Source: Treponema vincentii
GTDB taxonomy: Bacteria > Spirochaetota > Spirochaetia > Treponematales > Treponemataceae
Length of the DNA stretch: 64,000 nt
Assembly: GCF_018336815.1 (NCBI RefSeq)
Contig: NZ_CP050497.1
Location: 124,001 to 188,000 of the forward strand
Reading direction: 5' to 3'
In this document: positions 1-64,000 of the stretch, piece by piece
Position numbering within the stretch: the first letter of the stretch is position 1
How the letters are laid out: each line of letters begins with the position of its first letter
Notes under the pieces: model-generated
What the model saw: the letters and a program-made list of their open reading frames with translations, nothing else
What the model was told of the DNA's origin: nothing
Databases searched by the model: none
Program-made: the position numbers and the translations under genes

Positions 1-421
1 AGCAGTCTAAACATTCTCGTTTGACGCTGTCAAGTACTGCGTTTACAAACTTAAAGGAATCATCGGTACCATACGTGCGGGCGATTGTAACGGCTTCGTT
101 AATTATGATTCTAGGATCGGTGTCTTGTTGGAAAAGAAGAGAATAGGTACCAAGCCGAAGAATTGCTTTGTCAACCAATTTAAGCCGATTAAAATCCCAG
201 TTTTCTAAGTTCTTGGTGATGAGGGTATCGATTTCATTGATATGCTCAACAGTACCTAAAAAAAGGAGCTTTGAAAATAAAAAATCTTCGTCATGTACCT
301 CTTTACCGGTACGTTCGACCCACGGAAAGGGCAATAAATCATCAGGTGGAAGAGAACCTGCGTCCCAAGCGAATAGCGCTTGAAATGCGAGAATTCTTCC
401 GCGTCGTCTTCCGATCGCCAT
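1..421 (-). CDS. nusB: Transcription antitermination factor NusB (3' end outside window)
   Basis: My own translation of the minus strand from the ATG at 421 gives 140 codons running off the window edge. It begins MAIGRRRGRILAFQALFAWD and later has NWDFNRLKLVDKAILRLGTY and IIINEAVTIARTYG, which are typical NusB segments. NusB is a small all-helical protein that binds boxA RNA with NusE (S10) in rRNA antitermination. The start codon lies 2 nt after the stop of the upstream chaperone gene, so the two are probably co-transcribed and may be translationally coupled. The C-terminal residues are missing only because the window ends. Confidence 0.93.
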   Translation of the reverse strand, partial: MAIGRRRGRILAFQALFAWDAGSLPPDDLLPFPWVERTGKEVHDEDFLFSKLLFLGTVEHINEIDTLITKNLENWDFNRLKLVDKAILRLGTYSLLFQQDTDPRIIINEAVTIARTYGTDDSFKFVNAVLDSVKRECLDC

Positions 422-423
422 TT

Positions 424-1512
424 TTACCACGAAAGCGCTTTTTCAAGATCAGCACCGGTTTTAAATATGACAAAATTTTCCGGTTTATGAAGATCATTGG
501 TTACCGAAACTAACGCATTGTTAAGCGCTTCATTTTGGCGCTGCATAATTACCATCTTTTTGATATATTCATAGAGACTGACATTTCCACCGGGTTCTAC
601 AACATCACTTAAACCGAGTATTTTCGCATCTTTTTTCTCTAAGACAACAAAACACTGGTAATTAGCGCCTGTTTCGGTTATCGGAGACACTTCTCCTACT
701 TTCATGTTAAAAATCTTGAGAAGCTCGTCCATCGGAATACCGAGTTGTTCTGCAGCCAATGCGGTTTTACTGACAAAAATCTCTCCTGCCTGATAACCTG
801 AATTCTTTGCTTGCGATTTTTTACGGATATCGGCAGTAGCCTTTGGGTTTGCTGTCAGCTTTTTTTGAACATCTTTTATCATTTTCTCTGCAGAGTTTGC
901 TTTGTCACCTTTCGGCGCTACCACAAGGAAAAGCTGTACCGTATCGGGCTGCACAAAGGATTGCTTGTTTACTTCATAATATGAGCGGATTTGATCGTCG
1001 CTCGGACTGGGAATCGATTGCAGCTCTTTTTGTTTTTTCTGCATCACATACGCTTGCGCCGTCAGCTGAGTTCGCAAAAAACTTTTAAACTCCGCAAGAG
1101 TCATGCCGTTTTGTGCCTTCATATATTCGTCAAGCGACATATTCGTTTTTTCTTTAATCAGTTTTGCAAAATCCGCTTCGGATACCTGCTGCCCCAATTG
1201 ATTGGATACGTATTCGGTAAAGTAATTATTTACTTCCGAATCCGTAATTTTTATCCCGTCTTTTTCAGCAGCCTGAACAATTAAACGCTCATTGATAAGG
1301 CCGTCCAGCGTTTGCTGCCGCTCTTCTAAGGTCATTTTCCGACCGATTTCTTTTTCCAAGGCAGAAACACGAGTTTTGAGCTGACCAAGCGTAATCGGTG
1401 CCCGTCCGGTAAGTTTTACTTCTGCAATAGGCTGCAAATTGGTTTGCGCAAAGACGCCGCTTATAGATAAACTTAATACAATAAACAATGTGATTACAGT
1501 TTTTTTCATCAT
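424..1512 (-). CDS. Exported SurA/PpiC-like peptidyl-prolyl isomerase or chaperone
   Basis: This 362-residue protein starts with a signal peptide (MMKK, then a hydrophobic stretch to about residue 22, VFAQ). Residues about 30-160 resemble the SurA N-terminal chaperone domain, with paired helices (GQLKTRVSALEKEIG, LDGLINERLIVQAAEKDGI). Residues about 165-300 look like a parvulin-type domain, with a Q-x-LFLVV strand and KVGEVSPITE near its end. It probably acts in the periplasm on outer-membrane protein precursors. An SD-like AGAGGATAT precedes the ATG. It lies between alaS and nusB on the same strand. Catalytic activity is uncertain because the domain is divergent; a pure chaperone role is possible. 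Confidence 0.75.
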   Translation of the reverse strand: MMKKTVITLFIVLSLSISGVFAQTNLQPIAEVKLTGRAPITLGQLKTRVSALEKEIGRKMTLEERQQTLDGLINERLIVQAAEKDGIKITDSEVNNYFTEYVSNQLGQQVSEADFAKLIKEKTNMSLDEYMKAQNGMTLAEFKSFLRTQLTAQAYVMQKKQKELQSIPSPSDDQIRSYYEVNKQSFVQPDTVQLFLVVAPKGDKANSAEKMIKDVQKKLTANPKATADIRKKSQAKNSGYQAGEIFVSKTALAAEQLGIPMDELLKIFNMKVGEVSPITETGANYQCFVVLEKKDAKILGLSDVVEPGGNVSLYEYIKKMVIMQRQNEALNNALVSVTNDLHKPENFVIFKTGADLEKALSW

Positions 1513-1581
1513 ATCCTCTTCAGATTTTGATATTTATAAACAAGCAAACAACCGATAAGTTACTTACAGACCTTGTACATC

Positions 1582-3385
1582 CTATTTTATAAGTACCGCA
1601 CGAATACGTCTGATTCCCGCCGATGACGATTGTTCTTTTTGGATTACGAACTTGCCCAATACACCGGTGTGTTCTACGTGCGGACCGCCGCATACTTCTT
1701 TGGAGAAGTTGCCAATGGAATACACTTTGACGGTATCTTCGTATTTTTCACCGAAGAGCGCCATCGCACCGGATCTTTTTGCTTCCTCAAGCGACATTAT
1801 TTCCATAGTAACCGGTAAATCCGCTTGAATCTGCTCGTTGACAATACGCTCAACCTCAGCTTTTTTCCTCAGCTGTCATCGGCTGTGGATGGGAAAAGTC
1901 GAAGCGGAGCCGTTCTGCCGTAATATTAGAACCTTTTTGTTCAACATGATCGCCGAGTACCATTCGCAGCGCCTTATGCAAAAGATGCGTTGCCGTATGG
2001 TACGCCGTCGTTTGCTCGGAGTGATCCGCTAGACCGCCTTTAAAAATTTGTTCGCTGCCTGCACGGGAGAGCGCTTGATGCTTTTTAAAGGCTTCTTCAA
2101 ACTCCGCTTTGTCAACGGTTAACCCCGATTCCCGCGCGAGTTCTTCAGTAAGCTCAATGGGGAACCCGTAAGTATCGTAGAGTTTAAAGGCAAGCCGCCC
2201 CGGAATAACCTTTTTAGGATTCTTCAACAGATTCGGCTTCATCTTTTCGTATTCCGCTTCGCCTTTTTTGAGGGTTTCGAGGAAGCGCTTTTCTTCCGCC
2301 TCAAGCTCGGCAGTGATAAGCGCTTCTTTCTCTTTTAATTCGGGATAGGCGCCCTTGTATTGCTCGATGACAACCTTTGCCGGAATTGCGAGAAACGTTC
2401 CTTCGATACCGAGTTTTCTGCCGTGGCGGACAGCCCGTCTGATAATACGGCGGAGAACATACCCTGCTCCGATATTGGACGGCAGCACGGCTTTCGGGTC
2501 GCCCAAGATAACGGTAGCAGCACGGATATGATCACAGATAATACGAACTGATACATCTTTTTCAGCATCGCTTCCATACCGATAGCCGGTTATCTTTTCG
2601 ACCGCGGCAATAAGCGGGGTAAAGATCTCCGTTTCGTAGACTGATTTTTTCCCTTGCAGCATAGCAACGGTACGCTCAATCCCCATGCCGGTATCGACAC
2701 AGTGCCGCTCCAGCGTGTGATACGAACCGTCTTGTTCTTTGCGGTACTGCATAAAGACGTCGTTCCATATTTCGACGTATTTACCGCAGCTGCAGCCCGG
2801 CCGGCATCCGGCGCTGCACGCCGGTTTTCCCGTGTCGATGAACATTTCGGTGTCGGGACCGCAAGGACCTGTTTCTCCTGCAGGCCCCCACCAGTTGTCC
2901 TCGCGGGGTAAAAAGTGAATCCTTTCTTTAGGAATCCCATGCTTTTCCCAAATCTCCGCCGATTCGGTGTCGCGCGGAACTTTATCATCCCCTGCAAAGA
3001 CCGTTACCGAAAGGAGATCGACTGGAATGTTAAGGTATTGAGGGCTTGTTAAAAATTCAAAGCTGTACCCGATTGCTTCCTTTTTAAAGTAGTCGCCGAG
3101 CGACCAATTCCCCAACATCTCAAAAAAGGTGAGGTGAGAAGCGTCGCCTACCGCGTCGATGTCTCCGGTGCGGATACACTTTTGGTAGTCCGTTAAACGG
3201 GTACCCGCAGGGTGCGGTTCTCCCATCAGGTAGGGAACAAGGGGGTGCATACCTGCGGTGGTAAATAATACGGTGGGATCGTTTTCGGGAATAACCGACT
3301 TACCGGAAATTTCCACATGGCCTTTACTCTTAAAAAATGCAATATACTTGGAACGAAGTTCGTCTGCTGTAATGTGTTTATTCAT
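1582..3385 (-). CDS. alaS: Alanyl-tRNA synthetase, split by a 1-nt frameshift
   Basis: Residues 1-509 read from the ATG at 3385 and carry the class II catalytic core (FFEMLGNWSLGDYF) and the editing-domain zinc motif HTATHLLHKAL. The frame stops after AEEKS. The rest continues in another frame from the A-run at 1861-1866 to 1584 and holds the second zinc half-site, VCGGPHVEHTG. Five As instead of six restore TAEEKAEVERIVNEQI and a single protein of about 600 residues. That is the short form, which lacks the C-terminal Ala domain; I recall this length for treponemal AlaS. The gene should be essential, so a sequence error is the simplest explanation. It has no Shine-Dalgarno and sits 8 nt from a -10 box. 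Confidence 0.93.
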
Positions 3386-3393
3386 ATCTTACC

Positions 3394-3422
3394 ATAGTAA
3401 GAAAAGCTGTCGAACCTGTCAA
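3394..3422 (-). promoter_or_regulatory. Promoter of alaS, probably leaderless
   Basis: On the minus strand there is a perfect TTGACA (3422-3417), a 17-nt spacer, and TACTAT (3399-3394). The alaS ATG follows 8 nt later. Transcription starting at the usual distance would begin at or next to the A of the start codon, leaving no room for a ribosome-binding site. Confidence 0.65.
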
Positions 3423-3427
3423 CTGTA

Positions 3428-3484
3428 CTTTTGAAAATAGACGACGCATCTGCGCCTTGTATCCGGTACCACTATTTTCAAAAG
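3428..3484. repeat. 13-bp perfect inverted repeat between tatD and alaS
   Basis: CTTTTGAAAATAG at 3428-3440 is exactly complementary to 3472-3484, with a 31-nt loop. It lies just past the tatD stop and just upstream of the alaS promoter. It could end tatD transcription, but no clear T-run follows on the minus strand. Confidence 0.6.
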
Positions 3485-3490
3485 CGCTGG

Positions 3491-4366
3491 CTATGCAGAA
3501 CGGACACGGATGTCCGGGGTTTTACACAGCAGCGAAAAAAGACGGCGGCAGTTCCGGTGCACAATTTCGCATAAGTGTTCTATCGAACACTGCCGATATT
3601 CGCTTGCCGCCTGATAGGTATACGGAATATTTAACGGGGTGTTTACCTCCCGTCTAACCGGTTGAGGGGCGAGGTACGGAGCATCCGTCTCCAATAGTAG
3701 TTTATCGTCGGGAACCATGCGTACCAGTTCCGCTATTGCGGAAGAGGTTTCGGCATTGTCAGTGTATGTGATGGTGCCCGGAAATGAAAGATACCAGCCC
3801 CGTTCCAAAAAAGCTTCGGCTTCCTTCTTCCCATAAGAGAAACAGTGAATGACACCGCGGTGCCAGCCTACTTCGTCGATACAACGGAGCGTCGGTTCAA
3901 AGCCGTCGCGTGAATGAATAATCACAGCCAATCCGTACCGTTTGGCAAGGGCAAGCTGTTCTTTAAAAAGCTGTTCTTCGCCTGCAAGATCGCCGGTTCC
4001 CGTACCGGTAGATCCGGCATGGTTCCAATGCCGATCGATGCCGCATTCTCCGACTGCCGTATACAGCTGCCCGCTTTTTAAAATGGCTTGAACATCTGCT
4101 TCAAGCTTTTGCATCGATTCAGCCCTATGTTCAATAGCGACACGTCCCGGCCACAGTCCTGCAGAAAAATGAATAAAATCGGGTATACTGCTATTTTTAT
4201 CCCATATATCTGCAACGGTATTATACCGCGGCGTAAAATCTCCGGCATCAGTTCCTATATCCATTATAAAAGGATAGCCTTCTTCCTGCATCTCTTTCAG
4301 TATAAGTGGAAAGTGCGCCGCTTTTTGAGAAATATGACGTAAATGGCAATGAGAGTCTGTAAACAA
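3491..4366 (-). CDS. tatD: TatD-family metal-dependent hydrolase (DNase)
   Basis: This 291-residue TIM-barrel hydrolase shows the TatD metal ligands in order: SHCH near the N-terminus, GECGID around residue 107, IIHSRD, VIHCFS, and LLETDAPYLAP. Family members are Mg-dependent 3'-5' exonucleases and can also act as D-aminoacyl-tRNA or other amidohydrolases, so the substrate is inferred only from the family. Translation starts at a TTG (4364-4366) with AGAGGCGG seven bases upstream; no ATG fits as well because the first metal ligands come at residues 6 and 8. It is divergent from tRNA-Leu and upstream of alaS on the same strand. Confidence 0.9.
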   Translation of the reverse strand: MFTDSHCHLRHISQKAAHFPLILKEMQEEGYPFIMDIGTDAGDFTPRYNTVADIWDKNSSIPDFIHFSAGLWPGRVAIEHRAESMQKLEADVQAILKSGQLYTAVGECGIDRHWNHAGSTGTGTGDLAGEEQLFKEQLALAKRYGLAVIIHSRDGFEPTLRCIDEVGWHRGVIHCFSYGKKEAEAFLERGWYLSFPGTITYTDNAETSSAIAELVRMVPDDKLLLETDAPYLAPQPVRREVNTPLNIPYTYQAASEYRQCSIEHLCEIVHRNCRRLFSLLCKTPDIRVRSA

Positions 4367-4368
4367 TC

Positions 4369-4397
4369 TTGACCGCCTCTATAATTTCCGGTATAGT
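4369..4397 (+). promoter_or_regulatory. Promoter of tRNA-Leu
   Basis: TTGACC at 4369-4374, a 17-nt spacer, and TATAGT at 4392-4397 place the transcription start a few bases before the mature 5' end of the tRNA at 4409. It overlaps the 5' end of the divergent tatD gene. Confidence 0.75.
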
Positions 4398-4408
4398 ATA
4401 TCATCTTT

Positions 4409-4494
4409 GCCGGAGTGGTGGAATTGGTAGACACCAGGGACTTAAAATCCCTTGACTGGTAACGGTCGTACGAGTTCAAGTCTCGTCTCCGGCA
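4409..4494 (+). tRNA. tRNA-Leu (anticodon UAA)
   Basis: The 86-nt sequence folds as a class II tRNA with a long variable arm. The acceptor arms GCCGGAG (4409-4415) and CTCCGGC (4487-4493) pair fully, with discriminator A at 4494. The anticodon loop is CTTAAAA, giving UAA, and the T-arm contains GTTCAAGTC. The CCA end is not encoded. It is a single tRNA, not part of a cluster. Confidence 0.97.
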
Positions 4495-4671
4495 GGTTCT
4501 TTCATCTTATGCCTTATCTATGCACAATGTTTCTATAATATCCCGTATCATAGAGTTTCAGAATCAGTAGATAGTATCTCCATCGATCTCCTAAAAACAT
4601 CTTTCCCCTTTTGCACTTAATTTTTTTTCTTGTTTTCCGATATTGTCTGTATGAAGCTATGGGAGGATCTT

Positions 4672-5610
4672 ATGAGAAAATACCATGTACTGTCAGCTCT
4701 GGTGGGGGTATTGTTGTTATTGCCCCTTGGAGCGGAAGAATTACTCACAGCAGAAACTTATGCATCTTATTACGGAGAAGCTTTTAACGGCCGACCGACG
4801 TCAAGCGGCGAAATTTTCGATATGAATGCCTATACGGCAGCCCATAAAACACTGCCGTTCGGAACTTTTCTTGAAGTAACCAATCTTGAAAACGGGAAAA
4901 AAGTGGTGGTACGCGTAAACGACCGCGGCCCATTCGTCCCAAACCGTGAGATAGATTTATCAAAAGCTGCTGCTAAATCATTGGGAATGATTAGCCGCGG
5001 TATCACACGGGTTTCGATTAAACGGGTTGATTCACTTGATCATGCAGCCTTGATGGCAACAACTGATGTTTATAGCGACACACCGGCGGCTCCCGCACAA
5101 AAAGAAACACCTTTTGCATCCGAAACACAACCTGAAGCAGTGCCTGTTCAGAATGATGCAGTTCCCGATACACCAGCTAAAGGTTCCGGCACAGCAGTAG
5201 AAGCCCAAACGACGCCGTCTACAGTACCACAAGCCCAAGCAGTACAGCCTAATACAACGCAAGGACAACCGGTATCTGTAGATCAACAAACAGCAAAGCC
5301 TGAAACGGTCAAAGGTGTTGCAAACCGTTCAGCTTCTGCACAACCGGAACAAACTCCGGCGCCTGTTTATTTACCGGGAACTTCCGGTGTGTTGTGGCGA
5401 ATTCAGCTGGGCGCTTTTGCACGGGAAGAAAATGCACTGAGACTTGTTGTCCAGCTGAGAAAAGCAGGGTTCGACCCTGCATACGAGCGTACTGAAAAAT
5501 CGGTACGGGTTGTTCTTCCGGGTATACAACCTGACGATCTTGAAAAAGTAAAAGAAGCACTGGCGAATCATTCCTTCACCGACTACGTAATCAGACAGGA
5601 AAGCTGGTAA
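4672..5610 (+). CDS. rlpA: RlpA-family septal ring lytic transglycosylase with SPOR domain
   Basis: The ATG at 4672 is chosen over an upstream in-frame ATG (4630) because GGGAGG precedes it and a signal peptide (LVGVLLLLPLGAEE) follows directly, giving 312 residues. Residues about 30-110 form the double-psi beta-barrel of RlpA (ASYYGEAFNGRPTSSGE, LPFGTFLEVTNLENGKKVVV, RVNDRGPFVPNREIDLS), including the conserved Asp of DRGPF. A Pro/Gln/Thr-rich linker of about 110 residues follows. The C-terminal 75 residues are a SPOR domain (WRIQLGAFAREENALRL). RlpA cleaves peptidoglycan lacking stem peptides, and SPOR binds such glycan at division sites. No lipobox Cys is visible, so it is probably periplasmic. 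Confidence 0.88.
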   Translation: MRKYHVLSALVGVLLLLPLGAEELLTAETYASYYGEAFNGRPTSSGEIFDMNAYTAAHKTLPFGTFLEVTNLENGKKVVVRVNDRGPFVPNREIDLSKAAAKSLGMISRGITRVSIKRVDSLDHAALMATTDVYSDTPAAPAQKETPFASETQPEAVPVQNDAVPDTPAKGSGTAVEAQTTPSTVPQAQAVQPNTTQGQPVSVDQQTAKPETVKGVANRSASAQPEQTPAPVYLPGTSGVLWRIQLGAFAREENALRLVVQLRKAGFDPAYERTEKSVRVVLPGIQPDDLEKVKEALANHSFTDYVIRQESW

Positions 5611-5637
5611 GCCGATTTTTTTATCAAAGTAAACGTA

Positions 5638-5982
5638 TCAGACAAATCGACAACTCCGAGACGCAAGGTGCAGGGGTTGTCGATCGTTATATGCTATGGT
5701 GATCGTGTCGAGGAAGATAACCGATGTAATTGGTGTTTTGACATTTTCGTTATCAAACCCGCATCCTACCGAAACGACAGGGAAATCTTCAATGCTATCG
5801 GGGATGACAATATCGCCGCCTTTTCCAACGTACTTTAAAATAACTACTCCCGTACCGTCTCCGTTTAAGTCGTACTCAAAATCCGAAGAGAGAGAGACGC
5901 TCTGCGCCAATACCGGTATCACGCCGATCCCGCTGAGCAAAATAATGGATAGTAATGCGATAGAAAAAAGTTTTTTATTCAT
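5638..5982 (-). pseudogene. Truncated exported leucine-rich-repeat-like surface protein fragment
   Basis: A signal peptide (MNKKLFSIALLSIILLSG to VLAQ) is followed by FEYDLNGDGTGVVILKYVGK and IPDSIEDFPVVSVG, which matches the first unit of treponemal BspA-like leucine-rich-repeat proteins as I know them. After about 95 residues the reading frame runs into a stem-loop (5647-5683), and the C-terminal residues are encoded by that stem-loop sequence. Normal family members have many repeats, so this is probably a 5' remnant. It may still make a short secreted protein. It belongs to a minus-strand cluster of small exported proteins. Confidence 0.55.
5647..5683. repeat. 11-bp stem-loop at the 3' end of the LRR fragment
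   Basis: TCGACAACTCC (5647-5657) pairs with GGGGTTGTCGA (5673-5683) with one G-T pair and a 15-nt loop. It lies inside the last codons of the truncated gene and could be a terminator or a dispersed palindrome that replaced the 3' part of the gene. Confidence 0.6.
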
Positions 5983-6038
5983 TTTGTATACCCTTATAAA
6001 ATATATTGTTTAGAACCTTCATTCGCACTATTTATTGA

Positions 6039-6447
6039 TTAATATCCATAAGCGAACCAGTTGACGAACTTCCCATTGTTTTGGATTCTACCCCACACAC
6101 ACAATAGTCCTCTTCCTTTCTTTATACCGATTTGATAAATTTCTTTATTAACGGTGTTGTATTCACCAAGCGCTGACCAAATCAACCACCATTCTCTCTC
6201 GGATAGTTTTTCAACACGCCAGATAGTAACTCCCTTCTCACGGAAGTTCTGACTTGTCATATTGTACGCGCCCTCAGATTGTAGTATCTCCCACGCACCA
6301 TTCGCATCATTACATAGATAGGCTATTGCTGCTTCCCCCCGTCCATCCTTTTTCATAATTATAATAATATTTAAATACAAATACTCCTTGCCCATACGTC
6401 GTTCCGATGAACAGCGCCAAACACATACATACGATAATCTTTTTCAT
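6039..6447 (-). pseudogene. Small exported protein, frameshifted (paralogue of the next gene)
   Basis: Translation from the ATG at 6447, preceded by AGAGGAAAAC, gives a signal peptide (MKKIIVCMCLALFIGTTYGQ) and then FVFKYYYNYEK. The frame is lost near the T5 run at 6349-6353 or the C6 run at 6335-6340. It resumes as GEAAIAYLCNDANGAWEIL and ends with LCVWGRIQNNGKFVNWFAYGY. Removing one base joins the parts into about 135 residues. The C-terminal pattern (YQIGI, then a V-x-x-x-I strand, then F-x-x-WF) matches the neighbouring gene at 6525-6905, so the two are paralogues. I do not recognise the family. Confidence 0.5.
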
Positions 6448-6524
6448 AAGTTTTCCTCTCTGATTTTTTCGAAGTGTATTGCATCTTCGATTTTTATAGT
6501 ATGTTCCATATTGCAGAGTTAAAA

Positions 6525-6905
6525 TTACTTCCACGACCGAGGGGCGTGTAGTAGATAGAACCAATAGGAAAAATTTGTATCCGTTGAAAATTCACAGACA
6601 CAAATATATTGATATCCATCAATGAGATCTTCCATACGAGAAATACCAATCGTATATACATCACCTTTGGTGGTCTCAAAGACATTTAAAGCACGTTTAA
6701 CCCATTCCATTTGTTCCCGGGATGGTTTATCATCAGTCAAACGACCTTGAGATTTTAACTTTTTAAAAACAGCATCACGATTATTTTGTCCATCATAAAT
6801 AGCAAGTATGGTGTAATCACCTACCTTAAATATTTCTAGATTATTCGCAAACATAGCTGAAAAAATAACTAAAAATATAAGGCTTAAAAACGTTCTCTTT
6901 TTCAT
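6525..6905 (-). CDS. Small exported protein of unknown function
   Basis: This 126-residue protein has a clear signal peptide (MKKRTFLSLIFLVIFSAMFANN) and a good ribosome site (AAGGAG, 8 nt before the ATG). The mature part begins LEIFKVGDYTILAIYDGQNN and ends YICVCEFSTDTNFSYWFYLL. It is a diverged paralogue of the frameshifted gene at 6039-6447 (shared Y-x-IGI and a final F-x-x-WF motif). A rho-independent terminator at 6944-6980 separates it from the upstream membrane-protein gene, so it probably has its own promoter in the 40 nt before its start. I cannot assign a function. Confidence 0.6.
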   Translation of the reverse strand: MKKRTFLSLIFLVIFSAMFANNLEIFKVGDYTILAIYDGQNNRDAVFKKLKSQGRLTDDKPSREQMEWVKRALNVFETTKGDVYTIGISRMEDLIDGYQYICVCEFSTDTNFSYWFYLLHAPRSWK

Positions 6906-6943
6906 TTTTCAATCTCCTTTTTTTTGATCGAATATAAAATTAC

Positions 6944-6980
6944 AAAAATCCCGATAGGAAAAAGCATTTCCCATCGGGAT
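6944..6980 (-). terminator. Rho-independent terminator of the beta-barrel gene at 7071-7599
   Basis: On the minus strand ATCCCGATGGGAAA pairs with its partner with one mismatch around a short loop (6948-6980). The stem is followed directly by a run of five Ts (6948-6944) and further T-rich sequence. Confidence 0.8.
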
Positions 6981-7024
6981 ACGTGGTGATACATGATGTT
7001 TGCGGTAAGCAAACCCGATAGTTC

Positions 7025-7048
7025 AGCCCTGCTGTAAATGGCAGGGCT
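7025..7048. repeat. 8-bp GC-rich stem-loop
   Basis: AGCCCTGC (7025-7032) and GCAGGGCT (7041-7048) are perfectly complementary around an 8-nt loop. They lie just after the stop of the membrane-protein gene and before its terminator; this may be a second 3' stabilising hairpin. Confidence 0.55.
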
Positions 7049-7070
7049 ATAGACAGCGAAAATCAAGCGT

Positions 7071-7599
7071 TTATTTTTTAGCCGCTTGTTTTTTCTCACC
7101 AAGTCTAAACGAGGGACATACTTTTACATTGAAGATATTAGCCCTTCCTACACCGGAAGTTGAATAAAGCGTCGGAATTTCGTTAATCGAAATACCAATA
7201 CCGACTAAATTCGTAAAAAAGTATTCAAATCCTATATGGAAAGCCAAGCCTATTGTCATGGCTGTGTGTACGGTTTTCGTTTTTACCTTTTTATCCGCAA
7301 CTTTAACTTCCGTTTCCACTTCATAGCCAAAGGTGCCTACGGCAGGACCACCTGCCAAACGGAGGTATGCTTTGTCCTTTGCGAATTTAAACGTATAGCC
7401 CGGCATTATCCGTGAATTCCATACCAAGCCCTTATTCACGCTCAGACCTACAGAGGTACTATCAACCTTACGTAGAAGACTTTTCTCCTGTTGAACCGGA
7501 ATAATAACTGAGTCCCGCCCCCGGCAGCATCACAAATTCTGCAAACGCATGTGCAGAAACCAACGCAAGACAGAGAAACATAATAGCAATTTTCTTCAT
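7071..7599 (-). pseudogene. Small outer-membrane beta-barrel-like protein, frameshifted
   Basis: The ATG at 7599 follows AAAAGGAG and opens a signal peptide (MKKIAIMFLCLALVSAHAFA). The frame stops at about residue 43. The rest continues in a second frame and ends at 7071: SVNKGLVWNSRIMPGYTFKF, AYLRLAGGPAVGTFGYEVE, MTIGLAFHIGFEYFFTNLVG. Alternating hydrophobic strands and repeated aromatic/Gly residues fit a small outer-membrane barrel. One extra base between about 7490 and 7530, for example in the C5 run 7518-7522, explains the break. Joined length is about 175 residues. Possibly a sequence error rather than a true pseudogene. Family not identified. Confidence 0.5.
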
Positions 7600-7645
7600 C
7601 TTAAAAACTCCTTTTTGGTGTTAAGAACACCTTAAAAATAATAAC

Positions 7646-7672
7646 CGGCAAGAAAGTGTTAATTTCTTGCCG
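7646..7672 (-). terminator. Rho-independent terminator after the lipocalin-like fragment
   Basis: CGGCAAGAAA (7646-7655) and TTTCTTGCCG (7663-7672) form a perfect 10-bp stem with a 7-nt loop. Minus-strand sequence after the stem is T-rich (GGTTATTATTTTTAAGG). Confidence 0.75.
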
Positions 7673-7709
7673 TAAAAGCCTTTATTCTTACCATAAAGGG
7701 ATTTTATAT

Positions 7710-7996
7710 TTATGCTTTTTTGAATTTATAGGTAAGCCACTCTGTCCACATTTCAAAGGTACCGTTTTCAACCTTGTATTTAAATTCTCGGTTGAGATAA
7801 GTCGCTAATGTGAACCCTGTAAACTGTATTGTATCACCGCTTACCGTATAGGTACCGTTGTCTGGTACGGTTCGCCTTGCTGTGGTGAATGTAGCTTTCA
7901 CATGCCCGCTTTTAAGCCGTAAAGTCATTGTAGCAGCTGTAGTCTCTGACTTCCAGGTAATCCCCTCGATACTTGATGCAGTATTTCCGCCTCCGG
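7710..7996 (-). pseudogene. 5'-truncated lipocalin-like exported protein fragment
   Basis: An open frame without a proper start reads GGGNTASSIEGITWKSETTA and continues through TLRLKSGHVKATFTTAR, NGTYTVSGDTIQFTGFT and FEMWTEWLTYKFKKA. The pattern of a short beta-strand, NGTYTVSGDTI, then a closing strand, is typical of small lipocalin-like or DUF5640-type domains common in treponemes. No signal peptide remains: the reading frame ends at a T9G9 homopolymer (minus strand), and a TGA lies upstream in that frame. A different tract length would change the frame but reveals no convincing start, so the 5' end looks lost. Confidence 0.5.
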
Positions 7997-8014
7997 CCCC
8001 CCCCCAAAAAAAAA
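7997..8014. repeat. C9/A9 double homopolymer (T9G9 on the minus strand)
   Basis: Nine Cs (7997-8005) are directly followed by nine As (8006-8014), exactly at the truncated 5' edge of the lipocalin-like fragment and 33 nt before the brnTA promoter. Such tracts slip in replication and can make gene expression phase-variable; they are also error-prone in sequencing. Confidence 0.85.
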
Positions 8015-8046
8015 GTCAAGAGAAAAATTCAAGGTTTCAAAATTTA

Positions 8047-8075
8047 TTGACAATTACGTACATACACTATATATT
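8047..8075 (+). promoter_or_regulatory. Consensus promoter of the brnT-brnA operon
   Basis: TTGACA (8047-8052), exactly 17 nt, then TATATT (8070-8075), placed 18 nt before the brnT ATG. This is the strongest sigma-70 match in the region. BrnA-type antitoxins repress their own promoter, so an operator is expected to overlap it. Confidence 0.8.
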
Positions 8076-8093
8076 GATGAGAGGCTGTAGGCC

Positions 8094-8441
8094 ATGTTAA
8101 AAGGTGAACTTGTTAAGTTTGGCAGATTCGAGTGGTGGTCTGAAAAAGAAAATGCGAACATCAGGAACCATAGGGATGCAAATAACAATGGGATTCCGTT
8201 TCGGGATATTTTGCCTATTTTTGACGACCCTTATTTTTATGAAATATACGACATAAAACATTCCGACGCCGGACAAGATAGATATAACGGTTTTGGGTAT
8301 GTGGAAAAATCCGGTTTAAGCATTGTGCAAGTTGTGTACACGGAGACCGGTCGAATCCATATTATCTCAGCTCGTCCTGCAACAGCGCAGGAAAGGAAAA
8401 TGTATTATGACAGACTTAGACGAATATATCACCAAATGTGA
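8094..8441 (+). CDS. brnT: BrnT-type ribonuclease toxin
   Basis: The 115-residue product has the BrnT pattern: FEWWSEKENANIRNHRD near the N-terminus, PFRDILPIFDDPYFYEIYD, a central strand region, VVYTETGRIHIISARPATAQE, and a terminal ERKMYYDRLRR. BrnT is a RelE-fold RNase that stops translation. The usual FEWDxxKxxxNxxKHG signature is slightly altered and carries a two-residue insertion (NNN). A consensus promoter lies directly upstream. The antitoxin gene overlaps its last 35 nt, the normal BrnT-BrnA order. Confidence 0.87.
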   Translation: MLKGELVKFGRFEWWSEKENANIRNHRDANNNGIPFRDILPIFDDPYFYEIYDIKHSDAGQDRYNGFGYVEKSGLSIVQVVYTETGRIHIISARPATAQERKMYYDRLRRIYHQM

Positions 8442-8673
8442 GGCTTGTGCAGTTCCCGACAGTCAAATTAACACAACAGATATTCCGGAATTAACTGAAG
8501 AAGATTTTGCGCGGGGACACTTTAAGTATTGGAAACCGCTTAAAAAGTCGGTAACATTCCGTATCGATTTTGATAACTTATCGTGGCTGCAAAGTAAGGG
8601 TGCAAAAGGGTATCAAAAACGAATGAACGAGGTAATACGCTGGGCACGGCAAAACGGGTGTCCGTTAGTGTGA
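8407..8673 (+). CDS. brnA: BrnA-type antitoxin
   Basis: The ATG at 8407 lies inside brnT after AGGAAAA and gives 88 residues, MTDLDEYITKCEACAVPDSQ, followed by LTEEDFARGHFKYWKPLKKS and VTFRIDFDNLSWLQSKGAKG, YQKRMNEVIRWARQNGC. The C-terminal half is the ribbon-helix-helix-like DNA-binding module of BrnA (RID-x-D...GKGYQ-RMN), and the N-terminal half wraps the toxin. It would neutralise BrnT and repress the operon. The 35-nt overlap with brnT suggests translational coupling. No terminator is evident in the 35 nt before the convergent TPR gene. Confidence 0.85.
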   Translation: MTDLDEYITKCEACAVPDSQINTTDIPELTEEDFARGHFKYWKPLKKSVTFRIDFDNLSWLQSKGAKGYQKRMNEVIRWARQNGCPLV

Positions 8674-8708
8674 GCTTCAACTATCTCGCCCGATAGCACC
8701 TAAATCTC

Positions 8709-10537
8709 CTACCTTACCGCAACTCTAAACAGTCGCGCAGCAAAACGGTTGACGCAGGCAGCTGCCTCCTGTTTATCGGCAACGGGAGCGGGATGTTCAT
8801 AGCGGAAATAGATACTGCCGTCTTGACCGATAAGGCTGAGCCGGATGCTGCTTTCGGTACATACTGCCGTGATGGAAAACGGCGCGTGTTTGGAAACCGC
8901 AAATAACGATTTGTTTAAAGCGGCGGCGATGCGTTTCTCGGTTCGTTTGCTGAGCCGTTCGTCTGCACCGGTACAGGTCAGCGTAACCGGCAGCCGTATC
9001 CAATGTTCGGGAAAGCAGGAGGGATTGCTTTGCAGCAGCTCTTGATAGAGCGCGGTTTTCAGTTCGGTGTTTCTCGTGCAGAGTATCAGCGCCGCGGCAG
9101 CTTGTTCCCGCAGTTCTTTCTCCCATACGGGGTCGAGGGCATCCAGCGCTTCCCGCAGCAGTTGTTCATCGCGGAGCAGGATACCTTTTTTTCGGCAATG
9201 TATGACGGACGCGCCTGCGGAATAACCGAGGTTTCCAGCACCTCCGCACGGCGTAAATACCGCCGCGCCTTAAACGGTACCGATTGAAATGCCCGATAAT
9301 AGAAGCTGTTTTTATACAACCCGTGCGTATTGCCGTCCGTATCCGCTATCGTGTACTCCTTTGCCAATTTCAAATTATGTATACTAAAAGCCGCGCGATA
9401 ATATCGAATCAAAGCGGAATACTTTGTAAGATTTTTAGACCGGACAAAAAAATCCTTGGCGCTTTCAGGTAGCCGCATCTTTTCCGCCGCATATTTTTTT
9501 TCATATAACGTCTGATACAGGCCGTACAACTCAGTATAAAACTGCGCGGTACTCATCCCGAAGTTCGCAATCCACGAATAGTCGGTAACCCGCTCGATTT
9601 GTGTAATATAGCGTTCCGCTTGCTCCCAATGCCCCATCCGCAGATAGATTTTTGCAAGATTGATCAGCGGCAGCGGCGTATAATTATCTTTTGTCGATTG
9701 CGCATAATAGGCAATCGCACGGTCAAAATTATTTTTCCGCTCTTCAAGCTCTCCGAGAATCAAATATCCTGATGAGCGTGAAAAATAGTCGGAGGCATTG
9801 CGGGCGTCTTCTTCAGCTTGATCAAAATGATAAAATTCGGTTTCCAATATCGCCTTGTTGTAGGAATACACCGAGGCCGAGTACAGCGAATCGTTTTGCA
9901 GCGCGAGTTCAATGCCTTTCCGATAATAGAGCGCCGCATTCCGATAGTCGAAAAGTTCGCCGTACAGATTTCCAAGCGCGTTCGCAATACAGCCGTCGTC
10001 GCCGTAGCTGCTGCGGGCATCGAGCATCGCTTTAATCCCTTCATCGGTTCGGTGCGTTTTAAAACAAAGCCATCCGTACGTTGACCATCCGAAAATATCG
10101 GTAGGATTATATGAAAGATATTCATGCAGGAGACCGCGCGCCTCCTCTGCTTTATTCAACGCCGCTGCTGCGCTCGCTGCGCCGTACAGGAGTTTGATGT
10201 TATACCGATTGATACGCAGGCCTTCGGTAAAGCGGCGGTATGCCGGTTCGTACAGTCCGTTGCTAAAATACATATCGCCGAGCTTGAGTTGGAAGAGTTC
10301 ATTTGTCGGGTATCGCGCGATACCTTCTTCGAGCAGCGCAGCAGCAGTATCCCAGTTTTCAGCTTGCACCGCCGCGTCCGCTTTTTGCAGCAGCTCATCA
10401 GCGTTCGATGTGCTTGATGCAGGGAAGAGGTACAATGGTAATAGAAACAAAACCAGCACGAGGAGCAGCCCGTTCCGTGATGCATGGTCGTTATGATGTT
10501 TATCGGTGGGGCGGTATTTTCGGTATTGTGCTTTCAT
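8709..10537 (-). CDS. Membrane-anchored TPR protein, frameshifted near the 3' end
   Basis: From the ATG at 10537 the protein has an N-terminal membrane anchor (GLLLVLVLFLLPLYLFPASS, residues about 23-42) and several tetratricopeptide repeats (ENWDTAAALLEEGIARYPTN, LFQLKLGDMYFSNGLYEPAY). The frame breaks at the T7 run 9186-9192. Adding one base restores AEKKGILLRDEQLLREALDA, which then runs in the corrected frame to a stop at 8709-8711 (ending RFAARLFRVAVR), about 609 residues. Its ATG overlaps the transglutaminase stop by 4 nt, and it is the last gene of the MoxR-DUF58-transglutaminase operon. TPR partners are common in BatA/BatB-like loci; the exact role is unknown. Confidence 0.75.
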
Positions 10538-12522
10538 TTGCCGTCCCTCTGCTTGTGATTGGCTTCTCTGTTTTTTCTCTGCTTTTTCTCCGAGCGGTAG
10601 AGTTGCTTTGCAATCGCAACATCTTCGTCGGTACAGGAGGGGGCAAACTTTGCTTTTTGAGTGAGTGCATAAAAAGCCTCGCTCGGATGCTTATGCAGCC
10701 GTTTCAGCGTGAGAATGATTTTCCGGTTATTTCGTGAACACCTGATAATTAGATACGGATAGGCGCGGAAGGCGCCGTACAAGAGAATCACAACGAGCAC
10801 AGCAATACAGAGCAGTATTCCGCGGTGCATTTTGAAAAACTGCGAAACACGTTGAGCAACGGTTTGGGCTTCTGCGGCCGAAAGCGTTCCGCCGTGCCTG
10901 ATACGGAGCGCCGAGCGGTTTAATAGGATTTCGTCAAGGAGCTGCGTAAATTGATCGCCACCTGCCTGAAAAGAAAAATCGAGCGATTCACCATCCGCAA
11001 GCTGTTCAGTGGTCGGGTCTATATCCACCCAGCCGAGATAGGGGAAAAAGACTTCTACCCACGCATGAGCCATATTCGCCCGCACCGGATAATAATTGAG
11101 GATGCCCGATTCAGGCTGTAGAAAAAAACCGGCGGCAAGCCGCGCAGGAATGCCGAGGCTGCGGAGCATGAGGCAGTACGCAAAGGCGAAGTACGAGCAA
11201 TAGCCTTTTTTCGATTCGGTTACAAAATACCGGAGCTGATCGCCATCGGGAGCCTGCCCGGGACGAAGCGAATATCGATACTCGCCCTCGCGGAAATAGT
11301 CGAGCAAGGCGTAGACCTTATCATAGTAGAGCGCAAAGGGAGCGGTAACCGATTCCGCGATAGGAAAGAGCAGCGCCTTTGTGCCGGAATCTACGGACGT
11401 ATAAAAACGCAAGGCTTCCGCCGACAGCCCCTCTGCCGGATTTCCCGACGGAGGCTCCGCCGTAATAAGGTCGAGCGGCACACCGTGCAGCACCTCGCTT
11501 TTCGCCTTGTAAGCGCCTTTAAAACTCACCGTGTCCCAAACCGTATACGGCGTTACCGACAGCGGATAATCGAGCGCGACAAGGGAGTCGGGATCGAGGT
11601 TGACGGTAAATATTTCTTGACTGACCCGCTCGCGGCACAGGAAAGACTGATGCGGAAGTTCCGCCGGTTGCCCAGTGATCCGCAGCGGCTGCTCCGGTTC
11701 GCCGGGCGCCGACTTTTCGTAAAAACCTTTTTGCGGACTCCAGCCGGACAGGTACATACGGCGGAACAAGTGTGAATCATATTCCTGATCAACATGCACC
11801 ACCATCACCAGATTGGTGTTCATTTTTACCTCATCCTGCAATTGCAAAAACTGAGAAAAATCGAACTCGAAAAGCTTTTGTTCGAGCAGTCCGCCGTTAT
11901 TACCGACAGAGCCTTTATTAAATGTCTTGATGAGGAGCGCGAGCAAAACCGCCGTTAAGCCGATAAAGATGAATGCAAACGCTGCGAACCGTCTGCGTTT
12001 TAAAAACGGAATACAGAGCAAGGCTGTTTGAAGCAGCATGAAAACACCGACAAATCCCGCCGCAAAGATCGGATGGGAAAAGGCTGTCAGACGATAATGC
12101 TGCTGCGGAAAAAACAGCAGGGAGAACACGAGAATAGCAACAAGCGGTTCATAGCGCCGCCACCGTTCGGTAGAAATGAACAGCGCTGTTGAGGTAACGC
12201 TGATGAAGGCGGTGAGCGCAAGTAAGCCGAATATCAGCTTGATGCGCAAAAAGAGAGTATCCGCAATAAGCTGCGGTATCAACGCGAGCAAGCCGAGGAC
12301 ACATGCAGGGATAAGCAGCGCGGCGGAAAAGCCGATAATCCCCGCCGCTTCCGCACGAATTCTCTTTCTATGCAGAAAGTGAATTACCGCCGTGCAGCAA
12401 AGCCCCCATACCGGCAGCGCCGCTGCGGGCAGAATACCGGCAAGATAGCGGTACGGTACCGAAAGAAGCAGCAGGAGTGAACAGATACGGAGCACGGCGG
12501 CAGGTTTAGAGTAGTTCTGCAT
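10534..12522 (-). CDS. Transmembrane transglutaminase-like protein (TgpA/DUF3488 type)
   Basis: Starting at the ATG at 12522 (MQNYSKPAAVLRI), the protein has 662 residues. Six or more hydrophobic segments fill residues 1-210, followed by an extracytoplasmic domain with a transglutaminase core. The Cys lies in KGYCSYFAFAYCLML, the His in NMAHAWVEVFFPY, and the Asp in GWVDIDPT. Another hydrophobic segment (ILLCIAVLVVILLYGA) precedes a charged C-terminal tail. The start overlaps the DUF58 gene by 17 nt and the stop overlaps the TPR gene by 4 nt. MoxR-DUF58-TgpA sets are widespread; in Pseudomonas TgpA is essential, but the cross-linking substrate is unknown. Confidence 0.83.
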   Translation of the reverse strand: MQNYSKPAAVLRICSLLLLLSVPYRYLAGILPAAALPVWGLCCTAVIHFLHRKRIRAEAAGIIGFSAALLIPACVLGLLALIPQLIADTLFLRIKLIFGLLALTAFISVTSTALFISTERWRRYEPLVAILVFSLLFFPQQHYRLTAFSHPIFAAGFVGVFMLLQTALLCIPFLKRRRFAAFAFIFIGLTAVLLALLIKTFNKGSVGNNGGLLEQKLFEFDFSQFLQLQDEVKMNTNLVMVVHVDQEYDSHLFRRMYLSGWSPQKGFYEKSAPGEPEQPLRITGQPAELPHQSFLCRERVSQEIFTVNLDPDSLVALDYPLSVTPYTVWDTVSFKGAYKAKSEVLHGVPLDLITAEPPSGNPAEGLSAEALRFYTSVDSGTKALLFPIAESVTAPFALYYDKVYALLDYFREGEYRYSLRPGQAPDGDQLRYFVTESKKGYCSYFAFAYCLMLRSLGIPARLAAGFFLQPESGILNYYPVRANMAHAWVEVFFPYLGWVDIDPTTEQLADGESLDFSFQAGGDQFTQLLDEILLNRSALRIRHGGTLSAAEAQTVAQRVSQFFKMHRGILLCIAVLVVILLYGAFRAYPYLIIRCSRNNRKIILTLKRLHKHPSEAFYALTQKAKFAPSCTDEDVAIAKQLYRSEKKQRKNREANHKQRDGK

Positions 12523-13928
12523 GGCAATTTCCTGCGGTAAAGATACGGAGTTCCCGTTCGGCAGCTTCCTGCACCTTTCGATAAAAAGCATCCTGCCGTG
12601 CGGAAGCGGCGGAGGAATACAGCAGGCGGTGTATGTACGTCTTGCTTAAAGTACGATGCCGTAGCCCATCGGCCTGCATAAAGTCTTCCGATACCGGCGG
12701 CGCGGCAAGGCAAAAAAACGTTTCGACGCCGCTCCGGTTGTAAGCGGTGATTTTCCGGTAAGCGGCAGTATTTTGGGAAGCAGCGATGTATTCTCCGCCG
12801 CCGGTTATACCTTCTGTACGCGACGGGCGAAACGACACACCGGTTGCATTTCGAGGGACGCCTCCGGTTGGCATATAGCAGTATAATAGTCCCCCGCCGT
12901 CCGGTGCTGCCTTAAAGACCGCAGCTGCATCGGGAAGCGCTTCCGGTGAAGCACGGAGCGCCGGTATGGCAAGCAGATTTTGTATCTGTGCAGCAGCGAC
13001 GGCTCCTTCCTCGGTTATCTCGTACCGCTGTAAGGATTGCCGGGAATAATCATATAATAGAAGAGAACATTGGATACCGACATTGAGCAGCTCTATAATC
13101 ACGCCGGAAAGATGGCCGATAAAGGCGTCAAAAATGGAGGCAACCCAAGCCCGTTCCTGTTTTTTCACGCACACCGGCTCTTCTATATATATCGTTAAGC
13201 GTTTAACCGGCGGCGGTTCAAAAGCACCAAGTTTTATGGAAAGCGTATTGGTGTGTGCATAGAGCTTCCAGTGAATTTTCCGCGGATCGTCGCCGGGAAA
13301 ATACGGACGGGATTCATAGAGTTCATGCGTGCGCTCTTGTGAGGGCAAATCGTTTACGGCGCGGGAACGGAGGTCGGGAAATACCGCTTTTTTGCGGCGG
13401 AATCACCGACTGTACTACAATGTAGGGCACGGACAGGCAAGGCGGCTGCGTATATGCCGCGGCAAAAAAACCGGCAAAGTCCCGAATATTGAGATACTGA
13501 CGTTTATAAAAGTACCGTCCGCGGGTTAGGTTTTCAGGATGATATTTTGTTTGTATTCCCTGCAAGGGGATGGAAAGATGTGCGGCCGTTTCTGCGGTAG
13601 GTTCAGGCGATAGTGAAAACTCAATGGTATAAAAGGCTGCGGTTCCGGGAACACAGTGCGGAAAAGCCTTTGCAGATTCGGACTGTGCCGTTTTTGAACG
13701 CGCGGGAGTAACCGTAAAGCCGCTGCTCTCAGGGGCAAGGTCAGGTTCTTCCGATTTCCAACACAGGGCGGTAACCGCTACAGCAGCGGCAGCGAAACCG
13801 GTATAGAGCGTGAGTAACCCGCCGCATACTGCGCTCAAAAGCTCTCCGCGGAGTAAGCCGCTTATTAAAAGTAGCGTGCCCATTGCGGTGTATACTGCGC
13901 CGTGCCTCGTCATCCGTATCCGCATCAT
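12506..13928 (-). CDS. DUF58 protein (BatA-like partner of MoxR), frameshifted
   Basis: Residues 1-180 (MMRIRMTRHGAVYTAMGTLL...) include two N-terminal membrane segments and a beta-rich stretch ending in VVQSVIPPQK. The C-terminal part, in another frame, holds the DUF58 signature YFPGDDPRKIHWKLYA. Five As instead of six at 13388-13393 give IPPQKAVFPDLRSRAVNDL and join both halves into about 473 residues. DUF58 proteins have a VWA-like fold and act with MoxR ATPases in envelope or enzyme maturation. The gene starts 3 nt after the moxR stop and overlaps the transglutaminase gene. Confidence 0.78.
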
Positions 13929-13931
13929 GCC

Positions 13932-14912
13932 TTATTGTGCCTCAGCCGGTTTTGTCCAATCCGTTTGTTTGTCGGCAGTGCGGATAACCGCTTCGGTAAT
14001 ACCGCTAATGAGTTCCGAAGCCGAGCCGTCGCCGGTTTTTATCAAACACCGGTGCGCAAGGACGAGGGAGCTAAGCGTGCGGATATCTCCGTCCTCAACC
14101 CAATTGCGTCCGTTGACAAGCGCAAAGGTGCGGGCGAGGTGCAGCAAATGCAAACCGGCGCGGGGAGATGTGCCGAGCTTAAACGCAGGATGGGCACGGG
14201 TCTCTTTTCCGATTCGAGCGATTATCTTTTCGAGTACGGGATGCACAAATACCTGCCGCTGTTCTTCCCGCGAGGCCGCGATATCCTGTATGGAAACAAC
14301 CGGCGTAACCGGCTCCGGTTCTGCAGCGGGAAGGTGCGTTTGTTCATGCAGCAATTCGGTTTCCGCTTCTTCATCGGGGTAGCCAATCGACAGGCATATA
14401 CTGAACCGGTCAAGCTGAGCAGCGGGGAGCGGATAGGTACCTAAGCTTTCCACAGGATTTTGCGTAGCCGCCGTAAAAAAGTAAGGGCTTAACGGACGGG
14501 TTACCGTACCGGCGGTTACCTGCCGCTCAGCCATCGCTTCCAGCAAGGCGGACTGTACCTTCGGCGGGGTGCGGTTCAGCTCATCAGCAAGCAGGATGTC
14601 TGCGAATACCGGGCCTTCCATAAATTCAAAGGTATTCAGCCCTGCATTAAAGACTTCCACACCGGTGATGTCGTAGGGCAAAAGGTCGGGGGTGCATTGG
14701 ATACGCCTGAACCGCGCCGACTGCCCGTCTTTTTCGATGAGTGCTGCAAATGTTTTTACCAGTGTGGTTTTTCCGACGCCCGGCACATCCTCTAAAAGAA
14801 CATGCCCGCCGGTTAGATATGCGGTAATAAAAAGACGGAGAACATCCCTCTTCCCTTTAATCGCTTTTTCCAGTGCGGAAAGAAGCCGTTCCGCCGTTTT
14901 TTCGGTATTCAT
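13932..14912 (-). CDS. MoxR-family AAA+ ATPase
   Basis: The ATG at 14912 (MNTEKTAERLLSALEKAI) gives 326 residues. I prefer it over an upstream in-frame start because the -10 box lies between them. Motifs are Walker A EDVPGVGKTTLVKT, Walker B ILLADELNRTPPKVQSALLE, sensor FFTAATQNPVES and AQLDRFSICLSIGYPDE, all standard MoxR. MoxR ATPases act as chaperones for VWA partners, here the DUF58 protein 3 nt downstream. This is the first gene of a four-gene minus-strand operon. The transcript appears leaderless. Confidence 0.9.
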   Translation of the reverse strand: MNTEKTAERLLSALEKAIKGKRDVLRLFITAYLTGGHVLLEDVPGVGKTTLVKTFAALIEKDGQSARFRRIQCTPDLLPYDITGVEVFNAGLNTFEFMEGPVFADILLADELNRTPPKVQSALLEAMAERQVTAGTVTRPLSPYFFTAATQNPVESLGTYPLPAAQLDRFSICLSIGYPDEEAETELLHEQTHLPAAEPEPVTPVVSIQDIAASREEQRQVFVHPVLEKIIARIGKETRAHPAFKLGTSPRAGLHLLHLARTFALVNGRNWVEDGDIRTLSSLVLAHRCLIKTGDGSASELISGITEAVIRTADKQTDWTKPAEAQ

Positions 14913-14919
14913 AGCGGGG

Positions 14920-14948
14920 ATTATAGCATAGTATGCGGAACGCCTCAA
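14920..14948 (-). promoter_or_regulatory. Promoter of moxR, probably leaderless
   Basis: Minus strand: TTGAGG (14948-14943), 17-nt spacer, TATAAT (14925-14920), then seven bases CCCCGCT and the ATG. The TATAATnCCCGCTATGAAT string is almost identical to that at mnmG. Confidence 0.75.
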
Positions 14949-14978
14949 CTTTATAAAAAGAGGTACTGTCCTATCCTA

Positions 14979-15335
14979 TTAGTGGTGATGTTCCCCATGA
15001 TGATTGCATTGAGCGTTCGGATTATCCTGTAATGTGCCTGCTAAAAATGCTGCAACAGCTTCATCCGGAGAGCCGGTAAGGCCGGCAAGCTGATGAATTC
15101 CGGCGTTGTTCAGCGCATCAATCGCACCCTGTCCGCGGTTTCCTAAGATGAGCGTTTCAACTCCAAGGCTTTTAAGATAGGTTGCCAAATCGTGATGACC
15201 GAAACCGCCGTTATCGATTACTTCAGTTTTCGTTACTTTTCCGGCTTCAATTGTATAAACCTTAAAATGCTCTGTTTTTCCAAAATGCTGAAAAATTGAA
15301 TTCGTTAAAATATCATAAGTCGCTGCGATTTTCAT
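14979..15335 (-). CDS. NifX/NafY-family (dinitrogenase FeMo-cofactor-type) protein
   Basis: The 118-residue protein starts MKIAATYDILTNSIFQHFGK and contains FKVYTIEAGKVTKTEVID, GHHDLATYLKSLGVETLILG and GNRGQGAIDALNNAGI, the standard ribonuclease-H-like fold of the NifX/NifB C-terminal family. The C-terminus is metal-binding in look (CNHHGEHHH). There are no nif genes nearby. In non-diazotrophs such proteins are common and may handle iron-sulfur or other metal clusters; function here is inferred only at family level. The gene is monocistronic, with its own promoter (15343-15371). Confidence 0.82.
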   Translation of the reverse strand: MKIAATYDILTNSIFQHFGKTEHFKVYTIEAGKVTKTEVIDNGGFGHHDLATYLKSLGVETLILGNRGQGAIDALNNAGIHQLAGLTGSPDEAVAAFLAGTLQDNPNAQCNHHGEHHH

Positions 15336-15342
15336 ATTTTGA

Positions 15343-15371
15343 ATTATATCATAATTATTAAGAGCTGTCTA
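15343..15371 (-). promoter_or_regulatory. Promoter of the NifX-like gene, probably leaderless
   Basis: Minus strand: TAGACA (15371-15366), 17-nt spacer, TATAAT (15348-15343), seven bases, ATG. No purine-rich ribosome site is present. Confidence 0.75.
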
Positions 15372-15375
15372 AAGG

Positions 15376-15481
15376 TTCCTTAAAATGCAACAGTCGGACA
15401 AAATATCAATTTTGGAGACTGTTGCATTTGTGCGCGGTAGCGCACATATAATCCGCAAGTTTGCACAAAGCAAACTTGACG
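15376..15481. repeat. Multi-hairpin dispersed repeat, copy A
   Basis: About 106 bp containing three successive hairpins: TGCAACAG...CTGTTGCA, TGCGCG...CGCA, and GCAAGTTTGC...GCAAACTTG. Copy B at 53401-53507 has the same order and about 85% identity. A further imperfect hairpin (CCGCGCTA/TAGCGG) follows. It encodes no protein and has no terminal repeats typical of an insertion sequence. Confidence 0.8.
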
Positions 15482-15573
15482 TGTTTTTCAGCCGCGCTAT
15501 TTTAGCGGATGAAAATAAACGTTGGTATTACGGCTCAATATAATCTAAATCTAAGAGCGGCACTTATTACAAA

Positions 15574-17286
15574 TTATTCATTAGCCACTTTCCAGTCTTT
15601 TATCGTTCTCGTCTTTTCATCAAAGGAACTTCCAATGAGCACTATTTTCTTCCCACTCGCCATGTACTTTGCGGCATAGTCTTTCTCTTTTATTTGCGCG
15701 ATTGCATCTTCCGCCGTGCCGTTACCGGAGAGTTTAAACTCGAAGAGGTAAACAGTATCAGCTGTTTTGAGTACGCAATCAGCGCGCCCTGTTGCGCAAT
15801 GCACCTCTGTCTGTACAAACTGCCCCATCAGAGCAAAGATGAGGTACACCGCTGTTTGATAGTTTTGTTCCCGCAGCTTGCTCACAAATGTACGTCCTTG
15901 TACATTTGTGAGCTGCAAGTTTGCATGGCAAACTTGTTTCTGCATGGAACCACCGCCATCCATGGCGGTTCTGATTGTGAGGTTTTCTTCTCTAAAATCA
16001 TCATACGGAATACCGGCGATAATCGACTGCATCCGCTCCATAAAACTATTCACATCACCCTTGCGGATGTCTTGTACAAACCGTCCAACCCATACCCCTG
16101 TTTGGCCGAACGGTACATCAGAATATGCAGGTAAAAGGTTATGCAAAAAGCCATACCGAACCTCATCATTCGGAAAGCCCAGCCGGTAGAGCCTCAGATC
16201 TTTTATATATTCCTTGATAGTGAGGTAGCCTGCCTGAAATAAAATCGGTAACGTATCTTGAGCAATAGCCCGATACGTTTGTAGCCCATCTTCATCCAGC
16301 TCAACATTTCCATCGAGGTCGGGAATAAAGTAGTGCGCCTCTTTTAAGAAGTTGACCAAAAACGTCGGCGTTCCCGTACTGAACCAGTAGCTTTTGATTT
16401 CTTTATCATCAAAGGCATTGAGAATACTATAAGGATTATACATTCCTTCCCCTGCCGGATGGAAGAGATAGCCGTCATACCATTGCTTTAAGGCAGCAAG
16501 CGTCTGCGGATAGTTAAGATTTTGCTTTTCTGCAAGCGCTTGTATTTCGTGTTGAAAATTTGCTTCCAGCTCTTTTTGACTAATGCCGCAAATACCTGCA
16601 TACGTTTCATGTATGCTAATATCTTTCAAATTATTCAAATCACTGAAAATACTGATCTTGCTGAACTTTGTAACGCCGGTGAGAAAAGCAAAGCGGATAT
16701 ATTCATCGCAGGTTTTTATGACAGAGTAAAAAGCTTTAAGCGCATTACGGTATTGTTCATTCAGCGCTTCATTACCCCCCATCGTTTGCAACAGGGGCTT
16801 ATCGTATTCGTCTACAAGGATTACTACCTGCTTGCCGGTTTGCTTAAAAAGAGCTGCGATAAGCAATCTAAACCGATCTTCCGGTGCTTCTGCTGTTTTT
16901 GGTATAGCGTACAGGGCTTCCCATTCGTTCAGATGGAGATTGAGAATATCTACAAGTGCCTGCTCATTTATATAATTTTTTGTATTAAAATCCAGATAGA
17001 GTACCGGATATTCCAGCCACGCAGCTCGGTTTTCTTGTACCGCTTGCTCCTCTTCGGCTTTTTCAAGATATAAACCCTTGAACAGCTCTTTCTGTCCAAG
17101 GAAATATGCTGCTAATGTTGAAAGGAAAAGGCTCTTACCAAACCGGCGCGGACGGCTGAGAAAATAAACACGACCGCCTTGTACTAATCGGAAAAGATAG
17201 TCAGTTTTATCTACATAGAGATAATGATCAGTCCGTAATACCTTAAAACTCTGTACGCCGATCGGCAGTTTGCGTGTAATGTTCAT
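15574..17286 (-). CDS. AAA-ATPase-like / PD-(D/E)XK nuclease-like protein (DUF1703)
   Basis: The 570-residue protein begins with the AAA-ATPase-like domain: LPIGVQSFKVLRTDHYLYVD, Walker A-type SRPRRFGKSLFLSTLAAYF (about 44-62) and Walker B-type VVILVDEYDKPLL (about 154-166). The C-terminal domain has the PD-(D/E)XK pattern GRADCVLKTADTVYLFEFKL. Such genes are multi-copy in many host-associated bacteria; the role is unproven. Residues about 439-472 are encoded by a palindromic element inserted in frame (15881-15970), between the conserved segments ENLTI and EQNYQTAVYLIF. Residue numbers are estimates. The promoter at 17293-17321 suggests a leaderless mRNA. Confidence 0.85.
   Translation of the reverse strand: MNITRKLPIGVQSFKVLRTDHYLYVDKTDYLFRLVQGGRVYFLSRPRRFGKSLFLSTLAAYFLGQKELFKGLYLEKAEEEQAVQENRAAWLEYPVLYLDFNTKNYINEQALVDILNLHLNEWEALYAIPKTAEAPEDRFRLLIAALFKQTGKQVVILVDEYDKPLLQTMGGNEALNEQYRNALKAFYSVIKTCDEYIRFAFLTGVTKFSKISIFSDLNNLKDISIHETYAGICGISQKELEANFQHEIQALAEKQNLNYPQTLAALKQWYDGYLFHPAGEGMYNPYSILNAFDDKEIKSYWFSTGTPTFLVNFLKEAHYFIPDLDGNVELDEDGLQTYRAIAQDTLPILFQAGYLTIKEYIKDLRLYRLGFPNDEVRYGFLHNLLPAYSDVPFGQTGVWVGRFVQDIRKGDVNSFMERMQSIIAGIPYDDFREENLTIRTAMDGGGSMQKQVCHANLQLTNVQGRTFVSKLREQNYQTAVYLIFALMGQFVQTEVHCATGRADCVLKTADTVYLFEFKLSGNGTAEDAIAQIKEKDYAAKYMASGKKIVLIGSSFDEKTRTIKDWKVANE
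15881..15970. repeat. Palindromic element inserted in frame in the DUF1703 gene
   Basis: Three hairpins in 90 bp: CTCACAAATGTAC / GTACATTTGTGAG (15881-15893, 15900-15912, perfect 13 bp), CAAGTTTGC / GCAAACTTG (15916-15924, 15928-15936, perfect 9 bp), and ACCGCCAT / ATGGCGGT (15952-15969). The second hairpin matches the third hairpin of repeats A and B. The frame stays open through all of them. Confidence 0.8.
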
Positions 17287-17292
17287 AATGAT

Positions 17293-17321
17293 AGTATAGC
17301 AGGGTTCAATACTTTCTGCAA
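17293..17321 (-). promoter_or_regulatory. Promoter of the DUF1703 gene, probably leaderless
   Basis: Minus strand: TTGCAG (17321-17316), 17-nt spacer, TATACT (17298-17293), six bases, ATG at 17286. Confidence 0.7.
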
Positions 17322-17613
17322 TTTAACCGCGTCAAAATCGGCTATTCGTTTGCCAAATAAGAGGAACCCAGTTGTTTTTTTAAGCAGGTAAAAACTACGA
17401 AAAGAGAGAGTGCGACGGTGGGGAAGATGAGGAACATCATAGGATGTAAAGAGGCGGTGGTTTTACATACCCATTACTCCGCACAAATCAAAAATATGCT
17501 ACAATCGTTTTATAATATGTCAACTCTTTCTCATTCTGACACTAATAGTTATGATGGAGCATCTTTGATCAATATCCTTAAATTTTTTATAGATGCCCAA
17601 AGTGAGGTTTTCA
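17322..17613. other. Intergenic region upstream of the CARF-like gene
   Basis: No convincing gene. An 80-codon frame crosses it but has no ribosome site and overlaps the start of the next gene. A TATAAT at 17511-17516 might be a -10 box for the downstream pair, but the matching -35 is poor. Confidence 0.4.
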
Positions 17614-18255
17614 ATGAAAAAGATTATATTTGTAGATATTCCTATGAAAAAAATGAATGACACTACAGATACCCAATGTTATGCGGAAACGGGAAATGCC
17701 GGTTGCCGCTATACCGGTAAGGTGGTGTTTCCTGTCAATGCCGTGCTTGCAGAAAAATTGCAGAAAGGAGATCAGGTAAAAGCGGTGCTCCTCACAACCA
17801 TTACAGGCAAAGATCATTCAATAGAAAATGTCGAGCTTTTTCAGCAGGAACTGAATTCGATTAATGCGGCTATCGGTGCGCATATTGAATATGAGCAACT
17901 TGCAACGGATTTTGTTGAATCAAAAGCAAGCCATGAAGCACGGCTCCGTAAAATGCTGCCGTTTATAGAAGAAGGCGCTGAACTCTATGCGGATATTACA
18001 TTCGGACAAAAAACAATCCCCATGGTTTTAATGTGTGCCTTTCATTTTGCGGAAAAGTTTTTTGATGCAGATGTAAAAAAAATCATATACGGCAAAGTTG
18101 AGTTTATCAAACATGCCGACGGAATAGCCTATCCTGAAAATCCTGAACTGTATGATGTTACGCCGCTCTATTATTTAAATAATCTCATGGGGACAATGGA
18201 AGCTCCAAACGGAACGGAAGCATTAAAAGCCTTGGATGCCTTTTTTGCACTGTAA
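17614..18255 (+). CDS. CARF-like (TM1812/Csx-type) nucleotide-sensor protein
   Basis: The ATG at 17614, with GAGG six bases before it, gives 213 residues beginning MKKIIFVDIPMKKM. The key part is YADITFGQKTIPMVLMCAFH (residues about 126-145) followed by ADVKKIIYGKVEF. This matches the D-x-T-x-G-x-K/R-x-x-P loop and following helix of CARF-fold proteins that bind cyclic oligonucleotides in type III CRISPR systems. There is no effector domain after it. No CRISPR array or cas gene is present in the window. It pairs with the sigma-like gene 21 nt downstream, which could be its output. The family call is from pattern memory and needs a profile search. Confidence 0.6.
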   Translation: MKKIIFVDIPMKKMNDTTDTQCYAETGNAGCRYTGKVVFPVNAVLAEKLQKGDQVKAVLLTTITGKDHSIENVELFQQELNSINAAIGAHIEYEQLATDFVESKASHEARLRKMLPFIEEGAELYADITFGQKTIPMVLMCAFHFAEKFFDADVKKIIYGKVEFIKHADGIAYPENPELYDVTPLYYLNNLMGTMEAPNGTEALKALDAFFAL

Positions 18256-18276
18256 TCGTAATAAGCGGAGAGAGTG

Positions 18277-19209
18277 ATGGACAAAAAGCAGCAGGAAGCA
18301 AAGATTATCAGAATTGCAACGGAACTGTTTCCGTTTGTTCAACAGAAGAATACTGCCTGTATGGAGTTTCTTACTTTGCGGACAAAACTTACCGATGCCG
18401 TATGGCGGTGGACGTTACTGACATTCAATCCGAAAAAAATTGAAAATGCCGCGATTGAAATAATGGAATGTGTAAACCGCAGTGTGCTCAGCTATGAAGG
18501 AACTGCCGAACACTATATTAACTATCTGGCACACTCTTTAAAAAAAGAAATAAACCGCGCAAATATAAAACTGCATACTTTTCACTCTGAAATCATTCCG
18601 CTGCCGGAGAACAAACGGCGAAAATGGAATCAGCTGTGCGCCGCTGCTGCACACTATGGGAAAGATATAGAACGTGCTGAAACACAAGCATGGCTTGCAA
18701 AGCGAACCGGTTATCCGGTGAATGAAATAGCCCAGCTCATGGAGTGGAAGGTTCAGACCGCTGTACAATCGGAACATATCGATTCCGAAAGCAGCAAGGG
18801 ATATTCTTTGTTTGATTCTGCGGCAGTATGTACTCATAGCGGTTACAAAGCAGTCGATGCCTGCTTAATAGAACAAGACCATATTGAGCGCAGCCTACAG
18901 CTCATTGATGCAGCATTTGCCGCATCGCAAGACCGCACAAAGCCGTATCTTTCCGCATTGCTGACCCATCGTGTGTTATGCGAACTGGATGCGGCAAAAG
19001 TAGACAGTACCGTAATAGCTGTAGTCTTGCGCAATGTACGCTTTTCAGATACGGAACATGGACGCACGCTCATCCGGCTATTTTTTGAAGCGAAAAGCTT
19101 CCCCACGCAAGAAGATATTGCCAAACAGTTCGGCAAAGATAAAACCGATGCAAGTAGAACGATACATAAATTTTTACAGAAAGTACGGCAAAGAGTATCA
19201 ATTTTTTGA
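18277..19209 (+). CDS. Sigma-factor-like regulatory protein
   Basis: The ATG at 18277 follows GGAGAGAG and gives 310 residues. The N-terminal part has HYINYLAHSLKKEINRANIK, like a sigma region 2 helix. The middle has AWLAKRTGYPVNEIAQLMEW, a helix-turn-helix-like segment. The C-terminus is TQEDIAKQFGKDKTDASRTI, followed by HKFLQKVRQRV, which closely fits sigma region 4 or a related helix-turn-helix. I infer a DNA-binding transcription factor, possibly an alternative sigma factor. It is 21 nt downstream of the CARF-like gene and upstream of the CBASS promoter. The pairing suggests nucleotide sensing coupled to transcription. Confidence 0.5.
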   Translation: MDKKQQEAKIIRIATELFPFVQQKNTACMEFLTLRTKLTDAVWRWTLLTFNPKKIENAAIEIMECVNRSVLSYEGTAEHYINYLAHSLKKEINRANIKLHTFHSEIIPLPENKRRKWNQLCAAAAHYGKDIERAETQAWLAKRTGYPVNEIAQLMEWKVQTAVQSEHIDSESSKGYSLFDSAAVCTHSGYKAVDACLIEQDHIERSLQLIDAAFAASQDRTKPYLSALLTHRVLCELDAAKVDSTVIAVVLRNVRFSDTEHGRTLIRLFFEAKSFPTQEDIAKQFGKDKTDASRTIHKFLQKVRQRVSIF

Positions 19210-19240
19210 TATAATGGACTATATAAAATATGATGAAAAT

Positions 19241-19269
19241 TTGCCAATATTATAAAATTTCATTATATT
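19241..19269 (+). promoter_or_regulatory. Promoter of the CBASS operon
   Basis: TTGCCA (19241-19246), 17-nt spacer, TATATT (19264-19269), with the patatin ATG at 19297 preceded by TTGAGGAG. This gives a short leader with a normal ribosome site, unlike the leaderless genes nearby. Confidence 0.7.
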
Positions 19270-19296
19270 AAGTAGATGCAAAATTGAGGAGTATGC

Positions 19297-20292
19297 ATGA
19301 AGCGTTGTGATAGAATTGATAAGCATAAACCTTTTAATATACTTTCCATAGACGGAGGAGGCATTTTAGGCTTATATTCTGCTGAGCTATTAACTCTCAT
19401 TGAAAAAGAACTATTTAAAAACGGTTCAACATTTTCTAGTAAATTTAATTTGATAGCAGGTACTTCAACCGGCGGTATTATCGCATTAGCACTTGCATTA
19501 GGGTGTTTTCCAGCTCAAATCTCTGAACTTTATAAACTGCATGGAGAAAAAATATTTCATAAATCTTATTTTAACTATCTTTTTAAAAATTGGATATTCA
19601 CAAATAGATACTCTTCTCTTTCGTTACAAAATGCTCTTATCGAATTTTTCGGTGATAAAACAGTCAAGGACTGTAAAACAAATATTTGCATTCCCGCAAT
19701 TGATGTATCTAACTGTCAGCCCATTATTTTTAAAACAAATCATAACGGAAATTTGACACGGGACATTGATGTAAAATTAACAGATATTGCTCTTGCAACG
19801 TCTGCAGCACCTACCTATTTCCCATTGCATAGTTTCGGCTATTATCGAGGCTTGGCTGATGGCGGTTTATGGCAAAATAATCCTGCTCTCTTTGCGATAA
19901 TAGAAGCGTGTACTTATTTTGTAGGCGAGGAAAAAGAGTATGATAGTATAAATATACTTTCGATTGGAAACCCTCTATCTGCAATCAAAGAAACCGTTTC
20001 GGTAGAAACAAGAAAATCAGGTTTAATAAAATGGGCATCAAAAATGGTGACCATGCCGATGAAAATATCTTCTTTTGGCGTACATAATATTATCAATTTT
20101 CTTTCGAGAAATGAAGCTCTTTCAATTCATAAATATTTACGGATTGAAAGTCAAAATTTACCGGATAAACCGGAATGTAAAAAATTATCTTTAGATTCTG
20201 CTAATCCGAAAACGTACAAATTGTTATCGGAATTAAGTTTTAATGATTTCACCAAAAATAAAGCCGATATAATTAAATTTTTTAAGGAGTAG
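19297..20292 (+). CDS. capV: Patatin-like phospholipase, CapV-type CBASS effector
   Basis: The 331-residue protein has all patatin motifs: oxyanion loop IDGGGILGLYSAELL (residues 18-32), nucleophile elbow AGTSTGG (Ser57), and catalytic Asp in LADGGLWQNNP (Asp188). CapV effectors degrade membrane phospholipids when bound by 3',3'-cGAMP from a DncV-like cyclase, killing or arresting infected cells. The cyclase gene starts 4 nt after this stop. The gene is AT-rich compared with the neighbouring chromosome, as are the next two, consistent with acquisition by transfer. Both catalytic residues are present, so the effector looks intact. Confidence 0.88.
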   Translation: MKRCDRIDKHKPFNILSIDGGGILGLYSAELLTLIEKELFKNGSTFSSKFNLIAGTSTGGIIALALALGCFPAQISELYKLHGEKIFHKSYFNYLFKNWIFTNRYSSLSLQNALIEFFGDKTVKDCKTNICIPAIDVSNCQPIIFKTNHNGNLTRDIDVKLTDIALATSAAPTYFPLHSFGYYRGLADGGLWQNNPALFAIIEACTYFVGEEKEYDSINILSIGNPLSAIKETVSVETRKSGLIKWASKMVTMPMKISSFGVHNIINFLSRNEALSIHKYLRIESQNLPDKPECKKLSLDSANPKTYKLLSELSFNDFTKNKADIIKFFKE

Positions 20293-20295
20293 TGT

Positions 20296-21224
20296 ATGGC
20301 AAATTTGCATCAAGCATTTATTGATTTTAATGAAAAGATAAAACTAACCGAATTTAAAAAAGCTGATATTCGGCGTAGGCGTGATGTTGTTCGCGATAAA
20401 ATACGGACATTTTTTAAAGATGAATTGAAATACAACCAACCTAAATTTCAATCACAAGGTTCTTTTACCATAAATACTGCCTTAAATCCAATCAATGGAA
20501 ATGAGGTTGATATCGATGACGGAATTTACTTGCAACACGTTTCGCAAAATGAAAATGAATGGCCTTCTCCTAAAGAAGCGCATAAGTTCATTGTTGATGC
20601 TCTCGATGATCATACAAAAGATGGTTGTGAAGATAAAAACTCTTGCGTAAGGCTTACTATGCGCATGATTTTCACATAGACTTTCCTATTTATATTATGA
20701 AAAATGGACACGCAAGGTTGGCTAATACAAAAACCAATAGATGGATTGAGAGTGATTCAAAAGATTTTAAAGATTGGTTTTATAACAATAGAAAAAATGA
20801 GCAAACAAACCGTATTATACGTTACTTAAAAGCATGGCGAGATTTTTCTAAAACAGATTTTACCAGTATAGAATTAACAATATTAGTTGTAAATAATTTT
20901 TACGGTAATGATCGTGATGATGTGGTATTGTATCAAACATTGGAAAAATGTGTGACATTTCTTAATACAAACCGAGGAATAAAGAAACCTGTTTCCCCAT
21001 ACGAAGATTTATGGGAGAATTATTCTGAATCAAAGAAAAATACTTTAATACAAAAACTTTCTGATCTTATGAATGATATAGCAACAGCAATCAATAACCA
21101 ATCCGATAATCGATCATCAATTATCATGAGGGAACAGTTTGGAGATAGGTTCCCTAAGCTGAATGACAAAACTACCACTCCTATTAAAGAATTTAGTATA
21201 GGCGTAAAACCGTGGCAATTATAG
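20296..21224 (+). CDS. dncV: DncV-like CD-NTase (CBASS cyclase), split by a frameshift
   Basis: The N-terminal 128 residues contain the nucleotidyltransferase signature FQSQGSF (Gly55-Ser56) and NEVDIDDGIYL (Asp72, Asp74). The third acidic residue lies in FHIDFPIYI in the second frame, which runs to 21224. One base is missing near 20655-20665; adding a T gives CVRLTYAHDFHIDF and a protein of about 309 residues. Unlike the other splits in this window, the break is not at an obvious long homopolymer, so real inactivation is possible. DncV-like enzymes make 3',3'-cGAMP. It lies between the patatin effector and the E2-like gene. Confidence 0.82.
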
Positions 21225-21853
21225 ACGAAAGTATTGATTTTATACATCAGACATTTCCTGAAGTTGCCATACGGCAAGAAGCCTCATCTGTAATTTTTGA
21301 AGGACGTTTTATTTTACGCGGTAGATATAAGGACTTTATTATGGAAGCTGCTCCGCGATTAACGCTAGTGATGGATAATAATTATCCGCATATATTACCG
21401 AAAGTTTTTGATATTGATGACATCATTGTGTATGATCACAAATTTCAAGATAAATCGCTCTGTCTTGCAACTCCCATAGATATTAGACTTAGATTACTAT
21501 CTTCAAAAAATATTTCTGATTACATTGAGGGCTTTTTAATCCCCTATTTTATTTCTTATAAATATTGGGAACAATCCGGTCAAAAAATTGATATTTATGG
21601 AGACCGTAGCCACGGTAAAAAAGGCATTATTGAATCTCTCGCTGATTTTTTTAATCTTGAGTGTAATGATGAAATTACAATACATTTATTGTTTTCATGG
21701 GCTGCTAAGATAAACAAATTTAGAAGATTGGTTCCCAAAGAAAATCAAGACAATTTCATAAAGAAATACAGTAATCAAATCTCAAAATTACGGAAATTAG
21801 GAATTTTTGAATTGAGGAAATATTTTAAATACATAAAAATGTCAACTGTGTGA
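21212..21853 (+). CDS. E2-like ubiquitin-conjugating protein of short type II CBASS
   Basis: A GTG at 21212 overlaps the cyclase stop by 13 nt and gives 213 residues. Residues 26-90 look like a UBC fold: FEGRFILRGRYKDFIMEAAP, then LTLVMDNNYPHILPKVF, and VYDHKFQDKSLCLATPID with the candidate catalytic Cys84. The C-terminal 100 residues are helical and basic. In full type II CBASS an E1-E2 fusion (Cap2) conjugates the cyclase C-terminus; short systems have only the E2. No E1 or JAB protease gene follows, so this fits the short form. The E2 assignment rests on pattern, not on a search. Confidence 0.65.
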   Translation: MAIIDESIDFIHQTFPEVAIRQEASSVIFEGRFILRGRYKDFIMEAAPRLTLVMDNNYPHILPKVFDIDDIIVYDHKFQDKSLCLATPIDIRLRLLSSKNISDYIEGFLIPYFISYKYWEQSGQKIDIYGDRSHGKKGIIESLADFFNLECNDEITIHLLFSWAAKINKFRRLVPKENQDNFIKKYSNQISKLRKLGIFELRKYFKYIKMSTV

Positions 21854-21901
21854 TAGAATGCACTATTATTATACATATAACATAAGCATAAGGAGTTTGT
21901 T

Positions 21902-24290
21902 ATGAGTTATACAAAAGAAGAAGTGATTGAAAAGATCATTGCCGTAGTAAAAAACTTTGACGGTAAAAGGAATCCCTCTGTAATTATGCAACAATTAGGC
22001 TGGAATAAAGACACCGTTAATAATATGTGCAGTTTATTCAATGTCAGTAAATTCAGTGAAATTTTATCTCAGATACCGCAGATACAAATAGAGAAAAATA
22101 AGCATGGCACCACATACGTGCAGCTTGTGCAGAATACCGAATACACACAATTAAATGCCAAGCAGGAGGAACTACAGATGGCAGAAACAACAAAGCATCA
22201 CGATAGGATATCAGCGCTTAAAAATGCGCTCAGCGAAGGTCTATACGAAAAAGATGAAGCGCTGCGCCTTGCACTTTTAGCAGCAATTGCAGGGGAAAGT
22301 ATTTTCTTTTTGGGTGCTCCCGGGTGTGCCAAGAGTATGCTTGCACGGCGTATTGCCAAGGCATTTAAAACAGACGGCGATGGAAGTGTTCAGTATTTTG
22401 AAACACTTTTAAATCAATTTTCTACACCGGAAGATGTGTTCGGCAATATTTCTCTGAAAGGCTTGAACGGCGAAGGTGAAAGCGGCAAAGAAGAATACCG
22501 CCGCCTTACGGAAAATATGCTGCCGGAAGCGGATATCGCCTTTCTCGATGAAATTTGGAAGGCAAGCCCTGCAATCCTCAACACACTCCTTACCATCATA
22601 AACGAGCGGAAATTTCATAACGGCAGTAAAGTACAGGACGTACCTCTAAAAGCCTTACTAGCCGCATCAAACGAATTGCCGGCAAAAAAACCGCGGGCTT
22701 GAAGCCTTGTACGACCGGTTCATTATTCGTTTGCCTATCGGTTTTATTCAAAACGAAGATAGCTTTTTTGATATGGTAGAAGGCTCGAGTTCTGAATTTG
22801 AACTTTCCGGTGAGATTAAAAAATTACAGATTTCCAACGAGGACTTAAAAAAATGGAAAACACAGATTGACGCAGTGCAGCTTTCAGAAGAAGCAAGAGC
22901 GGTTATTTCCGCAATCCGTAAAGAACTGACGGCGCAAAATGAGACATTGAGCGAAGAAGAAAAAGCTGCCGGTGAATCATTTGCAATCGGCGACCGCCGT
23001 TGGAAAAAAATAGTGCGCATCTTAAAAACATCCGCATTTTTGAACGACCGTACCGAAGTAGATTTAATGGACTGTCAGCTGATTGAATACTGCATTTGGA
23101 ACACCGAAAAACAGCAGAAAAAGGCACGCCAAATCGTAGAGACGTGCATTCAGCAAAACGGGCTGGATTGCGATACTGCGATAGATGACATCAACGACCG
23201 GATTGAAGAGTTTACGGCAAAAGTTGAGCAAGACTGGTTTAAAACAGTAAAAGTAGCTGAAAAAACACGAACAGACCCTGCAACTGATAAAATTGTCACA
23301 GTCGATGATCAAGAATGCTATAAATGTACTCGCGATGGCACCAACGAAACATGGTATGTTTCTGTAGCTAGAGGGAAACATGATCCATGGAATGATTATC
23401 ATGATATTTATGATTCGAATAAAAACCATTATACAAGCTCCTCCTTTCGGAAATCTGGTAGTAAAATTTCTTGTTATCATAACTTTACTGTAAAAAAGAA
23501 TCCTGAACAAATTGTAGTTATACAACCTGCAACAAGCTATCGTAAACAAAAAGAATATTCCGATATAGCGCAGGAAACGTTACAAAAGAATTTTGACAAA
23601 GCGTATTACAAGCCGATTGTAGATGAAATCCATACTGAAATTAAGGCGCTGAAAGACAAAAAAGAAGCGGATGCGATACCGTTCAAGGCAAATTTATTTG
23701 CAAATCAATCCTATAATAAAAGTCTTACTGCAAAACTGGATGAGGCAATCCGGCAATTTGAAGATGCGGAAATCGCACTTGCCAAGCAGCATGATAGATA
23801 TTTCAATGCTGAACTCGATACTGATTTTTCAGAAGGAGATGTCATTCTCAAAGACGGAACTGCTTTTTCTTCGGAAGAAATTAAAAATATGACAGAAGAA
23901 CAGAAAAAAAATGTGATTGCAGTTGTGTGCATTGCTGACGATAAAACCTTTGCCCTTGGTATAAGCGAAAAAAAATTGACATGGAATGCACTCAAAGAAT
24001 ATGCCCTTCATTACGGCGATGCCTTACCGAAAGACTATGCAGCAAATTGGATAGTTCCCGATAAAGCTCAACTGTATGCGATATGGGAAAATAGAGATAA
24101 ACTAAATACGTCCTTCGAAGCCCTTGGTATTGAGGAGGCGATGCTTACTCCGCAAGAATACTGGTCGGCATCCGAAAACGGAGAAGCGGCGGCCTTCTAT
24201 CAACTTTTTGATGAGAACGGTTTGCAAGACCATACAACCAAAGATCATGTATACGCAGTCCGCACTATCCGTGAATGGAGCAAAATATAG
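21902..24290 (+). CDS. RavA/MoxR-type AAA+ ATPase with C-terminal DUF1566-like domain, frameshifted
   Basis: After a helical N-terminal region (residues 1-95) comes a MoxR AAA+ core: Walker [15 protein letters not shown] (about 137-150), Walker [21 protein letters not shown], and sensor [11 protein letters not shown]. Six As instead of seven at 22684-22690 restore [21 protein letters not shown] and give about 796 residues. Residues about 680-796 are unlike Rav[39 protein letters not shown] and [10 protein letters not shown] resemble DUF1566/Lcl-type domains. An odd Cys/Tyr-rich stretch ([19 protein letters not shown]) lies before it. It is followed by the HEPN-like and VWA genes, so it is the ATPase of a MoxR-VWA system. 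Confidence 0.78.
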
Positions 24291-24298
24291 TGGGTGAT

Positions 24299-24601
24299 AT
24301 GAATACATCCCGTGAAGCCCTTACCGCATTGCAGCAAAAGTATTCCGGCGGCATGCCCAATGTCTACCGGCTTTCCGATGAACAGAAAGCATGGCTTGAA
24401 CTGAAAATACAGATGCTTGCAGAAGGGCTTCAACCACTGCAGCCGATTATGGAATTGCATAAAATCCGCAACCGGCTTGTGCATGCAACGGAAGATATTC
24501 CCGATAAGGAATTGCAAAAGATGATTTCATTTGTATTTGACAATATGGAAGAGATTAGAGCTTTAATAGAAACAGGATGCACTGATGACGAGAAAAGATA
24601 G
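24299..24601 (+). CDS. Small HEPN-like protein of the MoxR-VWA module
   Basis: From the ATG at 24299 there are 100 residues, mostly helical: MNTSREALTALQQKYSGGMP, WLELKIQMLAEGLQPL, then IRNRLVHATEDIPD. RNRLVH fits R-x4-H, the catalytic signature of HEPN ribonucleases (Arg57, His62). The whole protein is homologous to residues 10-110 of the next gene, which also has this motif, so it is a duplication or a split domain. It lies 8 nt after the ATPase stop and overlaps the VWA gene by 17 nt. RNase activity is an inference from the motif only. An alternative in-frame start lies 24 nt upstream. Confidence 0.6.
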   Translation: MNTSREALTALQQKYSGGMPNVYRLSDEQKAWLELKIQMLAEGLQPLQPIMELHKIRNRLVHATEDIPDKELQKMISFVFDNMEEIRALIETGCTDDEKR

Positions 24602-26813
24602 AAACTCAAGAAAATATAGCAGGAAAGCATTGCGCCCTATTGAAGAAATGAGTGAAAAATACCCTTCCGGTATTTCCGATGTTACAGCAATCAATGAAGA
24701 AGCGCGTGCATGGCTGCAAATAAAAATGCAGCAGCTACGGGAATGTTTAACAAAAGTATGGTTTTCTTCAAAACCTCATTGGTGGGAACCGCTCCGTCTA
24801 ACACGGAATAAAACCGCACACCAAACGGAAGATTTAAGCGATAATGCATTTTCCAACCTGTGTAGTACACTATTTTCCAACATCGGTAACATAAAACAAA
24901 ATTTAAACGCAAACATTCAACGCTATAAGCAGCAATCAAAGAAAAAGCGGCAGTTTGAAAAAAATGCTGCCCCTGAATCTGCATTCGGTTCAAATCGGGA
25001 ACGGAAGCAGTTGGTTGATGCGATCGAAGATGCCATACAGCCTGTTGAGCCGGAAGACATCCCCATTGCTTTTCCGCAGAATACATTTGCGCAGGTCGCG
25101 CAGCATACGCTTTCCGAAATTCTGAATACGCAAGACGTACAAGAGTATATGCAAACCCACGAAGGGCTTTCAGAAAATATTCAAACGGATCTTTTGGAAT
25201 GGCTGCAAAAAACACACGGCACATTGGAAAAAGAAAATCCGTTTTTCGATGAAGCAATCTTTGTTACACAGCAGAAAAAGCAGGCTGCAGAAGAAATTGC
25301 AGCCGATCTTTCTGCGGAAAAGTCAAAAATACAGTATCACTATAAACGTCTTCCGTCAGTTAGCGATTCAAAACGTGAAACTATTCAGGAAAGTACGCTG
25401 GACTTTGATTTTTACCGCAAAGCATTTGCCGAGCAAAAACACATCACCGATAGTGCAGCAGACGATACCGCGAAAACAGTTCCGACAGAGGAAGCACAAA
25501 CGTCTTCAGGAGCAAGTATACGGGTAGACGATATGCAAGCAGAAAACACTCCCGGAAAAAATGAGCAAGTAAATACTACCCATGCAGAAACCGTAATACA
25601 GAAAACGAAAAATAATGAAAAAAATACGCTTCAATGGGAATCGCCGGAAAAACTTGAAGCGCTGCGCAGAAACTTTATTGCCGATATGGAAAAAAATCTC
25701 ATAGAACGCAAAACAAAGTGGGAGCAGGAACGGATCGATGCTATGCGTAAGCAGTTTTTGGAAGAGCTGTATAAAAAAATACAAAACTTTATGCGGCTTG
25801 AAAAACTACTTACGCCGTTCACTAAAAATTTTGGAAGGCTCTGGGATTTATCCAAGCATCCCTTTGAAACAAGCGGGTTTGAAATTCTTGATACCTTTGC
25901 CAAACTTCTGGAACAAGATGAATCGCTGCAAGAACTCGCTGACCTTCTCGGCAGGCAAAGCCGCACACAAGCGGTGTTTGAAAAAGAGCTGCGGGATAAA
26001 ATCGTCATAACAACAGAGTGGCATCCGCAACCTGCATACCGCGGAGAGATAAACGGACTCAAGTATTCAAACGATATTGCAGCGGTTCTTCCCTGTGAAC
26101 TTGCTATGTTGAAAAATCCTGCGGCAAAAAAACTCTTTCAGCTGAAATTTGCGCAAAAACAACTCCTGTCATTTGAGTATCAAAATGAGCAAGAGGAATT
26201 AAAAGAAAGTATCGAGCAAGAAGAGGTAACGATGGAAAAGCAAGAACCTAAGGGACCGATTATCATCTGTGTTGACACGAGCGGCTCTATGCACGGCACT
26301 CCGGAGAATATTGCAAAAACGGTAGCATTTGCACTGGCAAAGATTGCCGCAGAACAGGAACGGCTTTGCTATATCATCTCGTTTTCCACAGATATTGAAA
26401 CACTGGAAGTAAAACCAAATGAGGATATGGAATTGACAAATGCGGACGGAGGCAACTACCTGCAAAAACTGGTACGTTTTTTGCGTATGTCGTTTAACGG
26501 CGGAACCGATGCGGAACCCGCGCTGCGGAAAGCGCTTAACATGCTTGCAGGCAGTGATACTGCAACCGGATATAAAAATGCCGATGTACTGATGATCTCG
26601 GACTTCGTAATGGGCAATCTTTCAGATGATCTTGTTACGGCTATCGAACAGGAAAAAGAAAAGGACACCGGCTTTTACAGCCTTGTTATCGGAGAAAGCG
26701 GCAACAAAAATACCATCGCCTGTTTTAATCACAACTGGCTGTACGACACCAATGATACCCGCGCGTCCCGGCATCTTGTTGAGCAGCTGCATGAACTGAA
26801 AACACGGAAATAA
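24585..26813 (+). CDS. VWA-domain protein (ViaA-like) with N-terminal HEPN-like domain
   Basis: The 742-residue protein starts 17 nt before the previous stop. Residues 15-105 repeat the small upstream protein and carry RNKTAH (Arg74-x4-His79). A long charged helical region follows. Residues about 555-740 form a von Willebrand A domain: IIICVDTSGSMHGTPENIAK with the MIDAS DxSxS (Asp564), MSFNGGTDAEPALRKAL, and VLMISDFVM. Metal-binding residues are intact. VWA proteins of this type pair with RavA-like ATPases, here two genes upstream. A HEPN-like N-terminus on a ViaA-type protein is unusual and suggests a conflict or stress system rather than a simple chaperone. Confidence 0.75.
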   Translation: MTRKDRNSRKYSRKALRPIEEMSEKYPSGISDVTAINEEARAWLQIKMQQLRECLTKVWFSSKPHWWEPLRLTRNKTAHQTEDLSDNAFSNLCSTLFSNIGNIKQNLNANIQRYKQQSKKKRQFEKNAAPESAFGSNRERKQLVDAIEDAIQPVEPEDIPIAFPQNTFAQVAQHTLSEILNTQDVQEYMQTHEGLSENIQTDLLEWLQKTHGTLEKENPFFDEAIFVTQQKKQAAEEIAADLSAEKSKIQYHYKRLPSVSDSKRETIQESTLDFDFYRKAFAEQKHITDSAADDTAKTVPTEEAQTSSGASIRVDDMQAENTPGKNEQVNTTHAETVIQKTKNNEKNTLQWESPEKLEALRRNFIADMEKNLIERKTKWEQERIDAMRKQFLEELYKKIQNFMRLEKLLTPFTKNFGRLWDLSKHPFETSGFEILDTFAKLLEQDESLQELADLLGRQSRTQAVFEKELRDKIVITTEWHPQPAYRGEINGLKYSNDIAAVLPCELAMLKNPAAKKLFQLKFAQKQLLSFEYQNEQEELKESIEQEEVTMEKQEPKGPIIICVDTSGSMHGTPENIAKTVAFALAKIAAEQERLCYIISFSTDIETLEVKPNEDMELTNADGGNYLQKLVRFLRMSFNGGTDAEPALRKALNMLAGSDTATGYKNADVLMISDFVMGNLSDDLVTAIEQEKEKDTGFYSLVIGESGNKNTIACFNHNWLYDTNDTRASRHLVEQLHELKTRK

Positions 26814-26917
26814 TAAGACCCTTGTCACACCGACAGCATGAACACTATATCTATGCACCGACATCACAGACAATCCCATATCTATGCAGCGCCGCATTTT
26901 TTCAGTATGATGACGGG

Positions 26918-29320
26918 ATGATCGAGTTATTAGCGCCGGCGGGGAATCCCGAAGCATTGGAAGCAGCGATTGCGGAAGGGGCGGACGCCGTTTATTTAGG
27001 TTTAAAGAGCTTTAATGCCCGTATGCGGTCTTCAAACTTTGCGTGGAATCAGTTTGAGGCAACGGTTGATGTACTGCATAAGCGGAATAAGAAAATATAT
27101 GTTACCGTCAACACGGTTGTAACCGAGAACGAGATGGAGCGGCTCTATCGGTTCTTGGCGTATCTCAACAATGTCGGTCCTGACGGCATCATCGTGCAGG
27201 ATCTCGGGCTGATTCAGATGGCACACAAACACTTTCCGAATCTCAAGCTCCACGCTTCTACGCAGCTCAATATTGCGAGTGCAAAGGCAGCCAATGCGAT
27301 GAGCCGCTGGGGGGTGTCGCGGACGGTGCTTGCCCGGGAACTGAGTTTGGAAGAAATCCGAGCGGTACATGCCAACACATCCTGCGAGCTGGAAGTATTC
27401 GTACACGGGGCGCTCTGCGTCAGCGAATCGGGCTTGTGCCTTTTTTCGAGCTACCTCGGCGGAAAGTCGGCGAACCGCGGGATGTGTACCCAAGCGTGCC
27501 GCCGCCTCTATACCGCGCATGAGCCGGAGGGCGACCGGGAAGGCTACTTTTTCTCTCCGGCGGACTTACAACTCATCGAGTATATCCCCGATTTGATTCA
27601 GGCAGGCGTTGCCTCATTTAAAATAGAAGGAAGAATGAAAAGCGCCGAGTATGTTGGAACGGTGGTGTCCGCCTACCGGTATGTCATCGACAACTGGGAA
27701 GCCGATAAAAAAGCGGCGGTAGAAACGGGCAAACGTATCTTAGCGAACGACTTTGCACGGAAAAAGACCGGCTACCGCTTTAAAAGCACCCGCGCGGAAG
27801 AAGTGCTCAACCCCGATCAGGCGGGCGGCACCGGCATTTACCTCGGCATTATCGATGGGATTAAAAAAGGCGCCGTGGAGGAAGTCCCGTTCAAAGACGG
27901 TACGCGGGCGGTACACTATGTACAGCTGAAAGACGGACATTATACGCCGGAGAAAGGCGATTCGGTGCGCATCCATAAGAAGGACGACAGCGGACGCGAA
28001 AGCTGGAAAATTCAGGATATAATGGAAAGCAAATCCGGCACATGGCTGCAGCTGCCTGCGGATTCCGGCAAAGGAGACAGCGTATATCTCTTGCAGACCA
28101 AGGCGATGACCAAACGCTACCCTCGTTTACTGCCTGCCTCGCTCGAAAAATACCGCAAACAGCCGAATGACGAAGCGCTGCCGATGCTGACGCTCGAAGC
28201 AGGCTTCCCTACCATCGGCGATACAAGCAAGTCCGCGCCCTCAAAATCCGCATCCGCACCATCTGCCGGAGCGGCGCTGCCCGCAAGATCAGCGGCTGCA
28301 GCGACCGCACCATCCGTCAAAAAAAGTCTTGCGAAAAAGCCTGCAGATATCTTCCCCGAAGGGCTCTACGTTCAGGTTTCTTCCATTGCGGATTTGCATA
28401 CTATCCTTGCGGATAAACCGGTACGAGTTATTATCAATTTGAATGAGGACACCTATCCGGCGCTAGCTGGACAACAATCCAATCCGCAGCAGCAAAATCA
28501 GCAACAGACAAAACCGCTGCCGTTCTCCAAACGGGAAATCTTTATTTCGCTTGATCCCTTTGTGCCGCAGGAACAGGAACCGATCCTTGCAGAACAGCTT
28601 GAACAGCTAACCGCACAGGGGTATACGCAATTTATCGTGAATAATCCGGCGCATATTTCCATGCTCCGCAATAAAAAGAACTTTTTGGTCGCGGGGCCGT
28701 ACCTTTACACCTTTAACTGCTGGGCGGTTTCGTGGCTGCAGGAGAACGGCATCTGCGCCTATATCCCCCCTGCCGAAAGCTCTCAGGCGAATATCGAAAC
28801 GGTGTTTGCGCCGGAGCTGCGCCCGCAGGTACTGCTGCCACTTTTTTCGTATTCCGTGCTGTTCAGGATGCGCTTTACGCTGCCGAAAAACTACAACTTC
28901 CTCTATTTTTCCGACAAGCAGGGCGAGGCGTTCAGAGCTTTTTCTACACCGTCCGCCTCTTTTGTGCTATCCGACAAGCCGTTCTCGATTGTAGACCGCT
29001 ACCACGCCTTACAGCATCATCAGTTCTCACGCTTTTTGCTGGATTTTTCGCATACGAGCGTTGAACGCCGCGCTTATCGGTTTATTTTACAGTCGCTGCG
29101 GAGCGGTACCCCCCTCCCCGACTCGGTGCGCTTTAACTGGAAGGAAGGCTTTTACGATCCGCAGCGGGTGGAAGAGCTCAAACAGCTGGGACAAAAATCG
29201 GCGGCAGAGCGCGGCACCAAACGTTCCGGCGGACGAACAAAACCGCCTAAAGGACGTTCACAGAACCGCCGGGATCCCCGAATAACAAGCGGACGGCAGC
29301 AGGGCAACAGAAAGCGATAA
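26918..29320 (+). CDS. Peptidase U32 family protein (RlhA/TrhP-like)
   Basis: The ATG at 26918 (MIELLAPAGNPEALEAAIAE) is the standard family start; an upstream extension is not conserved-looking. The protein has 800 residues. The U32 core covers residues 1-300 with GADAVYLGLKSFNARM and the Cys cluster FVHGALCVSESGLCLFSSYL, NRGMCTQACRR, and FKIEGRMKSAEYV. These cysteines probably bind an iron-sulfur cluster as in RlhA/TrhP, which hydroxylate rRNA or tRNA. Two low-complexity linkers (Ser/Ala-rich near residue 435, Gln-rich near 525) separate a C-terminal domain. It ends in a basic tail. A TATGAT lies 6 nt before the ATG, but the -35 is poor. Confidence 0.82.
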   Translation: MIELLAPAGNPEALEAAIAEGADAVYLGLKSFNARMRSSNFAWNQFEATVDVLHKRNKKIYVTVNTVVTENEMERLYRFLAYLNNVGPDGIIVQDLGLIQMAHKHFPNLKLHASTQLNIASAKAANAMSRWGVSRTVLARELSLEEIRAVHANTSCELEVFVHGALCVSESGLCLFSSYLGGKSANRGMCTQACRRLYTAHEPEGDREGYFFSPADLQLIEYIPDLIQAGVASFKIEGRMKSAEYVGTVVSAYRYVIDNWEADKKAAVETGKRILANDFARKKTGYRFKSTRAEEVLNPDQAGGTGIYLGIIDGIKKGAVEEVPFKDGTRAVHYVQLKDGHYTPEKGDSVRIHKKDDSGRESWKIQDIMESKSGTWLQLPADSGKGDSVYLLQTKAMTKRYPRLLPASLEKYRKQPNDEALPMLTLEAGFPTIGDTSKSAPSKSASAPSAGAALPARSAAAATAPSVKKSLAKKPADIFPEGLYVQVSSIADLHTILADKPVRVIINLNEDTYPALAGQQSNPQQQNQQQTKPLPFSKREIFISLDPFVPQEQEPILAEQLEQLTAQGYTQFIVNNPAHISMLRNKKNFLVAGPYLYTFNCWAVSWLQENGICAYIPPAESSQANIETVFAPELRPQVLLPLFSYSVLFRMRFTLPKNYNFLYFSDKQGEAFRAFSTPSASFVLSDKPFSIVDRYHALQHHQFSRFLLDFSHTSVERRAYRFILQSLRSGTPLPDSVRFNWKEGFYDPQRVEELKQLGQKSAAERGTKRSGGRTKPPKGRSQNRRDPRITSGRQQGNRKR

Positions 29321-29360
29321 AATACGTACTTGTTTATACGGTTCTATGGTCATTTTTTAA

Positions 29361-29386
29361 CCGCAGAGATCGCAAAGAATGCAAAG
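29361..29386. repeat. Dispersed repeat flanking the R-M cassette (left)
   Basis: CCGCAGAGATCGCAAAGAAT and the next six bases recur, diverged, at 32202-32230 in direct orientation and at 32271-32295 inverted. These are the two sides of the restriction-modification genes. Confidence 0.6.
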
Positions 29387-29413
29387 TTTAAAAGGGGTTA
29401 ACCGCATAGATAA

Positions 29414-30034
29414 TTATTGAGGATTTTGTTCACTGATTATGCCATCAGCTAGCGTTGTATAATATTCAAGATAAGCATCTATCCCCATAAAATATTGTGC
29501 CACTTTATTGGTTTCAGCCTTAATTGTAGCTATATTAAAATTCTGCACTTGAGAAAATGATTTTTCGTGCTTCCGGTTAGTTGGATATCTAAAGGTCTGA
29601 CCGACCAGATCAATAGCATGAAATTCAAGTATTATTTTTTTTATTTCATCGTCAAAATGTCCTTCTGAAATGCATGTTAAAACAGCTATTAATCGTCCTA
29701 CTAATATTTCTAAACTATGAATCGATTCCAATTCCTTTTTCGGTTTAGTATATTTTTGTAGTTCATATCCAATAATTTCTGTTTTTTCATAAAACGATTC
29801 TGCATAAATAATCAATTGCTTTAATGTTAGTTCAATAAAATGCCGGTACATAAAACAAATTGGATAAAATAAACCATCTCGTTTGTCTTTATCGCTCTCC
29901 AATGCATCCTTAACTAAAATATCACCCGCACTCCAATACGCAACAGCATATGAATAATCGCGAATGAAAGAAGCTCCTACTGTCGCATTAACAGTTCTAA
30001 GGAATTCCGGTGATTGAGCGAATATGTTCTTCAT
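29414..30034 (-). CDS. Unknown protein of the R-M cassette
   Basis: The ATG at 30034 has AGAGG five bases upstream and gives 206 residues; an in-frame ATG 18 nt earlier is less likely. The protein is mainly helical: FIRDYSYAVAYWSAGDILVK, FYPICFMYRHFIELTLKQLI, and SLEILVGRLIAVLTCISEGH. The RHFIELTLK helix recalls helical proteins of abortive-infection or HEPN type, but no R-x4-H motif is clear. It starts 34 nt after the methyltransferase stop and shares the AT-rich composition of the R-M genes, so it probably travels with them. I do not recognise the family. Confidence 0.6.
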   Translation of the reverse strand: MKNIFAQSPEFLRTVNATVGASFIRDYSYAVAYWSAGDILVKDALESDKDKRDGLFYPICFMYRHFIELTLKQLIIYAESFYEKTEIIGYELQKYTKPKKELESIHSLEILVGRLIAVLTCISEGHFDDEIKKIILEFHAIDLVGQTFRYPTNRKHEKSFSQVQNFNIATIKAETNKVAQYFMGIDAYLEYYTTLADGIISEQNPQ

Positions 30035-30067
30035 TTTTACCTCTACAACCATGAACCATATTTATTG

Positions 30068-31222
30068 TTATTGGTTAGCAACCGATAATTCATTTTTTAT
30101 TACCGGCTTTAGTGACAAATAATCGTATTCCATCGATGAGAACAATTCATTTTGACAATAAGCTAATTTTTTTTTCACAATTTTTATTGCTTCGTTTGAT
30201 TTATCAATTCCAATCCACTGGCGCCCCAATTCTTGAGCCGCTATCAATGTAGTACCTGACCCGCAAAAGAAATCCAATACGATACTATCCGGATTGGAAG
30301 ATGCTTGAATCAATAATTTAAGCAATGCAAGATTTTTTTCTGTCGGATATACGGGATACTGATAATCTTTGAAATCCAAAATATCCTGTATTTTTTTCCC
30401 CTTTTGTTCATCTGCATAAATAATTTTGCGCGGTACTCCATTTGCCGACCATTCAATTAAACCTTGTTTGTCTAATTCTTCTAGTTCTTTTGGATCGGAA
30501 CGCCAATGCCGTCCTGCAGGTGGTTTTATTCCATTAAATTCACCACCGGTTACTCCACTTTTTGTTTCTCCGGGGGCATGAAGCGGAATTGTTGTATACA
30601 AGCGTCCATTTTTATCTACTTTTTTATATAATCTTTTTATATCGTCTTCTGAAAACGGTTCACAAGGTTCGTGCCAGATAGCATTTTTTGATTTTGTATA
30701 AAATAAGATTAAATCTTTAACGTTTCCATAAGCTCGTCTTGTAAAATTTTTGGGATTGCATTTTATGCGCGTAATATCATTTTTAAAATTTTCAATACCG
30801 AAAATTTCATCTAAAATAATTTTAACATAATGCCCAATTTTATAATCGATATGCAGATAAAAAGAACCTTTTTCAGAAAGTAATTCATAGGCCAGTATCA
30901 GTCGTTCACGTAAAAATTCTATAAAGGATTCTCCGATCAATATATCTTGATAGGCAATTTTATCCTTTTTACTTGAACTAATTGTACTTACTCTTTCATC
31001 CCCTATAGTAAAAGTACTATTTGTTGCGAATGGTGGATCGATATAGATAAAATCAATTTTTCCTTTTAAAGAATATTCATGCAATAATGACTGCATTGAT
31101 GAAAAATTATCGCCTTCAATTAATAAGTTCCTTTTGCTATTCCATTTTTTCGAGAACGAATATGGATTAGATATATTTAAAATCTCACTCCTATTTTTCT
31201 TTCCCGGATAAAATAATTCCAT
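30068..31222 (-). CDS. Type II DNA methyltransferase (beta-class, N6-A or N4-C)
   Basis: The 384-residue enzyme has the catalytic motif IDFIYIDPPFAT near residue 55-66 and the SAM-binding motif VLDFFCGSGTTLIAAQELG near residue 320, followed by QWIGIDKS. Motif IV before motif I defines the beta class. DPPF is compatible with N6-adenine or N4-cytosine methylation. A variable region between them holds the target recognition domain (GRHWRSDPKELEELDKQG). The gene starts 10 nt after the endonuclease stop. The target sequence cannot be read from the protein. Confidence 0.87.
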   Translation of the reverse strand: MELFYPGKKNRSEILNISNPYSFSKKWNSKRNLLIEGDNFSSMQSLLHEYSLKGKIDFIYIDPPFATNSTFTIGDERVSTISSSKKDKIAYQDILIGESFIEFLRERLILAYELLSEKGSFYLHIDYKIGHYVKIILDEIFGIENFKNDITRIKCNPKNFTRRAYGNVKDLILFYTKSKNAIWHEPCEPFSEDDIKRLYKKVDKNGRLYTTIPLHAPGETKSGVTGGEFNGIKPPAGRHWRSDPKELEELDKQGLIEWSANGVPRKIIYADEQKGKKIQDILDFKDYQYPVYPTEKNLALLKLLIQASSNPDSIVLDFFCGSGTTLIAAQELGRQWIGIDKSNEAIKIVKKKLAYCQNELFSSMEYDYLSLKPVIKNELSVANQ

Positions 31223-31232
31223 ATTACTAACC

Positions 31233-32015
31233 CTATATTGAATATAAAAAATCTCTTAGTAATAAAGCACTTAGTATATTTTCATTAGAATATGTTTCTG
31301 TAATATCGGTATACATCTTATTATTGCCTTTTATATATAATACTCCGTCAAGTATTGCTATTTTTATAGCATTAACATTCGGTGTCATAATCGTAGAAAT
31401 GGCATCTGCAAATTGTGCGTTTTGATGTCCTCCGAAATCCGTTAAAAATTTTGCTTCGCCGATAACATATTTACCGTTGAAACGGGCTACAAAATCAAGC
31501 CCTTTATTTCTCTCATAACCTAAATATTTTTTTGCCCACAACTGCATTTCGGCATCACTAGCATTTAAAATTGCATTTTCTGTAGTATTCATAAATTCAT
31601 TTAAACCGACAGGCACTATTCCTAGGGCTTTTGAATTTACCCAACGTTTAAATAATGGACCAATCTGTCTGTTTGTTTCTTTAGGTTCGGAACATTTTTC
31701 AAATATTTTATCCAATCCCATCTCATATAAACGGCCGCATAATCTATTTATCGTTTCAGGATTCCGTTCTATCGCATTATGATCTCTTTTTAAAAAAGCA
31801 ACATAAGAATCTTTTATCGGAAATAAGTCCAGATACAATAAATGAGTTACCAATGAAATATTATCCATTGCATTGAAAGCATCTGTGACGGCCTCCCAAC
31901 GATTTTCATCTATATCGCGGATTCCATCTGGAATTGTAGGATATACTCGAAATAAATGATCGAGATAATTTCTTTGGTTTGCGTATTCAATACTTAACTG
32001 TGTCCAATGATTCAC
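31233..32015 (-). CDS. Type II restriction endonuclease (PD-(D/E)XK)
   Basis: A GTG start at 32015 with GAGGAAC upstream gives 260 residues. The core GLDFVARFNGKYVIGEAKFL has the Asp, then Glu-x-Lys spacing of PD-(D/E)XK nucleases, followed by TDFGGHQNAQFADAISTI. The helical N-terminus includes IERNPETINRLCGRLYEMGL and PKETNRQIGPLFKRWVNSK. It is upstream of, and probably co-transcribed with, the methyltransferase and the unknown third gene. Cassette base composition is clearly AT-rich versus the flanking hydrolase and U32 genes, supporting horizontal gain. Specificity unknown. Confidence 0.77.
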   Translation of the reverse strand: MNHWTQLSIEYANQRNYLDHLFRVYPTIPDGIRDIDENRWEAVTDAFNAMDNISLVTHLLYLDLFPIKDSYVAFLKRDHNAIERNPETINRLCGRLYEMGLDKIFEKCSEPKETNRQIGPLFKRWVNSKALGIVPVGLNEFMNTTENAILNASDAEMQLWAKKYLGYERNKGLDFVARFNGKYVIGEAKFLTDFGGHQNAQFADAISTIMTPNVNAIKIAILDGVLYIKGNNKMYTDITETYSNENILSALLLRDFLYSI

Positions 32016-32054
32016 GACCGGTTCCTCGCTATCGGCTATACTGACGGGGGTGCT

Positions 32055-32106
32055 TCTATTTTGAAGGCTGCGAAGCGAATCTAACCTCAGTTTTTAGAAA
32101 TGCCCT
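32055..32106. repeat. Dispersed CTAAAAACT-type repeat, member R5
   Basis: The minus strand here reads GGGCATTTCTAAAAACTGAG, then GTTAGATT, and ends TTCAAAATAGAAGCA. It aligns over about 50 bp with 37661-37706 (member R4), in opposite orientation. It lies between the endonuclease and HAD genes. Confidence 0.55.
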
Positions 32107-32201
32107 ACCATCTGTTTAGCTTCCATACTATACCTCAATATCTGGTTTTCTACAATAATCGAAAGGCCGATCCGGCGTATGACACCTTCGCTCGAAAAAT
32201 A

Positions 32202-32295
32202 CCGCAGAGCTCGTCAAGATCGCAAAGAATACAACAACAAATGACTGAACGGCACCATTGCCCTATTATCCTCTGCGTACTTTGTGATCTCTGAG
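32202..32295. repeat. Inverted pair of R-M-flanking repeats (right)
   Basis: CCGCAGAG plus GATCGCAAAGAAT (32202-32230) and the diverged inverted copy CTCTGCGTACTTTGTGATCT (from 32271, ending CTGAG at 32295) bracket about 40 bp. Together they could form a long imperfect hairpin. The rest of the 32016-32312 gap contains no gene I can support. Confidence 0.55.
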
Positions 32296-32312
32296 AATAA
32301 TTTTCCTACCTT

Positions 32313-33464
32313 CTACCATTCCGAAGCGACGAATAGCCCCGTCTCTTCATCCCGATGCTGCACGATAATCGATGCATCGGGGGCATTGCGCTCGGCGATC
32401 CCCTGCTGTATCAGCGGGTAGAGCTGTTCGTGCGGCTTTTGATTGCGATACAGGATAAGCAGCAGCGCCTCATCCTTAAACGCATCCATCATCCAAAAGT
32501 CGCCGTCACTGTCGCCTGCAACAAGGATAGGCGCTTTCCCGCCATGCCGCGGAGCAATCAACGTCCGTATTGCCTCAGCCTTTCCTTTCCGCCACGTCTG
32601 CGGAATGGAGTAATCACGCTCATCGGTAAAAACACTGTCGGCATTCCGAAGCCGCCGCCTACCGAACACTTGTTCGGACTGGAGGCAATAGCCATACGCG
32701 GGATTACAGGCAAACACCCGCACGCCGTCCTCCTGCGAGGCGGAGCAAATATAGGGCGTAATGCCATACTCTTCAAAGCGGCGGAACAGCTCCCGTATTT
32801 CCGGCTGTATCCGTATCCCCTTCCGATACGTTGCGGTAACGATACCGGCTCTCCCAGCCTGCCGCGCAGGTGATACGAGCGTGTATTGTTTTATTTCAGC
32901 AGTAAGCGCTTCGGCAATCGTTTTTTCTACAAGACTATTCAATTGGGGAAGCGTTAATCCCGTACATACCGATTGCGAAATATCGGTATCACAGACCGTT
33001 ACCGCATACCGCATCAGCGTCAGAATTTTTGTCTTAAAATCGAGGTATTCCTCGGTTTGTACGACGTCCTCAAGCGGGAGCATCCCGTTCAAATGTTGAT
33101 ATGCATGATATAAGAACCGGTAGCGGTCATCCAAATCTGCCGAAAGATCAGCTGCAGCGAGCTGACGTCCTTCGCTATTAAAGCAGCCGACAAGCGGAAT
33201 ATCCTGCGGAATTTCATATCGGATGGTAACGGCAAACTGTTCGGGCGTCAGATTGAAGCAAAGGTGCTCAAGCTGATACAGAAAAAGACTATCCTGTATA
33301 TCGTAGAAGATACACGTGTAATCCCAATCAAAGACGGCATAGTTGTCCGCAAAAGCTTTTTCCGCAATCAAGCGTTCCAACCGCAGTTTGTTCTGCGGCT
33401 CCCAATTTCCCGTTAATGCCGGTTTATTTGTTTTATGAGTCTTATTCGTTGTCTTGGTTTCCAT
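32313..33464 (-). CDS. HAD-superfamily phosphatase
   Basis: The 383-residue protein has HAD motif I as AVFDWDYTCIFYD (D-x-D-x-T with a large aromatic), a Thr in motif II (GIVTATYRKG), a Lys in WRKGKAEAI, and motif III/IV GDSDGDFWMM. The arrangement with a long helical cap resembles phosphoserine- or phosphorylcholine-phosphatase-like HADs. The first 20 residues are rich in Lys/Thr/Asn and lack a signal peptide, so it is likely cytosolic. The substrate is not predictable. It is followed 42 nt downstream by sufU on the same strand in reverse order (sufU transcribed first). Confidence 0.77.
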   Translation of the reverse strand: METKTTNKTHKTNKPALTGNWEPQNKLRLERLIAEKAFADNYAVFDWDYTCIFYDIQDSLFLYQLEHLCFNLTPEQFAVTIRYEIPQDIPLVGCFNSEGRQLAAADLSADLDDRYRFLYHAYQHLNGMLPLEDVVQTEEYLDFKTKILTLMRYAVTVCDTDISQSVCTGLTLPQLNSLVEKTIAEALTAEIKQYTLVSPARQAGRAGIVTATYRKGIRIQPEIRELFRRFEEYGITPYICSASQEDGVRVFACNPAYGYCLQSEQVFGRRRLRNADSVFTDERDYSIPQTWRKGKAEAIRTLIAPRHGGKAPILVAGDSDGDFWMMDAFKDEALLLILYRNQKPHEQLYPLIQQGIAERNAPDASIIVQHRDEETGLFVASEW

Positions 33465-33506
33465 GTCTGATGTTCCGGTGAGGGTGTCCTGAAATGTTCG
33501 ATTATC

Positions 33507-33929
33507 TTATTTGAGTAAAACCTGTGCGCTGTGCCAGCTCAGTGTCGCGCATTTAATGCGGGCAGGCATTTCGGCAAAATAGCTGAGAATCTGCGCATCG
33601 CCGAGGCTCTCCAATTCTTCCTCGGACTGAGGCTTTCCTGCCATCATATTAAAAAACACCTCAAGGCAATGCTGCGCCTCTTTAACCGTTTTGCCTTTGA
33701 TTAAATCGATCAGCATATTGGTAGAAGCGGTTGAAACCGCACACCCCGCACCTAAAAAAGAAGCGTCCTCAACAATCCCGTCCTTTTGCTTAATCAGCAA
33801 GGTTAAATCGTCGCCGCAACTGGGATTATGCCCGCGCTCAATGCCGGTTGCTCCATCCAACTGATGTTTATGTTCCGCTCTCCGCGAATAATCCAATAAT
33901 GTCTGTTGATATACCGTTTCGATGCTCAC
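33507..33929 (-). CDS. sufU: SufU-type iron-sulfur scaffold / zinc-dependent sulfurtransferase
   Basis: A GTG at 33929 with AGGAG six bases upstream gives 140 residues (MSIETVYQQTLLDYSRR), the normal SufU length; a much longer upstream extension lacks family resemblance. The three conserved cysteines are in NPSCGDDL, GAGCAVSTAS and RIKCATLSW, with the Asp of GDD. The 18-20 residue insertion between the second and third Cys that marks SufU versus IscU appears present (FNMMAGKPQSEEELESLGD). SufU passes sulfur from SufS to SufBCD; no other suf genes are in the window. It is downstream of ruvB on the same strand, with a gap of about 200 nt. Confidence 0.87.
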   Translation of the reverse strand: MSIETVYQQTLLDYSRRAEHKHQLDGATGIERGHNPSCGDDLTLLIKQKDGIVEDASFLGAGCAVSTASTNMLIDLIKGKTVKEAQHCLEVFFNMMAGKPQSEEELESLGDAQILSYFAEMPARIKCATLSWHSAQVLLK

Positions 33930-34128
33930 GTCCCACTCCTCTATTGCAAAAAAGCTCGATGATGATTTTACACAAAAGAGTTCTATTGGTATAGGGAACA
34001 ATCGTAATACACAAAAATGAATGCTCGACGTATCCCTCAGGAAAACCGTCAGTATGATGGGGAGTTTCCCCATGTCTCGTCTAGGAAACCACTGATCAAA
34101 TGCGCTCCTCGCTTTAATCAACACTTTC

Positions 34129-35193
34129 CTAGTCAAAGAGGCTGCCGGTTTGCGCCGCTATTGCCGGAATTTTAAGGCCGAGATGCGTATATGCTTTTTC
34201 CGTAACCATACGTCCACGCGGCGTACGCTGCAGCAATCCCATTTGAATAAGGTAGGGTTCGTAGTAGTCTTCGAGCGTATCCTGTGACTCCCCGATTGAA
34301 ATCGCAAGTGTTTCTGCCCCGACCGGCCCCCCACCGTAGTTTTCGATGATAGAGCGAAGTATCTGCCGGTCATAGTTTTCCAAGCCGAGCCGGTCGATGT
34401 GCAATTTTTTCAATCCCTGTGTAACGGTTGTTTCGAGGATGGTATCACTGCCTTCAATGAACGCAAAATCCCGCATACGCCTGAGCAGCCGGTTGGCAAC
34501 GCGTGGCGTCCCGCGGGAGCAGCGGGCAAGGGCGAGCGCTGCTTTTTCCCCGATATCGATTCCGAGAATATCAGCAGAACGCATAATAATGGAAGCAAGC
34601 TCTTCGTTGCTGTAAAATTCAAAGCGTTGCACAATACCGAACCGGCTGATAAGCGGGCTTGAAACCATGCCTGCACGGGTTGTCGCACCGATCAGCGTAA
34701 ACGGCGGCAACGGGATACGGACAGTCCGCGCTCCCGGCCCCTGCCCGATAATCCAGTCAAGCTCATAATCTTCCATAGCAATATAGAGCATTTCTTCGAT
34801 GGCGGGCTTTAACCGATGAATTTCGTCGATAAAGAACACGCTTCGTTCGGACAGCGTTGTCAAAATACCCGCCAAGTCTTTAGGCTTATCGAGGGCAGGG
34901 GCGCCGGTGATCTTGCATTCAACGCCAAGCTCCTGCGCGGTAATTTGCGCAAGGGTCGTTTTTCCCAGCCCGGGAGGTCCAATCAAAAAAAGATGATCAA
35001 GGCTCTCTCCCCTACTCCGCGCCGCTTGGATAAAGACCGACAGGTTTTCTTTGATGTTTTGCTGCCCCTGAAAATCCTTCAAAAGCTGCGGGCGCAGCGC
35101 GCGGTCTTTTTCATCCCCCGCACGCTTCTCTCCGCGTATAATGCCGAATTCGTCTATTTCATTATCTTGATATGTTTCGCCGTTCATCTGCAT
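34129..35193 (-). CDS. ruvB: Holliday junction branch-migration ATPase RuvB
   Basis: The 354-residue protein has the RuvB hallmarks: [19 protein letters not shown], Walker [15 protein letters not shown], Walker [18 protein letters not shown], sensor [13 protein letters not shown], the Arg finger region [12 protein letters not shown], and the C-terminal winged helix [35 protein letters not shown]. RuvB hexamers drive branch migration with RuvA. ruvA and ruvC are not in this window. A short acidic N-terminal extension of about 30 residues is present. No clear Shine-Dalgarno is seen before the ATG. Confidence 0.97.
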
Positions 35194-35220
35194 TTTTAAA
35201 AGATACTCATCGTATTAAAA

Positions 35221-35277
35221 TAGTGGGAACCTCTAAAAATCTCGTTTTTTGAGAGTGTCCTTAAATGTAATTTACGT
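35221..35277. repeat. Dispersed CTAAAAACT-type repeat, member R1
   Basis: About 57 bp containing CCTCTAAAAATCTCGTTTTTTGAGAG-like dyad sequence and then GTCCTTAAATGTAATTTACG. It aligns at about 75% with member R2 at 39431-39488. Both lie just after the stop of a minus-strand gene, so they may act as terminators for it. Confidence 0.65.
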
Positions 35278-35669
35278 TATGCGTTTTTCTTTTTATCCAC
35301 TTTTTCCATAAAGCGGCCGACATTGATAATCGCGCGTTCATGGATACCGCTGCCGATCACGCCGCGTTCATCACGCGCTTCAACCTGAAAGGTTAGGAAT
35401 TTTCCGTTTGCATTGATTTCTATCAATTCAGTGTGGATGGACACCTTCATTCCCTCGGGGGTTGCATCAAGATGCCGTACATCCACATGGATTCCCACCG
35501 TTGCCAGCCCTTCGTCCAAATATGGCATCACGCTGCGCGTTGCCGTATCTTCCATCCGAGCAATCATAGCCGGCGTTGCAAATACATCCACCGTTCCGCT
35601 CCCCACCGCAGTTGCGAGCATTTCCTTTGTAACAACAAAGCTGGCATCACCTTTAATTCCTACTTCCAT
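35277..35669 (-). CDS. FlK-like hot-dog thioesterase
   Basis: The ATG at 35669 has GGAGG five bases before it and gives 130 residues. Residues Thr32, Glu40 and His66 have the same spacing as the catalytic triad of fluoroacetyl-CoA thioesterase FlK (Thr42, Glu50, His76), within SGTVDVFATPAMIARMED and IHVDVRHLDATPEG. The C-terminal part (FLTFQVEARDERGVIGSGIH) completes a hot-dog fold. FlK relatives without fluoro-metabolism are common and probably remove acyl-CoA of unknown type. The gene is divergent from mnmG, 94 nt away, and ends in repeat R1 before ruvB. Confidence 0.85.
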   Translation of the reverse strand: MEVGIKGDASFVVTKEMLATAVGSGTVDVFATPAMIARMEDTATRSVMPYLDEGLATVGIHVDVRHLDATPEGMKVSIHTELIEINANGKFLTFQVEARDERGVIGSGIHERAIINVGRFMEKVDKKKNA

Positions 35670-35726
35670 AACCACCTCCAATTATAAATATGCAACATAG
35701 TTATAGCCGAAAATACAAATCTATAC

Positions 35727-35755
35727 CAGACAAACAAGAGCCGTTTCGCTATAAT
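35727..35755 (+). promoter_or_regulatory. Promoter of mnmG, probably leaderless
   Basis: CAGACA (35727-35732), 17-nt spacer, TATAAT (35750-35755), seven bases ACCCGCT, then the ATG at 35763. There is no Shine-Dalgarno, and the FAD-binding motif begins only ten residues into the protein, so a later start is not possible. Confidence 0.75.
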
Positions 35756-35762
35756 ACCCGCT

Positions 35763-37658
35763 ATGAATTTTCGTTATTCGGACTATGACGTGATTGTCGT
35801 CGGCGGGGGACACGCAGGCATCGAAGCCTCGCTCGCCGCCGCACGAATGGGTGCGCAAACCCTTCTTATTACACAAACAGTTGATACTATCGGCAGAATG
35901 TCCTGCAACCCCTCGATTGGGGGCGTTTCCAAAGGTAACATCGTGCGGGAAATAGATGCGCTCGGCGGCGAGATGGGAAAACTCGCCGATGCGTGTATGA
36001 TTCAATACCGCCTGCTTAACAAAAGCCGCGGGCCGGCAGTGCAGTCGCCCCGCATTCAGGCGGATAAATTCCTATATGCGCAGACCGCGCAGTACACCCT
36101 CGAAAAAGAAAAAAATCTCCATATTTACCAAGATACGGTTGTTGATGTCATCTCCTCGCAGACTGCGGAAAGCGGGCTTGTGGAAAACGGCAGCATACAG
36201 GCGGTACTGACGGCGCGCGGCCGAACAATTTCCGCACAAGCGGTAGTGCTCACCACCGGCACCTTTATGGAAGGGAAAATCTACATCGGCGAGTTCGAAG
36301 CGGAAGAAGGCCGCCTCGGTGAAAAAGCGGCGATCGGGCTTGGCGCCGCCCTTGCGCGCAAGGGCTTCACGATGAGTAGGCTCAAAACCGGTACCCCCTG
36401 CCGCGTATTACGGAAATCCGTCGATCTTTCTCAGCTGGAAATACAAGAAGCAGATGCAGTGATGCGCCCGTTCTCCTTCGACACGGCGGAAATATTCCGC
36501 CCTTCGGCAGTGTGCTATGTCTGCTACACCAACGAGCATACTCACGAGGTTATTCGGCAAAACTTTCATCGCTCGCCGCTTTTTTCGGGGAAAATTCACG
36601 CAACGGGCGCCCGCTACTGCCCTTCCATCGAAGACAAGGTACGGAAGTTCCCCGAACGCACGCGGCATCAGCTGTATATCGAACCGGAAGGGCTGATGAG
36701 CGATGAGCTGTACATCAACGGATTTTCGTCTTCGCTGCCGGAGGATGTGCAAGATCAAATGCTCCGCACCCTGACCGGTTTTGCTGATGCCGTGATTACC
36801 CGCCCCGCGTATGCGGTTGACTACGCAGTAGTTTCTCCGCTACAGCTGGGACCGGACTTACAAACCCGCCGGATTGCGGGGCTTTTTACCGCGGGGCAAA
36901 TCAACGGAACCTCCGGCTACGAAGAAGCGGGCGGTCAAGGCCTCATCGCCGGCATCAACGCAGCGTTGTATGCCAGAGCTTTCAACCACGCACAACCGGC
37001 AACCTACGAACCGTTTACACTCCGCCGCGACGAAGCCTACATCGGCGTAATGATCGACGACCTTATTACGCAAGGGGTCGATGAACCCTACCGGATGTTC
37101 ACCGCCCGCGCCGAATACCGGCTCAAGCTCCGGCACGATACCGCCGACGAGCGGCTCACCGAGCGCGCATACCGCATCGGCTTGCAAAAACAAAGCGCCT
37201 ATACCCGCCTACAGGAAAAACTTGTGCAGCGCGGCGAGCTTATCAAACACTGGCGGGAGTTGAAAATTACCGGCAGCATTGTGGAAGCGGAACCCGCTTT
37301 GCAGTGTCATCTCGGTAAGTCCCTCGCCGACGCGCTGCACGACCCGCTCATCCCGCTCGAGCTGATCTGCCGATGCGATCCTGCAAGCGCACAGTATTCC
37401 GAGGCAATTAAAAACGCGGCGGAACTGGAAATCCGCTATGAGCATTACATTGTCGCGCAGGATAAACGAATTGATAAAATGAAGAAGATGGAAACGAGCC
37501 GTATCCCGCCGAGCTTTAACTACGATGCGGTTTCGGGGCTTTCTACGGAATCGCTTGCACGGTTAAAGCGGGTAATGCCTGCCACAATCGGACAGGCAAG
37601 CAGAATTCCCGGCATCAGGCCTTCGGATATTATGGTTTTGATGGTCGCGATAAAATAA
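35763..37658 (+). CDS. mnmG: tRNA uridine-5-carboxymethylaminomethyl modification enzyme MnmG
   Basis: The 631-residue protein has the MnmG/GidA signature throughout: FAD-binding VVGGGHAGIEASLAAARMG, MSCNPSIGGVSKGNIVREID, RPAYAVDYAVVSPLQLGPDL, and GQINGTSGYEEAGGQGLIAG. The C-terminal segment QASRIPGIRPSDIMVLMVAI ends as in other MnmG proteins. MnmG works with the GTPase MnmE to modify wobble uridine in several tRNAs. mnmE is not adjacent. It stands alone on the plus strand, divergent from the FlK-like gene. Confidence 0.97.
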   Translation: MNFRYSDYDVIVVGGGHAGIEASLAAARMGAQTLLITQTVDTIGRMSCNPSIGGVSKGNIVREIDALGGEMGKLADACMIQYRLLNKSRGPAVQSPRIQADKFLYAQTAQYTLEKEKNLHIYQDTVVDVISSQTAESGLVENGSIQAVLTARGRTISAQAVVLTTGTFMEGKIYIGEFEAEEGRLGEKAAIGLGAALARKGFTMSRLKTGTPCRVLRKSVDLSQLEIQEADAVMRPFSFDTAEIFRPSAVCYVCYTNEHTHEVIRQNFHRSPLFSGKIHATGARYCPSIEDKVRKFPERTRHQLYIEPEGLMSDELYINGFSSSLPEDVQDQMLRTLTGFADAVITRPAYAVDYAVVSPLQLGPDLQTRRIAGLFTAGQINGTSGYEEAGGQGLIAGINAALYARAFNHAQPATYEPFTLRRDEAYIGVMIDDLITQGVDEPYRMFTARAEYRLKLRHDTADERLTERAYRIGLQKQSAYTRLQEKLVQRGELIKHWRELKITGSIVEAEPALQCHLGKSLADALHDPLIPLELICRCDPASAQYSEAIKNAAELEIRYEHYIVAQDKRIDKMKKMETSRIPPSFNYDAVSGLSTESLARLKRVMPATIGQASRIPGIRPSDIMVLMVAIK

Positions 37659-37660
37659 GA

Positions 37661-37706
37661 GTGTGTTTCTAAAAACTCAGTTAGGTTTGGAGATTTTCAA
37701 GAGAAG
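37661..37706. repeat. Dispersed CTAAAAACT-type repeat, member R4
   Basis: GTGTGTTTCTAAAAACTCAG followed by TTAGGTTTGGAGATTTTCAAG and AGAAGCA lies just after the mnmG stop. It aligns with the reverse complement of 32055-32106. Confidence 0.55.
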
Positions 37707-37733
37707 CATAAGCGGTGCATCACTTAACCACGT

Positions 37734-38627
37734 ACCGCCATCAGCATTTCTGCATCGGCGTCCGTAATCACCCCGCATTTCAGCATATCGTAGAGTTGAT
37801 CGCTATTTGTCTTTCCAAAGAACAATAGATCATCGGTACCGAGCCCTATCGGAATCCCCGCATCAATCATCTTTTTTGATGGGGTGTTCTTTTAAACTCG
37901 GTACTGCGCTCAGCATCACATTACTCATCGGGCACACATTACAACGTATTTTTCGGTCAGCTAAAAATTTCAACACCGAATCGTCGGAAGCGGCTCCGAT
38001 ACCGTGCTGCACTTCATCCAAATTAAAAAACTCAACAAATTTACGAACGGATTTTGCATCGGAAAATTCTCCGATGTGCGCTTTCTTTTTGATGTTATGC
38101 TTTTCGGCCAGTTTAAAGATATAGTCAAAATCCTCAATGCCTTCAAATACTTCGGGGCCGTATAAATCGACATTCTTAAACACCTTACTTCCAAAAAGCG
38201 GATATACCCATGTACGAATAAAATTACGATCGAGCGTTTTGGGAATGCCAACCTCGGGGCGTATTTCAATTTGCTTTTTATATTTTGCCACAAGCTCCGA
38301 AATGTCTGATAAAAACTTATCAATATTGTTATCGTAATGTTTTATAAAACCGATATCAATTGATGTTTCAAGCCATACAACATTATCGGCAATCGCATCC
38401 TGTATAGACATTTCAAAAAGGGCTTTGACGTCTTTTGCCGTTTTACAGCGCGGACGAGTATAAGCGCCGATTACTTGGTGCATTTCATCAAGACCTGCCA
38501 TTTTGCGGGGAAAATTTGGAATGATTACGCCCGCCCAATGCTTGTAACGTTCGTATTTCATACTCAAATTGAGATGATTATGCGTATCCGACTTCGGTCG
38601 CGATTTTAAATACTCAAGATCTTTCAT
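37734..38627 (-). CDS. Adenosine deaminase-like metallohydrolase, frameshifted
   Basis: The protein begins [20 protein letters not shown], with the THNH metal ligands of the adenosine-deaminase superfamily. It continues through [30 protein letters not shown] (HxGE motif) and DEVQHGIGA. The frame stops after HPIKKDD at the T6 run 37872-37877. With one A fewer it continues [20 protein letters not shown], supplying the final metal-binding Asp pair, to a stop at 37734-37736, about 297 residues. This is slightly short for adenosine deaminase (about 340), so the substrate may be adenosine or a related purine. deoC upstream on the same strand suggests nucleoside salvage. Confidence 0.83.
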
Positions 38628-38766
38628 TCTAAAACCCTTTTTGCGCCTCTACTGGTATCCGACATATATTCCGACAAACCGACAGTGTAATTATCGGTGA
38701 ATATCGAAAAATCTTAAATCTGACAGCCTTACTGCATTATACAGCAAAATATCCATTAACGGCGAT

Positions 38767-39414
38767 TTATCCTTTGATAATTTTAATACCGCTGCTGGTG
38801 CCAATCCTTGAACACCCTGCTTCTATATATTTAAGGGCATCCTCGCGGCTGCGGATACCGCCGGACGCCTTAATCTTTGTATCTTTTTTGAGGTATTTTT
38901 TAAATAATGCAATATCCTCAAGCGCTGCCCCGCGTGAACCGTAACCGGTAGACGTTTTAATAAAATCAGCTCCGGCTTGTTCAACCGCAGCGCAGACATT
39001 TGCAATATCCTTTTCGGACAGATAACACGTCTCCACGATTACCTTTAAATGAGCTTTCTTTGCATGGCAGATAGAAGCAAGTGCAGCGATTTCTTTTTCA
39101 ACATAGCCGGTGTTGCCCTCAAGCAGTTTCCCGATATTAATAACCATATCGATTTCATCGGCACCGTCTTTCAAAGCCTGCTCGGTTTCGGCGCACTTTA
39201 CTTCGGTGGTCTGTGTTCCAAACGGGAATCCGATAACGCTGCACGTCATCACATCGGAACCGGCAAGTTCCTTTTTGACCAATGCGACATTGCAAGGATT
39301 CACACACACTGAAGCAAAATGATACTCCTTCGCTTCCTTACACAATGCAATAATTTCCGATTCTACGGCATTCGGCTTTAATAAAGTATGATCGATATAC
39401 TTATTCAACTCCAT
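38767..39414 (-). CDS. deoC: Deoxyribose-phosphate aldolase
   Basis: The 215-residue class I aldolase shows [66 protein letters not shown] and the Schiff-base Lys in [14 protein letters not shown], then [20 protein letters not shown]. All known catalytic residues are present. It splits deoxyribose-5-phosphate into glyceraldehyde-3-phosphate and acetaldehyde. AGGAGAAAAAA precedes the ATG. It is upstream of the adenosine-deaminase-like gene (139-nt gap), which fits nucleoside use as carbon source. Confidence 0.97.
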
Positions 39415-39430
39415 TTTTTTCTCCTAAAAA

Positions 39431-39488
39431 TAATAGGGAACTTCTAAAAACTTCAGTTTTTAGAGGTTTTCCTTAGATGTAATTTGCG
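39431..39488. repeat. Dispersed CTAAAAACT-type repeat, member R2
   Basis: CTTCTAAAAACT (39441-39452) and AGTTTTTAGAGG (39455-39466) form a stem with a 2-nt gap, followed by TTTTCCTTAGATGTAATTTG. Closest relative is R1 at 35221-35277. Confidence 0.65.
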
Positions 39489-39501
39489 ACATCTCTTTAG
39501 C

Positions 39502-42500
39502 TTATGATAAGTTAGGCAACACCGCCGACATATTCGCCATTAATTGTTCCAATTCTTGTCTTACTCTTGTTCCCAATTCTTGATCCGGCAAGTCAATACT
39601 TAAATCACGTAAATAACTCAGCAGTTTAAATACTGCCGCATCATTATACGGCTGCGGTTCACTCACTACACTACAAGCCTGCTTAATAAGGTTCGCACGT
39701 TCTTTAAGCCCCAGTTCGCCCGATAACCGAGCAATAATATAATAAATCTGTATTCGTTCACTGCTGTTAAGAAAAATTTCAAGTTCTTCCTGCGGAAGAT
39801 AGATAGCTAAATCGCGCAAATACAAGAACAACTGAGCAAGTTGCTCGGGGTCGGTCGTATTAAGATATTGCTCAAACGAAGGAGAATCTTTAATCTGATG
39901 TTTTGCGTGACACCACAAAAGGTTTTGCTGTTCTTGATCAAGAACAAACGGCACTTGGTTATCGCTCGGCTCACATTCTGCCTCGTTCTCCGAATCCTCG
40001 GACACCGAATCTTCGGTAGCAGCATCTTCACCATTATCAACGATAATTTCGGGATTGTCTTCGTGAGCGAAATCAGGTTGAACATCTACAGCTTCTGCTT
40101 CCGTTGCTTCTTCCGTAACCGCTTCTGCAGGGTCTTTGTCCGTCATCTCAACTATCGGAACAGTGTCGGTTTCAAGCGAAATTGCTTGATTTTCTTCGTC
40201 ACCGAAAATATCTTCTTCCGAAGTTTCGACAACCTGAACATTATCGTCATTCACCGATACATTCTCATTAACCGGTTCACAATCTTTTTTCCATCTCAGG
40301 GAAAGATTCTTGCGTTTCGGCAATCTGTAAACCTTCTTCTTCTTCTTCTTCTGCTGCTGCTGCTGTTGCTTCAGCTTCTCCTGCTGTTGTTACTGCGACG
40401 GGGCACTCTTCTGCGGCAGCTTCCGTTGCTGCTGCTTGGGGTATTTCCTCCGGTTCTTGCAATGCTTGCGGTTCCGATTGAACCGACTGATCCTCAGGTT
40501 CTTCTTTTGGAGCAACCGGTTGAAGCGGCATTTTACGGCTCAGGTTTTCAGCAATTCTTTCAGCTAAAACCTCGACGACTTGCACATAGCGATTCTCATC
40601 AAACTGCTTATCGATATCCGAAATAATATCCTGCAAAAAACCTATGCTGGTACCGCGGCTATCTATTTCTTTTAATCTTTTCTGCGTCGCTTCGTCACGA
40701 ATAAGGTTTTGCAACTTTTGCAACGCTTGTGCATTTTTTTGCGAAATGCCGCCTACATCAAGGGCGGTGTTGTTTTCAGAATGATCCGGATTAAGATACA
40801 GTTCATCGACAGGTGAAGCAACTGTCTCATTGGCGGCTGCGCCTCCTTGACCATTCGGTAAGCTGCTGTTTATTTGCGGGGCACCACCGATGCTGCTCCC
40901 TGATGCTGCAGCAAGACTCGCAGCATCAAAATTTCCGGCGCCGAACGCATGGGGTGCAGACACCGCACGGGAATAAGCTGGAAATGCGGACAGACCGGAT
41001 ATATCCGATTGTTGAGCGCCAATCAACTGGATACCGTCAATAGAAGTATCATCTTTCTCCGGCGGAAGTTCCTTTACCTCTTCAGTCCCTTCGATGAGCA
41101 TTTCAAACGGGAGCTCCCGTTCGGACATTGATATGTCTCGCAATGAAGGAATATTTTGTTTCGGATCCGGATTCAATTCTGCCGGAGAAATATAAAGATG
41201 TGAATCATCGGATTTTAGCTGTTCAAGGTTTTTGGTTAACAATGGATCGGCTATATAGTTTTCTGCAGCCTGCTCATAGAGATCGAGCGAGGCGGACATA
41301 TCTTGTTCAGGTTCGTCCGATTCGGAGCCGCTCTGCATATTAAGAATCTCATTTGCCGTTTTTAAAGCCTCAAGCGTATCTCCCCGTTTTTGAAATAACC
41401 GAGAAAGAGCGGAGTGGGCTTCAATAGCATTCGGTTTTAACTCAAGCACTTTCTGATATTCTTGATACGCTGCCTGAGGATTATTTAGCAATTCTTCAGC
41501 TTTGCCTAATGCCATCAATGCAGAAATATCGTTCGGCTTTTGCCTCAAGAAAAGTTTAAGCTGCTCCTTAGCTGCTTCATATTTATGCGCCAAAAGGTAT
41601 TGTTCGGCAAGTTCTTGGCGGAACTCTATCGCGGATGGCGCTGTTGTTAATATTTGTTTGAATGTCTCTTCAGCTTGTTCAAGCTCGCCGGTAAGGGCAT
41701 ACAGTTGTCCCCGCAGCTTGAGTGCGTTAAGGCTGTTACTGTGTTCCGTGTCCAACCGTCCAAAAAGCTCATGGGCTTTTGCATAATCTTTCGCATACAT
41801 GCACATTTGAATGGCTTTAAGCCGTAATGCATGATTGTCGGCATTTACCGGAGCAGCTTCTGCAGCAAGTAAGATCGAAAGCGCTTCGTTATACCGCTGT
41901 CTTTTTTCTAAAAGAGCCGTTAAGGCAAGTGCAGCAGGGGCGTATCCGGGATCAATCGTCAAAGCATCGTAATAATATTGTTCAGCTTCCTGCTGAAGTT
42001 GCTTCTTTTCAAAAAGATACCCGAGCTCCGTATAAATCGGGGCGTTTTCACCGGTTACACGAAGCAGCGATCGATAGGTATTCAGTGCATCATCAAGTTT
42101 ATCCAACCCTAAATACGCAGCAGCAATCCCCGCCAATACTTCTGCCCACGCAGGATTAACACGAAGTACCGAGTTATAATATACAATCGCTTCTTCATAT
42201 CGCTTTTCTTGGCGTAAAAGTTCGGCAAGGTGGAAATTTAAATAGGGATGATTAGCGTCTACACGAATACCTTGTTTATATATTTCAATCGCTTTATCCG
42301 TTTCACCGGTTAGAACATACAGATTACCAAGCCGGTCATACGCATGAGCATGGTCGGGTTTAAGTTCTATCGCACGCAAAAAATATCCGGCAGCTTTCGC
42401 ATAATCCCCCATCTTTTTGTAGGTCTTTGCAAAGCTATACAGCACCTCATTGGTATCACCGCCGGCATCTCTTGCTTTTTGCAATATGTTAAGCGCATCT

Positions 42501-42784
42501 TCATAGCGGCATAGATGCCGATAAACACGTCCGATGCTCAGCATAAGGTGCAGATTGTCAGGTTCGCGCTCATATAACCGAAGATAGGCTTCCAACGAGC
42601 GTTCAGAGTTACCTTCATCCCCATAGATACGCGCCAATAAGTTTTCGATTTTTTCCTTATCTTCCGGCGATATATCAGGACGTTTGGTGAGCACATTGGT
42701 CAATAACCGTTCGGCATATTCAAAATCTTGAGTAATTAAAGCTGAATTTGCACGTTCAAAGATAAAATCAAGTGACTCCGACAT
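39502..42784 (-). CDS. Large TPR-repeat protein, frameshifted
   Basis: The ATG at 42784 (MSESLDFIFERANSALITQD), preceded by GAGGAAC, opens about 12 tandem TPR units over residues 1-480 (for example LHLMLSIGRVYRHLCRYEDA, KPDHAHAYDRLGNLYVLTGE). A long low-complexity region follows with Ala/Glu runs. The frame breaks at the T6 run 40285-40290. One A fewer gives PEMEKDCEPVNENVSVND and a further 260 acidic residues to 39502, about 1094 residues in all. No signal peptide. The TPR stack suggests a protein scaffold, and the acidic C-terminus may end in a small helical domain (ELEIFLNSSERIQIYYIIAR). Partners are unknown. Confidence 0.8.
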
Positions 42785-42801
42785 AGTTCCTCTACAAACC
42801 G

Positions 42802-44301
42802 TTATTCCTTCCGCGGCCTTGCCCATACTTCTTGAGAAAACGCCCCTACCCGCGTACCGACCTCATCATCATAGGCGGCAACGGCAAAAAAATAAATTTT
42901 ACCATTATGCAAATTCGGTATGCGATAAGAAAGAACCTTACCCACATTCAGTGGCGAACCCGCCGAAAAATATTCTCCACGGCGCTCGCCGTAATAAACC
43001 ATATAACCTTTTACATCAAAATCAATTGACGGTGTCCATGACAGCTCGATTTCGCCGTCCTTAGGCGCTGCAAATAACCGTGCTGGCGGTAGCGGCTCGG
43101 AATCTTTTTCATATTCAAGGCTGATGGAATGCACAATCGGCGTTTTTTGTCCTTCCGCATCAGGGTACAGATTTCCTGCAATTTGAAAGAATCGTCCTTG
43201 CATTCCCGTAATTGCCTGTCCGCTGTGTACGGGTTTCCATGCAGGCTCCGTATCCGTCCATGCGTAACGGTTCTCTCCGGATCGAATAAAGAACACTGCG
43301 TCCGTTTGTACCGGCGTGTCCACAGAAACAGTCAACATCTTTGCTTCGGACAGAGAACCGCCTGAATCAATAATCAGAGATTCAAAACGACCGCCGTTAA
43401 GGTGATACCGGTCAAATAGCGCTGTCTGCTCGGCAAAAGTCGGCGGTTCGACAAACCGTTTGGTTACCCTCATCTCATCAAGCATTCCCGAATAATGCAC
43501 ACCGATTGAAAGATCAGCCGCATTCCCCATTTTTGACAATAAAACGGCATCGCTTTCCCGCCCATTCTCGGTAATGTAGACGATGTTCTCTGTATGCCCG
43601 TTCATCCGGTACTCCAACAGCCCGATTTCTTCATCATACGTAATCAAATGGTGTGACCATTGCGAAGGAATTAAATTAGTGCGCCCCCTCAGCTGAATAG
43701 GAATACCGTTATTGTATTTATCTTGCCAAATATTAAAAAAATCCCATTGCAACTTATTCTGAATGATCTGTGCGATAATGTGTTGGTCGGTTAGGCGTTC
43801 GCTTTCAAAATATGAGGAATACCATTGGAGAATAATACTCCCGTTTTCGGTAACCGACGGCGCAATCCAAAATTCAATCGTAAACGAACCGGCAGAACTT
43901 TCACCTCCGAAAAAAGATCCTTTTTGAGGCTTTAAAACCAAACCGGCTGTTTTTACATGAGGACTGCACATTGCAGCGCCAGCGCCGAGCTTTGCTTGTT
44001 CAGCGCCTGCAAAACGCATATTCGAGGAGACAACCGTATAGGAGCTGGTCTCTTCTATAATAGAGGGAGAATCGAAATTAAGGTAAAGATCGGTTTCCTG
44101 CGTTATCTTTGGGACACTGCTGCTGAGCGAAATACCGGGATTCCCGTACTTTCCCGGACACATCTGTATATTTTCCGTATACTGCAGCATTCCCCACCCA
44201 TGCTTTCCGCCTAATTCAAATACAGCATTACCGGTAAACGAAGCAGTAAGAATGCTTGAGAAAAAAAATAGCACTGAAAAAAATTTTTTCGTACACATCA
44301 T
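42802..44301 (-). CDS. Exported LamG/concanavalin-like and fibronectin type III protein
   Basis: The ATG at 44301 starts a signal peptide (MMCTKKFFSVLFFFSSILTA), giving 499 residues. A TTG extension upstream is less likely. Residues about 140-290 resemble a LamG/concanavalin A-like domain (GSFTIEFWIAPSVTENGSII, QWSHHLITYDEEIGLLEYRM, SGMLDEMRVTKRFVEPP). The C-terminal 85 residues form a fibronectin type III domain (PPARLFAAPKDGEIELSWTP, KGYMVYYGERRGEYF, IYFFAVAAYDD). It is likely surface or periplasmic, possibly binding glycans or host matrix. The mRNA may be leaderless (GATAAT seven bases before the ATG, poor -35). It lies 17 nt upstream of the TPR gene. Confidence 0.72.
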   Translation of the reverse strand: MMCTKKFFSVLFFFSSILTASFTGNAVFELGGKHGWGMLQYTENIQMCPGKYGNPGISLSSSVPKITQETDLYLNFDSPSIIEETSSYTVVSSNMRFAGAEQAKLGAGAAMCSPHVKTAGLVLKPQKGSFFGGESSAGSFTIEFWIAPSVTENGSIILQWYSSYFESERLTDQHIIAQIIQNKLQWDFFNIWQDKYNNGIPIQLRGRTNLIPSQWSHHLITYDEEIGLLEYRMNGHTENIVYITENGRESDAVLLSKMGNAADLSIGVHYSGMLDEMRVTKRFVEPPTFAEQTALFDRYHLNGGRFESLIIDSGGSLSEAKMLTVSVDTPVQTDAVFFIRSGENRYAWTDTEPAWKPVHSGQAITGMQGRFFQIAGNLYPDAEGQKTPIVHSISLEYEKDSEPLPPARLFAAPKDGEIELSWTPSIDFDVKGYMVYYGERRGEYFSAGSPLNVGKVLSYRIPNLHNGKIYFFAVAAYDDEVGTRVGAFSQEVWARPRKE

Positions 44302-44375
44302 CGTCTTAATTATCGGATAAAAGTATATATCATTTAAGAAAGTTTTAATAGACAAGATAATTATAGCAGTTACTT

Positions 44376-45989
44376 TTACGCTTTCGTTATCTTAGGTAAA
44401 ACAATGATGCCGCCGATAAATACAACTAAAACAGCGATCCATGCGGAAAGAATATTCATAAAGATTCCACCGGTGATAAAACCTGCTAACGAACACGTTG
44501 CAACAAAAAGCGCATACGGCATCTGTGTTGCGACATGCTCCAAATGCGGGCAAGCTGCCCCCGTAGAGGATAAAATTGTAGTATCTGAAATAGGGGATGC
44601 ATGATCACCGAAAACAGCCCCACCGAGGACGGCCGAAATACAGATGAAGACGGCGTTGAGCGCGGTATTTTGCGCTAATCCGGCGTTTTCCGTTAACCCG
44701 ACAGCTATCGGCATAATAATCGGGATCATAATACCGAAAGTTCCCCAACTGGTGCCGGTTGCAAATGCAATAACTGCTGACAACGCAAAGACGATAGCAG
44801 GAAGTATCCACAACGGGAAAGAGCTGCTGACAACCAGTTTGGAAAGGTAACGTCCCAGTCCCAAACCGCCGTCTGCAGGAGATGAGCGTATGACCGCTCC
44901 GATTGACCACGCCATCGTCAAAATAATAAGAGCGGGAACCATAGACTTTATACCGTCGCGGACAGCTTCGCTTGCTTCTTTTAGATTCATAAGGCGGCGT
45001 GCAAGATAGTAAACGTATGTAACGGTTAAAGTAAAAATAATGGCATAAAAAAGCGCATAGGATGAATCGGTATTGATAAAAGCGTCGCGGAGACTCATCG
45101 ATGCGGCTGCTTGTGATATATTGGTAATTGTGGAGCCGTCTATGGCATTGATCCACGAAACGGCGGGGAAAAAGACAATAGCAAAAACAATAAGGAGCAA
45201 AATGGGCAGCAGCATATCGATCGGCTTTGCGAGAGTTGTTTGCTCTTCGGGGACATCGCCGGAGATAACCCCGTAGACTTCTTCGTTCCAGAGGAGACCG
45301 GAAGTTCTTGCTAAGTTCTCTGATCTTTTCATAGCGCCAAAATCCGTTTTAAAAAAGATGATGACAAGAATCATCAGAATCGTTGTGAGCGCGTAAAGGT
45401 TGTACGGAATAGCGCGGATAAAAAATTCAAAATCGCTCATGCCTAGTTTACTGAATCCTTCGGAATTTCTTACGATAGACATAACGGTAACAACCCAGCT
45501 TGAAACAGGCGCTAAAATACATATCGGAGCTGCGGTGGAATCCAAAATATATGCGAGCTTTGCACGCGGAACCTTATGCTGATCATTTATCGGACGCATA
45601 ACGGTTCCGACGGTTAAAGAGTTAAAATAGTCATCGATAAAAACGATTAACCCGAATATAAACGTTGCAAACTGAGAAGCTGTTCCGTTTTTCAGTTTTT
45701 TGGACATCCATAAACCAAATGCCTGTGCCGCCCCCGTTTTTGACAACATACCGACCAGTGCGCCGAGTAATCCGCAGAATAGGAAGATGCGGATATTCCA
45801 ACCGTCTGCTAAAGAACCTGCAAGTAAATCCGTTACTTGCATAAGCGCCGCAGCAGGATTTCCACCGGCAACGATTAGACAGCCGGATAATATCCCCAAG
45901 AAAAGCGAGACAATAACATCTTTTGTGATGAAGGCAAGCGCAATAGTTAAAACGGGAGGGATAATACCCCACAGTCCAAAGTGATCCAT
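44376..45989 (-). CDS. nhaC: NhaC-family Na+/H+ antiporter
   Basis: The 537-residue membrane protein has 11 or 12 hydrophobic helices and typical NhaC segments: WGIIPPVLTIALAFITKDVI, FIDDYFNSLTVGTVMRPIND, KLAYILDSTAAPICILAPVS, AFATGTSWGTFGIMIPIIMP, and VFGDHASPISDTTILSSTGA. Conserved acidic and Ser/Thr residues of the ion path are present. It would exchange Na+ (or malate/lactate in related carriers) for protons in the inner membrane. GGAG lies 13 nt before the ATG, somewhat far. It is divergent from the cNMP/GGDEF gene pair. Confidence 0.9.
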   Translation of the reverse strand: MDHFGLWGIIPPVLTIALAFITKDVIVSLFLGILSGCLIVAGGNPAAALMQVTDLLAGSLADGWNIRIFLFCGLLGALVGMLSKTGAAQAFGLWMSKKLKNGTASQFATFIFGLIVFIDDYFNSLTVGTVMRPINDQHKVPRAKLAYILDSTAAPICILAPVSSWVVTVMSIVRNSEGFSKLGMSDFEFFIRAIPYNLYALTTILMILVIIFFKTDFGAMKRSENLARTSGLLWNEEVYGVISGDVPEEQTTLAKPIDMLLPILLLIVFAIVFFPAVSWINAIDGSTITNISQAAASMSLRDAFINTDSSYALFYAIIFTLTVTYVYYLARRLMNLKEASEAVRDGIKSMVPALIILTMAWSIGAVIRSSPADGGLGLGRYLSKLVVSSSFPLWILPAIVFALSAVIAFATGTSWGTFGIMIPIIMPIAVGLTENAGLAQNTALNAVFICISAVLGGAVFGDHASPISDTTILSSTGAACPHLEHVATQMPYALFVATCSLAGFITGGIFMNILSAWIAVLVVFIGGIIVLPKITKA

Positions 45990-46220
45990 AAAGATATAAT
46001 GCTCCTTTTTTATCAGGGTTGAGATAAGCTAAAAAAGAGAAAACCTCCAAAATCTAACCAAATGTTTAGAGATAACCGAAGAGACATTGTAGCATATATT
46101 TTATATCTGTACAGTAGGAATGGGATGCTTGGTATACTTAGTATTATAGGAATGAGTTTATAATCCATCCTACAAATTCGGAAAACATCTTTACAATCAA
46201 AAAAAATGCGTTCTTCGTTA

Positions 46221-46249
46221 ATGACTACCTGTTCGTTTTATGATATAGT
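46221..46249 (+). promoter_or_regulatory. Promoter of the first cNMP/GGDEF gene, probably leaderless
   Basis: ATGACT (46221-46226), 17-nt spacer, TATAGT (46244-46249), seven bases, ATG at 46257. This arrangement is the main reason for preferring the start at 46257 over the in-frame start at 46206, which would lie upstream of the -35. Confidence 0.6.
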
Positions 46250-46256
46250 ACAGGGT

Positions 46257-47246
46257 ATGCAAGAAATACCATTATCAGCGGACTTAGCTGTTCAAGCAAA
46301 AACGTTTTTACAGAAAACCTCATTCTTTTCCGGCTGGACTGACATTGAACTGGACGAAATTATGATGCACTGTCAAGTAAATGAATTTGAGGATGGCAGC
46401 GTAATATTTACACCCGAAGAGAACGGCTCGAAGGTCTATCTGTTACTGAACGGCAGTGTGGAAGTCCTTGCTCCCGATAAAAAGGCTGCGTTGGCTGAAT
46501 TTGTTGCAGGGGAGTTATTCGGCGAAATCGCCTTGCTGACCGGTAAACCACACGATGCGTATGCAATAGCGCGTAAACAAGCCCGTGTCTTAGAATTTCC
46601 CAAAGGCGGGGTTCCGCTTGAAACCTTATTCCACGATAATCCGCGGATACTTGCACATCTCTTTCAATCATTATTGATTTTCACCTCTCAACGTACCAGA
46701 GCTGCCAATATGCTCATTAAAGAGAATTCACCGGTTGTACGCGAGCTGCGGAATCAAGTCTATAGCGATAAACTTTCCGGTCTATTTAACCGCACCTATT
46801 TAGAGGAATCTTTTGCAGAATTTTGCAAGGGACCTTTTGCACTTATTATGATGAAGCCCGATAACTTTAAGCAGATCAACGACAGTTTCGGTCATGAAGC
46901 GGGGGACACGGCTCTTATTTTTATTGCCGGTCATCTAAAAAAAGCCTTTTCGGAAAATACCATTTTGGTGCGTTACGAAGGGAACGAATTTGCAGTCCTT
47001 ACGCATCTCTATGCCGATAAGGAGTCTGCTCGAACATTTGCAGAGAAAATCAAACATGAGTTGGAAACGTTAGATCTTTCTCATCTTTTTAATGGAGAGA
47101 AAATCTTTTTAAGTATGAGCCTTGGTGTTGTCCTCTTTCCCCAGCACGGGAAAATTTACACCGATATTGTAACACGGTGTTCCGGTATGCCGCTCATAGG
47201 TAGACAACGCGGCGGTTCGATGATTTTATTTCCGGAGGATATATAA
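46257..47246 (+). CDS. cNMP-binding protein with degenerate GGDEF domain
   Basis: From the ATG at 46257 (MQEIPLSADLAVQAKTFLQK) the protein has 329 residues. Residues about 20-135 form a cyclic-nucleotide-binding domain (KVYLLLNGSVEVLAPDKKAA, EFVAGELFGEIALLTGKPHD). A GGDEF-type domain follows (DKLSGLFNRTYLEESFAEFC, PDNFKQINDSFGHEAGDTAL), but the active-site loop reads RYEGNEFAVL instead of GGDEF, so cyclase activity is doubtful. The last 30 residues (TRCSGMPLIGRQRGGSM) differ from the usual ADxALYxAK. The stop overlaps the start of the next, catalytically intact paralogue. Confidence 0.8.
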   Translation: MQEIPLSADLAVQAKTFLQKTSFFSGWTDIELDEIMMHCQVNEFEDGSVIFTPEENGSKVYLLLNGSVEVLAPDKKAALAEFVAGELFGEIALLTGKPHDAYAIARKQARVLEFPKGGVPLETLFHDNPRILAHLFQSLLIFTSQRTRAANMLIKENSPVVRELRNQVYSDKLSGLFNRTYLEESFAEFCKGPFALIMMKPDNFKQINDSFGHEAGDTALIFIAGHLKKAFSENTILVRYEGNEFAVLTHLYADKESARTFAEKIKHELETLDLSHLFNGEKIFLSMSLGVVLFPQHGKIYTDIVTRCSGMPLIGRQRGGSMILFPEDI

Positions 47247-48205
47247 TGCTCGAAGTAAAACAGCGATGGCTTGAAGTTTTACGGAAAACCTCTCTTTTTT
47301 CACGCTTAACACCTGATCAAATGGGCGTTGTCCTTTCATCCCTTTTCTATTGCGAGGTTGAAGCAGGGCAGACCCTCGTGTATGAAGGGGAAATCGGTTC
47401 GGAGCTTTTTATTATTGTGCAAGGATGCATATCGATTTCGGTAAAATCGGGAGAAGAAAATATCGAACTGGGCAGACTGCGTTCCGGAGACTTTTTCGGT
47501 GAAATGTCGCTGCTTGAACAAACGGCCCGTTCAGCTTCTTGTACGGCGGTGGAAAACACCTCCTGCTTTATGCTTAAAGCGCGGGATTTTTCGCAGATTA
47601 TTGTAAACGACCCTGTTATTGCCGTTTCTATCCTACAACAAATGCTTTCAAGTACGGTTTCCCGCCTCTTGCGGACAAACAGCTTTTTAACGCAAGTTAT
47701 CCAATGGGGCGACGAAGCTAAGAAGCGCGCCATCACCGATCCCTTTACAGGCCTCTTTAACCGGCGCTATTTGGATGATAATATCGGAAACCTTATCCGC
47801 CGAAACACGGAAACCACCGGCGCCAGTTTTGCAATGGTGGATGTCGACCGTTTCGGTACTTTAAACAAAACCTACGGAAGTGTGTTCTGCGACAGCATTT
47901 TACTTGCAATTACCGATGTGTTTAAGAAAACCTTTGACCATCAGGATACGCTGATCCGGTACGGCGGCGACGAGTTCTGTTTTATTGTCGGAGGAAATTT
48001 TGAACGAGCTGAAACGCTTTGCCAAAATGTCTGTGAGGGAGTAAACGCTATCAGATTTAACGAGCATCCCGATTTGGCGGTTTCTTGTTCAATCGGCTTA
48101 GTTCCCTGCGCCCATAACGATAATGTGCAGGATATACTCAAGCATTCCGACGAAGCGCTATACTGTGCAAAAGAGCAGGGGCGAAACCGTGTATGCACAG
48201 CTTAG
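47246..48205 (+). CDS. cNMP-binding diguanylate cyclase (GGDEF intact)
   Basis: The 319-residue protein has the same layout as its upstream neighbour: a cNMP-binding domain (LFIIVQGCISISVKSGEENI, RLRSGDFFGEMSLLEQTARS) and a GGDEF domain with DPFTGLFNRRYLDDNIGNL, the catalytic loop IRYGGDEFCFIVGG, and HSDEALYCAKEQGRN. No RxxD inhibitory site is evident before the loop. It should make c-di-GMP under control of a cyclic nucleotide or other ligand. The ATG overlaps the previous stop (TAATG), so the pair is translationally coupled and may form a heterodimer in which the degenerate partner regulates. Confidence 0.88.
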   Translation: MLEVKQRWLEVLRKTSLFSRLTPDQMGVVLSSLFYCEVEAGQTLVYEGEIGSELFIIVQGCISISVKSGEENIELGRLRSGDFFGEMSLLEQTARSASCTAVENTSCFMLKARDFSQIIVNDPVIAVSILQQMLSSTVSRLLRTNSFLTQVIQWGDEAKKRAITDPFTGLFNRRYLDDNIGNLIRRNTETTGASFAMVDVDRFGTLNKTYGSVFCDSILLAITDVFKKTFDHQDTLIRYGGDEFCFIVGGNFERAETLCQNVCEGVNAIRFNEHPDLAVSCSIGLVPCAHNDNVQDILKHSDEALYCAKEQGRNRVCTA

Positions 48206-48274
48206 TACAGTACAAAAACGCGGAGCTGTCATATCAAGTCGTATCAATATGAAAAAATATAAGGTTTATACGGT

Positions 48275-49171
48275 ATGATTTCACTTCTAAAGCTCTTCGG
48301 TGTGGGAGTATTCATTGGAATCGCCAATGTTGTACCCGGAGTTTCCGGCGGTACGATTGCAGTAATTTGCAATGTCTACGATAAATTAATCATATTGAGT
48401 TCACTTAATTGTAAACGGATAAAAGAGGCTTGGCAGGATATACTAAGCCTTGCCTTGGGAATCGGTGCGGGAATTGTGCTGTTTGCAAAGGTGATTACGC
48501 TGCTATACCGCGCGTATCCGGCACAGACAAGCGCCTTTTTTATCGGGGTTGTGGCGGGGAGCATTCCGTTTTTATTCCGAAAGGCTCGTGCCGGTATCCC
48601 CGCTGCGGCAGTTGCAGAGAATGGCTCTTTGACAGCCGGATGGCTGTATGGAACGCTATGCTGCGGAATTGCCGGTTTTGCACTGATGCTGGGAATGTTT
48701 TTCTTACAGCGTCGCGGTGTACAAGCTGCTGCCGTTGTTACCGCCTTTTCGCTGCCATTTGCGGCAAAATTAGCGGTAATGGGAGCTTTAGCTGCGGTTG
48801 CGATGCTGATTCCGGGGATTTCCGGCTCGTTTGTGTTGTTGATTCTCGGCGTATATCCGACAGTACTGCAAGCGGTCGCGGACTTTAATATGCTATTGCT
48901 TATACCTATTGCGCTTGGCGTTGGGGCAGGGTTGGTATTCGGAGCGCGGCTGATTGCCGTATTGCTGGAACGCTTCCCTGCGCTGATGTATGCTTTTATT
49001 CTCGGCTTGGTTGCAGGCTCGGTATTCTATCTCTATCCGAACACCAGCTGCCAGCCTTTTACGATGCGGGTTGTTTCCGGAATAGTATGTGTTATCGGCT
49101 ACGCGGCTGTTTCGTTCTTTTCGAGGCGAGAAGCAATGGAACAGCAGAAAGATGCCGCAGATGAGGAATAA
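48275..49171 (+). CDS. DUF368 membrane protein (polyprenyl-phosphate transporter type)
   Basis: The 298-residue protein has about eight hydrophobic helices and the DUF368 signature FIGIANVVPGVSGGTIAVIC near the N-terminus, repeated in the second half as MLIPGISGSFVLLILGVYP. This internal duplication with PGxSGG/PGISGS is the hallmark of the family. Some DUF368 proteins (PopT) have been shown to return undecaprenyl phosphate across the membrane. That assignment is family knowledge, not shown here. No good ribosome site precedes the ATG. Confidence 0.87.
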   Translation: MISLLKLFGVGVFIGIANVVPGVSGGTIAVICNVYDKLIILSSLNCKRIKEAWQDILSLALGIGAGIVLFAKVITLLYRAYPAQTSAFFIGVVAGSIPFLFRKARAGIPAAAVAENGSLTAGWLYGTLCCGIAGFALMLGMFFLQRRGVQAAAVVTAFSLPFAAKLAVMGALAAVAMLIPGISGSFVLLILGVYPTVLQAVADFNMLLLIPIALGVGAGLVFGARLIAVLLERFPALMYAFILGLVAGSVFYLYPNTSCQPFTMRVVSGIVCVIGYAAVSFFSRREAMEQQKDAADEE

Positions 49172-49200
49172 CCGTATATCTTTTTCAGTGGGAGGAATGT

Positions 49201-49740
49201 ATGTTTGAATCTTTACAAGTAACATCGGAATTAGTAGACAAGGTGATTAAGCCTTTTTCTGCGTTAGCTAAACATGGTGTACTCGTCAGTGCCGGACATG
49301 GAACGGAACACGGCGAGTGGAATACTATGACTGCATCGTGGGCATTGATGGGGCATTTATGGAACCGACCGATGGCTGCTTTGTTTATTAGACCGCAGCG
49401 GCATACCGCGGTATTTGCCGAAGAAGAAGATTACTTGAGCGTGTCCTTTTTGGATACTGCCGATGAAAAAATGTGCGAAGCCCTTAAAATTTGCGGTACC
49501 GTGTCGGGCAGGGATGAAGACAAAGCGGCCAGCGCGGGGCTTACACCGGTATTCCACGACAATACCGTTATCGGATTTGAGGAAGCCATACTCACCGTAT
49601 CATGCCGGAAACTCTACCGGAGTCAGTTCGATATGGACTCGTTTTTAGACCCACAGGTCATTATCGACTGTTATCCCAAAAAAGATTTTCACTACGTCTA
49701 TTTCTGCGAAATCCGCGATGCCTATCTTCGCAGCAAATAG
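49201..49740 (+). CDS. Flavin reductase-like (FMN-binding split barrel) protein
   Basis: GGGAGG precedes the ATG. The 179-residue product contains KHGVLVSAGHGTEHGEWNTM, TASWALMGHLWNRPMAALFI, RPQRHTAVFAEEEDYLSVSF and AGLTPVFHDNTVIGFEEAIL, matching the flavin reductase family fold. The N-x-M-T-x-S-W segment is the usual FMN-contact strand. The electron acceptor is unknown; family members reduce flavins, or act in oxidative-stress or aromatic metabolism. It follows DUF368 by 29 nt, with repeat R3 downstream. Confidence 0.84.
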   Translation: MFESLQVTSELVDKVIKPFSALAKHGVLVSAGHGTEHGEWNTMTASWALMGHLWNRPMAALFIRPQRHTAVFAEEEDYLSVSFLDTADEKMCEALKICGTVSGRDEDKAASAGLTPVFHDNTVIGFEEAILTVSCRKLYRSQFDMDSFLDPQVIIDCYPKKDFHYVYFCEIRDAYLRSK

Positions 49741-49807
49741 AACACTGCCGAAAGCTGCTTTTCTTGTATGTAACGGAACCGCCGCTTTGCGGTTCTAATT
49801 GATAACA

Positions 49808-49845
49808 GGGCATCTTTAAAAACTACCAAGTTTTTAGAGATGCCC
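49808..49845. repeat. Dispersed CTAAAAACT-type repeat, member R3
   Basis: GGGCATCTTTAAAAACT (49808-49824) and AGTTTTTAGAGATGCCC (49829-49845) form a 17-bp stem with one mismatch and a 4-nt loop. It may serve as terminator of the upstream flavin reductase gene. Confidence 0.7.
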
Positions 49846-49876
49846 GTTGATTTTAAGAAGTGTATAAGAGGTTTCT

Positions 49877-51388
49877 ATGAAAAAAATAATTACGTTGTTT
49901 TTTATGATGATACTTGCAAGCGCCGTGTTTGCACAGGACGCGGCGCAAACTGAAACAGGCAGTCTTGAAGATGAGCTGTTCGGCGGCGATACTGAAGCGC
50001 TCGTAACACCGGAGCAGGCAAACGCCGAAACTCAAAAAAACGGTGTTTCCCTAACGGGCGATCTTAAAACCGCAACACTCGCACTCGAAAGCAATAAGTT
50101 GCGTATCGGCGGCTCGTTAAACACTGAATTGGGGCTTAAATATGTATGGACTGATCCGTACACAAAGAAAAACGATGCGAAAAAAGCTTTTTTAAATCCT
50201 GCGGTGGCACAGCTGCAGCCGACAATCGGTGCAAATCTCTTTTTTGATGCGCGCCCGGTACAGGACTTAAAGTTATACGGCAAGTTCCTTTTTGAATTCC
50301 CGTTTGAAAAGAGTTTGAACGGAACAATAAGTATCACAAAAGAGCAAATGGATGAGATTTTGAAGCAGTATCCAGCTCTAAAGACCATACCAAATTTTCC
50401 ACGAAATGGATTTGGATATCCTATCAGTGTAAACGGTTCACCGAATTTTAAAATTTGGGAACTGTATACCGATTTCTCGACAAAGGATATTGCGTTTTTC
50501 CGGTTTGGAAAACATACGGTTAAGTGGGGAACCGGTTATTTTTATAGTCCGGCTGATGTTATCAATATTTCGCGGATAGACCCTGAAAAACCGACGGCAG
50601 ACCGAGAAGGTCCCGTTTCGCTGCGAACGCATATTGTTATTCCTAAGACGCAGTACAATATATGGTTGTATTTGCTGCCCGACACGGAAACGTTTAAGCC
50701 GCAATATACGGCGGGGGCTGCAAAGGCAGAGTTTGTGTTCGGCGACTGGGAGTTGGGTGTCGGCGGTTGGTATCGCTATGAAAAGGCGCCGCGGTTTATT
50801 ACAACCCTCTCCGGCAGTATCGCGGGAAAGGTTGCCGTCTTTGCGGAAGGCGTATTTGCATGGGGCAGCGATTATACCTATTATAAAGACGATGATGTAC
50901 TGACGCCGTATACGGTAAAGAATAAGCCGTTTTTCCAAGCGACGCTCGGCGGCTCGTATTCAAATGAGAACTCACATACAACAATTGCATTCCAATATTA
51001 CTATAACGGCTTCGGCTATGCAAACACAAAGGCCGCCGACCGTATTGCTGATAGCGCAGCAGATGCTTTGAACAAAAAAAATTTTACCGATCCTTCGCTC
51101 AAAAAATATGAGAATATCGCCGCAATGGGAAACCGAGGCCAGCATTATATCGCCTTTACAGTAGCTCAGAACAAGATCGGCACGGAAGATTTGACGGCAA
51201 ATTTGTTCCAGCAATTCGCAATCAGCGAGCTTGAAGGGCTTACAACACTCAGCCTTAACTGGAGGATATTTAAGTTTGTACAGATGAGTACCGGCCCGAT
51301 ATTCTCGTATCCGCTGAGTCCTTCGTCGCACAGTAAAGGCTCCATCGGCTATAACCTCAGCTTTAAGCTCGGCGGCGGCAAGTTCTAA
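49877..51388 (+). CDS. Outer-membrane beta-barrel protein
   Basis: A signal peptide (MKKIITLFFMMILASAVFAQ) is followed by an acidic, low-complexity segment and then about 430 residues of alternating strands with periodic aromatics: LRIGGSLNTELGLKYVWTDP, YGKFLFEFPFEKSLNGTISI, FFRFGKHTVKWGTGYFYSPA, and TIAFQYYYNYNGFGY-like segments. The last residues (SIGYNLSFKLGGGKF) form a plausible C-terminal strand with terminal Phe, as expected for BAM substrates. Family is a guess: treponemal porin-like protein. GAGG sits 5 nt before the ATG. Confidence 0.75.
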   Translation: MKKIITLFFMMILASAVFAQDAAQTETGSLEDELFGGDTEALVTPEQANAETQKNGVSLTGDLKTATLALESNKLRIGGSLNTELGLKYVWTDPYTKKNDAKKAFLNPAVAQLQPTIGANLFFDARPVQDLKLYGKFLFEFPFEKSLNGTISITKEQMDEILKQYPALKTIPNFPRNGFGYPISVNGSPNFKIWELYTDFSTKDIAFFRFGKHTVKWGTGYFYSPADVINISRIDPEKPTADREGPVSLRTHIVIPKTQYNIWLYLLPDTETFKPQYTAGAAKAEFVFGDWELGVGGWYRYEKAPRFITTLSGSIAGKVAVFAEGVFAWGSDYTYYKDDDVLTPYTVKNKPFFQATLGGSYSNENSHTTIAFQYYYNGFGYANTKAADRIADSAADALNKKNFTDPSLKKYENIAAMGNRGQHYIAFTVAQNKIGTEDLTANLFQQFAISELEGLTTLSLNWRIFKFVQMSTGPIFSYPLSPSSHSKGSIGYNLSFKLGGGKF

Positions 51389-51514
51389 TGCTGGTCAACT
51401 TTCCATTTGCGCGAAGGGGTTAGGTCGTCTCTATTACAACTAAGTCTTGATACACTCACAACTTAATTTTAAACATCGCTTCTAAAGATTAAGACTCACG
51501 GAAGGGTGCCTGTA

Positions 51515-53170
51515 TTAAATCAATATCTTCTTTGCAGCGCCGCCGTAATACTTGTTGCGCAATTCGTGAACCTGCTCGTCGCGGATGTAGTCGTCAAAGG
51601 GCATCATCCGGTCGATTACACCGCCGGGGGTAATTTCCACAATGCGGTTTGCGATGGACGAGATGAATTCGTGGTCGTGCGAGTTGAACAGCACCACTCC
51701 CGGAAAGGCGATGAGCGCCTCGTTCAAACTGGTAATCGCTTCCAAGTCAAGGTGATTGGTCGGTTCATCCATAATCAGCACATTGGCACCGGAAAGCATC
51801 AGCTTACTGAGCATACAGCGTACCTTTTCCCCTCCGGAAAGTACCTTGACGGGTTTGAGCGATTCATCGCCGGTAAAAAGCATCCGCCCTAAAAAGCCGC
51901 GCACATAGGCTTCGTCCTGTTCGGTGGAAAATTGCCGCAGCCAGTCGGTAATGTTCAAATCGGTTTCAAAGTAGCTGGAATTATCCTTGCTGAGATAGGC
52001 ATTCGTAACGGTCTGCCCCCAATACACATCACCGGAATCGGCGGTTTTAACACCGGCAATAATATCGAAGAAAGCCGATTTTGAGTTATGCTCCTGTCCG
52101 ACAAAGGCGATTTTGTCCGTCCGGTTCACGGTCAAGCTGAAATCCTTGAGCAGCGTAATACCGTTGCCCGAACCTTCTTCCTTAGAAGTGTAATTCAACT
52201 TTTCTACGCGGACAACGTTATTGCCGATTTCTCTATCCGGTTTAAAGTGGACATACGGAAATTTCCGGGTGGTAACTTCCAGTTCTTCCAGGGCAAGTTT
52301 GTCGTACACTTTTTTGCGGCTGGTTGCCTGCCGGCTTTTTGCCGCGTTAGAAGCAAACCGTAGGATAAATTCGCGCAGGTCTTTCATCTTTTCTTCGCGC
52401 TTTTTCTGCTGGTCGCGTGCTTGTCGCTGCATAATCTGACTCATCTGATACCAGAAGTCATAGTTACCGCTGTACATACGGATTTTTCCAAAGTCGATAT
52501 CGCAAATATGCGTACACACGGTGTTCAGAAAGTGCCGGTCGTGCGATACCACGATCACCGTATTCGGGAACTCTATTAAAAACTCCTCCAGCCAGCTGAT
52601 GGATTCAAGGTCGAGACCGTTCGTCGGCTCGTCCAACAAGAGAATATCGGGATTGCCGAACAGTGCCTGCGCCAACAGCACACGAACCTTCTGGCTTTCG
52701 TCAAGCTCGCTCATCATGCGCTCGTGGTTTGTCTCTTCCAAACCGAGCCCGGAGAGCATCTGTTCTACCTGATTTTCCGCCTCCCAGCCGCCCATGTCGG
52801 CAAACTCACCTTCAAGCTCCGAGGCGCGGATACCGTCCGCTTCGCTGAAATCTTCCTTTTCGTAAATGGTTTCCCGCTCTTTCATAATCTTGTAGAGCTG
52901 CGGGTAGCCCATGTATACGGAGTCTTTGACGGAATACTCATCAAACGCAAAGTGATCCTGCCGCAGTACCGCCATCCGTTCACCCGGCGTAATGCTGATT
53001 TCTCCGCTATCGTGTTCCAATTCGCCTGAAAGCAGCTTGAGGAATGTTGACTTGCCTGCTCCATTCGCTCCGATAATGCCGTAGCAGTTCCCGGGGGTAA
53101 ATTTTAAATTGACATCTTTAAAAAGAGGTTTTTCCGAAAATTTTAAACTAACATCGCTTACTGTAATCAT
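51515..53170 (-). CDS. ABC-F family ATPase (YbiT/YkpA-like)
   Basis: The 551-residue protein has two ABC domains and no membrane segments. Domain 1 has Walker A GIIGANGAGKSTFLKLL and Walker B ILLLDEPTNGLD. Its signature loop reads SELDESQKVRVLLAQALF instead of LSGGQ. Domain 2 has the normal LSGGEKVRCMLSKLML and VLIMDEPTNHLD, but Walker A is altered (FVGQEHNSKSAFF). I recall a changed second Walker A in some YkpA-like proteins, so this may be a subfamily trait. ABC-F proteins bind ribosomes and relieve stalling. Promoter at 53178-53206 suggests a leaderless mRNA. Confidence 0.9.
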   Translation of the reverse strand: MITVSDVSLKFSEKPLFKDVNLKFTPGNCYGIIGANGAGKSTFLKLLSGELEHDSGEISITPGERMAVLRQDHFAFDEYSVKDSVYMGYPQLYKIMKERETIYEKEDFSEADGIRASELEGEFADMGGWEAENQVEQMLSGLGLEETNHERMMSELDESQKVRVLLAQALFGNPDILLLDEPTNGLDLESISWLEEFLIEFPNTVIVVSHDRHFLNTVCTHICDIDFGKIRMYSGNYDFWYQMSQIMQRQARDQQKKREEKMKDLREFILRFASNAAKSRQATSRKKVYDKLALEELEVTTRKFPYVHFKPDREIGNNVVRVEKLNYTSKEEGSGNGITLLKDFSLTVNRTDKIAFVGQEHNSKSAFFDIIAGVKTADSGDVYWGQTVTNAYLSKDNSSYFETDLNITDWLRQFSTEQDEAYVRGFLGRMLFTGDESLKPVKVLSGGEKVRCMLSKLMLSGANVLIMDEPTNHLDLEAITSLNEALIAFPGVVLFNSHDHEFISSIANRIVEITPGGVIDRMMPFDDYIRDEQVHELRNKYYGGAAKKILI

Positions 53171-53177
53171 AAAGGTC

Positions 53178-53206
53178 AGTATAGCCTAAAAGAAAAAAAG
53201 AGTGAA
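53178..53206 (-). promoter_or_regulatory. Promoter of abcF, probably leaderless
   Basis: Minus strand: TTCACT (53206-53201), 17-nt spacer, TATACT (53183-53178), seven bases, ATG at 53170. The -35 partly abuts the nested palindrome beginning at 53211. Confidence 0.65.
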
Positions 53207-53210
53207 CGGG

Positions 53211-53362
53211 ATGGATGAATAAACGCATCAGGTCGTTTTTTAACACCCCCACGGAAAAACTGAGACTATTCGACCAGAGTTGAACCTCTTCGCGGTTCAA
53301 ATGGTCTCACAGTCTCAGTTTTTCCGCGGTTTTTATCTAGTCTACCTGATGCGTTTATCCAT
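53211..53362. repeat. 150-bp nested palindrome
   Basis: Three nested arms: outer ATAAACGCATCAGGT (53219-53233) with 53344-53358, perfect 15 bp and extended by ATGGAT/ATCCAT; middle CGGAAAAACTGAGACT (53252-53267) with 53311-53326, perfect 16 bp; inner GACC and TTGAACC (53272-53286) with GGTTCAA and GGTC (53294-53306). Internal non-pairing bulges separate the arms. It encodes nothing obvious and lies between abcF and the glycosyltransferase gene. Confidence 0.85.
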
Positions 53363-53400
53363 TTGTGGGAAAAATGTGGGAAAAATGTGCGAAATTTTAT

Positions 53401-53507
53401 TTCCTTAAAATGCAACAGTTGAACAAAATATGAATTTTGGAAACTGTTGCATTCGTGCGCGAAAAGCGCACATATCAATACGCAAGTTTTCGAAAGAAAA
53501 CTTGACG
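53401..53507. repeat. Multi-hairpin dispersed repeat, copy B
   Basis: Same three-hairpin arrangement as copy A (15376-15481): TGCAACAG/CTGTTGCA, TGCGCG...CGCA, and CAAGTTTTC/GAAAACTTG. In the third hairpin the changes relative to copy A are compensatory (TTGC/GCAA versus TTTC/GAAA), so pairing is kept. Confidence 0.8.
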
Positions 53508-53509
53508 GT

Positions 53510-53544
53510 TAAGGTGAGCGGCGTCATTGTAGACGCTCACCTTA
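53510..53544. repeat. 11-bp hairpin next to repeat B
   Basis: TAAGGTGAGCG (53510-53520) pairs perfectly with CGCTCACCTTA (53534-53544); inner GTC/GAC extends it. It lies 30 nt after the stop of the minus-strand glycosyltransferase gene and may take part in ending its transcription. Confidence 0.65.
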
Positions 53545-53573
53545 TACCTATGAAATTTCGCACAGAAGGGCTG

Positions 53574-54755
53574 TTACGGATTATGGGTTTCTGCAAGTAC
53601 CTGTCGGTAAACCTCCACGATTTTTTTTGTCATCGTTTGATAATTGTCTTGCAATGCGGCTGAGTTTATTTCCTCTTTGAGCGTTTTACCATCCTTAGTA
53701 TGTTGTTTTTTATCATAGATGTTGTGCAGAATGTTAACGAATGCGGCCGAATCTTTAAAAGCGAAGCCTGTTACTCCTTCGATATATTGATCTTCATTTT
53801 CTTCGTCATACAGATGAATTACAGGTATGCCGCAGGCAATTGCTTCCAAAGCCGAAACCGAATGGTTTTCCGAAAGCGAGGTCATAATGTATGCATCACA
53901 TAAGTGGTAATAGTATTTGATATTCTCATGCAGTACGGCACCGGTAAAGATAACCGAATGGGTAAGGCCATAATCTTTTGCCTGCTGTTCAAGCTCTGCT
54001 CTAGCAGGACCGTTTCCGATTATAAATAATTTAGCATTCGGCATTCCGTCTACAAAGTATTTCCAATATTCTAATGTGAGTGAAAGATTTTTTTCCGCAG
54101 CAAGTCTTCCACAAAAACAGGCGATAAAATCATCAGGTTTAATGGCATACTGGATTTTAAGATTCTGAATGACATCCTGATTGAGCGTATCTTCGGCAAA
54201 ATCGGTGGTAATACATGCATTGGGAATTTTATAAATCGGCGTTGTTACTTTGCACTGCTTTAAAAAATCTTCCAGTTTTGTCGATGCACAGATAACCGCT
54301 TTAGCGGCATTGGTATACCGTAAAATACCATGGTCGATAAAATCTTTTACCGCTTTAAGATTTTGCAATGCACCAAAATAGTGAATATAATCGTAATACA
54401 TACTATGGCAGGTATATACAATCGGTATATTGAGTTTACGTCCTGCATACAAGGCGAACAGTCCTTGGCTGAATTCATGGTGAATATGAATAATATCGGG
54501 ATTCCATTCTTTTAGCAACCTTAATCTGGTTCTACTACGCGGGTAAGAAACGGAATAATTGTAAAGATTGTGCAATTTTACGGCAGGGCTGTATAAAATA
54601 CCGTCAGTAATATGGTGATGCTTTGTATTCGCATCAGGCTTAACGATAAGAACCTCATGCCCCAATTCAATTAAACCTTTTCTCAGCGCTTCGATATGAT
54701 ATACGGCACCGTTAATTTCCGGAAGATAACACTCGGTGATAATAGCAATTCGCAT
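53574..54755 (-). CDS. GT4 glycosyltransferase, resembling glucosyl-diacylglycerol synthases
   Basis: The 393-residue protein is a GT-B-fold glycosyltransferase. N-terminal MRIAIITECYLPEINGAVYH, then HIHHEFSQGLFALYAGRKL, the nucleotide-binding FCGRLAAEKNLSLTLEYW, and the E-x7-E motif SENHSVSALEAIACGIPVIHL. The NGAVYHIEALRKGLIELGHE start resembles bacterial alpha-glucosyl-diacylglycerol synthases, so a role in membrane glycolipid synthesis is plausible; lipopolysaccharide-type or polysaccharide targets cannot be excluded. A basic, aromatic-rich stretch (YYDYIHYFGALQNLKAVKDF) could touch the membrane. AAAAGG lies upstream of the ATG at moderate distance. Confidence 0.85.
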   Translation of the reverse strand: MRIAIITECYLPEINGAVYHIEALRKGLIELGHEVLIVKPDANTKHHHITDGILYSPAVKLHNLYNYSVSYPRSRTRLRLLKEWNPDIIHIHHEFSQGLFALYAGRKLNIPIVYTCHSMYYDYIHYFGALQNLKAVKDFIDHGILRYTNAAKAVICASTKLEDFLKQCKVTTPIYKIPNACITTDFAEDTLNQDVIQNLKIQYAIKPDDFIACFCGRLAAEKNLSLTLEYWKYFVDGMPNAKLFIIGNGPARAELEQQAKDYGLTHSVIFTGAVLHENIKYYYHLCDAYIMTSLSENHSVSALEAIACGIPVIHLYDEENEDQYIEGVTGFAFKDSAAFVNILHNIYDKKQHTKDGKTLKEEINSAALQDNYQTMTKKIVEVYRQVLAETHNP

Positions 54756-54966
54756 ATAGATAGCCTTTTATAAGTACAATTTCTATCCTATCACGGTAAG
54801 ACGGTAAAAGCAAGCATCAAATCAGAACTTCAAAACAGCTATGATATTTTGTAAGGACTTGCCGGTATACATCTAAGGGCTTTTGATCTATCTGTTGATA
54901 TGTACAGTGGACATCTTTCTTTGTTTTATCTATTATTACTTACCAAATATCTCTCAGGGTTAAAAA

Positions 54967-56613
54967 ATGAAACGTTTTATCATTATTCTATTACTATTGT
55001 TAACACCTGCCGTATTTTGTTTTGCAGATACGCCTTATGCGTTATTTGTGGAAAATGACCATTGGATTTATGATGCAATGCATATCCTTTCGGTTGAATC
55101 GCGGCAGACAACGCTTGCAGACCGTCAACCGCTTTCTAAGGGTGAGCTTGCCGAATATTTTTCTACTTTTGACAATGCTGCTATACCGCAGGCGAGTGAA
55201 CCGCTATACCGTATGATGCAGGGATATTTTTCAGGGCATTCGTTTTTATTTACTCGTAAATATTTTACATTTGATGTGAACGGCATTTTTACGCTGCAGG
55301 GGCAATATGTACACAATCGTGAAAACGAACCTCGGCTTGATAGTTTTTTGCGGTATAATAGAACCCCCGCTATTGTTTCCATCCCAATGCATGTGATGTT
55401 TACCCGGTATGTTGATTTTTTTGCAAATTTCAGCTTAAAGAAGAATTATTGGGCAGCGGAATTGTCCTATCCGTATACAAATCTGCCCTTAGAAGGGAAC
55501 GCGTTTGATATGACATTTCCTACGCAAGCAGGGCTGAGCCTTGGAAATCACTTCTTTAATTTTACTATTGGACGAGGTGCTTTAAATATCGGTAGGTCAC
55601 TTGCGGGTAGTATGCTGATTGCAGATACCGTAGACCGAATGGATTATATGACTGCTTCGCTTTTCTATAAAAAGGCACATCTGTCGCTGAGTGTGTTAGA
55701 ATTGGAGCCTACCCGTTTTTTGTTCTCTCACGAAGTGTCTTTCCGCCCGCTAAGCTGGCTTATGTTTCGACTTTACGAAGGAGTTGTCCTCAATGCGCCA
55801 TTCGATCCTCGGTATTTAAATCCAATGATGATTTTTCATAACTATTATGGATGGCGCGATCCCTCTTTTAATAAAAGTACTGCAGGCGCTCCCAATTCCG
55901 ATGAAGGTAAAGCGCTGATAGGTTGTCAAATCGGTTTATCTGTTGAGATTGTGCCTATACATGGACTTCGGCTATATGGGCATTATGGGCAAAATCAGTA
56001 TCAATTAGCTTTTGAACGAAAGAACTATCCCTTAGCCCGGAATATTCCCAACGGTCTCGGCGGTTCTGCCGGTATTGAATATATTCATCCATTCAGCTTT
56101 GGACACCTTTCAATAACCGGAGAGTTTTTATATGCAAGTCCATGGATGTACATTATGGAGAATAAACATGTAAGTTTGTATCATCGCAGACGAGATACCA
56201 TTGCCGGCAAAGAAAAGTTTAACGATTATATTATGGCATGGATTGGAAATCCCTACGGTCCGGATACTATGGGAGCTTTTTTGCAAATTTCCCTAACGGA
56301 ACCGCAAAAGTACCGTGCAAAACTCGGTTACCGTTTTTTGGTAAAAGGGGAGAATGAAGAAAAGTTTTTTGATCCTAAGCAAGAGACTGGCAAAGATATT
56401 TACTATCCTCCTAAATACCACTATAAACCGATAGTAGATGCAAAAACGCCTTCTGCGAATCCGGCATACTTCCATACGATTTCGTTAGGAGGTTCGTACA
56501 GGGTGATTAAACAGCTTGATCTGAATGCAGGGCTCAACTGGACAATTGTAACCGGCAAAAAGAGCGGACATGCAGTGGATATTTATTCTTCTGTGAAATA
56601 TACGATTCGGTAA
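54967..56613 (+). CDS. Outer-membrane beta-barrel protein, tandem paralogue 1
   Basis: A signal peptide (MKRFIIILLLLLTPAVFCFA) and 528 mature residues. Near the N-terminus is ENDHWIYDAMHILSVESRQT and LSKGELAEYFSTFDN, a small helical module. Then come barrel strands such as FFNFTIGRGALNIGRSLAGS and HLSLSVLELEPTRFLFSHEV, and the C-terminal GLNWTIVTGKKSGHAVDIYS ends in strand residues KYTIR. Layout, length and several segments (RPLSWLMFRLYEGVV..., IGRGALNIG/GLGRTSYGP) match the following gene, so the two are tandem duplicates. The family resembles capsule-assembly (Wzi-like) barrels, but I am not certain. Confidence 0.72.
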   Translation: MKRFIIILLLLLTPAVFCFADTPYALFVENDHWIYDAMHILSVESRQTTLADRQPLSKGELAEYFSTFDNAAIPQASEPLYRMMQGYFSGHSFLFTRKYFTFDVNGIFTLQGQYVHNRENEPRLDSFLRYNRTPAIVSIPMHVMFTRYVDFFANFSLKKNYWAAELSYPYTNLPLEGNAFDMTFPTQAGLSLGNHFFNFTIGRGALNIGRSLAGSMLIADTVDRMDYMTASLFYKKAHLSLSVLELEPTRFLFSHEVSFRPLSWLMFRLYEGVVLNAPFDPRYLNPMMIFHNYYGWRDPSFNKSTAGAPNSDEGKALIGCQIGLSVEIVPIHGLRLYGHYGQNQYQLAFERKNYPLARNIPNGLGGSAGIEYIHPFSFGHLSITGEFLYASPWMYIMENKHVSLYHRRRDTIAGKEKFNDYIMAWIGNPYGPDTMGAFLQISLTEPQKYRAKLGYRFLVKGENEEKFFDPKQETGKDIYYPPKYHYKPIVDAKTPSANPAYFHTISLGGSYRVIKQLDLNAGLNWTIVTGKKSGHAVDIYSSVKYTIR

Positions 56614-56711
56614 AATCTGTTTACTGTATCCGCCCCTGCTTGAGCATATCGCTAATTTTTGATATCTTTCGCAATTATTATAAAAATAATTGTGAAAAAG
56701 ATGAGGTATGT

Positions 56712-58475
56712 ATGAAAAAACTCTTATGCGTTGCATTATTACTCACCACGCTCCACACAGTATATATTCATGCGCAGGCTCCAGTAGATTTGTTCGATCC
56801 ATTTTACGAAGATTTATCGATATGGGAGGGCAGCGGTTTAATTAATGATACACCGAGCATTAGACCGTATCCGTTACAGGAAATTGAACGTATATTGCAA
56901 ATAGTTATAGAAAAAGGGGATGCCGGTCAGCGCAGAAAAGCTGCCGAATATCAAGCACGTTTCTTTCATCGCGCTTTCCATTTTGGAGGGAAAGCCGAAT
57001 TTAATTTCGCACGACAATCAAAGAAAAACGAAAATCAATTTTTTATAACGCCCTTTGCTAAAATGAATTATCAGATAACAAAAATGCTGACCGTTTCGGC
57101 GTATGTAAGTTTTAGCCTATTTAATAAACTAGATAATCCTTCTTTGCTACCCGCTGATACATATTCCTCTAAAGATATTGCTCGTGATCATGGTACAGCA
57201 ATTGGTAAATGGAACACCTTACCGATGTTTAATTCATCCATAACATTCGGAACTCCTGAGTATTATTTAACGGCAGGATTAGGACGTACTTCTTATGGGC
57301 CGTTCCATGATAGCGGTATTTTTATTTCTCGTCAGGCTTTTCATGCAGGACAGTTTATTTTTACGGTTAATAAACCAAAGTGGGCATATAACCAAGTTTT
57401 ACTACTGCTTTCAGCAACTAATAATGCAGGATACGATCTAGGACCGAACAAATTTTTAGCATCCCATTCTTTGGATATACGACCGCTGCCATGGCTGACA
57501 TTTTCTATAATAGATTCAATGATATATGGAGGACGATTCGAGCCGATTTATTTAATCCCATTCTCGGCATTTTTTTTAGGCCAAAGTATTTATGAATTTC
57601 CTGATAATTCCTTATTGGGGATGAGTTTTACGGTTAAGCCTATACGGGGTTTACGCTTTGATGCCGCATTATATGTTGACGATCTTGGTTTAACTGAAAT
57701 TATTAAATTTAAAAGTGCATTATGGCGTTTAGCAGGAGAATTCGGAGTATCTTATACCATGCCGAATACTCATTGGTTCTCGTTTGTCGATTTAAATTAC
57801 ACGCTTGTGATGCCCTATATGTATACACATGTTGACGATGATAATTATAAGAAACCTAATTATCAAAATTATACGCATCATGGCTCTCCGCTTGGAACAA
57901 ACCTTGAACCGAACTCCGATAGGATTCATCTTAAACTTAAATTTCGACCTCTTTATGGATTTGATATCAATCTTTCCAATACCTTTATCAGGCATGCTAA
58001 TACAACTGAAAGTATTACAGATATCAGTATGATAAAGGATTACCTTGCAAGGCAATATACCACAGACGGTTCGGTGTTTAATCACCCTACTATTACAGAT
58101 AGAACTTCAAATGGCAGCACTCACTGGAAAAATCATGCATTTCTTTATTCCACTCCCTTTATGCGACAGCAGACCATCCAATATGTTAACCAGCTTGCAT
58201 TGGATATCAGCTGCCATTTACCGATTGTAAAGTCGGGCGGGTATATGCTGTTTAAATTCGGTTATGTGTTTGAGGCAAACATCAATCCGGGAGTAAGGAA
58301 AAATATGTATTCGCCGAATGATAGGACAATGGGATGGGATAAGAAATCCATAGCAGAGATTGGAGAAGCGGCGATTCGGAAAGAAGCCGCCAGACAGCTT
58401 GCAGACTGGCGTGCCAAAGCTATCGGGAAACAGTTCAACCACTATATTCGGTTAAGCGCAGAGTTTGCGTATTAA
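56712..58475 (+). CDS. Outer-membrane beta-barrel protein, tandem paralogue 2
   Basis: The ATG at 56712 follows GATGAGG and starts a signal peptide (MKKLLCVALLLTTLHTVYIH, then AQ), giving 587 residues. The N-terminal module (DPFYEDLSIWEGSGLINDTP, LQEIERILQIVIEKG) is followed by barrel strands: KAEFNFARQSKKNENQFFIT, YYLTAGLGRTSYGPFHDSGI, HSLDIRPLPWLTFSIIDSMI, and the last strand HYIRLSAEFAY. It shares organisation with the upstream gene 98 nt away, and the two are probably co-expressed surface proteins. It converges with iolG, overlapping it by 4 nt at the 3' ends. Confidence 0.72.
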   Translation: MKKLLCVALLLTTLHTVYIHAQAPVDLFDPFYEDLSIWEGSGLINDTPSIRPYPLQEIERILQIVIEKGDAGQRRKAAEYQARFFHRAFHFGGKAEFNFARQSKKNENQFFITPFAKMNYQITKMLTVSAYVSFSLFNKLDNPSLLPADTYSSKDIARDHGTAIGKWNTLPMFNSSITFGTPEYYLTAGLGRTSYGPFHDSGIFISRQAFHAGQFIFTVNKPKWAYNQVLLLLSATNNAGYDLGPNKFLASHSLDIRPLPWLTFSIIDSMIYGGRFEPIYLIPFSAFFLGQSIYEFPDNSLLGMSFTVKPIRGLRFDAALYVDDLGLTEIIKFKSALWRLAGEFGVSYTMPNTHWFSFVDLNYTLVMPYMYTHVDDDNYKKPNYQNYTHHGSPLGTNLEPNSDRIHLKLKFRPLYGFDINLSNTFIRHANTTESITDISMIKDYLARQYTTDGSVFNHPTITDRTSNGSTHWKNHAFLYSTPFMRQQTIQYVNQLALDISCHLPIVKSGGYMLFKFGYVFEANINPGVRKNMYSPNDRTMGWDKKSIAEIGEAAIRKEAARQLADWRAKAIGKQFNHYIRLSAEFAY

Positions 58476-59485
58476 ATATCTATCAGTTTTCCGCTCCGAA
58501 AGGATTCGGTACATTTACCGGCAATAACGGATACCGCCGTACCGTCATATACGGAGACGGACGGTTTCCGCTTTGAGCGGATGCAGTCTACAAATGCTTC
58601 CATTTCGTGCAGATAAGCCTGTGCAAACCGCTCCTGAAAATTCTCCGAACACTCTTTGCGGACACCGTACCGGTCAAGAATTTCAACCAAGTTTTTTTGA
58701 GGAACAGAAGCGATTCGCAGCGTTGCCTTCGTTCCGATAATTTCCGTTTCGACGTTATACCCGTGCGGTGCGGTTCTACCGGCAAAGAGGAAGGCCATTG
58801 CATCGTTTTTAAACTTCATTAAGCAGGAGACATTATCACCGTCTTCATACTGAGCAAATTCGGGATACGCATAACAACCGCCAACCGCATAGACCGAAAC
58901 AGGTTCGCTTGAAAGCATCCAACGGGCAAGGTCGATATCGTGAGAAGACATATCATAGAATTCGCCGCCGCTGTGCGGAGCAAACGCAATCGCGCCGTCA
59001 ATACAGCTGATCGGATCCTGACTATAAGAGCGGAACAGTATCGGGCGGCCGATCTCGCCTGCATCGATTTTTTCCTTTGCATAGCGGTAGGATTCATCAA
59101 AACGGCGCATAAACCCAAGCATAAACACTGCGTCGGGATGGGCTTCTACCGCTTTTTCCGCAAGGCGGCATTCTTCAAGGCTGGTGCCAAGCGGTTTTTC
59201 ACAAAACACGTGCTTACCGCGCTCCAAAGCCTGCGCAATCTGCGTACAGTGGAGAGCCGATGGGGAAACAATCGCTACCGCATCAAGCTCCTCAACGGCA
59301 AGCATTTCTTCAAAAGACGTACAGTAATGGCGGACACCGAGTTCTTTCCCAACCCGATGCAGTTTTTCGGTATCGATGTCGCACAAAGCGGCCAGTTCCG
59401 CGCCCGGAATTCTTGTTGCAATATTTTTTGCGTGTTCGAGTCCTAAGCGGCCTAAACCGACTGAACCTATCCGTATCTTGTCCAT
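58472..59485 (-). CDS. iolG: Inositol 2-dehydrogenase-like oxidoreductase (Gfo/Idh/MocA)
   Basis: The 337-residue protein has a Rossmann fold with IGSVGLGRLGLEHAKNIA at the N-terminus, AIVSPSALHCTQIAQALERG, the catalytic-site VFCEKPLG (Lys97), and the family Asp-x3-His in FYDMSSHDIDLARWML. This is the pattern of myo-inositol 2-dehydrogenases, which use NAD to make scyllo-inosose. Other sugar dehydrogenases of this family share it, but the IolE-like gene at the other end of the operon supports inositol. The ATG directly follows the permease stop with no gap. Confidence 0.83.
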   Translation of the reverse strand: MDKIRIGSVGLGRLGLEHAKNIATRIPGAELAALCDIDTEKLHRVGKELGVRHYCTSFEEMLAVEELDAVAIVSPSALHCTQIAQALERGKHVFCEKPLGTSLEECRLAEKAVEAHPDAVFMLGFMRRFDESYRYAKEKIDAGEIGRPILFRSYSQDPISCIDGAIAFAPHSGGEFYDMSSHDIDLARWMLSSEPVSVYAVGGCYAYPEFAQYEDGDNVSCLMKFKNDAMAFLFAGRTAPHGYNVETEIIGTKATLRIASVPQKNLVEILDRYGVRKECSENFQERFAQAYLHEMEAFVDCIRSKRKPSVSVYDGTAVSVIAGKCTESFRSGKLIDI

Positions 59486-60493
59486 TTATTTTTTCCCCTT
59501 ATTTTTCCGCATATCGACGATAACTGCCGCTACGATAATGACACCTTCGGCAATCTGCTGCCAATAGGAGCTGACCGACAAAAGCGTTAACCCGTTTCTC
59601 AGTACGGAAATAAGCAATGCTCCGATAACTGCGCCCCAAATAGTGCCGATGCCGCCGGTATGACTGGTACCGCCGACCGTCGTTGCAGCAATTGCCGTCA
59701 ACTCATAGCCGGTTGCGGCGGAAGGATGCATACTGCCCGCCCGTCCTGCATACACAATAGCTGCAACACCGGCAAGCAATCCGCAATAAGCATAGATGAT
59801 AATCAGCGTTTTATTCACATTTACGCCGGAAATTTCCGCAGCCCGTTTATTCCCGCCGAGCGCATAGACAGCCTTGCCGAACTTGGTATTATGCAGCAAT
59901 ATCCACGAAATGATAATCATCACAACATACACCAGTACCGCAACCGGAATGTATCCGAAAAGCTTACCCTGTCCGATTACATCAAAGCCGGACAGCAAAT
60001 TGCTGATCGGCGTGCCGCCCGTATAGACAAGCACAAGACCGCGCGCAACGGTGTACATACCGAGCGTTGCAATAAACGGCGGGATGCGCGTTGCCGAAAT
60101 AAGCCATCCGTTCAGCGCACCCGAAGCAGCGCCTACCGATAAGGCCGCAAGGATAGGAACAATAAGCGGCATTTGAGGTAAGTTCGGGAAATAGCGCGGT
60201 ACAGCTCCTGCGACCTGCCCGATGCTTGCCATAATACAGCCCGCCAATGCGAGCACCGAACCGACGGAAAGATCAATTCCCTGTGAGGTGATGACAAAGG
60301 TCATACCGAGCGCCAAAATACCGTAAATGGCCGTTTGGCTCAGTACATTAAAAATATTTGTTAAACCTAAGAATCTCGGATTTAATATCGAGATAACAAT
60401 AATCATCAGAATAAGCACCAGCACGATACCGTAGGTTTGTATCAGCGCCTTTAACGTTTTTATATCAAAGCGGCTTGTTCCTGCTCCAACCAT
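59486..60493 (-). CDS. Sugar/inositol ABC transporter permease (RbsC-like)
   Basis: The 335-residue membrane protein has 8-10 hydrophobic helices and family segments ILALGMTFVITSQGIDLSVG, SVLALAGCIMASIG, GALNGWLISATRIPPFIATL, GMYTVARGLVLVYTGGTPI, and GYELTAIAATTVGGTSHTGG. This is the carbohydrate uptake type 2 (CUT2) permease family. It lies between the ATPase (35-nt gap) and the dehydrogenase gene, and works with the binding protein at 62102. Ligand likely myo-inositol or a related sugar, inferred from neighbours. Confidence 0.93.
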   Translation of the reverse strand: MVGAGTSRFDIKTLKALIQTYGIVLVLILMIIVISILNPRFLGLTNIFNVLSQTAIYGILALGMTFVITSQGIDLSVGSVLALAGCIMASIGQVAGAVPRYFPNLPQMPLIVPILAALSVGAASGALNGWLISATRIPPFIATLGMYTVARGLVLVYTGGTPISNLLSGFDVIGQGKLFGYIPVAVLVYVVMIIISWILLHNTKFGKAVYALGGNKRAAEISGVNVNKTLIIIYAYCGLLAGVAAIVYAGRAGSMHPSAATGYELTAIAATTVGGTSHTGGIGTIWGAVIGALLISVLRNGLTLLSVSSYWQQIAEGVIIVAAVIVDMRKNKGKK

Positions 60494-60528
60494 ATCTTTA
60501 TTCCTCCTCGTAATTATCAGTATGTTTT

Positions 60529-62043
60529 TTAAACCGCCAAGTCCGCTTTGTTTGAAGCATAGGCCATAATAGTATCCTGTGTAAGATTTTTATTTTCGAG
60601 GATACCGGTAACATGTCCTTCCGCAACGACGACAATTCTATCGCTCATACCGAGTATTTCAGGCATTTCGGAGGAAACCATGATGATGGCTTTTCCTTGT
60701 CCTGCAAGCATACTGATAAAACGGTGAATTTCGGCCTTTGCACCGACGTCAATTCCCCGCGTCGGTTCATCAAGAAACAAAATATCCGGCTCGGTTAAAA
60801 GCCATCGAGCGATGAGTACCTTTTGTTGATTTCCTCCCGATAAAAATTGAATTTGCTGTCCGACACCGGGTGTCTTAATTTCTATCGACCGCACATATTC
60901 ACTACAATCTTTTAAAATATTCTTTTTATTTAAAAGACCGAAACGGTTGATATAGTGGTTGATGTTGGATATTACGATATTGTCGCTTACCGGCAATACC
61001 GGGAAGATACCTGAAAGCCGCCGATCTTCGGTAAGAAGCGCTATCTTATGTTTAATTGCATCACGGGGATTTTTAATCTGAACCGGTTTACCGTTTATTT
61101 TAACCGTTCCCGCTACAGCGCGGCGGATACCGAAGATGGTTTCGATAATTTCAGTTCTTCCGGCGCCTACCAAACCGGCAAGTCCCAGTATTTCTCCTTT
61201 CCGTAACGAAAAAGAAACATCAGTAAAATACCGCCCGTCACTTAAACCTTCTACCGAAAGGATCTCATCTCCGATCGGACAGGGAATTTTGGGAAACATT
61301 GTATCCACCGGCCGCCCGACCATTTCGGTTATCATCTGTTCCATCGGTAAATCTTTCGCTGCATGAGACGCGATAAAATGACCGTCGCGGAAGATACTGA
61401 CGGTATCCGCAATTTGCGCAATTTCATCCAGCTTATGCGTAATGTAGATAATGCTTTTATCTTCGCTTTTAAGCTTTCTTATAACGGAAAAAAGTTGATC
61501 CCGCTCCCGATCCGTTAAGGCGGAAGTCGGTTCATCCATAATGATAAGCTTTGCGTCATAGGAAACCGCTTTCGCAATTTCTACCATCTGCATCTTTGCC
61601 ACCGTTAAAGTTCCAACCTTCGTCTTAGGATCTTCTTGCAGATGCACCTGTTCCAGCACAGCTTTGGTCATTTCATACATTTTTTTATGATTGACCAAAC
61701 CGGTTCGATAAAGCGGCTCCCTTCCAAGCCAGATATTTTCCATAATCGGCCGTTCGGCTACGGGGGAAAGTTCCTGATGGATCATAGATATCCCCCACGA
61801 AAGCGCTTCCGCTGTCGTGTAGTACTGCGGAAGCTGCCTGCCGTCAAAGATAATCTCGCCCGAACTCACCGGTTGAATACCGATAAGACATTTCATCAAT
61901 GTCGATTTTCCGGCGCCGTTTTCTCCCATTAGGGCATGGACTTCCCCGCGTTTTACATCGAGATGTACGGAATCCAACGCACGCACACCCGGAAAAAGCT
62001 TCGAAATATTCTTCATTTGTAAAATATAATTGCCGTCACTCAT
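60529..62043 (-). CDS. Sugar/inositol ABC transporter ATPase (RbsA/MglA-like, two ABC domains)
   Basis: The ATG at 62043 (MSDGNYILQMKNISKLFPGV), with GGAGG eight bases upstream, gives 504 residues; an ATG 15 nt earlier overlaps this ribosome site. Domain 1 has Walker A LMGENGAGKSTLMKCL and Walker B KLIIMDEPTSALT. Domain 2 has the nonstandard Walker A GLVGAGRTEIIETIFG, the signature FLSGGNQQKVLIARWL and DILFLDEPTRGIDVGAKAEI. This two-domain form with a degenerate second Walker A is normal for the CUT2 sugar transporters (RbsA, MglA, XylG). Confidence 0.95.
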   Translation of the reverse strand: MSDGNYILQMKNISKLFPGVRALDSVHLDVKRGEVHALMGENGAGKSTLMKCLIGIQPVSSGEIIFDGRQLPQYYTTAEALSWGISMIHQELSPVAERPIMENIWLGREPLYRTGLVNHKKMYEMTKAVLEQVHLQEDPKTKVGTLTVAKMQMVEIAKAVSYDAKLIIMDEPTSALTDRERDQLFSVIRKLKSEDKSIIYITHKLDEIAQIADTVSIFRDGHFIASHAAKDLPMEQMITEMVGRPVDTMFPKIPCPIGDEILSVEGLSDGRYFTDVSFSLRKGEILGLAGLVGAGRTEIIETIFGIRRAVAGTVKINGKPVQIKNPRDAIKHKIALLTEDRRLSGIFPVLPVSDNIVISNINHYINRFGLLNKKNILKDCSEYVRSIEIKTPGVGQQIQFLSGGNQQKVLIARWLLTEPDILFLDEPTRGIDVGAKAEIHRFISMLAGQGKAIIMVSSEMPEILGMSDRIVVVAEGHVTGILENKNLTQDTIMAYASNKADLAV

Positions 62044-62101
62044 CCGTACATCCTCCATAAATGATCTGCCTCGTAAAATAAACCGGCTCTTTAGAGACGT
62101 T

Positions 62102-63070
62102 TTATTTCAATAACGGGGAATCCTTATCAACCAATTGGAACGGCACCCACGTTATTTTATCGGGGCTACCACCCTTTATCTTTGATGTAATAACCTTTGC
62201 AGCGCCGCCTCCTTGTCCGTTTGCATCCTGAAATACCGTTGCCGCCATCAACCCTTCGCGTACGGCATTCCGCCCGTCAAGCGTTGCATCTACACCGAGA
62301 ACCAAAACATCTTTTCTATTTCCTGCTTCCAACGCTTTAATAGCGCCGAGAGCCATTTCGTCGTTGTTTGCCAATATCGCATTCAACTTATTTCCGTATG
62401 TCGTAATCCAGTTTTCGGTAACGGTAACCGCTTGGTCGCGCTGCCAGTTTGCCGTTTGTTCGGCAAGTACGGTAATTTCGGGGTATTTTGAAGCGAGCAC
62501 TTCTTTATTACCCTCAGTCCGCTTTAATGCGCCCTCATTTCCGAGGATACCGACCAGAATTGCAACGCCGCCTTTTCCTTGCAGCAGTTCTCCAACCCGC
62601 TCCCCTTGAAGCTGCCCTGCAACAATCTCCTGCGATCCGACATAGTACACACCGTCAGGCATACTATCTTCTTTACCGGCAAAAGGATTGCGGTTGACAT
62701 AGCAGAGCGGAATACCTGCATTGCGCGCCGCATTGGTAATGGCATCCATTGAACTGGTGTCTACCGGTACGACAATTAATCCCTTAACACCCTTCGCAAT
62801 AAAGCTGTTTACCTGATCCTGCTGCTTGATGGTGTCCTCAGTTGCATCGTTAACCTCAATATTCCCGCCCGCTTCGGTAATAGCTGCTTTTGCAGCTTCC
62901 AGAATATACGTCTGAAAAGTATCATTGAGATTATTGATACAATAACCTACCGTAAAGCCGTCGGTCTTTGTTTGAGACGCCTGAGGCGCAGCAGCCTCTT
63001 TCTTTGTGCATCCCAACAACATTGCAGCCACTGCTGTAACATACAACATTCGCTTTGCAAAAGTTTTCAT
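62102..63070 (-). CDS. Sugar-binding lipoprotein of a CUT2 ABC transporter
   Basis: The 322-residue protein begins with a lipoprotein signal: MKTFAKRMLYVTAVAAMLLG, with the lipobox Cys at residue 21 (LLGC). The mature part is an RbsB-type periplasmic binding protein: VGYCINNLNDTFQTYILEAA, FIAKGVKGLIVVPVDTSSMD, GKGGVAILVGILGNEGALKR, ILANNDEMALGAIKALEAGN, VLGVDATLDGRNAVREGLMA. AGGAAGAG precedes the ATG. As first gene before the ATPase and permease it provides substrate specificity. Given iolE and iolG, inositol is the most probable ligand. The gene has the usual high-expression position. Confidence 0.93.
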   Translation of the reverse strand: MKTFAKRMLYVTAVAAMLLGCTKKEAAAPQASQTKTDGFTVGYCINNLNDTFQTYILEAAKAAITEAGGNIEVNDATEDTIKQQDQVNSFIAKGVKGLIVVPVDTSSMDAITNAARNAGIPLCYVNRNPFAGKEDSMPDGVYYVGSQEIVAGQLQGERVGELLQGKGGVAILVGILGNEGALKRTEGNKEVLASKYPEITVLAEQTANWQRDQAVTVTENWITTYGNKLNAILANNDEMALGAIKALEAGNRKDVLVLGVDATLDGRNAVREGLMAATVFQDANGQGGGAAKVITSKIKGGSPDKITWVPFQLVDKDSPLLK

Positions 63071-63358
63071 CTCTTCCTCCTAATGTTTCCGCCGATTTGA
63101 TAAAATCCGCGAACATTTCGCCGATTCATTTTTATATAAACCGGCATTTTTAGATACGTATATGTTAATAGTAGCATTGAAAAATAGCGCCGTCAAGAAA
63201 AATATTTATAAAATACTCAAAATATACCCATTTTATTGTTAAAGGCGGTGAACTATTTATAAAGTGATTAGCATATCTGATTATCGTAAAGCAAATAGGG
63301 AGGGATGCATAATTCATCAGTAAGGGGGGCGCCGATGAATTATGCGTTGGGATTTTTC
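63071..63358. other. Intergenic region between iolE-like and binding-protein genes, with a 12-bp hairpin
   Basis: GCATAATTCATC (63307-63318) and GATGAATTATGC (63334-63345) form a perfect stem with a 15-nt loop just after the iolE-like stop, a candidate terminator or mRNA-processing site without a T-run. The remaining 230 bases are AT-rich and probably hold the promoter of the transporter genes; I could not pick a convincing pair of boxes. Confidence 0.55.
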
Positions 63359-64000
63359 TTATATTCCTGCGTGCTCGCGAATAAAGCGCCGCGCCTTTAC
63401 CGCGTATTCAAAAGGATTGGCAATCGCGGGATCCTGCTCGGCTTCGACAAGGAACCATCCTTCGTACTTATGCTCTGCAAGGATTGCAAAAGCTGCGTCG
63501 AAATCAATCGACCCGTCGCCCGGGACGGTAAATGCACCCAGTCGAACTCCTTGCAAAAAGCTTAAATGCTCATCCTTTACTTTTTTTAACAATCGCCGGA
63601 CGGATATCTTTAAGGTGAACATGCTTAATACGATCAACATATTTTTTCAAAATTGCAATGTGGTCTTCGCCTGAATACACCAGATGACCGGTATCATACA
63701 ACAGATACACTAACGAAGGATCGGTTTCGGCCATCATCCGGTCGATTTCCGCCGTTGTTTGTACAACAGTTCCCATGTGATGGTGGTAGACAATCTTCAT
63801 ACCCTTTTCCTGTGCAAGAGCGCCCAGATTGTTTAACCCTTTGCAAAGCAGCTTCCATTCAGCGTCATTCATACAGTGCTTTTTTTCAAATATAGGCGTA
63901 TCCTGCTGTCCCTGAATACTGTGCCCCTGTTCCGACACGACAATAACCTTTGCCCCCATCGCATGTAAAAAGTCGCGGTGCTTTTTGAACGCCTCTGCCG
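63359..64000 (-). CDS. iolE: IolE-like sugar-phosphate isomerase/epimerase, frameshifted and cut by the window edge
   Basis: The start lies beyond 64000. The visible frame reads [60 protein letters not shown] and [17 protein letters not shown], a TIM-barrel with the metal ligands of IolE/xylose-isomerase-like enzymes (Glu, Asp, His). The frame breaks at the T7 run 63581-63587. With one A fewer it reads [20 protein letters not shown], then [10 protein letters not shown] and ends REHAGI. IolE dehydrates scyllo-inosose, the product of IolG, so this gene links the operon to inositol breakdown. About 213 residues are visible. Confidence 0.82.

Follow-up and report, generated by a model that had tools for sequence, protein, structure and literature searches.

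A RavA/ViaA-related gene module of Treponema vincentii with a HEPN-like domain on its VWA protein and a partly degenerate small paralogue

Introduction

What might a RavA-like MoxR ATPase and its VWA partner act upon when the VWA protein itself begins with a HEPN-like domain and a second copy of this domain is encoded immediately upstream? The question is raised by a gene set of Treponema vincentii, found in a window of 64 000 nucleotides (the whole stretch of DNA analysed here, 124001-188000 of contig 1 of a 2.71 Mb genome, whose closest named relatives among those found are mostly treponemes). An initial annotation proposed that the ATPase/VWA pair is an NTP-dependent switch controlling a HEPN toxin. 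Having followed up this proposal, we lean, by a small measure, towards a mobile, probably anti-phage conflict module, composed of a RavA/ViaA-type pair, a HEPN-VWA protein as RNase effector and a small pseudo-HEPN partner.

Results

The genes form a single co-directional run at 17593-26813 on the + strand (Table 1). An upstream ATG at 24275 would lengthen the small protein to 108 aa, and the motif R74-N-K-T-A-H79 of the VWA protein is encoded at 24804-24821. The RavA-like AAA+ ATPase that had been noted upstream of the small gene is indeed present, but two frames encode it, with the break at 22702/22707. The breaks, which fall within 20640-20690 in the cyclase gene and within 22680-22710, near a short A run, in the MoxR gene, may be assembly errors or decay; intact copies exist in relatives, MoxR being in a single frame in L033 and others. 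The cyclase gene of another genome (G130, L231:6978-7908) is also broken, elsewhere in the gene.

Table 1. Genes of the co-directional run, with positions in the window
Feature	Position	Strand	Evidence
CARF, TM1812/CARF2-type stand-alone sensor, 220 aa	17593..18255	+	PADLOC CARF2--CARF 7.9e-87; Csx1 1.3e-48
HTH protein, 311 aa, possibly sigma-70-like	18274..19209	+	relative after CARF in most module loci; weak Pfam HTH/Sigma70_r4, E ~0.015
CBASS patatin phospholipase effector	19297..20292	+	NCBIfam CBASS_lipase 4.5e-82
DncV-like CD-NTase, N-terminal piece	20296..20679	+	Pfam DncV-like_NTFase 2.5e-16
DncV-like CD-NTase, C-terminal piece	20643..21224	+	NCBIfam cGAS 2.3e-32
CBASS E2-like protein	21212..21853	+	PADLOC E2 5.4e-28
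RavA-like MoxR AAA+ ATPase, N-terminal piece	21902..22702	+	bpMoxR 1.8e-39; RavA 3.5e-61; Walker A GAPGCAKS, Walker B AFLDEI
MoxR ATPase, C-terminal piece: lid, exchangeable insert, Lcl_C/DUF1566-like C-terminal domain	22707..24290	+	AAA_lid_8 1.4e-20
Small HEPN-like protein, 100 aa	24299..24601	+	R57-N-R-L-V-H62 encoded at 24467-24484
HEPN-VWA protein, 742 aa	24585..26813	+	~8-113 HEPN-like; 355-723 ViaA-like; MIDAS DTSGS at 564

The homology that had been claimed between the small protein and the N-terminus of its VWA neighbour was borne out: residues 4-87 of the former align with residues 12-104 of the latter at 31% identity (E 8e-13), a profile-profile comparison gave an E value of 9.2e-22, and R-N-x-x-x-H is present in both translations (R57/H62 and R74/H79). 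The available text of PMC3710099 defines the HEPN motif as Rx4-6H with a polar residue after the Arg, and lists HEPN families in which it is partly lost. An AlphaFold model of the small protein (pLDDT 80.4) matched the HEPN four-helix bundle first, with HEPN structures in rows 1-11 in VIA-align and as the top 8 in Foldseek, a ranking to be taken with caution as helical bundles score by chance. For this protein, then, the outcome that the initial annotation had named as refuting, a fold other than HEPN, did not arise. For the N-terminus of the VWA protein, homology and motif point to the same family, but HEPN was absent from the good structural matches of a model of residues 1-300. Profile searches gave a similarly mixed picture. 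The small and VWA proteins of the window score below the curated cut-off of HEPN profiles, while two distant VWA relatives (L101 and L102) exceed that of Pfam HepT-like; against the PDB, a profile of the full VWA alignment retrieved a ViaA fragment, weakly, and nothing from HEPN, and L102 as query gave no useful match. Both domains look HEPN-related, the support for the small protein including its modelled fold.

By fold, the small protein is closest to HepT-type toxins, and R57-N-R-L-V-H62 is identical to R102-H107 of the solved HEPN toxin 7ae9, with which it aligns. Together with the 17-base overlap between the small and HEPN-VWA genes, this resemblance would suit a type VII toxin-antitoxin arrangement such as MntA-HepT, in which the HEPN-VWA protein (or the small protein) is neutralised by its neighbour and the association with MoxR and CARF is loose. 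We regard this as very improbable: no MNT partner was found among the neighbours scanned, which instead include MoxR and VWA, one HEPN domain is fused to the VWA protein, and the small gene is absent from 16 HEPN-VWA loci. Furthermore, the tyrosine of H-x-Y in MntA-HepT, which has a role in AMPylation, is present in 7ae9 but is replaced by Thr, two residues after the His, in both window proteins.

The ViaA match (3.4e-75) spans only residues 355-723 of the VWA protein and the HEPN-like part is therefore extra to ViaA, as had been supposed. The RavA scores of the two MoxR pieces (207.8 and 73.7 bits against a curated cut-off of 681) and the ViaA score (254.1 bits against 500) fall below the equivalog cut-offs, so that the window pair are relatives, not orthologues, of RavA/ViaA. 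Like the E. coli pair, they consist of a RavA-type MoxR AAA+ protein adjoining a ViaA-like VWA protein; they differ in the approximately 350 extra N-terminal residues of the VWA protein, which start with HEPN, in the insert and Lcl_C-like C-terminus of MoxR, and in the CARF, HTH and small HEPN genes alongside. After the lid, the window and L032 share one type of insert and L033 has a different one, the remainder being nearly identical. As the types differ between close relatives and the insert sits much where RavA has its LARA domain, we infer that it may be an exchanged recognition domain. Lcl_C itself was not matched by profile scans of the window's C-terminal MoxR piece; a homologous free-standing domain in L043 gave 3.1e-8 (34.3 bits against a cut-off of 34.9). 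DGR-type hypervariation of this lectin-like C-terminus was considered and discarded, since the domain is conserved among relatives and it is the central insert that varies. Simple patterns failed to pick up Walker A in L036, L042-L044, L097 and L101-L103; DTSGS, the exact MIDAS string, was missed in L033, L102 and L103. The MoxR of L036 (6527-8830) has an apparently doubled insert, and its C-terminus is CBM48/AMPK1_CBM-like instead of lectin-like; in L097 (7769-9208) a second MoxR-lid/Lcl_C-like ORF directly follows the HEPN-VWA gene.

Which of the two copies is catalytic was approached through 20 small proteins and 36 VWA N-termini, aligned after exclusion of one genome's duplicates under other locus numbers. 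R-[N/D]-x3-H is found in 34 of the 36 VWA copies (the exceptions are L104 and L107); the conservation of Arg and His that the initial annotation called for thus holds for this copy, whereas in the small protein the motif is kept in 12/20 only. The small-protein Arg is replaced in the other eight, by His in L039, L040, L041 and L099, by Gly in L093 and by Ala in L094, and in the two near-identical copies from Fibrobacter MAGs (L153 and L154) the whole motif is gone, with GKRLSY in its place, while the neighbouring HEPN-VWA protein keeps it. Among sequences below 90% identity, the motif is present in 27/29 VWA and 6/11 small proteins (Fisher p 0.011, an indicative value given shared ancestry). 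In a tree, all 20 small proteins form one clade (0.975), within which the motif has been lost separately about four times, with the VWA partner retaining it each time; for one of the four, L093, MoxR was not seen and the VWA gene is divided between two frames. R74, N75 and H79 are the sole invariant columns in 17 chosen VWA N-termini and, with E223, in 26 VWA proteins aligned over about 300 residues, L104 and L107 being in neither alignment and only in the 36-row count. With such invariance, the motif is more than chance. The most constant features of the small protein, in an 18-row alignment without Fibrobacter, are E-x-K-A-W, the Ile before the motif, R59, H62, D-x-E and an Asn, which on our reading may form a binding surface.

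On the strength of these counts, the VWA-borne HEPN domain is the likely enzyme, and the small protein, having lost the motif in several lineages, is more likely a partner than a toxin. The proposal that casts the small protein as a HEPN RNase toxin with catalytic activity of its own, under control of the ATPase/VWA pair, draws on the intact R-N-R-L-V-H of the window copy, the same as in 7ae9, but the replaced Arg in so many relatives, and a motif-less gene still beside HEPN-VWA in Fibrobacter, leave it quite improbable; we reject it as the leading explanation because the motif is lost from small proteins whose VWA neighbour in the operon has kept it.

Motif loss in the small copy, together with its degeneration in two VWA copies, could also be accommodated if the HEPN-like domains were non-nuclease helical adaptors or dimerisation domains, and the module a RavA-ViaA-like chaperone of protein assembly. 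The ViaA match of the VWA body and the absence of the HEPN part in three relatives (L036, L105 and L109) fit such a role. However, the singular invariance of R-N-x3-H among the 17 VWA N-termini suits catalysis, and the patchy distribution, the plasmid location (see below) and the adjoining CARF, CBASS and restriction-modification genes point away from a chaperone, a reading that we hold to be unlikely.

A profile of the VWA protein matched in 37/274 genomes of the family. The gene order MoxR - small - HEPN-VWA recurs, and the unit starts two genes earlier, with CARF and HTH, and in the window it is interrupted by CBASS. A CARF gene is present in 13 of the 20 small-gene loci, where CARF and HTH precede the three genes. 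Elsewhere among these 20 loci the HTH gene lies at the contig start (L037 and L090) or the contig ends before the place of CARF (L099, L106 and L154); L093 and L153 have room upstream, yet neither CARF nor HTH. CARF and the end of the HTH gene are continuous in L092. The full five-gene order extends to another family of the class (L100). At the 16 HEPN-VWA loci lacking the small gene, CARF was found in three (L042, where it is convergent, L097 and L103); these 16 include the motif-degenerate L104 and L107 and two loci cut by contig ends, L101 upstream and L108 inside the VWA gene, and L101, L102, L104, L169 and L171 were recognised by alignment and not by HMM scan. HEPN-VWA proteins with RNxxxH also occur in Fibrobacter and Bacteroidales MAGs, where CARF was not seen within the stretch examined. 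In L103 (2265-3890) the order is CARF, a 292-aa protein, a MoxR-like protein and a HEPN protein without a detected VWA MIDAS motif, so HEPN seems to persist there without VWA.

A complete set is carried by plasmid pTS2 of T. saccharophilum JCM 32279 (NZ_AP025290.1; L228), whose CARF gene is annotated as 'TM1812 family CRISPR-associated protein'. For the small and VWA genes of this plasmid (L228:8711-11031), the publicly annotated starts, 8816 and 9274, lie downstream of those found here, 8711 and 9001; the late VWA start removes the HEPN motif, which may explain why the domain has not been noticed earlier.

HTH adjoins MoxR in most of the small-gene loci, with genes intervening in the window, L034, L035, L037 and L090. 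As different genes lie there in different relatives, this slot looks like a cargo site. Of the loci seen, the window's is the only one with CBASS at this place. The window cyclase was matched in 8/274 genomes, most weakly in G148 and G330; its neighbours were compared in the other six, which reach 46% identity or more and include the window genome. In three of these (G000, which is the window genome, G354 and G128) the cyclase adjoins a MoxR-VWA pair and in G130, G223 and G275 it does not, and we therefore rejected CBASS as a constant partner. In G128 the VWA protein adjoining CBASS has no HEPN part. A patatin-cyclase-E2 CBASS adjoins the MoxR-VWA pair in the window, L036 and L094.

The CARF protein matched no Pfam family at 0.05. 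Matches to the CARF profile were found in 58/274 family genomes (4 weak and partial), as compared with 37 for VWA, and CARF precedes other modules too, which weakens the case for CARF as a dedicated HEPN-VWA partner. At 20 further CARF loci (L128-L147), a relative of the HTH protein follows in 14 (weakly in L140 and L145) and was not seen in five, while L146 stops at the contig end; the CARF-HTH pair of L137 resembles the fused one of L092, and L142 also carries a VWA remnant. Ten downstream proteins from five of these loci were scanned at a threshold of 1e-8. Four large ones, MkoA-like helicases, match Mokosh MkoA (L132, L134, L135 and L145), others match CARF4-PDDEXK (L135), DolB/PDC-M37B (L140, opposite strand) and, more weakly, PD-T4-6 (L135), and three had no match at this threshold. 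Since HTH follows CARF before varied defence genes, the pair looks like a portable front cassette; the HTH protein is possibly sigma-like, by our own reading of the alignment. One of the 20, L141, contains a type III locus with CARF.

Type III CRISPR was traced by RAMP genes, as the Cas10 palm marker also matches E. coli and is uninformative; its match in the window genome is the ORF at 47246-48205, which we take to be a GGDEF protein. RAMP genes were found in 1/22 genomes with HEPN-VWA or its kin (G071), several of the 22 being incomplete drafts, and had no match in the window genome. No direct repeat family of at least 24 bases was detected at 1-20000 of the window.

Discussion

We propose that the effector is carried by the VWA protein, as an N-terminal HEPN domain that would probably cut RNA, and that the small protein, a duplicated copy no longer under strict catalytic conservation, probably pairs with it, either holding it off or completing a dimer. 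MoxR would sense a target, probably through the VWA MIDAS, its exchangeable insert and the lectin-like C-terminus, and then remodel the complex so as to turn the RNase on. The earlier idea of an NTP-dependent switch of HEPN is plausible. CARF-HTH would probably switch expression in response to a signal, for this and for other defence modules, though CARF may instead act on HEPN-VWA directly or have no hold on it. The analysis establishes the genes and their homologies, the match of the small protein to a HEPN fold, the conservation of the motif and the recurrence of the gene order; RNase activity, an inhibitory small protein, gating by the ATPase, a ligand for CARF and a role in defence are inferred. 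A bolder version, which we consider doubtful, is a CRISPR-independent circuit in which CARF and its HTH/sigma-like partner read a nucleotide signal, which the adjacent CBASS cyclase might produce in some genomes, and arm a separate HEPN RNase gated by the RavA-type AAA+/VWA pair and the pseudo-HEPN, the cassette being portable before unrelated treponeme defence modules.

The cluster shares with the MoxR-vWA ternary systems (VMAP/iSTAND) a bpMoxR match and a MoxR-vWA core, which in the available text of PMC7159879 is proposed to set the effector threshold; 'HEPN' occurs once in that text, in the reference list. It differs in that no VMAP or iSTAND was among the Pfam matches of the module genes scanned, VMAP-M14 giving weak matches in two members (best 0.043), and in that HEPN is N-terminal to VWA, whereas effectors are typically C-terminal according to the available text of PMC8195603. 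With the type III effectors Csm6/Csx1 it has in common a CARF sensor and a HEPN domain in one gene set, but here they are on separate proteins with the ATPase-VWA pair between them, and type III RAMP genes are confined to a single one of the genomes searched. CARF has been linked to MoxR-vWA in the vWA-MoxR-VMAP sets of Altae-Tran et al. (2023; PMC10910872), but these include VMAP and lie near type III loci, and a search of the available text, in which HEPN was not among the terms, found no mention of HEPN-VWA. MoxR or vWA had no mentions in the available text of PMC3710099 and PMC4012209. The literature searched, including the available text of these papers and of PMC12839542, held no description of the arrangement, which may thus be undescribed as first suggested; this literature lies mostly outside subscription journals, and an earlier description in a CARF classification is possible. 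The cluster looks like an undescribed variant of the MoxR-vWA conflict systems, outside RavA-ViaA, MntA-HepT and Csm6/Csx1 yet related to them.

How such systems drive their effector is, on our own reading of the available text of PMC7159879, mostly conjecture. In this module a defined catalytic domain on the VWA protein would serve as the effector, its partner being a natural paralogue that has partly degenerated, which makes gating by the ATPase directly testable. In addition, CARF-HTH occurs before this and other defence modules, and most of the genomes concerned have no type III CRISPR, an indication that CARF signals outside CRISPR.

Other genes of the window surround the run. An AAA-ATPase_like/PDDEXK_9 gene (15574-17286, -) adjoins the module, as it also does in L032 (79%). 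A type II restriction-modification pair lies at 30068-32015 (-), and the 212-aa protein adjoining it at 29414-30052 (-) had no match in Pfam (E up to 1) or PADLOC. A separate cluster on the - strand (9086-14948) comprises another MoxR (13932-14948), a DUF58-like protein, a transglutaminase and a TPR protein, and its DUF58-like stretch (12506-13928) may also be split.
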